Shown: piece after piece, positions 1 to 27,920 of the stretch
How the letters are laid out: each line of letters starts with the position of its first letter
Position numbering within the stretch: position 1 is the stretch's first letter
Virus record (IMG/VR): IMGVR_UViG_3300036398_004368
Location: 1-27,920 of that record
Direction: 5' to 3' (one strand)
DNA: 27,920 bases
Source: a virus
Position numbers and translations under genes: made by a program
The notes under the pieces: model-generated
Told to the model about the DNA's origin: nothing
The model's input: the letters and a program-made list of their open reading frames with translations, nothing else
The model's database searches: none

Positions 1-1
1 G

Positions 2-247
2 CTATCCAAGCCCCGACCCCAGGCCGAGAGCGCAAGGGAGACCCCACGGCGGGCCTCGTCGACCCCTTCGCGCAGCAAGCGACCCCTGGACCGAGTGGAC
101 GAGCTGCTGCAGGAGCACCGGACACTGGATGCCCGTACAGTGCTGTGTGTCCAGCATGGCATTGACCCGGCGATCCTGCGCGACGCGCCGAACCCGGGAG
201 TCGCCAGCATGCGGCTGGCCAACGCCCTGCGAAAGGTGCTGCGATGA
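2..247 (+). CDS. 3' end of an unidentified early-region gene (5' truncated by window)
   Basis: An open frame enters from the left edge and ends at TGA 245-247, giving about 81 visible residues. The first half is rich in Arg, Ser and Pro, which suggests a disordered linker. The end (from about LDRVDELLQEHR) looks like a small helical domain, finishing MRLANALRKVLR. I do not recognise the family. The frame is supported by its tight ATGA overlap with the next gene (ATG 244), the same translational coupling used throughout the window. Because it sits just before a nuclease gene and upstream of the packaging genes, it is probably the last part of a replication or recombination module. That is inference from position only. 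Confidence 0.55.
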   Translation, partial: LSKPRPQAESARETPRRASSTPSRSKRPLDRVDELLQEHRTLDARTVLCVQHGIDPAILRDAPNPGVASMRLANALRKVLR

Positions 248-672
248 GGCTCCCCGAGCAGCGCCTGTGGGATTGGCTTGCCCGACGCTGTGGGCACCTC
301 GCTCACCTGCAGCGAATCGAGAATCGGGTGGGACGCGACGTACCGGACCTGTTCGTGGCCTGCTTCGGGTGGCAGGGCTGGGTCGAGCTTAAAGTGCTGC
401 CCGCGTGGCCCAAAAAAGCCTCGACGCCCGTGCGGCTGGCGCACTGGACTGCGGGCCAGCGGGCCTGGGCTCGTCGGCACGAACTGTACTGCGGACGAGT
501 CGCGCTGTTGGTCGAAATCGAGGAGAGCGAAACGCTCGTGCTGTTCCGCGCAGTGGACGTCGAAAAGACGATTGACACATGGACCCGGGAGGAGTGGCTG
601 CAGCACGCAATGTGGAGCGGGCAGCGAAATACGACGGGCGAGCAGGTGCTTGACGCGCTGCGCCGAGTGTGA
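244..672 (+). CDS. PD-(D/E)XK nuclease, VRR-NUC-like
   Basis: This 142-residue protein carries the spaced catalytic signature of the VRR-NUC/Holliday-junction-resolvase branch of PD-(D/E)XK nucleases: an N-terminal Glu in RIENRVG (E26), a Pro-Asp in DVPDLF (D35), Glu-x-Lys in WVELK (E48, K50) and a downstream helix with Gln in TAGQRAW (Q72). In this family these residues bind a divalent metal and cut DNA, usually branched or flapped substrates. In phages such small nucleases resolve recombination or replication intermediates before packaging. The length is typical of stand-alone VRR-NUC proteins. The start at ATG 244 overlaps the stop of the preceding gene. Substrate specificity cannot be read from the sequence. 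Confidence 0.8.
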   Translation: MRLPEQRLWDWLARRCGHLAHLQRIENRVGRDVPDLFVACFGWQGWVELKVLPAWPKKASTPVRLAHWTAGQRAWARRHELYCGRVALLVEIEESETLVLFRAVDVEKTIDTWTREEWLQHAMWSGQRNTTGEQVLDALRRV

Positions 673-841
673 TACATTTACGGAGTGCCGTGCAACGCGG
701 CACCGCTTGCCCATCGTCGGCAGCGCGGAACCCACAAAGCGTTCCATTGTTACATCGCAATGTAACAACCAATGTAACAACTCTCCCATTCGAAAAAAGG
801 CCCGGTGTTACATCGTTACATGCGCACGCGGGGGGTTGAGC

Positions 842-871
842 TTGTCACGAAAATCTGAATTCGGGTATATG
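842..871 (+). promoter_or_regulatory. Candidate sigma70-type promoter for the packaging operon
   Basis: TTGTCA (842-847, five of six matches to the -35 consensus) is followed after 18 bases by TATATG (866-871, four of six matches to -10). Motif copies ATGGAAC (876-882) and ATGTAACA (884-891) fall just downstream, where a repressor would block initiation. No other equally good pair was noticed between here and the terminase genes. The call rests on sequence matching only. Confidence 0.35.
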
Positions 872-1042
872 TGAGATGGAACAATGTAACAAAACGCTCT
901 TCTCGAATGGAAAAGCCGTTACATGAGCCGTTCCATCATCGTGGAACGATGGAACACGAGAGCGGCACTTCAGACGCCAAGTGTTGCTGCAGCACCACAT
1001 TAGGACTCTTCTGATCCCTCTCGTGTACGCGCACGATTGTTA

Positions 1043-1080
1043 ATAGTTTCCGACTATCGATTTGTCACTCTCGATAGTTG
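1043..1080 (+). promoter_or_regulatory. Competing hairpin arms in the putative leader of the terminase genes
   Basis: ACTATCGA (1053-1060) pairs perfectly with TCGATAGT (1071-1078) across a 10-base loop, and the stem can extend outward by a G-T and a C-G pair. An upstream arm ATAGT (1043-1047) can pair instead with ACTAT (1053-1057). Arms 1 and 3 therefore compete for arm 2, as in an attenuator or operator. There is no T-tract, so this is not a simple terminator. Confidence 0.4.
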
Positions 1081-1138
1081 TAATGCCTACAAAGCCCGGG
1101 GTTGTGTCGTCCGTGCCATGTGTGGTTTAATTCGCCCT

Positions 1139-1804
1139 ATGGCTTTCAAGGACGACCTCACCACGCTGGACCAGATTGGTGCCGAAACGCTTGCCGAGTA
1201 CGAGCGCCGTGCCGGGATTTCCGCTCAAACGCTGCTGAGCGAAATTCGACGCGACCGCGTGCGGATTCCACCAAGCGAATCCTCGCGTTTGCCTAATTCT
1301 CTCGCGTGTAACGATCCGACCGTGGCGGCTATTGGTGATCTCCGTTTGCACGAGGAGACGCGAGCGTACAAAATGCTGCAGATCCTGGCTGAGTTTCGTG
1401 ATGGTCCGCCCGAGGCGCGATTCTCGATGCGGCACGCGTACACCACAGCGGGCGTACATCGTTCCACGATGATCCAATGGCGAAAGGACCACAAGTTGTT
1501 CGATTCGCTTATGGAAGCGGTCCAGGAGGAGATGATCGACACGCTGCGGGCTGAGGCTTACCGGCGTGCTGTGGTCGGACACGACGAGCCTCTGGTGCAT
1601 CAAGGCCTCAAGACGGGCGACACGGTGAAAAAGTATAGTGATGGGCTGCTGCAGTTCACGCTCATGGGCTACGATGCGAAATTCCGAGCGAAAGACGTTA
1701 ACATGAACGTCAGCGGATCGCTTGATTCCAACGTCAACATCGAGGGACTACGTGACCGGCTTGCACAGCGGCTTGAGCAGAGGGCAAAGGCGGAAAGCCA
1801 GTAA
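1139..1804 (+). CDS. terS: Terminase small subunit (DNA recognition)
   Basis: Predicted small terminase, which recognises the packaging site on phage DNA and recruits the large subunit. A helix-turn-helix-like segment (FSMRHAYTTAGVHRSTMIQW) is followed by an acidic/amphipathic helix (LFDSLMEAVQEEMIDTLRAEAYRRAV). Then comes a GHDEPLVHQG...KKYSDGLLQF motif that is common in phage small terminases, leading to a DAKFR sequence that often ends the oligomerisation domain. The open frame extends up to a TTG at 1037, but that would translate the leader hairpin. ATG 1139 (221 aa) is preferred, and ATG 1118 is possible. It overlaps the start of the large terminase gene, the usual terS-terL arrangement, which strengthens the call. 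Confidence 0.75.
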   Translation: MAFKDDLTTLDQIGAETLAEYERRAGISAQTLLSEIRRDRVRIPPSESSRLPNSLACNDPTVAAIGDLRLHEETRAYKMLQILAEFRDGPPEARFSMRHAYTTAGVHRSTMIQWRKDHKLFDSLMEAVQEEMIDTLRAEAYRRAVVGHDEPLVHQGLKTGDTVKKYSDGLLQFTLMGYDAKFRAKDVNMNVSGSLDSNVNIEGLRDRLAQRLEQRAKAESQ

Positions 1805-3185
1805 AGCTCGAAATCTCGTCGATCCGTCAAATCTGCGGGAGTTCATCGCGGAATTGTCGAACGAGGAGGCGATCGAGCTTTTCTACGATTGGCAGACCTG
1901 GGCACGCCCGAACCAGTTCGTACCACCCGGTGACATGTGGACGATCTGGCTAATCCTCGCGGGTCGCGGCTGGGGCAAAACGCGCTGCGGTGCTGAGTTC
2001 GTCCGGTTTCACGTGGAACGAGGCTTGGCGTCGCGCATCGCGCTAATCGCCGAGGACGCGGGTGACGCCCGGGACGTCATGATCGAGGGCGAGTCGGGCA
2101 TCTTGGCCATCTCGCACCCCAAGTGCAAGCCGGTGTTTGTCCCATCGAAACGCCGCATCGAGTGGCCCAATGGCGCGATCGCCACTATCTATTCGGACAA
2201 CGACCCCGAGACCCTGCGCGGACCCCAGCACGATTTGGCCTGGGTCGACGAGCTTGCGAAATTCCGCAACGTTGAGGACATGTGGTCGAACCTTATGTTC
2301 GGCCTGCGCCTGGGGCAAAGGCCCAGGGTTTGCATTACGACTACGCCCAAGCCGATCCCCATCGTCCGTCGGCTGCTCGACGACGACCGCGTACTGGTTA
2401 CCACTGGCACGACCCACGAGAATTTCAACAACCTCGCGCCGACTTTCCGCGACGAAATCATCTCGCAGTACGAGGGCACGCGGCTGGGTCGCCAGGAGCT
2501 TTACGCTGAGGTGATCGACCCCGAGGACTATGGCATCGTCAAGCGCGATTGGTTCCGACTATGGGATGCCGATCGTCCATTGCCGGAGTTTATTTATATT
2601 TTGCAGTCCTACGACTGCGCCTACACCGAAAAGACTATCAACGATCCGACCGCGTGCAGCGTTTGGGGTATCTTCAAGCCCAGCGACGACCGCCCCATGT
2701 GCGCGATGCTCATCGACTGCTGGGAGGACTTTTTGGCTTACCCGGACTTGCGCCCCAAGGTCATCGACGAGTTCAAATCGGTCTACGGCGAACCCGGCAA
2801 GAAGACGGATTTGGTGCTGGTCGAGGACAAGGCTTCGGGCATCAGCATCTTGCAGGATTTGCAGCGGGCTGGGGTGCCGTGCCGCGCCTACAACCCAGGC
2901 AAGGCCGACAAGGTACAGCGACTGCATTTGGTGGCCAACATCATCATGCATGGCCGCGTTTACATCCCCGAGTCCACCGTGCACCCGGGCGAGCCTCGCG
3001 ATTGGGCCGAGCCGCTGGTAAGCCAGATTTGCTCGTTTCCCGAGGCCGAGCGCGATGACCTGACCGATACGACCACGCAAGCGCTGCGGCTGCTGCGCGA
3101 CATGGGTTTCCTCAATTTCGACCCTGTACCGGAGGAAGAGTACGACGAGGACAGGGGCAAGCGGGCAAACCCGTACGCGCAGTAA
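1752..3185 (+). CDS. terL: Terminase large subunit (ATPase and nuclease)
   Basis: Motor that pumps DNA into the procapsid through the portal and cuts the concatemer. Counting from GTG 1752 (477 aa), the Walker A motif LAGRGWGKT is at residues 69-77 and the Walker B LAWVDE is at about 162-167, with the catalytic Glu following the Asp. The C-terminal RNase H-like nuclease shows acidic residues in SYDCAY (D288), LVEDKASG (E358/D359) and DDLTD (435-439). The start is uncertain: no ATG precedes the ATPase domain. TTG 1722, GTG 1752 (preceded by GAGGGA four bases upstream), TTG 1761 and TTG 1770 are all in frame, and all overlap terS. A parS-like 14-mer lies inside the gene at 2006-2019, coding for FHVE. 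Confidence 0.95.
   Translation: MTGLHSGLSRGQRRKASKARNLVDPSNLREFIAELSNEEAIELFYDWQTWARPNQFVPPGDMWTIWLILAGRGWGKTRCGAEFVRFHVERGLASRIALIAEDAGDARDVMIEGESGILAISHPKCKPVFVPSKRRIEWPNGAIATIYSDNDPETLRGPQHDLAWVDELAKFRNVEDMWSNLMFGLRLGQRPRVCITTTPKPIPIVRRLLDDDRVLVTTGTTHENFNNLAPTFRDEIISQYEGTRLGRQELYAEVIDPEDYGIVKRDWFRLWDADRPLPEFIYILQSYDCAYTEKTINDPTACSVWGIFKPSDDRPMCAMLIDCWEDFLAYPDLRPKVIDEFKSVYGEPGKKTDLVLVEDKASGISILQDLQRAGVPCRAYNPGKADKVQRLHLVANIIMHGRVYIPESTVHPGEPRDWAEPLVSQICSFPEAERDDLTDTTTQALRLLRDMGFLNFDPVPEEEYDEDRGKRANPYAQ
2006..2019 (+). promoter_or_regulatory. parS-like site GTTTCACGTGGAAC (in terL)
   Basis: The 14-mer GTTTCACGTGGAAC is the reverse complement of GTTCCACGTGAAAC, a well-known natural variant of the bacterial centromere core parS recognised by chromosomal ParB proteins. 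It lies in the terminase ATPase region, covering the codons for FHVE. A second, fully palindromic copy lies 1.37 kb downstream. The sequence match is exact. Binding is inferred. Confidence 0.5.
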
Positions 3186-3197
3186 GGAATTACGACT

Positions 3198-4934
3198 ATG
3201 GCCGGTGCACTTGAAGACCTCGCAAAAACGCTGGACCTGCAGCCCGCTGATATACTGTCGGCATTTACTGGTCTTCGCGCAGCGGTACCGATTTACATGG
3301 GGCTGGGTGCCACCGGGCTCAATGCAGGCGAGGACGAGCAATTGCGCCGCATTTATGGCCCGCTGCCTCCGACGCCCGTTTCACGTGAAACGCCCGAGAT
3401 GGCACAGCGGCGCATGGTCGAGGAGTTCGAGCAGCGTTTCCCCACACCCGAGCTTCGTCGTGCGGTGATCGAGCAGATGCGGGCCAATCGGCGCGAAGGC
3501 AGGTTCGACCCCAGCACTGCTACGCGGCGTGCGGATTTTGCACCCCATGCGCAGCCCGAGTACAAGGGTCCGGTGGCGACGCCATCGATCGGGAAGCGGA
3601 AATTCCAGGCCGGTGGCAAGGTGGCTAAATCCGCGATGCAGAAAGCGCGAGATGTCGCAGCCGCTGAGTTGTGGCATGGCGGCAATTACCGCAGAGGCGA
3701 GACGATCAATCGACCGCTGTATATGACGCCGATTCGCGAGATGGCAGAGTCCTATGTCGATGTAAAGGGAGTGCCGGATGCTACATTGCAGCAGCTCAAG
3801 CCTCAGGTATCGCGACCTGCGCCTGAGCGTTTGGTGCGGGCGGCTTCGCGCCGATATGTGCCCGACAATGAGAGATTAGGCTATACACCAGCATCAGCGT
3901 TCGACGAGAATCTGCATGATCCGGAGCAGATTGCGGAGATGATTCGCGAATTGCAGCGGCGAGGATACGACAGCGCGGTAGCCCGTGATGTCGGAATGCG
4001 CCAGGGCATGTTTTTTGGCGCACCCGTGGGTGACGCGCTTGTGGTGTTTCCTGGCAATAAGGCTTATCAGGCCGGTGGTCGCGTCAAGAAGACCGCGCAG
4101 CAAATGGCGGACGAAATGCTCGTGCGGGGCACCAAGACCGCGCAAAGAGAACCGGTGAACCTGTCGCGCCGTGGCTTTTTCGGTTTGCCCGAGTCCAAAT
4201 CGATGCCGCTGGCCAAGATCGACGACACGACACTGGACAAGCTCGAAAAGAAATACGCGAGGGAGGGTCAAGCCCCGGCGCTTACCGAGCGGACCACGAC
4301 GGTATCGCCCGATGCAGGCAAGACACAATCGACTTTGCGGTCAATCGTCGAAACGCCCATGTCGCGTCGCACACTGCTCCAGGCCGCAGGGTCGCAAGCT
4401 GTGCAGAGTATGCTGCCCGCAGGCGCATTGCCAGTGCCTAGCGTCAGCAATTTGGTCAAGCCTGTGGTGCAGGCTGCTACCGCCGCACCTTCGCCGCTAA
4501 GCATGATGGGAGCGATAGCGAAAGCTGTGGAGGCAGGACTCAGTGAGCGCCAAGCTGTGGCGGCTGTGCGAAGTATGTTCCCGAAGGCCGATCGGTACGA
4601 AATCGAAGACTCATTTCAAATGCTGTCCGACCCGTATGTGAATTCGACGATCGAACCCGGTGATCTGCAAAGACCTATTGAGACGATGCGCAACCTAATA
4701 GCGCCAAATTTACCCAGCGATGCGAGTCCCTTTGCATTGCGTTCTGCCATGCGAGAGGTCAAGCGCGAAGCACCGTTAACTTATAGTGGTGCGAAAGGAT
4801 TTGCCAAAGACGTTTGGGATGACGAGATCGAGACGTTGTTTGAACGTGGGTATATTAAATCCGACGATGAACTAAGACGGCTGCGCATGGGTGACGAGTC
4901 GATTTACGACTTGATGTACGATCGCGGTCGATAA
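3198..4934 (+). CDS. Virion-associated protein with ADP-ribosyltransferase-like domain
   Basis: A 578-residue protein between terminase and portal. Residues 157-288 resemble phage polyvalent-protein ADP-ribosyltransferase domains: ELWHGG (candidate NAD-contacting His), RGETINRPLYMTP (the strand with the conserved aromatic), REMAESYVD, then a late ELQRRGYDSAVARD...DALVVFPGNK strand pair. Two near-identical QAGG(K/R)V linkers flank this domain (137-142 and 291-296), each followed by a basic KxAxQKARD/KKTAQQMAD helix. Two twin-arginine-like strings are internal, SRRGFF (323-328) and SRRTLL (389-394), the second followed by an Ala-rich stretch. The rest is unrecognised. If real, the domain would transfer ADP-ribose from NAD to a host or virion target, and proteins at this locus are often injected. 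The third catalytic residue is not clear, so activity is uncertain. Confidence 0.6.
   Translation: MAGALEDLAKTLDLQPADILSAFTGLRAAVPIYMGLGATGLNAGEDEQLRRIYGPLPPTPVSRETPEMAQRRMVEEFEQRFPTPELRRAVIEQMRANRREGRFDPSTATRRADFAPHAQPEYKGPVATPSIGKRKFQAGGKVAKSAMQKARDVAAAELWHGGNYRRGETINRPLYMTPIREMAESYVDVKGVPDATLQQLKPQVSRPAPERLVRAASRRYVPDNERLGYTPASAFDENLHDPEQIAEMIRELQRRGYDSAVARDVGMRQGMFFGAPVGDALVVFPGNKAYQAGGRVKKTAQQMADEMLVRGTKTAQREPVNLSRRGFFGLPESKSMPLAKIDDTTLDKLEKKYAREGQAPALTERTTTVSPDAGKTQSTLRSIVETPMSRRTLLQAAGSQAVQSMLPAGALPVPSVSNLVKPVVQAATAAPSPLSMMGAIAKAVEAGLSERQAVAAVRSMFPKADRYEIEDSFQMLSDPYVNSTIEPGDLQRPIETMRNLIAPNLPSDASPFALRSAMREVKREAPLTYSGAKGFAKDVWDDEIETLFERGYIKSDDELRRLRMGDESIYDLMYDRGR
3378..3391 (+). promoter_or_regulatory. 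parS-like site GTTTCACGTGAAAC (perfect palindrome)
   Basis: GTTTCACGTGAAAC is identical to the universal parS core bound by ParB/Spo0J. The palindrome extends by one flanking C/G pair to 16 bases (3377-3392), where the usual flank is T/A. It sits in coding sequence for residues V61-T65 (VSRET) of the ADP-ribosyltransferase-like gene. No ParB gene is visible in this window. Whether the host ParB binds is inference. Confidence 0.55.
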
Positions 4935-4945
4935 CGAAAGTGATT

Positions 4946-7459
4946 ATGGCCACTGAATTCCCACAACCGCAAACCGAACTACCCGAGGGACCTGAGGATC
5001 AGGAGGGCATTCTGTTCGACCTGGACGACGAATTCGCGGAGGTCGAGGAGCAGCCCGATGGCTCGGCTATTGTGCGAATGGACGAGTTCAAGGGTCCGAT
5101 GGAGGACGACGATTTTTATTCGAATCTAGCCGAGAAGATCGACGGCTACAAGCTCGGGAAAATCTCGCTCAAGTATCTGGAACTAATCGAAAAGGACCGG
5201 GAGGCGCGTAAAGATCGAGACAAGAAGTACGAAGAGGGTCTCAAGCGCACGGGTCTGGGCAACGACGCGCCCGGTGGTGCTAATTTCCAGGGTGCATCGA
5301 AGGTGGTGCATCCGATCATGGCCGAGGCCTGCATTGATTTCGAGTCGCGGGCGATCAAAGAGCTATTTCCACCAGATGGTCCAGTGCGCACGAAAGTGCT
5401 GGGCAAGCAGGAGGAAGAGGCGACGCTTCGGGCCGAACGCAAGCGCGACTGGATGAATTGGCAGTTGACCGAGCAGATCGAGGAGTTCCGCGACGAGCAG
5501 GAGCAATTGCTTACCCAACTGCCGCTCGGAGGGTCGCAGTACCTCAAGCTCTGGTACGACGAGCGCAAGAAACGGCCATGCGCCGAGTTCATCCCGGTGG
5601 ACAACATACTGCTGCCATTCGCAGCGACGTCGTTTTATACCGCGCAGCGCGCCACTGAACAGCAGGACATCACTGCCGAGGAATTCGAGGATCGCGTAGG
5701 GTCGGGCTTGTATATCGACGTCGATATCGGGATCGCGGCGATGGAACCCGAGCCGACTGCATCGCAGAAGGCGAACAACAAGATCGAAGGTAAAACGTTC
5801 GAAGAGAATCAAGACGGGTTGCGCCGAGTGTACCATAGCTATGTGAACATGGCTCTGGAGGACGACGCCCGTACCGATGGCGAGGTCGCGCCCTACATTT
5901 TGATGATCGACGAATTGACCGGTGAGGTCGTCGGGCTGTATCGCAATTGGGAAGAGGGTGACGAAAGCCGTGCGAAACTCGAATGGGTGGTCGAATTCAA
6001 GTTCATCCCATGGCGTGGAGCCTACGCGATTGGTCTGCCGCACCTCATCGGCGGTCTTTCGGCGGCTCTCACCGGCTCCCTGCGTGCTCTTCTGGATTCG
6101 GCGCATATCAACAATGCTGCCACAATGCTCAAGCTCAAGGGTGCGAAGATTTCGGGGCAATCCCAGCAGGTTGAAGTGACTCAGGTGGCCGAAATCGAGG
6201 GTGCTCCAGGGGTCGACGACGTGCGCAAGATCGCTATGCCGATGCCCTTTAATCCGCCATCGCCGGTACTTTTCCAGCTTCTGGGGTGGTTGACGAGTGC
6301 AGCCAAGGGTGTCGTGACCACGAGCGAGGAGAAAATCGCGGACGTGACGTCCAATTCCCCCGTCGGGACCACTCAAGCGCTCATCGAGCAGGGTGCAGCG
6401 GTATTTTCCGCTATTCATGCGCGACTTCATGCATCCCAATCGCGTGTTCTGAAGATCCTTCAGCGCATCAACCGCTGGTACTTGGACGACATGTCCAAGG
6501 GCGACATCGTGCAGGAACTGCCGATCAAGCGCGAGGATTTCAATCGAAGCACCGACGTGATCCCGGTGAGCGACCCTCACATATTCTCGGAGACTCAGCG
6601 TTTTGCGCAGAATCAGGCTGTGCTCGCTCTGATGGAGAAATTCCCGGATCAATTCGACCGCAGGGCTGTGCTGCAGCGGGTTATCAAGCAGATGAAGGTG
6701 CAAAACCCCACTGAATTGATGCCAGCGCTGGCGGAACCGGAGGAGCGAAACGCAGCGGACGAGAATGCGGCGATGGCGATTGGTCGCGCAGCATTTGCAT
6801 ACCCGCACCAGAACCAACTGGCGCATATTCAGGCGCATTTGGACTTCGCGCTGAACCCGATGTTGGGCTCTTTGCCTATCATCGCGCCGTCTTTCATGCC
6901 GATGTTTCTGGAGCATTTCAAGCAGCATCTGATTCTCTGGTATCTGGGCCACATGAACGGCTATGTCGAGCAGTCGTTGGGCAAGAAGATCGAGGATTAC
7001 GACATCCCAGGGATCACCGGAGATATCGACAAGCTATTCGCGGTGGCATCGCAGCACACTGATATCGACACGAAGGAAGCGTTCGAGAAGGTCGCACCAG
7101 CACTTCAAAAGCTCATCGAGGTCGCTCGGAAGTTCAAGCCCGAGCCCAAAATGGATGGAGCCGATTCAGTTATCCTCAAGACGTCGATGGCGGAGACCGA
7201 GAGGCGTGCGGCCAAAGACAAGATGGACGCGGAACACGCCAAAGCGAAGCTTCAGGCCGACATGCTCGAAGAGAATCGCAAAATGCAGATTCAGATCGCC
7301 ACGAATGCGGCTGATAATCTGACTGACGAACGAATCAAGACTGCCGAACTGTCGAATGACGCTTCGCTCTTGAGAAATGAGCAGCAAAAAACTGCTATTG
7401 CCGCGCTGGAAAGCGCTCAACGAACCTTTGGAGAAGGAAATGGCTACATCGAACAGTGA
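4946..7459 (+). CDS. Portal protein
   Basis: Dodecameric portal, the channel at the unique capsid vertex through which terminase packages DNA and to which adaptors attach. The 837-residue length, acidic N-terminus and long alpha-helical C-terminus fit the large portals of short-tailed phages. A recognisable core includes ANFQGASKVVHPIMAEAC, FPPDGPVR, VDNILLPFAATSFYTAQR, SPVGTTQALIEQGAAVFSAI and HLILWYLGHMNGYVEQSLG. The last 120 residues are charged, Ala/Lys/Glu-rich helix (ERRAAKDKMDAEHAKAKLQ), likely the barrel that projects into the head. ATG 4946 is preferred over the in-frame GTG 4940. It lies 12 bases after the upstream stop. The 3' end overlaps the next small gene by 20 bases. Confidence 0.9.
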   Translation: MATEFPQPQTELPEGPEDQEGILFDLDDEFAEVEEQPDGSAIVRMDEFKGPMEDDDFYSNLAEKIDGYKLGKISLKYLELIEKDREARKDRDKKYEEGLKRTGLGNDAPGGANFQGASKVVHPIMAEACIDFESRAIKELFPPDGPVRTKVLGKQEEEATLRAERKRDWMNWQLTEQIEEFRDEQEQLLTQLPLGGSQYLKLWYDERKKRPCAEFIPVDNILLPFAATSFYTAQRATEQQDITAEEFEDRVGSGLYIDVDIGIAAMEPEPTASQKANNKIEGKTFEENQDGLRRVYHSYVNMALEDDARTDGEVAPYILMIDELTGEVVGLYRNWEEGDESRAKLEWVVEFKFIPWRGAYAIGLPHLIGGLSAALTGSLRALLDSAHINNAATMLKLKGAKISGQSQQVEVTQVAEIEGAPGVDDVRKIAMPMPFNPPSPVLFQLLGWLTSAAKGVVTTSEEKIADVTSNSPVGTTQALIEQGAAVFSAIHARLHASQSRVLKILQRINRWYLDDMSKGDIVQELPIKREDFNRSTDVIPVSDPHIFSETQRFAQNQAVLALMEKFPDQFDRRAVLQRVIKQMKVQNPTELMPALAEPEERNAADENAAMAIGRAAFAYPHQNQLAHIQAHLDFALNPMLGSLPIIAPSFMPMFLEHFKQHLILWYLGHMNGYVEQSLGKKIEDYDIPGITGDIDKLFAVASQHTDIDTKEAFEKVAPALQKLIEVARKFKPEPKMDGADSVILKTSMAETERRAAKDKMDAEHAKAKLQADMLEENRKMQIQIATNAADNLTDERIKTAELSNDASLLRNEQQKTAIAALESAQRTFGEGNGYIEQ

Positions 7460-7607
7460 TCAAATGGGTCAAGACGTGAACCTGCATAAACGAATCGCTA
7501 TGGGCGCTCGGCTCGACGGCAGTTCGATGGGTGCCAAAGAGCAGCCCAAAAGCAGCTCCAGCAGCAAGCCCAAGGTGGGCGCACTCATGCAGGCGAAGAA
7601 GAAATAA
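7440..7607 (+). CDS. Small Ser/Lys-rich protein, unknown
   Basis: A 55-residue protein starting at ATG 7440 inside the end of the portal gene, directly behind a strong GGAGAAGGAA ribosome binding site, which is why this start is chosen over the upstream in-frame ATG 7377. It has a Met/Gly-containing middle (HKRIAMGARLDGSSMG), a run of five serines and a basic tail ending MQAKKK. It is predicted to be disordered. Such small basic proteins are common next to portal genes and may be minor virion or assembly factors. I do not recognise a family. Confidence 0.6.
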   Translation: MATSNSDQMGQDVNLHKRIAMGARLDGSSMGAKEQPKSSSSSKPKVGALMQAKKK

Positions 7608-7792
7608 TGCGATATGTCAGCGACTTCATCGGTGCTATCGAAGATCGCAAAGCGGCAATCGCGCAATCGTTAGTTAATGGTCACGCCGTTAACTTCGAAA
7701 CCTACCAGCGTTTGGTAGGACAGCACCAAGGGCTTGAAGAAGCTCTGGTAATCCTTAACAATCTTCTAAAGGAAGACGAAATTGACAATTGA
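7607..7792 (+). CDS. Small conserved-type helical phage protein, unknown function
   Basis: A 61-residue protein whose ATG overlaps the preceding stop (TAATG). It has the look of a two-helix protein: MRYVSDFIGAIEDRKAAIAQSLV, a short turn (NGHAVNFETY), then a second amphipathic helix (QRLVGQHQGLEEALVILNNLLKEDEID). Similar tiny proteins recur between portal and scaffold genes in short-tailed phages. No function is assigned. Its 3' end overlaps the start of the GroES-like gene by 11 bases, so the three genes are probably translated as a coupled set. Confidence 0.65.
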   Translation: MRYVSDFIGAIEDRKAAIAQSLVNGHAVNFETYQRLVGQHQGLEEALVILNNLLKEDEIDN

Positions 7793-8219
7793 ACTTATGC
7801 CGGATGCTTCGAATGAAGCCGCGCTGCGGGAAGCATTTCCCGAGGTGAATCCCGGTGCTCTGCCAGTAGGTGGACGTATTCTCGTGCAATGGCGTGCCGT
7901 TCGCGATAAAGTCACCGCATCGGGAATTGTGTTGCCTGAGGAAACGAAGGAAACCGAGAAGTGGAACACGCAGGTCGCGAAGGTGATCTCGATTGGTCCA
8001 CTCGCTTTCAAAAAGCGTGACACGATGGAGCCATGGCCGGAAGGCAACTGGATCGCCGTCGGAGATTATGTGCGGATGCCCAAATGGGGCGGCGACCGCT
8101 GGGAAGTACCTTTCGAGATCGACGGTGCCAAAGGCAACGCGCTTTTCAGCATTTTTAATGACCACGAAGTGATTGCAAAAGTCACTGGTGATCCCTTGAA
8201 AGTGAAGGCATTCCTATGA
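7782..8219 (+). CDS. GroES-like co-chaperonin (Cpn10 family)
   Basis: The 145 residues show the Cpn10 fold signature. An opening strand GGRILVQWRAV is followed by a mobile-loop-like segment VTASGIVLPEETKETEKWNTQVAKVISIGP, where GIVLP corresponds to the GroEL-contacting tripeptide region. Then come GNWIAVGDYVRMPKWGGDRWEVP, a GALFS-type strand (GNALFSIFNDHEVIAKV) and a C-terminus. Like T4 gp31, it would cap the host GroEL and let it fold the phage capsid protein. It is longer than bacterial GroES (about 95 aa) owing to an N-terminal tail and an insertion near the roof region. The start is taken as TTG 7782, with AAAGGAAG well placed upstream; ATG 7797 is the alternative. Its position between portal and scaffold fits a role in head assembly. 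Confidence 0.85.
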   Translation: MTIELMPDASNEAALREAFPEVNPGALPVGGRILVQWRAVRDKVTASGIVLPEETKETEKWNTQVAKVISIGPLAFKKRDTMEPWPEGNWIAVGDYVRMPKWGGDRWEVPFEIDGAKGNALFSIFNDHEVIAKVTGDPLKVKAFL

Positions 8220-9238
8220 CTAGCACAGAGAAACTCGAATTGCAGGTATCGGAGGCGTCCGACGGGTCCGCGACAGTGGTTATGCCGCAGGGCGAGACTG
8301 CTCCGAATACCGGAGATACTTCCCAGAACCAATCCGGAGACACCCAAGACCGGGACGAAGACGTCGACAACGACGCCGACGACGATTCTGGTGGTTCGGA
8401 CTCCGATGGGGGCGGCTCGGCGGGGTCAGACCCCGAGAGAGATGCGATCCGACAGGCTCGACGCGAGGAGCGATTCCTCAAGAAGAAGCTCCAGAAGGCT
8501 CGGATGAGCGAGAGCAATACGCTGATCAACACTCTGAAGCGTCAAAACGACCAGATGGCCGAGCGTTTGGCAGTTCTTGAAAAGAGGACTGCTGGAGCGG
8601 ATCAGGCGCGGCTGGACAAGGCGATCGAAGATGCTCATGTGCGCCTGCAATACGCCAAGATGAAGATTAAGGAGTCGACCGAAATGGCCGACGGCACTGG
8701 TCTGGCTGAGGCGCAAGAGTCTTGGTACGACGCCCGTCGTCAGGTCGAGGCTTTGGAGGCACTCAAGAAAAAGGCCGTGTCCACGGCGACCAATTCGGCG
8801 GTCCCGAAAGCCCCCGATCCCCGACTCAAGCGTCTGGCGGGCGACTGGATGGCCCGAAATGATTGGTACGACCCCAACGGGAAAGACACGGATAGCCGCG
8901 TCGCGGTCAAAATCGACGAGAGTCTTGTCGAGGAAGGCTGGGACCCGACGAGTGACGAGTACTGGGAGGAGTTGGACAATAGATTGACAAAATATTTGCC
9001 GCACCGTTATAATGGTACCAGTGATGAAAGGTCGTCACAAGCACCTAGAAGGCCAAAGACGGTGGTAACTGGATCTGGACGTGAATCTCAAAGCACCCCG
9101 AAGGGGTCGGAGTTCCGTCTGTCTCCTGAGCGCGTTCGAGCGATCAAGGAAGCGGGTCGGTGGGATAATGTCTCCGAGCGCAACAAGATGATCCGCAAGT
9201 ACGCTGAGTATGACCGTATGAATACGAATAGGAGCTGA
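8216..9238 (+). CDS. Scaffold-like head assembly protein
   Basis: A 340-residue protein placed where tailed phages encode the scaffold, ahead of the major capsid gene. The first 75 residues are highly acidic and low-complexity (DRDEDVDNDADDDSGGSDSDGGG). A long Arg/Lys/Glu/Leu coiled coil follows (from about 80 to 190: ARREERFLKKKLQKARM, INTLKRQNDQMAERLAVLEKR, ARRQVEALEALKKKA). Then comes a small globular part with Trp-rich sequence (GDWMARNDWYDP, DEYWEELDNRLTKYLPH), and finally a basic helical tail with SPERVRAIKEAGRWDN. This acidic-coil-basic-tail layout is typical of scaffolds, whose C-terminal basic helices touch the capsid. It starts through an ATGA overlap with the GroES-like gene. No protease motif is visible. 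Confidence 0.7.
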   Translation: MTSTEKLELQVSEASDGSATVVMPQGETAPNTGDTSQNQSGDTQDRDEDVDNDADDDSGGSDSDGGGSAGSDPERDAIRQARREERFLKKKLQKARMSESNTLINTLKRQNDQMAERLAVLEKRTAGADQARLDKAIEDAHVRLQYAKMKIKESTEMADGTGLAEAQESWYDARRQVEALEALKKKAVSTATNSAVPKAPDPRLKRLAGDWMARNDWYDPNGKDTDSRVAVKIDESLVEEGWDPTSDEYWEELDNRLTKYLPHRYNGTSDERSSQAPRRPKTVVTGSGRESQSTPKGSEFRLSPERVRAIKEAGRWDNVSERNKMIRKYAEYDRMNTNRS

Positions 9239-9240
9239 TT

Positions 9241-9774
9241 ATGAAAGACGACCGCATCAAAAAAGATCTCACCGCTGGTGGCCGGGACTCTCGCGCTACG
9301 CAAGATCGTAGAGCCGCCAGTGATGAATTAGCAAGCCAGCAGGAGCGTCGCAGGATGTTCCGGAACGAGTGGATTCAAGAATCCCTCCCCAAGCCGCCCG
9401 ATATTCCGGGCTATCATCTTACTTGGCTCTCTACCACTAACGGGTACGATCCTATCCACAAACGTCTCCGCATGGGGTACACCCCCGTCGCGATCGAAGA
9501 AGTTCCGGGCTTTGAAAACTACAAAGTGAAAGCCGGAGAACACGCTGGATTCGTGGCATGCAACGAGATGCTTTTGTACAAGCTCCCGAACGAACTCTAT
9601 CAGCAAATCATGGAAGAGCTGCATCACTTCGCTCCCCAGGATGAAGCGGACAAAATCCGCACGCAGATTGAGAACATGGGACCTCGGGATAGTAAAGGTC
9701 GTCCGCTTGGTATGGTTGAAGGTGAGGGGATGAGTCAGCTTGACCAAACCATGCCCGTTCCGGTATTTACCTGA
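9241..9774 (+). CDS. Capsid-region structural protein, unknown
   Basis: A 177-residue protein beginning two bases after the scaffold stop behind an AGGAG site. The N-terminus is charged (RIKKDLTAGGRDSRATQDRRAASDELASQQERRRMFRNEW), then PPDIPGYHLTWLSTTNGYDPIHKRLRMGYTPV. The central part (VPGFENYKVKAGEHAGFVACNEMLLYKLPNELYQQIMEELHH) is well-formed and looks globular. A similar arrangement (scaffold, this type of protein, decoration protein, major capsid) occurs in other short-tailed phages, so a minor capsid or head-completion role is likely. I cannot name a family with confidence. Confidence 0.6.
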   Translation: MKDDRIKKDLTAGGRDSRATQDRRAASDELASQQERRRMFRNEWIQESLPKPPDIPGYHLTWLSTTNGYDPIHKRLRMGYTPVAIEEVPGFENYKVKAGEHAGFVACNEMLLYKLPNELYQQIMEELHHFAPQDEADKIRTQIENMGPRDSKGRPLGMVEGEGMSQLDQTMPVPVFT

Positions 9775-9804
9775 CGGATCTCGAACTGTATTGGAGAAAC
9801 TAAT

Positions 9805-10377
9805 ATGTCTTCTGCAAATGCACCGTTCGGTCTGCGTCCCGCTTTCCACCCCTCCGGTTTGGATCGCGCTCAAGCGCTGGCTGGCGGTATCGTCTCGGGG
9901 TACTCCTCGGACATTCTCAAGGGCCAACCGGTCAAATACGTAACCGGTGGTACTATCGAGCCAGCAGCCGCTGGCGATCGCTTTGCTGGCGCTTTTGCTG
10001 GCGTGGAGTGGACCGACACCACTGGTCGTCGTCGCGTCTCGAACTATTGGCCTGCCAACACGGCATACCAGACTGGTTCGTGTGTGGCCTATTTCTACAA
10101 TGATCCTCTGATCGTGTACGAAATTCAGGCAGACGGCTCTTTGGCGCAGACCTCTATCGGTGATCAAGCCGATCTAAGTGCTACCACCGCAGGTTCTAAC
10201 GTCACTGGTCTGTCGCAGTGCACCATCTCGACCACTTTGGCCGGTGCTGGTGCTAGTGCTCAGATGCGGATCGTTGATCTTGCCCCGTACCCCGACAATG
10301 CTTGGGGCGATGCGTTCACGATTGTTCGCGCAACCATCAACGAGGCGCAGTTCCAAGCGTCCGTTAACGCCATCTAA
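9805..10377 (+). CDS. Capsid decoration/cement-type protein
   Basis: A 190-residue protein immediately upstream of the major capsid gene, with a typical start SSANAPFGLRPAFHPSG and a beta-rich body: GGIVSGYSSDILKGQPVKYV, RFAGAFAGVEWTDTTGRRRVSNYW, CVAYFYNDPLIVYEIQADGSL, then a small linker and MRIVDLAPYPDNAWGDAFTIVRATINEAQF. The opening motif and the order of strands match proteins encoded next to HK97-fold capsid genes that act as head-stabilising or decoration proteins. It has its own GGAG site (9793-9796). The role is inferred from location and composition. Confidence 0.6.
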   Translation: MSSANAPFGLRPAFHPSGLDRAQALAGGIVSGYSSDILKGQPVKYVTGGTIEPAAAGDRFAGAFAGVEWTDTTGRRRVSNYWPANTAYQTGSCVAYFYNDPLIVYEIQADGSLAQTSIGDQADLSATTAGSNVTGLSQCTISTTLAGAGASAQMRIVDLAPYPDNAWGDAFTIVRATINEAQFQASVNAI

Positions 10378-10388
10378 GGGGGTAAATC

Positions 10389-11303
10389 ATGGCTGCTCCG
10401 ATGAGAAGTACAGACTTTCGTTCGATCGTTGAACCGATTCTGAACGAATGTTTTGATGGTGTGTACGAGCAACGCAAGGATGAATGGTCTCGCGTTTTCC
10501 GCGAAGAGAACGGCATCCCGCGTAACTACCACGAAGAACCCGTCCTGTATGGGTTTGGTGCCGCTCCCCAACTGCCTGATGGCACTCCGGTGACTTATCA
10601 GCAGGGCGGTGTGCTGTTCCTCAAGCGCTACGTTTACAACGTGTACGGTCTGGCCTTCGCGCTGACCAAAGTGTTGGTGGAAGACGGCGATCATATTCGT
10701 ATTGGTCAGGTGTACGCCAAGCACTTGGCGCAATCCATGATCGAGACCAAGGAAACGCTGTCGGCCAACGTGCTGAACCGCGCTTTCAACGCCTCGTATC
10801 CTGGCGGCGACGGTGTGCAGCTTAACAGCGCTTCGCACCCGATCGTCAACGGTACTTTCAGTAACCTGCTGAGCACCGCAGCTAACCTGTCGCAGACTTC
10901 GCTTGAGCAAATGCTCATTCAGATCCGTCAGGCTGTGGACAACAACGGCAAGAAGATTCGTCTGGTGCCCCGCCAACTGGTGGTCGCTCCTGGCAACGTC
11001 TTCCAGGCCGAAGTGCTGCTCAAATCGGTGCTGCGTGCTGGTACGGCTAACAACGACATCAACCCCGTCAAGTCTATTGGCTTGCTGGATGAGGGTGCCG
11101 CTGTTCTGTCCCGTCTGACCAACGCCAATGCATGGTGGGTTCAGACCGACGCTCCCGAGGGTATGAAGCTGATGATGCGTCGCGCTATGGAGAAGACCAT
11201 GGAAGGCGATTTCGAAACTGACTCGATGCGCTACAAGGCCACCGAGCGTTACGACGTTGGCTTCACTGATCCTCGTGCGATGTACGGTACTCCCGGCGTC
11301 TAA
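10389..11303 (+). CDS. Major capsid protein (HK97 fold)
   Basis: The 304-residue predicted shell protein. Diagnostic stretches include the N-arm RSIVEPILNECFDGVYEQRKDEW, the E-loop-like segment EEPVLYGFGAAPQLPDG and the spine helix QVYAKHLAQSMIETKETLSANVLNRAFN. The A-domain carries NNGKKIRLVPRQLVVAPG and WWVQTDAPEGMKLMMRRAMEKTMEGDFETDSMRYKATERYDVGFTDPRAMYG. The last block, an acidic-aromatic DxxT/DSMRYKATERY followed by a DPR turn, is characteristic of this capsid group. No pro-domain or maturation protease is apparent, so the scaffold is probably released rather than cleaved from the shell. It is likely the most abundant product here and the client of the phage GroES. Confidence 0.92.
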   Translation: MAAPMRSTDFRSIVEPILNECFDGVYEQRKDEWSRVFREENGIPRNYHEEPVLYGFGAAPQLPDGTPVTYQQGGVLFLKRYVYNVYGLAFALTKVLVEDGDHIRIGQVYAKHLAQSMIETKETLSANVLNRAFNASYPGGDGVQLNSASHPIVNGTFSNLLSTAANLSQTSLEQMLIQIRQAVDNNGKKIRLVPRQLVVAPGNVFQAEVLLKSVLRAGTANNDINPVKSIGLLDEGAAVLSRLTNANAWWVQTDAPEGMKLMMRRAMEKTMEGDFETDSMRYKATERYDVGFTDPRAMYGTPGV

Positions 11304-11310
11304 ACCTAAG

Positions 11311-11327
11311 TGGGGGCTTCGGCCCCT
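11311..11327 (+). terminator. TTCG-loop hairpin after the major capsid gene
   Basis: GGGGC TTCG GCCCC forms a tight GC stem (11313-11317 and 11322-11326) with a stable UUCG tetraloop eight bases past the capsid stop. There is no T-tract, so it is more likely to protect the 3' end or reduce read-through than to terminate fully. It ends just before the next gene's AAGGAG site. Confidence 0.5.
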
Positions 11328-11348
11328 GCTCCATTAAGGAGAAAGACA

Positions 11349-11798
11349 ATGGCACAAACGTACTTTGGTAGCACTGTCCGTGCTGGCTCTGGAACTCTGA
11401 CCGATACCGTTGACGGCGGTTTCACGGTCTTGACCCAGACTACCACGGTCACGACCGCAACCGCAGGAACCGCAACTAGCGCGACTCTGACTCTCCCCGC
11501 TTCGTCCCAGATCATCGACTTTTATGTAGATACGGTTCAGGATGGGGTCGTGGGGGGTGGTACTGCGACCGCGATTGCGATGACTATTGGCACCGCTGCG
11601 GCAGGGACACAATATGTGTCTTCTACCGACATTTTTGCCGGTGGTCGTGCGGCTTTGACTTTTACTGCAGCCCAACTGGCGGCGATGGCGAATATTGGAA
11701 CCAACCAATCCGTTGTCATCACGGTTGATCCCGACGGCACGATCAGCACGACCCAGGCGATTGTTCGTCTGACCGTTGTGTATGCTCAGAAAGTTTAA
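11349..11798 (+). CDS. Beta-rich head/virion protein, unknown
   Basis: A 149-residue protein starting at ATG 11349 behind AAGGAG; the longer in-frame ATG at 11310 would run through the hairpin and is rejected. The composition is dominated by Thr, Ala, Gly and Val in alternating strands (GSGTLTDTVDGGFTVLTQTTTVTT, ATSATLTLPASSQIIDFYVDTVQDG, AIAMTIGTAAAGTQYVSS, QSVVITVDPDGTISTTQAIVRLTVVYAQ). This suggests an all-beta virion surface or head fibre protein, perhaps a second decoration protein given its position just after the capsid gene. No catalytic motif is visible. Confidence 0.65.
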   Translation: MAQTYFGSTVRAGSGTLTDTVDGGFTVLTQTTTVTTATAGTATSATLTLPASSQIIDFYVDTVQDGVVGGGTATAIAMTIGTAAAGTQYVSSTDIFAGGRAALTFTAAQLAAMANIGTNQSVVITVDPDGTISTTQAIVRLTVVYAQKV

Positions 11799-11809
11799 GG
11801 AGGCACATC

Positions 11810-12571
11810 ATGGGCCAATTTAAACCGATGGTGAAGATGCAGACCACTGAACCCAGTGTTGAGCTTAAACTCAAGACTGGTGGGTCCGCAACCCACAAGC
11901 GTGCGCAGAAGGAGGGAGCCCCTGTTCGTAAAATGGATGGTGGGGTTATGGGTGCTCTGGCTGGTCGCAGCCCGATTACGCCGCCTATGGGCAACCCCGC
12001 TGCTGCTCGTGCTATGGCCGCGAAGAAGATGATGCGTCGGCCCCCTGCGATGCCTCCTGCGCCTCCGATGCAGGCTATGCCTCCCATGAAAAAGGGTGGA
12101 GAGGTGGAAACTCCGGCTATGCATAAAGCCGAGATGGGTGCCATCAAGAAGGTGGACAAGAAACTCACGAAGCACGCCGCTTCCCCCGCGTCCAAGGCTC
12201 ACAAAGGCCTTAAGACCGGTGGTGTGATGAAGTCCACTAAGCCTGCCGAGTACAAGACCGGTGGTGTGGTGAATGGTCAAGCCGGGTTCAAGTCTGGTGG
12301 TATCATCAAGACTATGAATCGCAAAACCACGAAAGTGGTTGAAGCTCGACCCGACACCAATTCAGCTCCTACCGGCGATGTGAAACTTGGTAACGCTGGC
12401 GGCTACAAGAAGGGTGGTGCTGCAAAAAAGCATTTTGCTACGGGGGGCGCAGTTAACAACTCCGGCCATGCCGTAGCAATGCCAAAGAAAGCTCCGTCTA
12501 AACCTGTGGCGATTAGCCAGTTATCCGGCACGTTCAAACGTGGCGGCAGAGTTAAAAACGAAGAGTGTTGA
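11810..12571 (+). CDS. Basic low-complexity protein with repeated x-K-x-GG-x motif
   Basis: A 253-residue, Lys/Met/Pro/Gly-rich protein with a strong AAGGAGG site. A short motif, aromatic or Leu, then K/A/x, then GG plus a small or hydrophobic residue, recurs at least eight times: LKTGGSA, MKKGGEV, LKTGGVM, YKTGGVV, FKSGGII, YKKGGAA, FATGGAV, FKRGGRV. Between copies are Met/Pro/Ala-rich tracts (PPAMPPAPPMQAMPPM). No catalytic domain is visible. It is probably disordered, with spaced short linear motifs that may dock onto a repeated partner such as the capsid or DNA. Related QAGG(K/R)V motifs occur in the ADP-ribosyltransferase-like protein, and MKSGGVA occurs in the gene at 12898. The gene is followed by a terminator. 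Confidence 0.7.
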   Translation: MGQFKPMVKMQTTEPSVELKLKTGGSATHKRAQKEGAPVRKMDGGVMGALAGRSPITPPMGNPAAARAMAAKKMMRRPPAMPPAPPMQAMPPMKKGGEVETPAMHKAEMGAIKKVDKKLTKHAASPASKAHKGLKTGGVMKSTKPAEYKTGGVVNGQAGFKSGGIIKTMNRKTTKVVEARPDTNSAPTGDVKLGNAGGYKKGGAAKKHFATGGAVNNSGHAVAMPKKAPSKPVAISQLSGTFKRGGRVKNEEC

Positions 12572-12572
12572 T

Positions 12573-12598
12573 AATGGGGGCTTCGGCCCCCATTTTTC
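12573..12598 (+). terminator. Rho-independent terminator
   Basis: A near-perfect stem ATGGGGGC (12574-12581), loop TTCG, GCCCCCAT (12586-12593) is followed by a T-run (12593-12597) directly after the stop of the GG-motif gene. It probably attenuates capsid-cluster transcripts before the tail genes. The same TTCG-loop stem core appears after the major capsid gene. Confidence 0.85.
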
Positions 12599-12610
12599 TA
12601 GGAGAGTTAA

Positions 12611-12895
12611 ATGTCAACGTTGACGAATGTGTTCTCGGCGCACAGGGATGCAACTGGTGTGATTTACGCTGGTGCTACGAATCTTGCCGGGTATCAGCTA
12701 TTGACCGGTGGCACGGCTGGGGAGATAGTGTTCCGCGATGGCGGTGCATCCGGCACTGTGCTTTTGCGAGTCAACATTTCTGCTTCACCAACAAACCCGT
12801 TTTCTACTTTGATACCGGGCAACGGAATTCGTTTCAGCACCAATATCCACGTTACTCTGCCAGCAGCTGCCGCAGTGACAATTTTCTGCGGTTGA
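12611..12895 (+). CDS. Small beta-rich virion protein
   Basis: A 94-residue protein behind a TAGGAGAG site just past the terminator. The sequence MSTLTNVFSAHRDATGVIYAGATNLAGYQLL...GGTAGEIVFRDGGASGTVLLRVNISA...STLIPGNGIRFSTNIHVTLPAAAAVTIFCG reads as a compact beta-sandwich. It strongly resembles small structural proteins repeatedly found in marine and freshwater phages near capsid genes. The precise location in the virion is unknown. Decoration or adaptor-associated roles are both possible. Confidence 0.65.
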   Translation: MSTLTNVFSAHRDATGVIYAGATNLAGYQLLTGGTAGEIVFRDGGASGTVLLRVNISASPTNPFSTLIPGNGIRFSTNIHVTLPAAAAVTIFCG

Positions 12896-12897
12896 CC

Positions 12898-13302
12898 ATG
12901 CCTGCGAAGTCGAAAGCTCAGTTCCGCCTGATGAAAGCGGCAGAGAACGACCCTAAGTTCAGCAGGAAGGTAGGCATCAAGCAGGACGTCGCCGCCGAAT
13001 ACACCTCTTCTAATAGGGGCAGGAAGGCCTACGGAAGCCTTCCGGAGCGCATGAAGAGCGGTGGTGTGGCCCTAAGTATCGGCAGGGGTGAGAAGATGCC
13101 TGTGGAACGCGGTGCGGGTTTGACAGCCAAGGGTCGTGCGAAGTATAATAAAGAGACCGGATCTAAACTGAAGGCACCACAGCCTCAAGGCGGAGCACGA
13201 CGAGATTCCTTTTGCGCCAGAATGGGTGCGGTCGCAGAAAAAAGCGAAAAGGGTAGTCGGTCTCGCGCGTCCATGAAGCGGTGGAATTGCCCCGGGTGGT
13301 GA
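12898..13302 (+). CDS. DUF3008-like plus DUF6321-like basic protein
   Basis: A 134-residue basic protein. The N-terminus (MPAKSKAQFRLMKAAENDPKFSRKVG...SNRGRKAYGSLPERM) matches the pattern of DUF3008, small proteins starting SKAQQ/RFM and ending in LPERV. The C-terminal half (GAGLTAKGRAKYNKETG, KLKAPQPQGGARRDSFCARMG, RSRASMKRWNC) matches DUF6321-like phage proteins, with conserved Phe-Cys-Ala-Arg-Met and a closing Trp-Asn-Cys. A MKSGGVA motif in between recalls the neighbouring GG-motif protein. The function of both families is unknown, and the two Cys positions could bind metal. The assignment is from memory of the patterns and needs a profile search. Confidence 0.6.
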   Translation: MPAKSKAQFRLMKAAENDPKFSRKVGIKQDVAAEYTSSNRGRKAYGSLPERMKSGGVALSIGRGEKMPVERGAGLTAKGRAKYNKETGSKLKAPQPQGGARRDSFCARMGAVAEKSEKGSRSRASMKRWNCPGW

Positions 13303-13309
13303 GGACAAA

Positions 13310-14383
13310 ATGGCTTATTCTGGGACAGTAGGTACCACCGTTATTCCCGTGCAGACCCTGATTGATCACGGGGCACGTCGATGCGGGAAGATGGCTGAAG
13401 AGTTGACGTCAGAACAGCTTTTGAGCGCGAAGGAATCCCTGTTTTTTCTCCTCAGCAACCTCATCAATATTGGTATTCAGTACTGGGCGATTGACAAAAA
13501 GGTGTTCGGGCTGCAAGCCGACAATTACGTATACAAGCTGCCCTTAGGATCGAACGACGTTCTCCAGGCCTTGTATCGTAGGATGAATCGCCCTACTCCG
13601 AACAGCACTGGCGGTTATGCCAGTAGTGCGGGCGGCATCGTGGCTAATGCTTTCGATTCGAATACCGACACGATTTGCACTCAGACAAGCACGAATGGAA
13701 ACATCGCCGTAGATTACGGCACTAACAATCCGGTTTATGTAGGTTCGATTGGTGTCTTACCTGGAGTATCGGGTAATTTCAATGTCGTTTTTGAGTACTC
13801 AGTTGATGGGATCACCTGGAGCACCTTACTCGCGCCTGGAGCCACAGCTTGGGTGAATAATGAGTGGCTTTGGTACGACATTGAGGCTGGCCAGACGGTG
13901 CAGTTTTACCGAATTCGCGAGACCGGTGGCAATACGTTATCGTTACGCGAACTTTATTTCGGTAACAATTCTACTGAAATCACGATGGCTCGTCTTAACC
14001 GAGACGATTACACGAATCTGCCCAATAAGAATTTCACAGCGAACCAACCATTTCAGTATTGGTTCAATAGGACTATTCCTCAGCCCGAGATTTATTTGTG
14101 GCCGGTGCCGTCTGACCCGTTTGTTCAAATGACTGTCTGGTATTCGCGCCAGATCATGGATGTCGGCGATTTGTACGGAGAATTGGAGATCCCCCAACGT
14201 TGGTTCCTGGCTATACAATGCATGCTGGCCCATCAGATGTCTCAGGAACTTCCCAGTGTGGATTTGGCCCGGATCAAGTATCTTGAAGAGCAAGCCGAAA
14301 AATACCTTGTTCTTGCCGAGGTCGAGGAAAGAGACAAATCGCCGATTTATTTTGCACCCAATATTAGCGTGTACACGAGGTAA
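13310..14383 (+). CDS. Head-tail adaptor (gp4/gp11-like) with inserted discoidin-like domain
   Basis: A 357-residue protein. Its N-terminal helices (TLIDHGARRCGKMAEELTSEQLLSAKESLFFLLSNLINIG) and C-terminal part (ITMARLNRDDYTNLPNKNF, QPFQYWFNRTIPQPEIYLWPVP, MTVWYSRQIMD, FLAIQCMLAHQMSQELP) resemble the ring-forming adaptor/gatekeeper proteins that sit under the portal in short-tailed phages. Residues about 98-222 look like an inserted F5/8-type-C (discoidin) beta-sandwich: ANAFDSNTDTICTQ, GNIAVDYG, YVGSIGVLPG, VVFEYSVDGITWSTL, QFYRIRETGG, LSLRELYFGN. Such domains usually bind glycans. The insertion suggests a loop exposed outside the connector. It starts behind a GAGGA site seven bases after the previous stop. 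Confidence 0.7.
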   Translation: MAYSGTVGTTVIPVQTLIDHGARRCGKMAEELTSEQLLSAKESLFFLLSNLINIGIQYWAIDKKVFGLQADNYVYKLPLGSNDVLQALYRRMNRPTPNSTGGYASSAGGIVANAFDSNTDTICTQTSTNGNIAVDYGTNNPVYVGSIGVLPGVSGNFNVVFEYSVDGITWSTLLAPGATAWVNNEWLWYDIEAGQTVQFYRIRETGGNTLSLRELYFGNNSTEITMARLNRDDYTNLPNKNFTANQPFQYWFNRTIPQPEIYLWPVPSDPFVQMTVWYSRQIMDVGDLYGELEIPQRWFLAIQCMLAHQMSQELPSVDLARIKYLEEQAEKYLVLAEVEERDKSPIYFAPNISVYTR

Positions 14384-14386
14384 ACT

Positions 14387-14731
14387 ATGCCGATTTTCCT
14401 TGACACTTTGGGTTATTCGGACATCGCGATTGCGGTGTGCGACAGGTGCAAGATGAAAAGGCCTCACGCTGTGATGAGGTCGGACCCCAATTTTCCTGGC
14501 CTTCAAGTGTGCGATCAAGGGTGTGCCGATCAATTCGACCCCTACCGTTTGGCGGCTCGCAAGACGGAAAGAATCAATATTCGATTTCCGAGACCTGATG
14601 TCTCAGTCGCTTTAGATCCCAACAATTTGACTGCCGGTGAGCCTTACGGCGGGGCGGTTCTCTCTCCGGAGCAGAACACGAATATTCCGCAGAATGACGG
14701 TAATCTAGACGGTCTAGAAATACAGCCGTGA
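14387..14731 (+). CDS. Small Cys-rich (zinc-ribbon-like) phage protein
   Basis: A 114-residue protein starting three bases after the adaptor stop. The N-terminal half contains a CDRC knuckle (VCDRCKMKRPHAVM) and a second CDQGC (VCDQGCADQFDPYR), together a plausible four-ligand zinc site. The C-terminal half is Pro/Asn-rich and probably extended (RFPRPDVSVALDPNNLT, PYGGAVLSPEQNTNIPQND). Similar small proteins occur between adaptor and fibre genes in related phage layouts. The role is unknown; a structural zinc-binding virion or assembly factor is a guess. Confidence 0.6.
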   Translation: MPIFLDTLGYSDIAIAVCDRCKMKRPHAVMRSDPNFPGLQVCDQGCADQFDPYRLAARKTERINIRFPRPDVSVALDPNNLTAGEPYGGAVLSPEQNTNIPQNDGNLDGLEIQP

Positions 14732-14732
14732 T

Positions 14733-16886
14733 ATGCCGAACGTAACAATCACCCAACTACCTGCGGCTGGCCCGATTACCGGAACAGAGTCGGTACCAAT
14801 CGTTCAGAACGGTCAAACGGTTCGTGCTACGACTTCTGCTATCGCTAGCGCTCCGAATCAGCAACAGACTTTCCTCACTCTGGTACAAGAAACGACGTTA
14901 CCTAACAGTCGATATCTGTCTACAAGTACCGGTCTTGGCTTAGTTGATGGTGGCCCGCAAGCGTTTTATAGAATCACGCTTAATGGCGCGGCGGGCTCGT
15001 TGGAGCTTGCCGGCACCGGTATTATTGCTAAGACATCTGCCAGCGCGGTTACAAGCCGCAGTATTGCTGTCACCGGCGCAGGTTTGGCCATCTCCAATGG
15101 CGACGGCGTTGCAGGCAATCCCACGATCTCACTTGCTGGGCTGGCTGCAGCCATGGCGAACGTTGGTGGAACTGGGCTGCTGGCTTTTCAAAACGGGTCA
15201 ACTGCGGGCGGCGTGCTGATTGCTGGAACTGCAGATCAGATCTCTGTGGCCAACGGTAATGGCGCTGGTGGCAACCCAACGATCAGTTTCGCGCTCAATC
15301 CAATTTTGCCGGGAACCGAGGCGGTTACACTGCCGAAAGGGACCACAGCAGAACGTCCTGCTGGTAGTGATGGACAAATTCGTTTCAATACAGATACGAA
15401 TCAATATGAAGGCTACGTCAGCGGGCATTGGTCTAATGCCCTTGGTGCTTCCGGATTTTCCGGATTTTCTGGGTATTCAGGTTTTTCTGGATTAGGTCTT
15501 TCCGGGTACAGTGGTGAATCGGGGTTTTCTGGAATTTCGGGCTTTTCGGGCGAGTCTGGCTTCTCTGGAATTTCCGGCTTTTCTGGTATCTCGGGCTTTT
15601 CGGGCACATCTGGGTTTTCGGGAGTAAGTGGGTTTTCCGGGATTTCCGGCTTTTCTGGTGTCTCAGGTTTCAGTGGCGATTCTGGTTTTTCAGGTGTTTC
15701 CGGATTTTCCGGGTCTGGAATATCCGGATTTTCTGGAATATCTGGATTTTCTGGAATATCTGGATTTTCTGGAACGTCGGGTTTTTCCGGCATATCTGGA
15801 TTCTCAGGAATTTCTGGATTTAGCGGTATTTCCGGATTCTCCGGGGTGTCTGGATTTTCTGGAACGTCAGGTTTTTCCGGGAGTGGTATCTCCGGTTTTT
15901 CTGGAATCTCTGGGTTTAGCGGTATTTCCGGGTTTTCCGGAATCAGTGGTTTTTCTGGCATTTCCGGAATCAGTGGTTTTTCTGGCATTTCCGGTATTTC
16001 TGGGTTCAGCGGGTTTTCCGGAGAATCTGGATTCTCCGGTTCAGGGATAAGTGGCTTCTCTGGATCAGGAATAAGTGGTTTTTCAGGCACTTCTGGCTTT
16101 TCTGGTATTTCAGGCTTTTCAGGCACTTCAGGCTTTTCAGGCACTTCTGGCTTTTCTGGTATTTCAGGCTTTTCTGGCTTTTCTGGTATTTCAGGCTTTT
16201 CTGGTATTTCAGGCTTTTCTGGGATCTCTGGTTTTTCTGGATTTTCTGGATTTTCCGGATCGGGCATCAGCGGCTTTTCAGGCTTTTCAGGCAGATCTGG
16301 GTTCTCAGGCAGTGGCATCAGCGGCTTTTCAGGCTTTTCAGGCTTTTCAGGCTTTTCAGGCAGATCCGGGTTCTCAGGCAGTGGCATCAGCGGGTTCTCA
16401 GGGCGATCCGGCTTCTCTGGATCAGGGATAAGCGGATTTTCTGGCATTTCCGGTTTCTCGGGCCAGTCTGGATTTTCTGGATCAGGCGTCAGTGGTTTTT
16501 CTGGCTCCGGTCTTTCTGGGTTTTCAGGTACATCTGGTTTTTCTGGGTTTAGCGGCACTTCTGGATGGAGCGGATTTTCTGGCATTTCCGGTTTCTCGGG
16601 CCAGTCTGGATTTTCTGGATCAGGCGTCAGTGGTTTTTCTGGCTCCGGTCTTTCTGGGTTTTCAGGCACATCTGGTTTTTCTGGGTTTAGCGGCACTTCT
16701 GGATGGAGCGGATTTTCTGGAGCACCTCCCACAACAGTCACTGTTTCCACCAGCACAGCAACCACCGCGTATTTGACTTTTGTTACAGGCACAACAGGCA
16801 GTCAATCTGTGCTTGTCAATAGCGGCTTGACTTACAATGGAACGACAAACGCCATAACGGGCGGCGTTGCAGGAGGCGCGTTCTAA
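14733..16886 (+). CDS. Tail fibre/appendage with long proline-free collagen-like G-x-S repeat
   Basis: A 717-residue fibre. The N-terminal 240 residues hold a typical attachment head (ITQLPAAGPITGTESVPIVQNGQTVRATTS), beta segments with NGDGVAGNPTIS and NGNGAGGNPTIS repeats, and a trimer-entry motif (AERPAGSDGQIRFNTDTNQYEGYVSGHW) common before fibre shafts. Residues about 240-663 are almost only Gly-Phe-Ser and Gly-Ile/Thr/Val/Glu-Ser triplets, broken by short GSG steps. No proline is present, which is unusual for collagen-like sequence. The C-terminus is a short beta tip ending GGVAGGAF. The serines in every third position are candidate glycosylation sites. The stop overlaps the ATG of the glycosyltransferase gene. 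Confidence 0.85.
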   Translation: MPNVTITQLPAAGPITGTESVPIVQNGQTVRATTSAIASAPNQQQTFLTLVQETTLPNSRYLSTSTGLGLVDGGPQAFYRITLNGAAGSLELAGTGIIAKTSASAVTSRSIAVTGAGLAISNGDGVAGNPTISLAGLAAAMANVGGTGLLAFQNGSTAGGVLIAGTADQISVANGNGAGGNPTISFALNPILPGTEAVTLPKGTTAERPAGSDGQIRFNTDTNQYEGYVSGHWSNALGASGFSGFSGYSGFSGLGLSGYSGESGFSGISGFSGESGFSGISGFSGISGFSGTSGFSGVSGFSGISGFSGVSGFSGDSGFSGVSGFSGSGISGFSGISGFSGISGFSGTSGFSGISGFSGISGFSGISGFSGVSGFSGTSGFSGSGISGFSGISGFSGISGFSGISGFSGISGISGFSGISGISGFSGFSGESGFSGSGISGFSGSGISGFSGTSGFSGISGFSGTSGFSGTSGFSGISGFSGFSGISGFSGISGFSGISGFSGFSGFSGSGISGFSGFSGRSGFSGSGISGFSGFSGFSGFSGRSGFSGSGISGFSGRSGFSGSGISGFSGISGFSGQSGFSGSGVSGFSGSGLSGFSGTSGFSGFSGTSGWSGFSGISGFSGQSGFSGSGVSGFSGSGLSGFSGTSGFSGFSGTSGWSGFSGAPPTTVTVSTSTATTAYLTFVTGTTGSQSVLVNSGLTYNGTTNAITGGVAGGAF
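15450..16722 (+). repeat. Coding repeat tract for G-F-S/G-x-S triplets
   Basis: About 1.27 kb of imperfect 9- and 18-base units of the form GGN TTT TCN GGN ATT TCN. Third-base variation between units shows purifying selection for the protein pattern rather than recent simple slippage, except at the 3' end, where long near-identical blocks occur. The tract also leaves the opposite strand open (a Pro-Glu-Lys pseudo-frame), which is a by-product. Confidence 0.9.
16431..16706 (+). repeat. 138-bp tandem duplication inside the fibre repeat
   Basis: Block 16431-16568 is repeated at 16569-16706, each unit starting AGCGGATTTTCTGGCATTTC, with a partial third start at 16707. I see one mismatch (AGGTACATC versus AGGCACATC). 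The period of 138 bases is 46 codons, so the frame is kept. This points to a recent in-frame expansion of shaft length. Confidence 0.85.
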
Positions 16887-18178
16887 TGAAATATAGCATC
16901 GTCATCCCAACGTACAACAACTGCGACAAGTACCTCAAGCCGTGCCTTGACTCCATTTTTAAGTGGACAGACTTGACCGATGTTGAGTTGGTCATCTCTG
17001 CCAACGGATGCACTGACAATACATTTTGGTACTTGCAATCTCTCAAGAATCAGTTTGATGCAATTGGGTTTTCCAGTCACTTCAAGGTGGTCTGGGACGA
17101 CAAGCCGCTTGGGTATGCAAAAGCCACCAACGAGGGCATCAAGGTTGCGACCGGGCAGCGCATTGTTCTTCTGAACAATGACACGCTGTTCTTAGAGCAA
17201 CCCAAGACTTGCTGGTTGGAGTTGTTTGAAAAGCCGTTCCAGGAAAACCCAAAATGCGGCATATCGTGTGTTATCAAGGGGGCGTCGGAGCCAGCGGGGC
17301 GTGATTTCGCAGTCTTTTTTTGTGTGATGGTTGACCGCAAAGTTTTTGACGCCATTGGTCTTTTGAACGAGGAATACGGGGTTGGTGGTGGTGAGGACAC
17401 CGAGTTCTGTATTGAGGCAGAGAAGGCCGGTTTTGAGGTGCAGGAGGCGCTCTCTAAAACGTGGGATGGTACACAATACACAGGGTGGTTCCCTATTTAC
17501 CATAAGGGCGAAGGCACGATGCACGACCCCGACTTGGTGAAGGGTTGGGACAATATCTTTTTGCGGAACAGCCTGAAATTAGCCAAAAAGTACAATTTCG
17601 AGTGGTATCGGTGGCGACTGTCCAATTATTGGGAGCGAGCGGTTTTTCTAAAAGGCGACCATGTATACCCTCGGGAAGTAACCCGTTACAAGTGGGCCAA
17701 TGAAAATCTAATCGGCAAGAAAGTTCTGGAGATTGGCTGCTCGAACGGTTACGGAACACAATTCTTCCCGCAAGACATTGATTACACGGGTGTGGACTAT
17801 GACCCGATCATTGTTGAGGTCGCAAAAGAACAGGGCTGGGGTGAGCACACCAAGTTCTTCAATGCAGACATAAATCAGTTTCCTCTTGAGCAGTATGATT
17901 CGATAGTGGCGTTCGAAGTTATTGAGCATATTGACAATGGTCTTGAGGTCGTAGAGCGCCTGAAAAAACACTGCAAGCGACTGATGATTACAGTGCCTAT
18001 GAATGAGCCTGTTGGGTTTTGGGGGCCGTACCACAAGTTGCATGGGCTCAATGAGAGCCACTTCCCCGGTTTTGAGTTTAACTACATCAACGAGGCCGGA
18101 GAGATTTTGCCGATAGCTCACCCTATCAGCGACGCAAACCGTTTGAACTTGATGATTTGCCGGTGGACAAATGACTAA
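16886..18178 (+). CDS. GT2 glycosyltransferase fused to SAM-dependent methyltransferase
   Basis: A 430-residue two-domain enzyme. Residues 1-235 are a family-2 glycosyltransferase: SIVIPTYNN, the nucleotide-sugar pocket (VELVISANGCTDNT), the acidic metal motif LLNNDT (95-100) in place of DxD, and a GGGEDTEFCIEAEKAGF motif (ED at 170-171) likely carrying the catalytic base. Residues about 265-430 form a Rossmann methyltransferase with motif I VLEIGCSNGYGT (280-291), acidic motif II YTGVDYD and EVIEHID. The fusion could add and cap a sugar by methylation. Its ATG overlaps the fibre stop (TAATG), so the two are coupled, and the next GT gene overlaps its end. The target may be the Ser-rich fibre or a host glycan; the sequence cannot decide. 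Confidence 0.85.
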   Translation: MKYSIVIPTYNNCDKYLKPCLDSIFKWTDLTDVELVISANGCTDNTFWYLQSLKNQFDAIGFSSHFKVVWDDKPLGYAKATNEGIKVATGQRIVLLNNDTLFLEQPKTCWLELFEKPFQENPKCGISCVIKGASEPAGRDFAVFFCVMVDRKVFDAIGLLNEEYGVGGGEDTEFCIEAEKAGFEVQEALSKTWDGTQYTGWFPIYHKGEGTMHDPDLVKGWDNIFLRNSLKLAKKYNFEWYRWRLSNYWERAVFLKGDHVYPREVTRYKWANENLIGKKVLEIGCSNGYGTQFFPQDIDYTGVDYDPIIVEVAKEQGWGEHTKFFNADINQFPLEQYDSIVAFEVIEHIDNGLEVVERLKKHCKRLMITVPMNEPVGFWGPYHKLHGLNESHFPGFEFNYINEAGEILPIAHPISDANRLNLMICRWTND

Positions 18179-19139
18179 AATTCTTTGTTCAATTTCCACC
18201 AGGGGGCGATATAACAGTACGCTGCCCCTGGCGCTGCAGGCCATCATCATGCAAACTCGGCCTGTTGATAAGCTCGTCATCTTTGACGACAACGACGAGC
18301 CGCAGGATGTGCGATCAGAATTGATCTATTCGCACTTCTTTCAGATTTTGCAAGAGAAGAACATTGCCTGGGAGTGGCTCTTTGCGGCAAAAAAAGGCCA
18401 GCATCACAACCATCAGATTGCAAATCGAATGGGTTTTGATTGGGTTTGGCGTGTAGATGATGACGCTATTCCCGAGCCGAACGTGTTGGAGAATCTTTGC
18501 AAGCACATTGCAAACGATGTCGGCGCTATTGGTGGGTCTGTTCTGACCAAACCATTTGGTCCCAAGCCAATTGAGGCAACCGGACGGATTGACATGATCA
18601 ATTCCGAGCCGAACATTCAGTGGTCTTATATCAACCGAGTGCAAGAGGTAGAGCATTTGCATTGCACGTTCTTGTATCGTGCCGGTGTGTATGACTACAA
18701 CACGGGTTTATCTAGAGTGGCGCACAGGGAAGAGACATTGTTCACATACGGCCTGTTTCAGAAAGGATACAAGGTTCTGGTGGTGCCTGATGCTGTGACA
18801 TGGCATCTGAAAAACCCGCATGGTGGTATCCGCAGTGAGACGAACCAAAAACTATACGAGCAAGACGAAAAAATCTTCCAAAATTTCCTGGCTCATCGCG
18901 ACAAGACGATTGTCGTGCTCAACTGCGGCATGGGCGATCACATTGTGTTCACTCATGTTCTGCCTGAAATCGAAAATCCAGTCATCTTTGGTTGCTATCC
19001 AGAGATAGTGCCTTGCCGGTCGATTGCAGAGGCGCAGTCGCTGTTTGGCAGCATTGACATGTTTAACGTATACGGCAAGATGGATCAGTGGAAGTGGAGG
19101 GGAAATCTTGAGGGGGCGTACAGGAGGATGTACGCATGA
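18171..19139 (+). CDS. GT2-like glycosyltransferase with C-terminal half-GT9 segment
   Basis: A 322-residue protein overlapping the previous gene by eight bases. The N-terminal 240 residues read as a GT2/GT-A domain: ILCSISTRGRYNSTLPLALQAI, KLVIFDDND, the metal motif WRVDDDAIPE (DDD 96-98), VGAIGGSV, AHREETLFTYGLFQKGYKV and a WHLKNPHGG loop. After it, residues 244-322 (DKTIVVLNCGMGDHIVFTHVLPEI, VIFGCYPEIVP) resemble the N-terminal Rossmann half of GT9 heptosyltransferases, whose first strand ends in a G-x-GD loop. The matching C-terminal GT9 half is encoded by the next, overlapping gene. The product probably works with that partner. Confidence 0.75.
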   Translation: MTKILCSISTRGRYNSTLPLALQAIIMQTRPVDKLVIFDDNDEPQDVRSELIYSHFFQILQEKNIAWEWLFAAKKGQHHNHQIANRMGFDWVWRVDDDAIPEPNVLENLCKHIANDVGAIGGSVLTKPFGPKPIEATGRIDMINSEPNIQWSYINRVQEVEHLHCTFLYRAGVYDYNTGLSRVAHREETLFTYGLFQKGYKVLVVPDAVTWHLKNPHGGIRSETNQKLYEQDEKIFQNFLAHRDKTIVVLNCGMGDHIVFTHVLPEIENPVIFGCYPEIVPCRSIAEAQSLFGSIDMFNVYGKMDQWKWRGNLEGAYRRMYA

Positions 19140-19618
19140 TCTTGATTTCTCCGTACTCCAAGGCTCTCATGAGCGGAAAGCAAAATCCCAAGAATTACCC
19201 GTTCTGGGAGCAGTTGATCCCCATGATAGATGATGAGATCATTCAAATCGGAATCACTGGAGAACGGCAGCTCGTTCCCGACTTCAGGAGGGACTTGTCC
19301 GTCCAGCAGTTGCGTGAGTTGATCAGGCAGTGTGATACATGGATTGCGTGCGACAGTTTTTTTCAGCACCTGGGCTGGGATGAGGGAAAAAAGGGAATTG
19401 TTCTTTGGTCGGTGTCTGATCCGTTGATTTATGGGCACCCTGAGAACGTGAACCTTCTCAAGAGCAGGGACTGTCTACATGAGAACCAATTTTTGTGGTG
19501 GGAGTTCGTGGAACATGACCCCAATAAATTTGTTGAGCCAGAGACCGTTTTGCAAGCATTGGATGACTTGTTGCGGTTGAAAAGGTCGAAATCATTTCTA
19601 ATATCTAATCAAAAGTGA
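19136..19618 (+). CDS. GT9 (heptosyltransferase-like) C-terminal half
   Basis: A 160-residue protein starting in an ATGA overlap. It has the features of the nucleotide-sugar-binding C-terminal domain of GT9 enzymes. The first strand is ILISPYSKALMSGKQNPKNYPFW (where GT9 has a Pro-Gly/Ser-xxx-Lys loop). Then come IIQIGITGERQL, the helix RDLSVQQLRELIRQCDTWIACDSFFQHLGW (the GT9 D-T/S-gl-x-H position), GIVLWSVSDPLIYGHPENVNL, and a helical tail. The N-terminal half is missing from this gene but present as a tail on the preceding protein. The pair may therefore rebuild one enzyme from two chains. A diverged stand-alone binding domain is the alternative. Confidence 0.7.
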   Translation: MILISPYSKALMSGKQNPKNYPFWEQLIPMIDDEIIQIGITGERQLVPDFRRDLSVQQLRELIRQCDTWIACDSFFQHLGWDEGKKGIVLWSVSDPLIYGHPENVNLLKSRDCLHENQFLWWEFVEHDPNKFVEPETVLQALDDLLRLKRSKSFLISNQK

Positions 19619-19626
19619 GGTAAATC

Positions 19627-20841
19627 ATGGCCCAGACTGGATACACGCCCCTGCTCATTTACGCATCTGGCACTGCGTCCAACGTGCCTTTACCTGCGAA
19701 TTTGACCAGTAGCGCATCGGGTGCTGAACTTGCGCTAAATTACGCGGATGGCAAGCTGTACTACAAGGACAGCAGTGGCGTGGTTCAACTTCTTGCTAGT
19801 AACGCAACGGCGTCCAATTCAATTTCTTTTGGTACAACGGGGTTAACGCCGAGCACTGCAACGACAGGCCCGGTGACAGTTGCCGGGACGCTTGCCACAA
19901 CTAACGGTGGCACGGGGCTTACATCATTTGCTTCCGGGCAATTGTTTTACGCCTCTTCCTCCAGTGCGGTCGGGCAGTCGGCAAATTTAACATTTGCAAG
20001 TAATATTCTTAACGTCCACGGGATCAATGTTGGCCGTGGCGCTGGTGCGGTGAGTTCCAATACCGCAGTTGGTGCTAGTGCTTTATCGGCCAATGCCGCA
20101 GGGTCACAAAACACGGCAGTTGGCAATGATGCGCTTTTATCCAACACTAGTGGCAACAACAACACCGCAGTTGGCAATGACGCGCTTCAGAGCAACAATG
20201 GGGGTAACGGAAATACTGCATTTGGGAGTCTTGCACTGGCTACCAACAGTTCCGGCGGCACTAACGTTGCAGTCGGCTATGCCGCCCTAAATGTGAGCAC
20301 CACAGGCGACAATAACACTGCAATTGGCGCTAGTGCCGGTTCTGCCATAACTACTGGGGCAAAAAACTGTATTCTCGGCTCTTATACGGGAAATCAAGGC
20401 GGTCTTGATATCCGCACTTCCAGCAACTACATCGTTCTTTCCGATGGCGATGGGAACCCGAGAGCTTACTGGAATGGGGCGAATGCCACATTCAATGGCG
20501 GCTTGACTCTGACGGCGTACTTGAGGACTGCGGTTGCGTCTGTAACAAGTGCTTCTACCGTAACGCCAACTTCTGACGCTTCCAATCAGTACAACGTAAC
20601 GGCGCTGGCCGTGCCAGCCACATTCGCGGCACCTAGTGGAACACCCGTCGACGGGCAGAAACTTGTGCTGCGGATTAAGGACGACGGTACTGCGCGAGCT
20701 TTGACTTGGAATGCGATTTATCGTGTGGTTGGCACGGTTTTACCAACAACCACAGTAGCTACCAAGACGACTTATGTGGGGTGTATTTACAACAGCGCAG
20801 ATACAGTCTGGGACGTGGTTGCTGTTACAACGCAGGCTTAA
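19627..20841 (+). CDS. Tail fibre with YadA-head-like repeats
   Basis: A 404-residue fibre behind a GAGG site. After a beta-rich N-terminus (YTPLLIYASGTASNVPLPANL, GAELALNYADGKLYYKDSSG), residues about 140-240 contain at least six copies of a roughly 14-20-residue unit, N-T/V-A-V/F/I-G-x-x-A-L: NTAVGASAL, NTAVGNDALL, NTAVGNDALQ, NTAFGSLAL, NVAVGYAAL, NTAIGASAG. This is the left-handed beta-roll of trimeric autotransporter adhesin heads. Further on comes a beta-sandwich-like C-terminus (VDGQKLVLRIKDDGTARALTWNAIYRVVG...TTYVGCIYNSADTVWDVVAVTTQA) typical of phage receptor-binding proteins. It is probably a receptor-binding or side fibre. Confidence 0.8.
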   Translation: MAQTGYTPLLIYASGTASNVPLPANLTSSASGAELALNYADGKLYYKDSSGVVQLLASNATASNSISFGTTGLTPSTATTGPVTVAGTLATTNGGTGLTSFASGQLFYASSSSAVGQSANLTFASNILNVHGINVGRGAGAVSSNTAVGASALSANAAGSQNTAVGNDALLSNTSGNNNTAVGNDALQSNNGGNGNTAFGSLALATNSSGGTNVAVGYAALNVSTTGDNNTAIGASAGSAITTGAKNCILGSYTGNQGGLDIRTSSNYIVLSDGDGNPRAYWNGANATFNGGLTLTAYLRTAVASVTSASTVTPTSDASNQYNVTALAVPATFAAPSGTPVDGQKLVLRIKDDGTARALTWNAIYRVVGTVLPTTTVATKTTYVGCIYNSADTVWDVVAVTTQA

Positions 20842-20844
20842 ATC

Positions 20845-21048
20845 ATGATCAAGATCGATTTTCAATTTGAAACACCATACGGCAAGTTTGCCGATGCCCT
20901 CCATCTGCCTGATGACCACGGTTTGAATGAGGAACAGATTGAGGAAATGAAGGCGCAGCGTCGGGACAACTGGATCGCAGTTATTACTGCGCCCCCTGTC
21001 GAAGAAACCCCTGTCGAAGAAACCTCTGTTGAAATTTTGCAGGAGTAA
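20845..21048 (+). CDS. Small acidic protein next to fibre genes, unknown
   Basis: A 67-residue protein three bases after the fibre stop. It starts MIKIDFQFETPYGKFADALHLPDDHGLNEEQIEEMKAQRRDNWIAVITAPP and ends in a short acidic repeat (PVEETPVEETSVEIL). The first part, with the LPDDH turn and QRxDNW helix, is a recognisable small phage family often found beside appendage genes. A fibre assembly chaperone or an appendage subunit is possible, but no function is established from what I can see. The PVEET repeat is encoded by a small direct DNA repeat (CCTGTCGAAGAAAC twice, around 20997-21024). Confidence 0.6.
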   Translation: MIKIDFQFETPYGKFADALHLPDDHGLNEEQIEEMKAQRRDNWIAVITAPPVEETPVEETSVEILQE

Positions 21049-21050
21049 AC

Positions 21051-22916
21051 ATGGCCGCTAGATTTTGGGTCGGTGGTACAAACACTTGGGACGCGACCAC
21101 CACAGCTAACTGGTCTGCAACATCTGGCGGGGCTGGTGGGGCGTCTGTTCCCGGCGCTGCTGACGATGTGACAATCGACACTGCATCCATTATTGTTACT
21201 ACAAATTACAACGTATCTGTAATTTCGGTGACGATTAATGCTTCCGCCGCAACATTGAGTCTTGGCGGCACGTTGACTTGTTCTAGTCCAATCACAGTCA
21301 CCCAAGGAACCTTCACCACTAACAACTTCAACATCACTGCCACACAACTAAGCTCAAACAACAGCAACACACGAACGATTAACCTAGGTAGTTCTACGCT
21401 TACGTTGAGCGGTTTTATCGTCGTCAATTTTACAACGAGTACAGGGCTGACTTTTAACGCGGGAACATCAAGCATTGTTTGTTCTTCTACTGGCCCTTCT
21501 GTCGTTGGGGGCGGGCTAGCTTTTTATGACATTCAATACACATCAACTGCAATTACTAACTCGTCGCTTGAGAATGTCTCCTCCGCTAGAAACATTACGA
21601 TTGCTGGCCGGGCATCAGCGGGCGTAAGTGGGTTTATAATCACGGCAAACACAACTATCAGCGGCACTCTGACGCTCTCCGCAGGAACAGACGCAACATG
21701 CAGGACGTTTGTTCGATCAAGCACCATCGGTACAACCAGAACTCTGACTTGCGCTGCTGTTTCTGCTCCAACAGACATTGACTTCCGTGACATCACCATT
21801 GCTGGTGCTGCTGCTCCTGTGTCTGGTACTCGGTTGGGTGACGCTAAAGGCAACAGTGGGATTACGTTTGGCGCTGGAACCACAAAGTATTGGAACCTTG
21901 CTGCTGGTGGTAATTGGAATGCAACGGGGTGGGCAACGTCTTCTGGTGGCACGCCAGCGGTAAACAACTTTCCTCTTGCACAAGACACTGCGCTATTTGA
22001 AGCAACAGGTTTAAATAGCGGGGCAACAATTACGATCAGCATCGCTTACAATGTTGGCACGATTGACATGAGTGCCCGTACCAGCAACACGATGACGCTG
22101 GCAACGGGTACGACTACACTGCCGATTTACGGCAACTTGATTAACGGTACAGGCACTACGATGACTGGAATCGGAAATCTGGTTTTTACGGGGCCAAGCA
22201 GTCAAACAATTACAAGCGCTGGTAGGACCTTTACTCAATCGATTAACGTAACTAAACCGGGGGGCGTTCTTACGCTGCTAGACGCCTTTTTATCAAACCG
22301 AAGCAACGTAGGCGCGCTAACGATTACTACCGGAACTTTTGACGCTAACAATTACAACGTCACACTAACAGGTAGTGCTTCGGCTGTTAGTTTAACGGCG
22401 GCAAACGTCAGAACAGTTGCTATTGGTTCCGGAACTTGGACCCTGTCTGGACTTACCGCTTGGAACGTGGCAAGCCCTGCAAATTTAACCGTAACAGGCA
22501 CGGGCACAATCAGCCTTATAAGCGCGTCCAACAAAAACTTTGTTGGCGGGGGTATTCAAACTTACCCAACGCTCAACCAAGGCGGTACCGGCGCACTTAG
22601 AGTTTTAGGTAGTAACAAGTTTGCCAACATTACCAACACGGCAATAGGGAGAGTGGAATTTGACCCCGGTCAAACCAATATTTTTACCGCATTCAACCTT
22701 AACGGCGTTTTGGGCAATTTGCTTCAACTTGGGACAAATACAGCAGCCCAAACAACACTACAAAAGTCCAGCGCTTGGCTGATGGGCGCAAACTCCACCG
22801 ATGGCGGCAACAACACGGGGCTGAGTTTTACTGCTGGTGGCGGGATTGACTATTTGTCAGTCAGCTATATCAACGGCACTGTGGTAGCCCCTGGCAACTT
22901 CTTCGCTTTCTTTTGA
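21051..22916 (+). CDS. Large beta-rich tail appendage protein
   Basis: A 621-residue protein directly following the small acidic gene, with its own AGGAG site. It starts MAARFWVGGTNTWDATTTANWSATSGGAGGASVPGAADDVTIDT, and a second related segment appears near residue 282 (TKYWNLAAGGNWNATGWATSSGGTPAVNNFPLAQDTALFEA). The RFWVGG...NW...A.D.V pattern is thus used twice. The rest is Thr/Ser/Asn/Gly-rich short strands (TLTLSGFIVVNF, RTLTCAAVSAPTDIDFRDITIAG), consistent with a right-handed beta-helix shaft. No glycan-lyase catalytic pair is obvious. It is likely a tail spike or fibre used in adsorption. Confidence 0.7.
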   Translation: MAARFWVGGTNTWDATTTANWSATSGGAGGASVPGAADDVTIDTASIIVTTNYNVSVISVTINASAATLSLGGTLTCSSPITVTQGTFTTNNFNITATQLSSNNSNTRTINLGSSTLTLSGFIVVNFTTSTGLTFNAGTSSIVCSSTGPSVVGGGLAFYDIQYTSTAITNSSLENVSSARNITIAGRASAGVSGFIITANTTISGTLTLSAGTDATCRTFVRSSTIGTTRTLTCAAVSAPTDIDFRDITIAGAAAPVSGTRLGDAKGNSGITFGAGTTKYWNLAAGGNWNATGWATSSGGTPAVNNFPLAQDTALFEATGLNSGATITISIAYNVGTIDMSARTSNTMTLATGTTTLPIYGNLINGTGTTMTGIGNLVFTGPSSQTITSAGRTFTQSINVTKPGGVLTLLDAFLSNRSNVGALTITTGTFDANNYNVTLTGSASAVSLTAANVRTVAIGSGTWTLSGLTAWNVASPANLTVTGTGTISLISASNKNFVGGGIQTYPTLNQGGTGALRVLGSNKFANITNTAIGRVEFDPGQTNIFTAFNLNGVLGNLLQLGTNTAAQTTLQKSSAWLMGANSTDGGNNTGLSFTAGGGIDYLSVSYINGTVVAPGNFFAFF

Positions 22917-22939
22917 GCATAAAATAAGGGGTTCGTGAG

Positions 22940-23119
22940 ATGAGTACAGTGAACGCTACCGATGCAAGGCTGACTACGCATGAGGAAGTGTGTGCAATTA
23001 GGTACGAGCAGATCAACGCTCGACTCAAGCGCATTGAGGCCATCATGATGAAGACTGCTGGCATCATGCTTGTGTCAATGGCCGGAACGATCTTCGCGGC
23101 GATCTGGATCACGAGGTGA
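22940..23119 (+). CDS. 59-residue single-TM protein of the lysis cassette
   Basis: A short gene starting at ATG 22940 and ending TGA 23117-23119. The N-terminus is a charged amphipathic coil (TTHEEVCAIRYEQINARLKRIEAIMMK), followed by one hydrophobic segment (TAGIMLVSMAGTIFAAIWI) and a basic end (TR). The layout, with a cytoplasmic coiled coil and a C-terminal membrane helix, resembles XhlA-type holin accessory proteins. Its place at the head of the lysis genes fits. It is seven bases ahead of the next gene. The call rests on topology and position only. Confidence 0.65.
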   Translation: MSTVNATDARLTTHEEVCAIRYEQINARLKRIEAIMMKTAGIMLVSMAGTIFAAIWITR

Positions 23120-23125
23120 CCTGTA

Positions 23126-23401
23126 ATGGCTTGGTCTGACGTACTTAAGGCGGTCATTCCCATCGTGGTGGCTGCGCTGGCATGGCTGCTCGGACAGGTT
23201 GCGTCCTTCTCTGAGCGCCTGACGAAGATTGAGGGGCAGATGCCTGCCTTGATCACCAAAGAGGGCGTGCCCACTGATAGCCCGATCAGCGCGGAGCGCA
23301 GGGCTGTTCTCAAGGAGCAGTTGATGACCCACATCAACGATCTTCAGGTCAAGGTTCGCCTGCTTGAAGAGCGCGAGCGTATTGCAAAAGGAGTCAAATA
23401 A
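23126..23401 (+). CDS. Membrane-anchored coiled-coil protein (possible spanin or holin accessory)
   Basis: A 91-residue protein with an N-terminal membrane segment (AVIPIVVAALAWLLGQVASF) and then a soluble helical part ending in a coiled coil (AVLKEQLMTHINDLQVKVRLLEERERIAKG). The N-in/C-out anchor with a periplasmic coil is the outline of an i-spanin, but no partner lipoprotein (o-spanin) gene was found nearby. A holin-modulator role is equally possible. The stop overlaps the holin start (TAATG). Confidence 0.6.
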   Translation: MAWSDVLKAVIPIVVAALAWLLGQVASFSERLTKIEGQMPALITKEGVPTDSPISAERRAVLKEQLMTHINDLQVKVRLLEERERIAKGVK

Positions 23402-23904
23402 TGCTGTCCCTCATCTCTACCCTCGGTGGCTTGCTGATCAGCGGCCTGCCAAAGCTGCTTGAGTTCTTCCAGAACAAGAGCGACCAGAAGCACGAGCTTG
23501 CCCTTGCGCGGCTCCAAAACGAGCGGGAGCTTGCCTTGGCCGCTCAGGGGTACGCCGCCCAGCAGCGCATCGAGGAAATCCGCACCGATCAGGTCATGAT
23601 GCAGACCGAGGCGCAGATGACCGAGGCTGCGCTCAAGCATGACGAGCAAGTGTTGGAGAAGGCTCACAAATGGGTTGCCAGCTATGTCGGCACTGTGCGC
23701 CCGACGGTGACCTACATCTTTGTGATCGAGCTTGTGCTGATCAACGCCTTCATGGCGGTGTACCTGTGGAATCACCCGACACTGATCACCAGCATCGACG
23801 ATGTGGTCAAGTACAGCAGTCTGATCTTCTCCAGCGACGAGATGGCCATGCTGGGCGGGATCATTGGATTTTGGTTCGGTTCGCGTCAGTGGAGCAAGAA
23901 GTGA
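23401..23904 (+). CDS. Holin, GTA-type 3TM family
   Basis: A 167-residue predicted holin. Segment 1 (LISTLGGLLISGLPKLLEFF) is hydrophobic. It is followed by a long charged helix (HELALARLQNERELALAAQ), then RPTVTYIFVIELVLINAFMAVYLW and a closing MAMLGGIIGFWFGSRQW. The RPxxTY entry to the second membrane helix and the GGIIGFWFGSRxW ending are hallmarks of the GTA/3TM holin family. Holins open the inner membrane so that the endolysin can reach the cell wall. The gene ends in a GTGA overlap with the endolysin gene, giving coupled expression. Confidence 0.8.
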   Translation: MLSLISTLGGLLISGLPKLLEFFQNKSDQKHELALARLQNERELALAAQGYAAQQRIEEIRTDQVMMQTEAQMTEAALKHDEQVLEKAHKWVASYVGTVRPTVTYIFVIELVLINAFMAVYLWNHPTLITSIDDVVKYSSLIFSSDEMAMLGGIIGFWFGSRQWSKK

Positions 23905-24419
23905 AACTGAGCAAGGCCGGTGCTGCGATGATGCACAAGTACGAGGGGTGTAAGAACCGCCCGTACCTGTGTCCGGCGCACATCTGGACAATTGGATATG
24001 GCCATGTGCTGTACCAAGAGCAGATCCGCCTGCCGATGTTCCGGCCAGAAGGAAAGACCAAAGCCGACATCCCCATGATTCGCAGTGAGTATCCACTCAA
24101 ACCGGAGGACAACCGTGTCTGGACAAAGCAAGAAATTGATGATCTCTTCGCGCAGGATGTCGCAGATTTTGAACGCGGTGTTCTTCGACTTGTTCCCCCT
24201 GCTGTTGGGCATCAAGGCCGCTTTGACGCTTTGGTCTCTTTTTCCTTTAACGTAGGGTTAGGCAACCTCCAGCGTTCTACCGTCCGCATCAAGGCAAATC
24301 GCATGGAATTTGAAGCCGCAGCAGATGCCTTATTGCTTTGGAACAAGGGCGGGGGTAAAGTGCTCGCAGGGCTGGATCGTCGGCGCAAGGAAGAAAAGGT
24401 ATTTTTCCTTTCGAACTAG
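23901..24419 (+). CDS. Endolysin, GH24 phage lysozyme
   Basis: A 172-residue lysozyme starting at GTG 23901 in a GTGA overlap with the holin stop. The catalytic motif is clear: E15 (KYEG), eight residues, C24 (YLCP), five residues, T30 (IWTIGYGH), so the E-8-D/C-5-T triad of T4-type lysozymes is present with Cys in place of Asp, as in P1 Lyz. Downstream QGRFDALVSFSFNVGLGNLQRSTV is the family's conserved second half, and LLWNKGGGKVLAGLDRRRKEEKVFF is the C-terminus. There is no signal peptide or SAR anchor, so the enzyme should depend on the holin for export. The longer frame back to 23670 is a shadow of the holin. Confidence 0.9.
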   Translation: MKLSKAGAAMMHKYEGCKNRPYLCPAHIWTIGYGHVLYQEQIRLPMFRPEGKTKADIPMIRSEYPLKPEDNRVWTKQEIDDLFAQDVADFERGVLRLVPPAVGHQGRFDALVSFSFNVGLGNLQRSTVRIKANRMEFEAAADALLLWNKGGGKVLAGLDRRRKEEKVFFLSN

Positions 24420-24456
24420 TTGTTCGAGATGTTTTCACGTGGTAAAATATTTTACC
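24420..24456 (+). promoter_or_regulatory. Candidate promoter with overlapping palindromic operator
   Basis: The 56-base spacer between endolysin and adaptor genes holds TTGTTC (24420-24425, three of six to -35) and, after 17 bases, TAAAAT (24443-24448, five of six to -10). The -10 lies within a perfect 16-base palindrome GGTAAAATATTTTACC (24441-24456). A CACGTG hexamer (24436-24441) abuts it, and TCGAAC/GTTCGA arms (24411-24416, 24422-24427) lie upstream. A repressor bound at the palindrome would block the promoter. A low-GC hairpin without T-run makes a terminator unlikely. Confidence 0.45.
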
Positions 24457-24475
24457 GGTCCGTTAAGGGGGTCCT

Positions 24476-25111
24476 ATGACGACAGCGGCTGTAATGACTT
24501 ACGACAGCCTAGTTCAAGATATCCAACAGTATCTTGAGCGAAATGACGCGGCTACGGTCAGCAAGATTCCGCTGTTCATCATGCTTTGTGAGCAGAAGCT
24601 CGCGTCCGACATCAAGTTTCTGGGTAACCTAATCGTCAACACGAGCACCATGGTTCAAGGGCAACCGGTGATTGACAAACCGGCCCGTTGGCGCAAAACG
24701 GTATCCATGAATGTCACGGTGGGTGGGACCAAGCAACCGGTCTTGCTGCGCAAGTATGAGTATTTGCGTGAGTATTGGCCGGTGGCGACAGACCAGAGTG
24801 TACCCAAATACTACTGCGATTATGACTACACTCACTGGTTGATCGCTCCGACACCGGACAGCGCGTATACGTTCGAAGTGTTATATTACGAGAGGGCGCA
24901 ACCACTCGATTCCAGCAATCAGACCAATTGGTTTACCCAGTATGCGCCGCAGGCCATGCTTTACGGGTCTCTGCTGCAGGCCATGCCGTTTATAAAGAAT
25001 GACGGTAGGATAGCCGTTTGGAAACAGGAATATGCCGAAATCGTCGCAGCTTTGAAGAGCGAAGACCTGACTCGGATCGTTGATCGTCAATCTATGGTGT
25101 TAGACGCATGA
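24476..25111 (+). CDS. Head-tail adaptor (SU10/gp4-like)
   Basis: A 211-residue adaptor. The N-terminal helix block MTYDSLVQDIQQYLERNDAATVSKIPLFIMLCEQKLASDIK is characteristic of a phage adaptor family. It is followed by WRKTVSMNVTVGGTKQPVLLRKYEYLREYW, KYYCDYDYTHWLIAPTPDSAYTFEVLYYERAQPL, NWFTQYAPQAMLYGSLLQAMPFIKNDGRI and the helix VWKQEYAEIVAAL. This is the same order of elements as in the larger adaptor at 13310, without its inserted domain. It forms a ring between portal and nozzle. The start is chosen at ATG 24476 behind AAGGGGG; ATG 24494 is a possible inner start. It overlaps the next gene (ATGA). Confidence 0.8.
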   Translation: MTTAAVMTYDSLVQDIQQYLERNDAATVSKIPLFIMLCEQKLASDIKFLGNLIVNTSTMVQGQPVIDKPARWRKTVSMNVTVGGTKQPVLLRKYEYLREYWPVATDQSVPKYYCDYDYTHWLIAPTPDSAYTFEVLYYERAQPLDSSNQTNWFTQYAPQAMLYGSLLQAMPFIKNDGRIAVWKQEYAEIVAALKSEDLTRIVDRQSMVLDA

Positions 25112-26355
25112 GTTACAACAGCCCATTTACCGGAAACGTCATCCAGCCCACTGACGTTTCGTATCGATCCATCACACTAACTGCGAATACGCAGTTAGAA
25201 TGGCCGATAAACGGTAGCTATACCGGCGACTACGCAGCTCGAATTATGGAGGTCGCGCCATCGGGACCTAACCTTCAGCTCTGGATGCCTCCAGCGAATC
25301 AAGCGTCAGTCGGCCAGGACGCCATGATTCGCAACACTGGTTCCTTCGCGTTCACTGTGTATGATTTTGATGGCCAGAACAGCATTGTAACGGTGGCGGC
25401 TGGTGAGGCTCAGTACATATACATCACCGATAACCCAGACGATTCCGGTACTTGGGGCATTATCGCTTTCGGCATAGGTTCTTCTGGTGCCGATGCGGCT
25501 ACGCTAGCCGGTTATGGTTTGTTGGCAGTAGGCTTGACTCTGAATCAAAGCCATCCAGTGGTGTCGCATTCAAGTAATTACACCGTACTGGACACAGATA
25601 GGGCGAAGTTCCTGACTTGGTTGGGTGGAGCGGGGACATTTACCCTTAGTTCTGCGTCATCCCTTGGGAATAATTGGTTCACTATGGTACGCAACAGCGG
25701 CACCGGGTCTTTAACAATCAATACTAGCGGTTCCGATTTCATTAATGGTTCTCTTAGTATCGTCCTTCAACCGAGTGACAGCGCATTCGTCGTTAATTCC
25801 GGTTCGGCTTTTTTCACTGTAGGCCTTGGTAGAAACACTCAGTTTAACTTCTCGCAGCTCACGAAGTTGGTGTCCAGCGGTACCTACGTTCTCACAAGTG
25901 CGGAAGCGTCGAATACGATTCAGAAATATGTGGGTACCCTCGCCGGGAATGTCACCATCCAAGTACCCCCTACTATTCAAGTATATTACGTCCAAAATGC
26001 CGTCGATCCCACGGTGAACAATTACTCGCTCACTCTCTCGACTGGTGTTGCGGGGAGTGCTTCAGCGACAGTTCCAGCAAACGCACAAACCATTCTGATT
26101 TGTGATTCAGTCAACATCGTGGCTGCAAGCTCAACCATAACGGCCGGTGCCACATCTCTTGCCTTGCTAAACGGTTCGGTGTCGGCTCCATCTCTTTACT
26201 TCGCGCTGGAGACAGGCACGGGTCTGTACAGGCCATCTTCCGGTGCTATGGGTCTGGCTGTGCTGGGCACAAACGTCGTTACCTGGAACACAAGCGGCAT
26301 GACATTACCCGGCGTGGGGACATTTCTAGGGGGCGTTTCGGGGGGCACCTTTTAA
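25108..26355 (+). CDS. Tail fibre/appendage protein
   Basis: A 415-residue beta-rich protein starting in an ATGA overlap with the adaptor. The N-terminal SYNSPFTGNVIQPTDVSYRSITLTANTQLEWP and GTWGIIAFGIGSSGADAATLAGYGLLAVG form a likely attachment and collar region, followed by repeated short strands (GGAGTFTLSSASSLGNNWFTMVRNSGTGSLTINTSG, VLQPSDSAFVVNSGSAFFTVG). The last part has the sequence SAPSLYFALETGTGLYRPSSGAMGLAVLGTNVVTWNTSGM, common before fibre tips in aquatic phages, and ends GGVSGGTF. That tail matches the GGVAGGAF end of the collagen-like fibre. It lies between adaptor and nozzle, so it is probably attached to the tail. Confidence 0.7.
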   Translation: MSYNSPFTGNVIQPTDVSYRSITLTANTQLEWPINGSYTGDYAARIMEVAPSGPNLQLWMPPANQASVGQDAMIRNTGSFAFTVYDFDGQNSIVTVAAGEAQYIYITDNPDDSGTWGIIAFGIGSSGADAATLAGYGLLAVGLTLNQSHPVVSHSSNYTVLDTDRAKFLTWLGGAGTFTLSSASSLGNNWFTMVRNSGTGSLTINTSGSDFINGSLSIVLQPSDSAFVVNSGSAFFTVGLGRNTQFNFSQLTKLVSSGTYVLTSAEASNTIQKYVGTLAGNVTIQVPPTIQVYYVQNAVDPTVNNYSLTLSTGVAGSASATVPANAQTILICDSVNIVAASSTITAGATSLALLNGSVSAPSLYFALETGTGLYRPSSGAMGLAVLGTNVVTWNTSGMTLPGVGTFLGGVSGGTF

Positions 26356-27920
26356 TGACCGCCAAGGTCTTTGCTCTCGACACCAAAGCGGGGATACAGC
26401 GCGATGGAACAGTGTTCGACAAAGAGTATTATGTCGACGGTCTGTGGGTGCGATTCCAAAGAGGCAGGCCAAGAAAGATTCGCGGGTATAGGATCATTGC
26501 GGATAAACTATCTGGGCCATCCAGAGGTATATGGGTAAATCCCCGAAATAGCGTTACGGACGTTTTCAGCGGTTATGCTGGAGGGGTGCAATCGTTAACT
26601 ATTAATTCCAACGGCGACGGCTCTGGACTTGCTGACTTCACGTTGAGTTCATTCACGTCGAGCCCCCTTAACCTATGGCAGTTCGATGGCTTCTTCAATC
26701 GTGAGGGGGGTATCGCCTCGATTGTGGCTCATCCTGGCCAGAATCTGGCAGCAATAGCAAATGAAACAAACACTCCGGTGTTGATCGGGGACGTTACTGG
26801 CACCACCATGGGTCCGCTTGGCGTGTTCACGATAGCAGCGACTCTCGCCTCTTCTACTACTGTAACTGTGGCCACCACCGCGCTGATCGGTATAGGGCAG
26901 AAAGTATCTGGAACGGGCATTCCCGCGAATACGTATGTGGTGGACGTACCATCTACGACCACGTTTACCATCGACAATGCAGCAACAACCACTGGGTCGT
27001 CTACGCTCACGATAGATAACGAAGTTTCGGTGTCTGGTGGAGTCGTAGTTCTGCACCCCTACATATTCGTGTATGGCAATGATGGGTTAATCAGGAATTG
27101 CGCGGCAGGGAATCCTGACGATTGGGTCGGCGTCGACGCAAACGAAACTAACGTGGCAACGGGCAAAATCGTGCAGGGTCTTCCTGTGCGCGGCGGCTCA
27201 AACGCACCTGCGGGGCTTTTTTGGTCACTCGATTCGTTGGTGAGGGTTTCGTACATTGGCGGTGTGGGAACGCCCCCTGCATTCTGGAGATACGACATCG
27301 TAACGAGTCAAACTTCGATATTGTCTGGACAATGCGCTATCGAATATGATGGCATTTATTATTGGGTCGCTTCTGACCGCTTTATGCTTTATAACGGCGT
27401 CGTTAAAGAAGTTCCGAATAATATGAATCAAAACTATTTCTTCGACAATCTTAATTACAACCAGCGACAAAAGGTCTGGGCTACCAAAGTTCCAAGGTTC
27501 GGCGAGATTTGGTGGTTTTACCCCAGGGGTGATTCGATCGAATGTAATGATGCTATTATTTACAACGTTCGCGAGAACACATGGTACGACGCTGGTGGTG
27601 CCGTGGGTGCTAGAAGGTCAGCGGGTTATTTCTCTCAAGTGTTTCAGTATCCGATAAACGCTGAGTGGGTGCAAAGCGTTCAAGAAGTAGTTACTTCAGT
27701 CACTGTTAACACCACTTCAGGTTCTGCTATTGCGACATCTGACTCCTACGATCCGACTGTCGAGGTTCTGCAAATCGCAAGCGCTTCTTCGATTCCCAGT
27801 GGTGCGACCGTTGTTGAAATTCAACAATTCGGCTTGAAAACGCTGGGGAGTCTTGTTGGGGGTGCGGGTTATACCCCGGGTACCTACCCTAACGTGCCTC
27901 TCATATATCCCGGCCTTCCA
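26355..27920 (+). CDS. Nozzle/DNA-stabilisation-like tail protein (3' truncated by window)
   Basis: An open frame of 522 codons from ATG 26355 (TAATG overlap with the preceding stop) to the window edge without a stop. The N-terminus AKVFALDTKAGIQRDGTVFDKEYYVDGLWVRFQRGRPRKIRGYR is typical of the tail-nozzle/gp10-type stabilisation proteins of short-tailed phages, with a beta-propeller core (VQGLPVRGGSNAPAGLFWSLDSLVRVSYIGG, CAIEYDGIYYWVASDRFMLYNG, WWFYPRGDSIECNDAIIYNVRENTWY). Inserted from about residue 156 to 222 is a small beta domain (TTVTVATTALIGIGQKVSGTGIPANTYV). Near the end sits a GGAGYTPGTYPNVPL motif seen in phage appendage proteins, suggesting a second insertion. It would complete the tail tip below the adaptor. 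Confidence 0.75.
   Translation, partial: MTAKVFALDTKAGIQRDGTVFDKEYYVDGLWVRFQRGRPRKIRGYRIIADKLSGPSRGIWVNPRNSVTDVFSGYAGGVQSLTINSNGDGSGLADFTLSSFTSSPLNLWQFDGFFNREGGIASIVAHPGQNLAAIANETNTPVLIGDVTGTTMGPLGVFTIAATLASSTTVTVATTALIGIGQKVSGTGIPANTYVVDVPSTTTFTIDNAATTTGSSTLTIDNEVSVSGGVVVLHPYIFVYGNDGLIRNCAAGNPDDWVGVDANETNVATGKIVQGLPVRGGSNAPAGLFWSLDSLVRVSYIGGVGTPPAFWRYDIVTSQTSILSGQCAIEYDGIYYWVASDRFMLYNGVVKEVPNNMNQNYFFDNLNYNQRQKVWATKVPRFGEIWWFYPRGDSIECNDAIIYNVRENTWYDAGGAVGARRSAGYFSQVFQYPINAEWVQSVQEVVTSVTVNTTSGSAIATSDSYDPTVEVLQIASASSIPSGATVVEIQQFGLKTLGSLVGGAGYTPGTYPNVPLIYPGLP

Follow-up and report, generated by a model that had tools for sequence, protein, structure and literature searches.

Two exact parS-type sites in a phage packaging block as candidate targets of host ParB

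Results

Two parS-type sites lie in adjacent genes of the packaging block

We analyse a stretch of viral DNA of 27,920 nucleotides (the window) in which a packaging block carries two exact matches to the 14-bp core GTTYCACGTGRAAC of chromosomal-type parS (Table 1). The first lies in terL, where the Walker A motif GRGWGKT directly precedes it and it is read through the codons CGG TTT CAC GTG GAA CGA. The second falls in the segment PVSRETPEM of the following gene, whose product has no PHROG or Pfam family match and no tblastn match among 50,697 phage records. The original prediction, made from the DNA letters, placed two such 14-mers in coding sequence and noted CACGTG just once more, at 24436. 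We confirm all of this: the hexamer occurs three times altogether, the third copy having three mismatches to the 14-mer, and a search of the whole window finds no sites with one or two mismatches besides the two exact ones.

Table 1. Features of the window that bear on the parS-type sites.
Feature	Position	Strand	Remarks
Small terminase subunit	1037-1804	+	PHROG 4044, E 5.3e-21, matched residues 112-220 of the ORF; true start probably later within the ORF
Large terminase subunit (TerL)	1722-3185	+	PHROG 38, E 2.9e-20; PHROG 2, E 1.1e-18; carries site 1
parS-type site 1, GTTTCACGTGGAAC	2006-2019	.	exact 14-mer inside terL
Gene of unknown function	3198-4934	+	ORF without family match; carries site 2
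parS-type site 2, GTTTCACGTGAAAC	3378-3391	.	exact, perfect palindrome inside the gene after terL
Portal protein, next in packaging block	4940-7459	+	PHROG 1216, E 3.5e-16
Homologue of the class C site gene	13310-14383	+	no site in the window; codons GGG ATC ACC TGG AGC

When the window sites are set against canonical chromosomal parS, TGTTTCACGTGAAACA, all 14 core positions are common to both, and the T/C (A/G) variation at position 4/11 seen between them is natural in chromosomal sites (consensus as given in the accessible text of PMC5450999 and PMC7022226). In the same portion of PMC5450999, ParB of B. cenocepacia tolerates the T/C change at this position. The window sites differ from chromosomal parS in being phage-borne, in lying within genes, in having no detected parAB and in missing the outer T..A of the 16-mer, with flanks of G..G at site 1 and C..G at site 2. 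According to the available part of PMC5450999, SPR imaging shows the greatest permissiveness at distal parS positions, a change at position 2/13 in one arm leaves the SPR score relatively high, and single-arm variants at position 3 keep SPR binding yet give no incompatibility in vivo. Position 2/13 of the 14-mer is also where every one-mismatch variant of the window's group departs from the core.

Exact sites exceed the expectation from composition and codon usage

Under a first-order Markov model 7e-4 exact sites are expected in the window, the same order as the 4e-4 estimated originally. Shuffling synonymous codons 200 times while preserving the proteins gives 0.02 expected sites in the window's ORFs, where two are seen, and the ORFs of 22 related records hold 18 exact sites compared to 0.3 expected by codon shuffles. 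Ranked against all 8192 palindromes of the same form in these 22 records, parS comes first (16 of the 22 records, four contexts), and the 179 further palindromes that share its composition give 0 exact matches there. At the one-mismatch level parS is second of 180 palindromes rather than first. At three mismatches the window holds 5 sites against 3.8 expected; there is no surplus at this level, and thus the excess is confined to exact sites.

The third bases of the R, H, V and E codons of site 1 are invariant across 15 distinct sequences, where the background rate of an invariant third base is 22% of 330 codons for invariant residues. Taken together, the codon shuffles, these third bases and the retention of the site despite changes in neighbouring residues point to selection at the level of DNA beyond that on the protein.

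The site recurs at several places among relatives

Across relatives of the window phage the site is found in three reading frames and four contexts, lying in terL itself, at about 1.9 kb on its upstream side or at 11-13 kb on its downstream side. Site 1 is retained in five close relatives (L003-L007), and in 18/18 records of a distant clade, whose TerL is about 78% identical, the terL site is exact at the same place, its position 4 being T or C. Both clades that have the terL site spell it CGG/AGG TTY CAC GTG GAA C.., with a following residue that changes (R or Q) and variable third bases in the flanks; clades without it mostly have Y-H-V-E-N or Y-H-A-E-N in different codons. The sites are thus kept within two terL clades when conservation is weighed against synonymous variation, and for the most part the site persists where synonymous, and even amino-acid, changes occur. 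In the TerL tree, built on the 68 of 91 sequences kept after identical rows were removed, clade A groups with the class B clade and A2 stands apart; an AU test on 34 of the 91 TerL sequences does not reject a union of the terL-site clades A and A2, and hence a single origin of the site in terL (p 0.10).

Site 2 is exact in L003-L005 only and is missing in L006 and L007, so that the exact form is confined to near-identical relatives; at the equivalent place the distant clade has the one-mismatch GCTCCACGTGAAAC. A further site, class C, lies 11-13 kb from terL in the gene for a 357-aa protein and has 15 members, two of them with one mismatch.

The original prediction held that absence or free variation in close relatives would tell against function, and in part this is what we observe, with the terL site absent from 66/80 terL relatives, L008 among them. 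Against it, 11 of the 47 records searched whole (out of the 80 terL loci) have an exact site elsewhere than in terL, which argues for replacement rather than free drift. No site at one mismatch or less is present in 22/47 records, several of them short fragments, and 3 of 12 records longer than 54 kb have no site. Among the 16 site-bearing records of the window's group, 14 have a single exact site.

Perfect parS occurs upstream of terL in two other terminase lineages

Two further TerL lineages, about 30% identical to the window TerL over about 220 residues, carry perfect parS in 41/80 and 33/80 terL-selected loci (from queries picked for carrying parS), mostly upstream of terL. At 152/155 sites of these lineages the full 16-mer T..A ends are present. 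In the second lineage 55/57 sites fall in the 600 bp that precede the terL match, with many between -15 and -126; in the third, 68/89 sites lie 600-2000 bp upstream (45 of 80 loci examined) and groups of up to five sites occur. Among the tandem pairs that form one subgroup of the second lineage, 8 distinct rows give conservation of 0.78 at the first site, 0.96 at the second and 0.75-0.94 in neighbouring DNA; sites and flanks are conserved to about the same extent, so that there is no site-specific conservation here. In one member, L637, the first site has decayed.

In the viral collection as a whole, parS is found in at least 120 stretches, of which 17/120 among the matches listed are multi-copy, compared to 80 stretches and none multi-copy for the one control palindrome used. 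With terL seeds taken from phages without the site, 24/120 16-mer loci among the matches listed lie less than 1 kb from terL, compared to 6/80 for the control palindrome (Fisher p 0.016); for all 14-mer loci among the matches listed the count is 18/120, which is not significant (p 0.12). Within the 42 terL-holding 16-mer loci among the matches listed, 24 lie within 1 kb where 18.5 are expected at random, and 13 lie within 150 bp outside terL where 1.7 are expected; one terminase cluster supplies 23 of the 31 terL-near loci among the matches listed. The terL-selected sets, though their queries were chosen for parS, are better evidence of proximity than this seed-based count.

Searches for partition genes and for hosts

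As originally predicted, no ParA or ParB gene is visible: the ParB_N domain (PF02195) is found in 0/30 records, the window included, although many of these, the window too, are fragments, and the ParA domain AAA_31 (PF13614) in 0/18 records, the window included, several being fragments. We find integrase domains in 0/18 records, and Pfam recognises no repressor, rep or partition genes in 20 proteins (19 of relative G039 and 1 of the window). In two sets of viral records selected for parS, most of them fragments, ParB_N is present in 5/27 (3 above the cut-off) and 1/50. Among 27 long records of the two other terminase lineages (18 with a site in the locus), ParB_N gives no match above the cut-off and one weak match below it.

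In the cultured Pelagibacter phage HTVC027P a parS-type site is intergenic, near terS, at 16413-16426; its relative HTVC023P lacks the site. The exact site is missing in 16/18 isolate or reference phages: the first seven isolate or reference relatives have no site at up to two mismatches (0/7), and 11 further phages give two with an exact site and one with a one-mismatch site. Our scan of bacterial genomes finds no TerL relatives. A capsid scan gives 11 loci in bacterial genome bins, four of the best five labelled beta proteobacterium. The parS-type site is present in 0/11 of these loci, and the same 14-mers occur in 7/11 of the bins; phage contigs in bins are weak evidence of host.

Discussion

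The two 14-mers are very probably selected sites for ParB of the host. Host ParB is named as the target because no ParA or ParB is detected on the phage; a ParB of the phage's own, considered as the binder, is rejected on the 0/30 count. Conservation and the presence of the same site in unrelated phages likewise support the core of the original prediction, that these are real parS-type sites addressed by host ParB. Both the binding and what the phage gains from it are what we infer from the sites themselves.

How could a phage without detected ParA or ParB make use of the host's own centromere sequence? Host chromosomal ParB would bind the phage site and close as a CTP clamp, and the clamps would slide over adjacent phage DNA and recruit partners such as ParA or SMC. 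The phage genome, especially the terminase region, would then be treated as an extra host centromere, and phage DNA would be anchored, positioned or organised during infection. We regard this whole statement, selected loading sites for host ParB together with anchoring or organisation of phage DNA, as somewhat favoured. Of the uses proposed originally, organising the packaging end gains weight, since candidate sites near the terminase genes are found in three terminase lineages; the class C sites, at their distance from terL, do not fit it.

An unlikely alternative is that the sites act as a transcription switch, where host ParB at or in terL represses or times packaging and late genes and, for instance, senses ParB release when the host chromosome is degraded. 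The second lineage, with many sites at a possible terL promoter place, speaks for such a switch; the sites of the window and of classes A-C are inside ORFs, class C is far from terL, and the third lineage has most of its sites further upstream. We find it similarly unlikely that the sites serve as a decoy, by which replicated phage DNA titrates host ParB and its partners and upsets segregation or division to the benefit of the phage. One parS can load many sliding ParB clamps, and the third lineage groups its sites, both of which suit a decoy; extra parS also slows growth by incompatibility, as the accessible text of PMC5450999 has it. Yet a single exact site is the rule among site-bearing records of the window's group, and titration alone needs no position beside the terminase.

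It is improbable that the sites serve a plasmid-like carrier state, where host ParABS would partition a non-integrated phage genome to daughter cells. The precedent is SGI1 with IncC (PMC10954446, in its available part), and the lack of integrase domains agrees with it. Against this state stand the 20 Pfam-scanned proteins free of repressor, rep and partition genes, and the bacterial genomes without a TerL relative, where the capsid scan gave loci in bins. Binding of the palindrome by a phage-encoded protein instead of host ParB, at a site of packaging or recombination for instance, is very improbable: frequent nearness to terminase genes and the presence of unassigned genes on the phage speak for it, but the sites match chromosomal parS in sequence, in the positions that tolerate change and, for the other lineages, in the complete 16-mer ends, and unrelated lineages would all require the same private binder. 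That the sites arise by chance, or are dictated by a protein motif, is barely credible, for although ordinary codons could spell any single site and relatives repeat the class C motif G-S-T-W-N in different codons, the codon shuffles and palindrome ranking rule it out, the sites span several frames and contexts, and L398, L414 and L422 have the same class C residues in other codons and no site.

Returning to host ParB as the target, how does the window compare with known systems? P1, N15 and cyanophage Mic1 also have partition sites in their genomes but encode their own ParA/ParB, and mycobacteriophages too are known with phage-encoded ParABS. The parS proposed for Mic1 differs in sequence (PMC7156551, available part). 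The closer likeness is to SGI1, whose parS-like sites have been shown experimentally to hijack the ParABS of the IncC plasmid (accessible text of PMC10954446): both are mobile elements with parS sites that depend, or here would depend, on the ParB of another replicon, and the window likewise has a partition site that belongs to another replicon, with no ParB detected beside it. The difference, from the same source, is that SGI1 is integrative and borrows from a plasmid, whereas here a tailed phage carries the site of a bacterial chromosome. In the accessible part of the open-licence literature we find no report of host-type parS in phages without ParB.

Exact host-type parS in phages, often beside the packaging gene and with no ParB gene detected, suggests borrowing of the host's chromosome-handling machinery. 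ParB-parS ranks with the best conserved systems of DNA handling in bacteria, and its use by phages that do not encode it would reveal a new layer of phage-host interaction. Such use could explain particular cellular positions of phage DNA, and site-bearing phages would supply natural extra-chromosomal parS substrates. The idea is directly testable, because HTVC027P is cultured, has a known host (Pelagibacter HTCC1062) and has the site. We give about even weight to a broader proposal, that theft of the host centromere is recurrent among tailed phages: at least three terminase lineages without detected ParB would carry host-type parS, mostly beside terminase genes, and would load ParB clamps (perhaps SMC) near the start of packaging, including on DNA that probably contains 2-aminoadenine.

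This last point comes from relative G039, which encodes a family A polymerase together with PurZ, MazZ-like and DatZ-like proteins. None of the four is seen in the window fragment; homologues of all four are present in all 12 records longer than 54 kb and in G002, a record with 99% TerL identity to the window. From the PurZ, MazZ-like and DatZ-like genes of these near-complete relatives, as read from their sequences, their DNA probably contains 2-aminoadenine. In this set of predicted enzymes and polymerase the relatives are comparable to Z-genome siphoviruses such as S-2L and phiVC8.

Two exact parS sites in the window

The original prediction placed two parS-type 14-mers in packaging genes of the window, and we find that both are exact matches to this core of the ParB-bound chromosomal centromere site. 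Across the 27,920 bases there is no further match with up to two mismatches, and the number of exact sites predicted for the window is 7e-4 under a Markov model and 0.02 under synonymous-codon shuffling. The parS sequence itself is already well known; its presence in the phage is real, and it is a familiar sequence in an unusual place.

Positions of the sites and genes discussed
Feature	Record	Position	Place or match
Site 1	window	2006-2019	within large terminase gene (terL), directly 3' of Walker A motif
Site 2	window	3378-3391	within gene of unknown function next after terL
Class A site	window, L003-L007, clade A2 (18 distinct records)		same terL place as window
Class B site	L011, L013		~1.9 kb upstream of terL
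Class C site			11-13 kb downstream of terL (counted round record ends where the record is cut between terL and site), in gene for 357-aa protein
GTTTCACGTGAAAC	Pelagibacter phage HTVC027P (MN698241.1, host HTCC1062)	16413-16426	between annotated genes, 0.6 kb from small terminase gene
GTTCCACGTGGAAC	Roseobacter phage CRP-810 (OR671924.1)	24251-24264	within a gene
Six parS sites, three close pairs	L098; G061	5526-5565, 12131-12168; 15314-15367	four L098 sites between ORFs of phage tail region
GroES-like co-chaperonin gene	window	7782-8219	amid head genes (PHROG 3188, E 1.9e-9)
Tail-fibre gene	window	14733-16886	collagen-like tail proteins
Z-genome gene set (PurZ, MazZ-like, DatZ-like, family A polymerase)	G039 (relative)	L234:312-11189	
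SNF2-type helicase gene	G039	L234:1822-3576	
Histone-deacetylase-like gene	G039	L234:11417-12250	

Sites recur at three places among relatives

By terminase search we recovered 80 relative loci from viral contigs (78-100% identity in the large terminase, TerL), of which 14 carry the terL site. Searching whole records for 47 of these relatives, we find a site with at most one mismatch in 25 (24 exact), and the pattern read backwards in 1/47. The sites occupy three places, classes A, B and C. Among the 12 records longer than 54 kb, eight hold an exact site, one a one-mismatch site and three none; none of 22 records examined along their full length combines exact sites of two classes. Clade A2, a class A group distant from the window, has the first site exact in 18/18 distinct records and a second, with one mismatch, at the corresponding position in the following gene in all 18. 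A third, half-perfect site in this clade (ACTTCACGTGAAAC, two mismatches; L282-L296, not L287) lies ~1.2 kb upstream of terL in 14/16 records with enough upstream sequence, so that where it is present three sites stand ~1.4 kb apart. The class C site is exact in 13/15 clade members, carries one mismatch in the other two, and is absent from L363 (a 90% identical relative) and L364 (79%).

Across 22 records (1.02 Mb), we ranked 8192 palindromes built on the pattern NNN[Y or R]NNN. Here parS ranks first, with 18 sites in 16/22 records and four distinct contexts, ahead of a runner-up in six records and two contexts; codon shuffling predicts 0.3 sites vs the 18 observed. Because shared descent makes the 18 sites non-independent, the four contexts give the fairer measure. 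None of the 179 further palindromes with equal composition has an exact match in these records; at one mismatch parS has five sites and comes second among 180, while with two or three mismatches its count is ordinary.

Constraint on DNA rather than protein

Class A sites are spelt CGG/AGG, TTT/TTC, CAC, GTG, GAA, then CGA/CGC/CGT/CAA, and every one of these codon changes preserves the 14-mer: the arginine codon change retains the last G, and an R-to-Q change retains the first C. Conservation set against synonymous variation thus favours the original prediction. Site-less clades mostly encode Y-H-V-E-N or Y-H-A-E-N with other codons. Over 15 distinct sequences, the third base is invariant in 22% of 330 invariant-residue codons and in 4/4 informative site codons. 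In class C, GGT TCC ACG TGG AAC is kept in 13/15 members while neighbouring sequence varies, and more distant relatives (L398, L414, L422) encode the same residues with other codons. The three classes lie in different reading frames, so no common peptide forces the sites. On the sequence evidence as a whole, a parS-identical site is under selection.

Within the window's group, every variant with one mismatch is a single-arm change at 16-mer position 3 (the 16-mer being the core plus outer T..A). Chromosomal parS is common to bacteria, and two sources place its natural variation at 16-mer position 5/12 and the ends (PMC5450999; consensus table, PMC7022226). For single-arm position 3 changes, a relatively high in-vitro binding score and no in-vivo incompatibility are reported (PMC5450999).

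parS in other terminase lineages and cultured phages

In the viral collection, exact GTTTCACGTGAAAC occurs at no fewer than 120 loci; among the matches listed, 71/120 have the full 16-mer and 17/120 are multi-copy. A single control palindrome, matched in composition, occurs at 80 loci, seven with T..A ends and none multi-copy. Two further terminase lineages, 2 and 3, recur among the parS loci (~30% identity to the window TerL across ~220 residues), and we selected 80 loci of each by terminase. Lineage 2 has 57 sites at 41/80 loci (55 with T..A ends) and lineage 3 has 98 at 33/80 (97 with T..A ends), fractions that do not estimate phages at large because both queries were picked for carrying parS; counts for the remaining palindromes of equal composition are zero or close to it. 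In lineage 2, 55/57 sites fall in the 600 bp preceding the terL match, as does a site in 30/62 loci with enough upstream sequence. In the 45 of 80 lineage 3 loci examined, 85/89 sites lie 0-2000 bp upstream of terL, in groups of up to five. Tandem pairs ~24 bp apart occur among L603-L654, at roughly -67 and -43 relative to the terL match, where GTTTC and GTTCC forms exchange order between relatives. Exact sites are present in 2/18 isolate or reference phages checked.

Partner genes, proposed mechanism and possible host

The original prediction saw no ParA or ParB gene in the window, and the same holds more widely: ParB_N is found in 0/30 records, the window included, and ParA AAA_31 in 0/18, as is phage integrase. 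ParB_N also stays below cut-off in 27 long records of lineages 2 and 3 (18 of which carry a site at the retrieved locus), the site-bearing G136 giving a weak match in a 928-residue frame, and is absent from the 18 kb record with six paired sites (L098/G061).

Most likely, host ParB would load at the phage sites as CTP clamps and spread along the DNA, so that the phage genome would serve as an additional host centromere, in many cases close to the terminase genes; binding, spreading and benefit to the phage are what we infer here. SGI1 is described as using copied parS sites to hijack a plasmid's ParABS (PMC10954446). The strongest rival in lineage 2 is regulation of late genes, which suits sites close upstream of terL but fits poorly with the window's group, whose sites lie within ORFs. 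Two further readings, titration and partition in a carrier state, are possible. The consulted portion of a ParB-fold survey covers phage-encoded ParB-like proteins and does not discuss phage parS without ParB (PMC12704722), and our search of open-licence literature found no report of host-type parS recurring in phages without detected ParB, often beside terminase.

Homologues of G039's four Z-genome genes occur in 12/12 records longer than 54 kb and in G002, whose TerL is 99% identical to the window's; an AEP primase is in those 12 records, not in the G002 fragment. The DNA of these relatives therefore probably contains 2-aminoadenine, also as the adenine of these sites. This base carries an extra minor-groove amino group.

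A TerL scan found no relatives in bacterial genomes. Five phage contigs in bacterial genome bins (L264-L268) have a capsid protein 87-98% identical, and the label of four bins, beta proteobacterium, is a weak hint at the host.

Follow-up and report, generated by a model that had tools for sequence, protein, structure and literature searches.

The choice of proteins that a phage loads into its particle or injects is an open question beyond a few models such as T4. The T4 capsid targeting sequence is a short tag common to unrelated proteins that are loaded into the head and injected; it is located at the N terminus and is removed by the prohead protease. Basic internal head proteins are known from other phages. 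The C-terminal region of tape measures (Tape_meas_lam_C, then GG / SDSIPAxLSxGEFV) contains a heptad of the form [FY]A[NTK]GGx[VF], which in some of them is followed by GPGTGTSDSIPA..GEF. The ADP-ribosyltransferase Alt is delivered together with the DNA, and polyvalent proteins are multidomain cargo encoded between terminase and portal genes (Iyer, Burroughs, and Aravind, 2017; PMC5512222). Its main text uses none of the words linker, glycine, or packaging signal, and no GG motif was noticed there. A short mark on such proteins across many phages would offer a testable handle; it would help to find injected effectors from sequence alone and could serve to load chosen proteins into phage particles.

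The DNA analyzed here (hereinafter referred to as the window) comprises 27,920 bases, the whole of IMG/VR virus record IMGVR_UViG_3300036398_004368, and is a genome fragment of an uncultured tailed phage. Genes were called as mechanical open reading frames (ORFs). Their order was small terminase, large terminase, the gene starting at 3198, portal, GroES-like, scaffold-like, capsid, a small gene, and the gene starting at 11810, followed by a small gene, a DUF6321 gene, an adaptor-like gene, and a collagen-like fibre gene. The features of the 11810 gene and two reference genes were as follows.

4940..7459, + strand: portal protein (phrog_1216), by PHROG match; some relatives have the motif at the portal C terminus
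10389..11303, + strand: major capsid protein (Phage_capsid_4), marker for fetching related loci
11810..12571, + strand: GG-array protein, 253 aa, basic, mostly disordered as predicted; second gene 3' of the major capsid gene
11810..11884, + strand: conserved N-terminal block MGQFKPMVKMxTTEPSVxLKLKxGG, ending in motif copy 1; from the alignment of relatives, with a diverged version in locus L210
11870..11890, + strand: motif copy 1, LKTGGSA
12086..12106, + strand: motif copy 2, MKKGGEV
12113..12178, + strand: sole confidently predicted helix, residues 102-123 (AlphaFold)
12209..12229, + strand: motif copy 3, LKTGGVM
12251..12271, + strand: motif copy 4, YKTGGVV
12287..12307, + strand: motif copy 5, FKSGGII
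12404..12424, + strand: motif copy 6, YKKGGAA
12434..12454, + strand: motif copy 7, FATGGAV
12533..12553, + strand: motif copy 8, FKRGGRV
12566..12568, + strand: C-terminal Cys codon, invariant in a 13-sequence alignment

The heptad in the 11810 product has the form [Y/F/M/L]-[K/A]-x-G-G-x-[V/A/I/M], and all eight copies reported by the initial annotation were confirmed in frame. The protein (P0001) has a net charge of +33 and a pI of 10.6 (37 Lys, 10 Arg, 4 Asp, and 10 Glu). Neither Pfam nor PHROG yielded a family match, and no tape-measure profile was detected. With the strict pattern [YFML][KA]xGGx[VAI], seven matches were observed, against a mean of 0.03 and a maximum of 2 in 20,000 composition shuffles; when GG was kept as a unit, the mean was 0.09 and the maximum 3 (20,000 shuffles). 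A frequency no higher than in shuffled basic sequence, which the initial annotation had named as grounds for abandoning its reading, was therefore not what was found, and the motif lay far above the shuffles. Codons differed between the motif copies and only three copies formed a recognisable DNA repeat, which places the constraint at the protein level. Third bases of Gly codons were as mixed in this gene as in the rest of its family, and since the shuffles never reached the observed count, the pattern is selected as protein sequence. The AlphaFold prediction (48 sequences) had a mean pLDDT of 54 with one good helix (residues 102-123), and the motif stretches mostly had a pLDDT of <50, consistent with their being disordered, although this is weak evidence because a thin alignment lowers confidence too.

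A search by capsid homology retrieved 80 loci with capsid proteins 91-97% identical, and 67 ORFs grouped with the array protein, all of them beside homologous capsid genes. These homologues were 190 to 469 aa in length, contained 6-15 copies each under a loose motif definition, and kept the N-terminal block; the C-terminal Cys was present in 13 of the 13 that were fully aligned. The 67 array homologues had 509 motifs against 4.75 in shuffles, and homologues of the 3198 product had 76 against 3.55, counts that overstate the independent evidence because relatives share ancestry. Tyr, Met, Phe, or Leu was found at position -3, Lys or Ala at -2, and Val or Ala at +2, with Lys frequent at +3; positions -3 and +2 were tightly constrained, the former most strongly.

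A homology search of named phages with the array protein found one true relative (MW202545), while matches to T4-like gp24 (E about 0.07) were treated as chance. BLAST with a synthetic motif string gave no matches, probably due to masking by BLAST. Caulobacter phage RW has a capsid protein 76% identical to that of the window and no array. The array protein was also absent from two sister capsid clades (B and C); clade C was nearly motif-free, and clade B encoded cargo proteins with the motif. A role of the array protein as sole receptor of tagged cargo is weakened, because clade B has tagged cargo in the absence of an array.

The gene between the terminase and portal genes encodes a cargo-type protein with the following features.

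3198..4934, + strand: cargo-type protein with conserved N and C parts and an exchangeable middle; between the terminase and portal genes
3603..3623, + strand: motif FQAGGKV, residue 136, left border of the exchangeable segment
3624..4064, + strand: exchangeable segment from alignments to relatives; ART-like by eye, no Pfam match
4065..4085, + strand: motif YQAGGRV, residue 290, right border of the exchangeable segment

Thus, the QAGGKV and QAGGRV flanks described earlier were present, at residues 136 and 290, whereas the ART-like domain proposed between them had no Pfam ART match and the segment resembled a confirmed ART-PolyVal domain only weakly and locally. The position of the gene and its homology to relatives fit a polyvalent protein, with effector domains confirmed in the relatives and not in the window copy. 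ART-PolyVal was confirmed in proteins at the homologous position of related phages, and LPD23 and ParB_N likewise in relatives, with the motifs falling outside the domain matches. Residues 5-164 and 273-539 of the 3198 product aligned with a 400-aa protein of locus L058, which therefore lacks most of the segment between the GG motifs. Further, the sister phages L008 and L009 were 93-96% identical at the DNA level in the shared parts of the 3198-type gene, and L008 had about 250-270 extra residues with GG motifs on either side, which illustrates cargo exchange in nature. The sequence KTVQQMAxELxTKG was partly duplicated at the junction of this insertion. A GG motif stood immediately before the conserved C-terminal part in the window and in L001, L008, L009, and L058.

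The motif was also found downstream of the array gene.

12898..13302, + strand: small basic protein with an N-terminal MPAKSKAQ block, one GG motif, and a C-terminal DUF6321
13051..13071, + strand: motif MKSGGVA, in the gene starting at 12898

The MKSGGVA previously read in this gene was present at 13051-13071. The gene thus combines DUF6321 with one GG motif and differs from the array protein, which lacks DUF6321. All three elements of the product resemble terminal tags. The MPAKSKAQ block was common to phrog_22033 and phrog_25121 (virion structural proteins), and DUF6321 was also found at the end of far longer phage proteins (phrog_3477 and phrog_10346).

Among conserved late genes near the capsid gene, strong enrichment was restricted to the array protein and the 3198 homologues. 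Single copies were detected in scaffold proteins (19/70), DUF6321 proteins (14/68), and a few portal C termini, and most other conserved families in this region were near zero. The capsid sequence YQQGGVL was excluded from the tags, being a single homologous site that is fixed in all 79 capsid proteins (79/79). In non-array proteins, 30 of 128 motif copies fell in the last tenth of the protein (p about 8e-6), and copies in the scanned polyvalent proteins avoided annotated domains. Some polyvalent-type proteins of other phages had no motif, and two plasmid-borne LPD23 proteins had at most one weak copy each; the GG motif was accordingly rejected as a general property of polyvalent proteins.

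The whole-genome scan proposed in the initial annotation was performed on five nearly complete relatives and placed the motifs in the virion module and, far downstream of it, in a few further proteins. The copies outside the structural block belonged chiefly to large proteins, encoded 15-20 kb downstream, whose C termini resemble those of tape measures; the motif was absent from the recognisable replication genes of these five relatives. The large downstream proteins end FKxGGLA..YAxGGLN..GPGDGQSDDIPAMLADGEFV, a stretch that matched tape-measure profiles and is similar to the end of the tape measures mentioned above. A neighbour of the large protein, with C-terminal YKAGGLASIKPKKD, had a weak match to a DNA-ejection-protein profile (E 0.003). 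The AlphaFold model of the ejection-protein C terminus had a mean pLDDT of 51, too poor for interpretation. In L409-L488, the large ejection-type proteins had a highly conserved C-terminal GPGDGQSDDIPAMLADGEFVFPADVVAALGNGS..DLPPPAKKSPLDYLKK, which was partly common to tape measures; the one protein scanned matched no Pfam family there.

Among isolates, phages of Vibrio, Pseudomonas, Curvibacter, Nitrincola, and Rhodococcus had [FY]A[NTK]GG in their annotated tape measures, and in some of these proteins SDSIPA..GEF accompanied the heptad. The array protein shares the heptad, in repeated form, with these tape measures, and has neither the SDSIPA/GEFV part nor a tape-measure domain. In Pelagibacter phage HTVC103P (L492, 26674-27969), an SDSIPA/GEFV stretch, otherwise seen in tape measures, was found in the product of a gene that immediately precedes the capsid gene, the position expected for the scaffold; another part of this protein had a weaker GG match. 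Pelagibacter phage HTVC027P and Planktothrix phage Pag-Yong1 are cultured relatives that have the motif. Viral contigs searched for relatives of the lambda tape measure gave two loci. The earlier claim of one motif common to non-homologous virion-type genes was thus supported well beyond the window, in relatives and isolates.

The breadth of the array was assessed using a DNA pattern for three nearby motif copies. This pattern had at least 120 matches in viral contigs, compared with 25 in bacterial and archaeal genomes totalling 257 Gb. Of these 25, L210 alone reads as a real array, and it is itself a phage contig from this lineage, with the diverged N-terminal block and a capsid gene of the lineage; the other matches read as tandem repeats or isolated matches and were rejected as arrays. 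Arrays are therefore essentially virus-specific. Among the viral matches listed, about 17 groups without mutual BLAST similarity were recognised by eye, among them tape measures, polyvalent-type proteins, and tiny proteins rich in Lys, although kinship among these last cannot be judged. Many of the 31 components among the matches listed were wrong-frame or chance, and only the components in which motif copies were readable were used. In other lineages, small arrays were found beside portal genes (L173, L178, and L179).

The heptad is conserved, lies in probably disordered stretches, and occurs in unrelated proteins, as short linear motifs do. A docking motif is the simplest account of a heptad that is probably disordered, sits in linkers and tails, is shared by unrelated proteins, and is limited to virion and delivered ones, and judged from sequence, a packaging tag or docking site would fit best. 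The occurrence of the tag in a probably disordered basic protein and in unrelated proteins of particle-carried, injected types suggests an address label for cargo loading and delivery. Our preferred reading, held tentatively and at somewhat less than an even chance, is that the heptad is a portable docking motif of virion proteins, above all those entering the host, with the 11810 product as a multivalent carrier. The likeness to the T4 capsid targeting sequence is that of a short tag on unrelated proteins, which here would be loaded into the head and injected. In contrast to an N-terminal tag paired with a prohead protease, the GG motif is internal, repeated, or C-terminal, has another sequence, and is accompanied by no recognised protease among the window proteins scanned.

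The motif is real, is conserved at the protein level, and occurs chiefly in proteins of the virion module and in delivered ones. On a low-confidence structure prediction, it would sit in flexible stretches. It may be bound by one shared site, in the interior of the head, on the portal, or in the tail channel, which would retain cargo during assembly, and, more speculatively, these weak contacts might release upon ejection of the contents. The 11810 product would be a late, intrinsically disordered protein, probably a basic internal head protein that makes many weak contacts simultaneously; the array would provide avidity, and single or paired copies would hold cargo. The motif borders the cargo segments of the 3198 gene, and ejection proteins and tape measures have it in their linkers or at their ends, as do, in some relatives, the tails of scaffold and portal proteins. 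A wider version seems doubtful, in which tailed phages widely use the heptad as a code for loading and delivery: one conserved receptor surface of the virion would recognise it in tape measures, ejection proteins, and effectors, cargo would become deliverable by gaining GG flanks, and multivalent arrays would tune the amount loaded. Against the docking reading itself, a single receptor is not obvious, because tape measures belong to the tail and the other motif proteins to the head; the lack of an array in phage RW and clades B and C and the polyvalent-type proteins devoid of the motif also count against it. A literature search for the motif, SDSIPA, or DUF6321 in phages, which covered neither subscription papers nor preprints and is for that reason weak evidence for novelty, found nothing relevant.

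Alternatively, the motif may be a processing signal at which a phage or host protease cuts at GG, freeing cargo domains or trimming internal proteins, on the model of T4 internal proteins or cleaved tape measures; we consider this unlikely, yet not negligible, because motif copies bound swappable cargo segments. LxGG, adenovirus-type, and double-glycine sites have a hydrophobic residue two places before GG, whereas in the phage motif the strongest hydrophobic position is three before and the residue two before is Lys or Ala, unlike LxGG or double-glycine (C39) sites. Since the spacing differs and no protease family was recognised among the window proteins scanned, the known GG-cutting types are disfavoured. 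In addition, cutting at 6-15 sites would reduce the array to short fragments. In both lambda and T5 the tape measure is cut in the course of assembly (PMC10038345; PMC3224144), in T5 after Arg and not at GG (PMC10038345); polyvalent proteins elsewhere have been described as processed (PMC5512222). Accordingly, the initial interpretation is supported in part, as regards a motif shared by non-homologous virion-type genes, and its protease-signal version has become less likely.

Another alternative is that the motifs are homotypic stickers, which bind each other through aromatic/Lys and backbone contacts and condense tagged proteins that are enclosed by the growing capsid, with no specific receptor. 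Such stickers agree with the aromatic residues or Met plus Lys by GG, with the many copies and the strongly positive charge, and with the probable disorder, but positions -3 and +2 are constrained beyond usual sticker needs and most carriers have only one to three copies, which makes this distinctly improbable. The charge and pI of the array protein would also suit a basic DNA-condensing internal protein, with the motif as a Lys/Gly-rich by-product and heptads elsewhere reflecting chance or linker preference. We regard this as very unlikely: shuffles that keep composition, and even GG, fail to make the motif, which also occurs in proteins other than Lys-rich arrays, such as tape measures, and motif arrays are absent from bacterial genomes. 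Finally, it is hardly credible that the motif is a chaperone handle mimicking the GG-hydrophobic mobile loop of GroES and recruiting GroEL to fold or hold virion proteins, since, although a Cpn10 gene in the module is conserved across the set and the SGGII and TGGVV copies are loop-like by eye, the mobile loops of GroES place their hydrophobics at +1 to +3 and lack one at -3, whereas the phage motif is strongest at -3 and prefers Lys at +3.

Elsewhere in the window, the large-terminase ORF (1722-3185, with TTG at 1722) overlapped the preceding ORF (1037-1804) by 83 bases, and its true start is probably later than this TTG. The collagen-like fibre (14733-16886) contained long GFSGxSGFSG repeats (Pfam Collagen, E 3e-47), and two glycosyltransferase genes, one of them a methyltransferase fusion, were located downstream of it.

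Follow-up and report, generated by a model that had tools for sequence, protein, structure and literature searches.

The collagen-like spore proteins BclA of Bacillus and BclA3 of Clostridioides difficile (the BclA3/SgtA system) have glycosylation genes nearby, and some carry a methylated sugar. Serine-rich repeat adhesins of the Fap1 type are encoded with dedicated glycosyltransferases (GTs). GT9 enzymes are best known from synthesis of the lipopolysaccharide (LPS) core. The GT9-fold enzymes TibC and AAH, of the BAHT family, transfer heptose onto serines, not threonines, of adhesins, and are marked by an iron-finger four-cysteine motif and an N-terminal beta-barrel (PMC4358343). Among phages, mycobacteriophage GTs have been proposed to act on the phage’s own structural proteins (Freeman et al. 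2023, PMID 37329881, as related in PMC12619734), with the glycans reported at the C-termini of capsid and tail-tube subunits. GTs encoded near the fibres of pelagimyophages have been read instead as modifiers of the host O-chain (PMC7029224). Phage self-glycosylation and GT9-type serine heptosylation are already known; the fibre variant described below is probably new, and we found no paper on such a fibre-plus-cassette module in the open-licence literature.

The locus lies in a 27,920-nt stretch of viral DNA (“the window”, the whole of IMG/VR record IMGVR_UViG_3300036398_004368, positions 1 to 27,920) that encodes terminase, portal, capsid and adaptor-like proteins, a fibre built of Gly-X-Ser triplets (the “array”), and three sugar- or methyl-transfer proteins (the “cassette”), followed by more fibre-like genes, lysis genes, an SU10-type adaptor and another fibre. 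No tRNA was found in the window, and positions 1-1036 contain no convincing gene. The original prediction placed the fibre-plus-enzyme unit at 14733-18178; its start is correct, and the unit runs on to 19618:

14733..16886, plus strand: Gly-X-Ser (collagen-like) tail fibre, 717 aa, the proposed acceptor (Pfam Collagen, PHROG, translation)
14733..15437, plus strand: N-terminal anchor region of the fibre, common to non-array fibres of related phages
15444..16721, plus strand: Gly-X-Ser array, 133 GxSG motifs
16886..18178, plus strand: GT2 domain fused to a class I methyltransferase, 430 aa (Pfam; relatives)
18171..19139, plus strand: GT-A (GT2-like) glycosyltransferase with a C-terminal putative GT9 N-half, 322 aa (Pfam, model, Foldseek)
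19136..19618, plus strand: C-half of a predicted GT9 (heptosyltransferase-like) fold, 160 aa (model, Foldseek, profile match)

The fibre matches Pfam Collagen (PF01391; E 3e-47, 158.5 bits against a cut-off of 27.2) and the PHROG tail fiber protein family (E 3e-51); with the whole fibre as query, tblastn returned matches to its N-terminal part only. Serine is every third residue of the array. The “hundreds” of regularly spaced serines in the original prediction are an overstatement: there are 146 in the array and 169 in the whole protein. The X position is mostly Phe and Ile, and Pro is absent inside the array; across pure Gly-X-Ser runs near the cassette, X is aromatic or aliphatic in 84% of triplets and Pro in 0.05%, a composition that makes a collagen triple-helix fold uncertain for the array. 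All four Gly codons and all six Ser codons are used, indicating that Gly and Ser are maintained as amino acids and that repetition of the DNA is insufficient to explain them. Both the collagen triple helix and the polyglycine-II bundle expose one or more residues of every triplet to the solvent, so the serines could offer a regular row of acceptors.

The first cassette protein contains a GT2 domain (Glycos_transf_2, E 2e-15; PF00535, 57.8 bits against a cut-off of 23.3) and a class I methyltransferase domain (Methyltransf_12/23/25/11, E 1e-9 to 1e-10; Methyltransf_12 at 42.2 bits, cut-off 30, and Methyltransf_23 at 40.5, cut-off 27). The second also has a GT2 domain (E 1e-5 to 3e-6; PF00535, 25.5 bits), and its structural model (pLDDT 91.4) retrieves GT-A enzymes with Foldseek. 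The third scores 12.8 bits against PF01075 (GT9), under the cut-off of 22, and its model (pLDDT 91.6) points to the C-half of a GT9-like fold: WaaF (E 7e-4), TibC (E 1e-3), a Veillonella GT9 and WaaC are the top Foldseek matches, and a profile match covers WaaC residues 180-293 (E 0.005). Judging by a motif and by gene order, the C-terminal stretch of the second protein may supply the N-half. The two halves were never fused in 191 loci among the matches listed, and since the window has a GGAGG before the second ATG (a feature absent in some relatives), a frameshift joining them is unlikely. By hydropathy, no cassette protein has a membrane segment (highest 19-residue value, 1.55). PADLOC, run for a defence function, returned only a mad2 match in the methyltransferase region, and we set that function aside; NCBIfam matches fell far under their cut-offs, so we do not name the sugar. 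For DNA glycosylation we found no support, though the window lacks replication genes.

The original prediction argued from translational coupling. The junctions are as it described them: the fibre stop and the ATG of the GT2-methyltransferase share a TAATG (16884-16888, a 1-nt overlap), the next GT overlaps by 8 nt (18171-18178) and the GT9 C-half by 4 nt (19136-19139). As evidence for fibre glycosylation they are weak. Nine of the window’s 30 junctions overlap by 1-8 nt, the separate fibre gene at 25108-26355 likewise ends in a TAATG shared with the next gene, and a GGAGG of its own stands 9 nt before the GT2-methyltransferase gene; because such overlaps are common in the window, the fibre/GT overlap says little by itself. 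Among the matches listed, the fibre/GT junction overlaps at 20 loci and has a gap of 25-99 nt at 53, and 34 loci have no array fibre within 100 nt of the GT, while the overlaps within the cassette are nearly invariant (8 nt in 173/184 loci; 4 nt in 178 of the 180 with an identified start). We therefore set aside coupling at the fibre junction as evidence, since it is both non-specific and unconserved.

Comparison across genomes is more informative. With the array defined in advance as Gly-X-Ser, we used the GT2-methyltransferase and the second GT as baits and recovered at least 149 loci in at least 51 clusters at 90% nucleotide identity. Among the matches listed, 40 clusters had at least 2 kb of upstream sequence, and in 39 of these the strand that encodes the enzyme carries an array upstream of it, at a distance between 165 nt and about 4 kb; none of the 40 has an array on the opposite strand. 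The exception (L037) is a 14.8-kb record in which the cassette sits amid replication and lysis genes, with no fibre. When we used capsid and SU10 adaptor genes as neutral baits, only two of 53 loci with adequate flanks, among the matches listed, contained an array, and precisely those two contain the cassette; one of them lies on a contig that is a near-duplicate of the window. The difference between enzyme and neutral baits (Fisher P about 1e-22) is overstated, since the loci are related, the counts are not independent and an enzyme bait favours close relatives. We judge the association to be real and not a product of chance.

We also gathered fibres sharing the window fibre’s N-terminal region irrespective of array or cassette. 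Six of them have an array, and all five with downstream sequence are followed by the cassette or at least its start; these five are close relatives and so represent few independent events. The cassette follows none of the 43 fibres that lack an array and have 1.5 kb or more of sequence after them, and no cassette enzyme occurs anywhere in the 46 whole control records, annotated phage MW202545 included. The co-occurrence that the original prediction asked to see is thus present, and its refuting case, the same GTs widespread without such fibres, did not materialize. One control record (L244) alone has a GT2 above the cut-off. There (positions 4264-12810), a window-type N-terminus precedes collagen-like GPT repeats, and three genes after the fibre stands a methyltransferase-GT2 fusion with the domain order reversed; this single case, which points in the same direction, is possibly a second version of the same idea.

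When we baited with the array itself, the cassette was present, its order and strand unchanged, in most of the loci whose sequence extends far enough. Among the matches listed are 29 array records 25 kb or longer, and 21 of them contain it; the remaining eight or so, together with the cassette without an array in L037, count against fibre modification. The cassette needs the array more than the array needs the cassette, as expected for an enzyme and its substrate. Some array phages, including some without the cassette, encode 2OG-Fe(II) oxygenases near the fibre (Pfam-confirmed at L116:6025-6555 and L147:3784-4386), and four tandem ORFs of about 197 aa that look alike by eye lie on the minus strand at L173:6031-8372. 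The oxygenases might hydroxylate the fibre or, such genes being common in aquatic phages, be unrelated to it.

The module also occurs in a different type of phage. P19250A (KX815270), a cultured phage of Methylophilaceae, has host-specificity protein J and tape-measure genes, as in a J-type siphophage, and its structural genes differ from those of the window. Its genes 0023-0026 encode an array fibre of 1201 aa, a methyltransferase without the GT2 half (63% identical to the window’s), a GT (69%) and a GT9 half (66%), with 8- and 4-nt overlaps identical to those in the window; these genes are annotated as tape-measure and hypothetical proteins. By eye, the two fibre-like genes that follow the window’s cassette (19627-22916) look like genes 0020 and 0021 of P19250A, with N- and C-terminal stretches in common, so sharing may reach beyond the cassette into other parts of the fibre module. 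Overall, array fibres with the cassette have at least seven types of N-terminal anchor.

A search of 84,980 cellular genomes with two stringent patterns, which could miss distant relatives, gave matches in three contigs of metagenome-assembled genomes (MAGs) only. One (L345; JAHEYD010000010.1), binned in a Nitrosotalea MAG, is clearly phage, with a J-like gene, array fibre and cassette, and its placement is probably a binning error; the second (L346), a 4.6-kb cassette contig without an array, is probably phage; the third (L347) has only a short cassette fragment, beside bacterial genes. None was found in plasmids. On these distributions, the best reading is that the cassette is close to phage-only and horizontally mobile. 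Pelagibacter phage HTVC111P (L344:2152-5468) appears to have another kind of fibre-GT coupling: a single-chain GT9-like gene whose ATG overlaps the stop codon of a fibre with an S74 chaperone domain that lacks Gly-X-Ser repeats.

The methyltransferase differs in type among relatives. Among the matches listed, the GT2 half of the first protein is homologous in all 97 distinct relatives, and the C-half falls into four methyltransferase groups that are mutually unlike by BLAST: the window type, an added GT2 with another methyltransferase, an FkbM type and a Methyltransf_24 type. That a methyltransferase is kept though its family is replaced gives the strongest indication that methylation is important for the product.

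Taken together, these data make it likely, as far as gene content and distribution can tell, that the locus is a mobile cassette dedicated to Gly-X-Ser fibres, whose enzymes are predicted to O-glycosylate and methyl-cap the serines of the array. Support comes from the near-obligate co-occurrence, from joint presence or absence behind the same anchor, from the module in a different phage type and from retention of a methyltransferase despite family replacement. This comparative evidence supports the original prediction of a phage that glycosylates and methyl-caps its own fibre, with attachment of the glycan putative; the coupling it invoked says little.

The main rival, which we consider unlikely, is that the enzymes act on the LPS core or O-chain at the host surface and thereby block superinfection or re-adsorption to debris, adjoining the fibre since both concern the same receptor. 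The GT9 fold is typical of heptosyltransferases, and the reading of fibre-region GTs in pelagimyophages as O-chain modifiers (PMC7029224) lends it precedent. A surface modifier, however, would need no Gly-X-Ser array in the fibre. The cassette is also unlike a gtr O-antigen module: neither a flippase nor a membrane-anchored GtrB adjoins it (a GtrB-like GT2 match is weak, E 0.006) and its proteins lack membrane segments. Nor did the 84,980 cellular genomes, searched with the two stringent patterns, yield relatives in a bacterial LPS locus. The data thus favour the fibre as target of the window’s cassette; the pelagimyophage GTs are outside the scope of this conclusion.

Slightly less probable still is that another virion protein is glycosylated, for example the fibres at 19627-22916 or an adaptor, and that the array is merely linked. 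Ser/Thr-rich fibre genes do follow the cassette, with related ones in P19250A, and the Pelagibacter phage’s GT9-like gene overlaps a fibre without Gly-X-Ser repeats, but the association tracks the array, and non-array relatives have other fibres without having the enzymes. That array and cassette are independent passengers of a hypervariable fibre region, with no enzyme-substrate relation, is very improbable: both do lie in that region and the sampled loci are related, yet the link holds across at least seven anchors, a different phage type, methyltransferase replacement and spacings that range from an overlap up to about 4 kb, and cassettes without an array should then be frequent.

If fibre modification is the correct reading, the fibre and enzymes would be co-expressed late in infection, and one GT would add the first sugar to the array’s serines. 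Extension of the glycan, in an order we can only suggest, would fall to the other GT domains, namely the second GT2 and the split enzyme of GT9 fold, whose halves presumably assemble in trans. The methyltransferase domain joined to the first GT2 would methylate a sugar, probably as a cap. The product would be a rod-like fibre closely lined with short O-glycans. For its role, the likeliest candidates would be solubility and stability of an almost proline-free rod of hydrophobic triplets, which we favour, and, second, masking that would shield the fibre. A stronger version seems doubtful to us: that O-methylated glycan on the third-position serine replaces stabilisation by proline or hydroxyproline, through a widespread, mobile cassette in which the GT9-type enzyme is always two proteins. 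On galactosylated triple helices, we found nothing usable in the open-licence literature.

Each known system resembles this one in part. In mycobacteriophages the acceptors are capsid and tail-tube subunits; for the window we propose a fibre of triplet repeats as acceptor, and its cassette also includes a methyltransferase and a GT9 in two parts. Structurally, TibC is one of the closest matches to the GT9 C-half, with WaaF equally good, but in contrast to TibC and AAH the fold is divided between two proteins, and the C-half protein contains a total of three cysteines and lacks an N-terminal barrel. BclA has GPT-type repeats on spores, unlike the almost Pro-free Gly-X-Ser of a phage fibre. By profile, the window’s GT2 half matches GalT1 (PDB 5hea, E 3e-11) at the superfamily level only, and, unlike in Fap1 systems, no accessory secretion system or GtfA/B pair was seen in the window.

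The usual reading of GTs in aquatic phages is that they modify DNA or the host surface; here the likely target is the phage’s own fibre, with an acceptor recognisable in sequence and many natural examples. Because the cultured phage P19250A carries the same gene set, this reading is testable. If it is true, the locus would provide enzymes for making glycosylated collagen-like rods in bacteria, and the decorated triplet-repeat fibre would join the known kinds of virion glycosylation.
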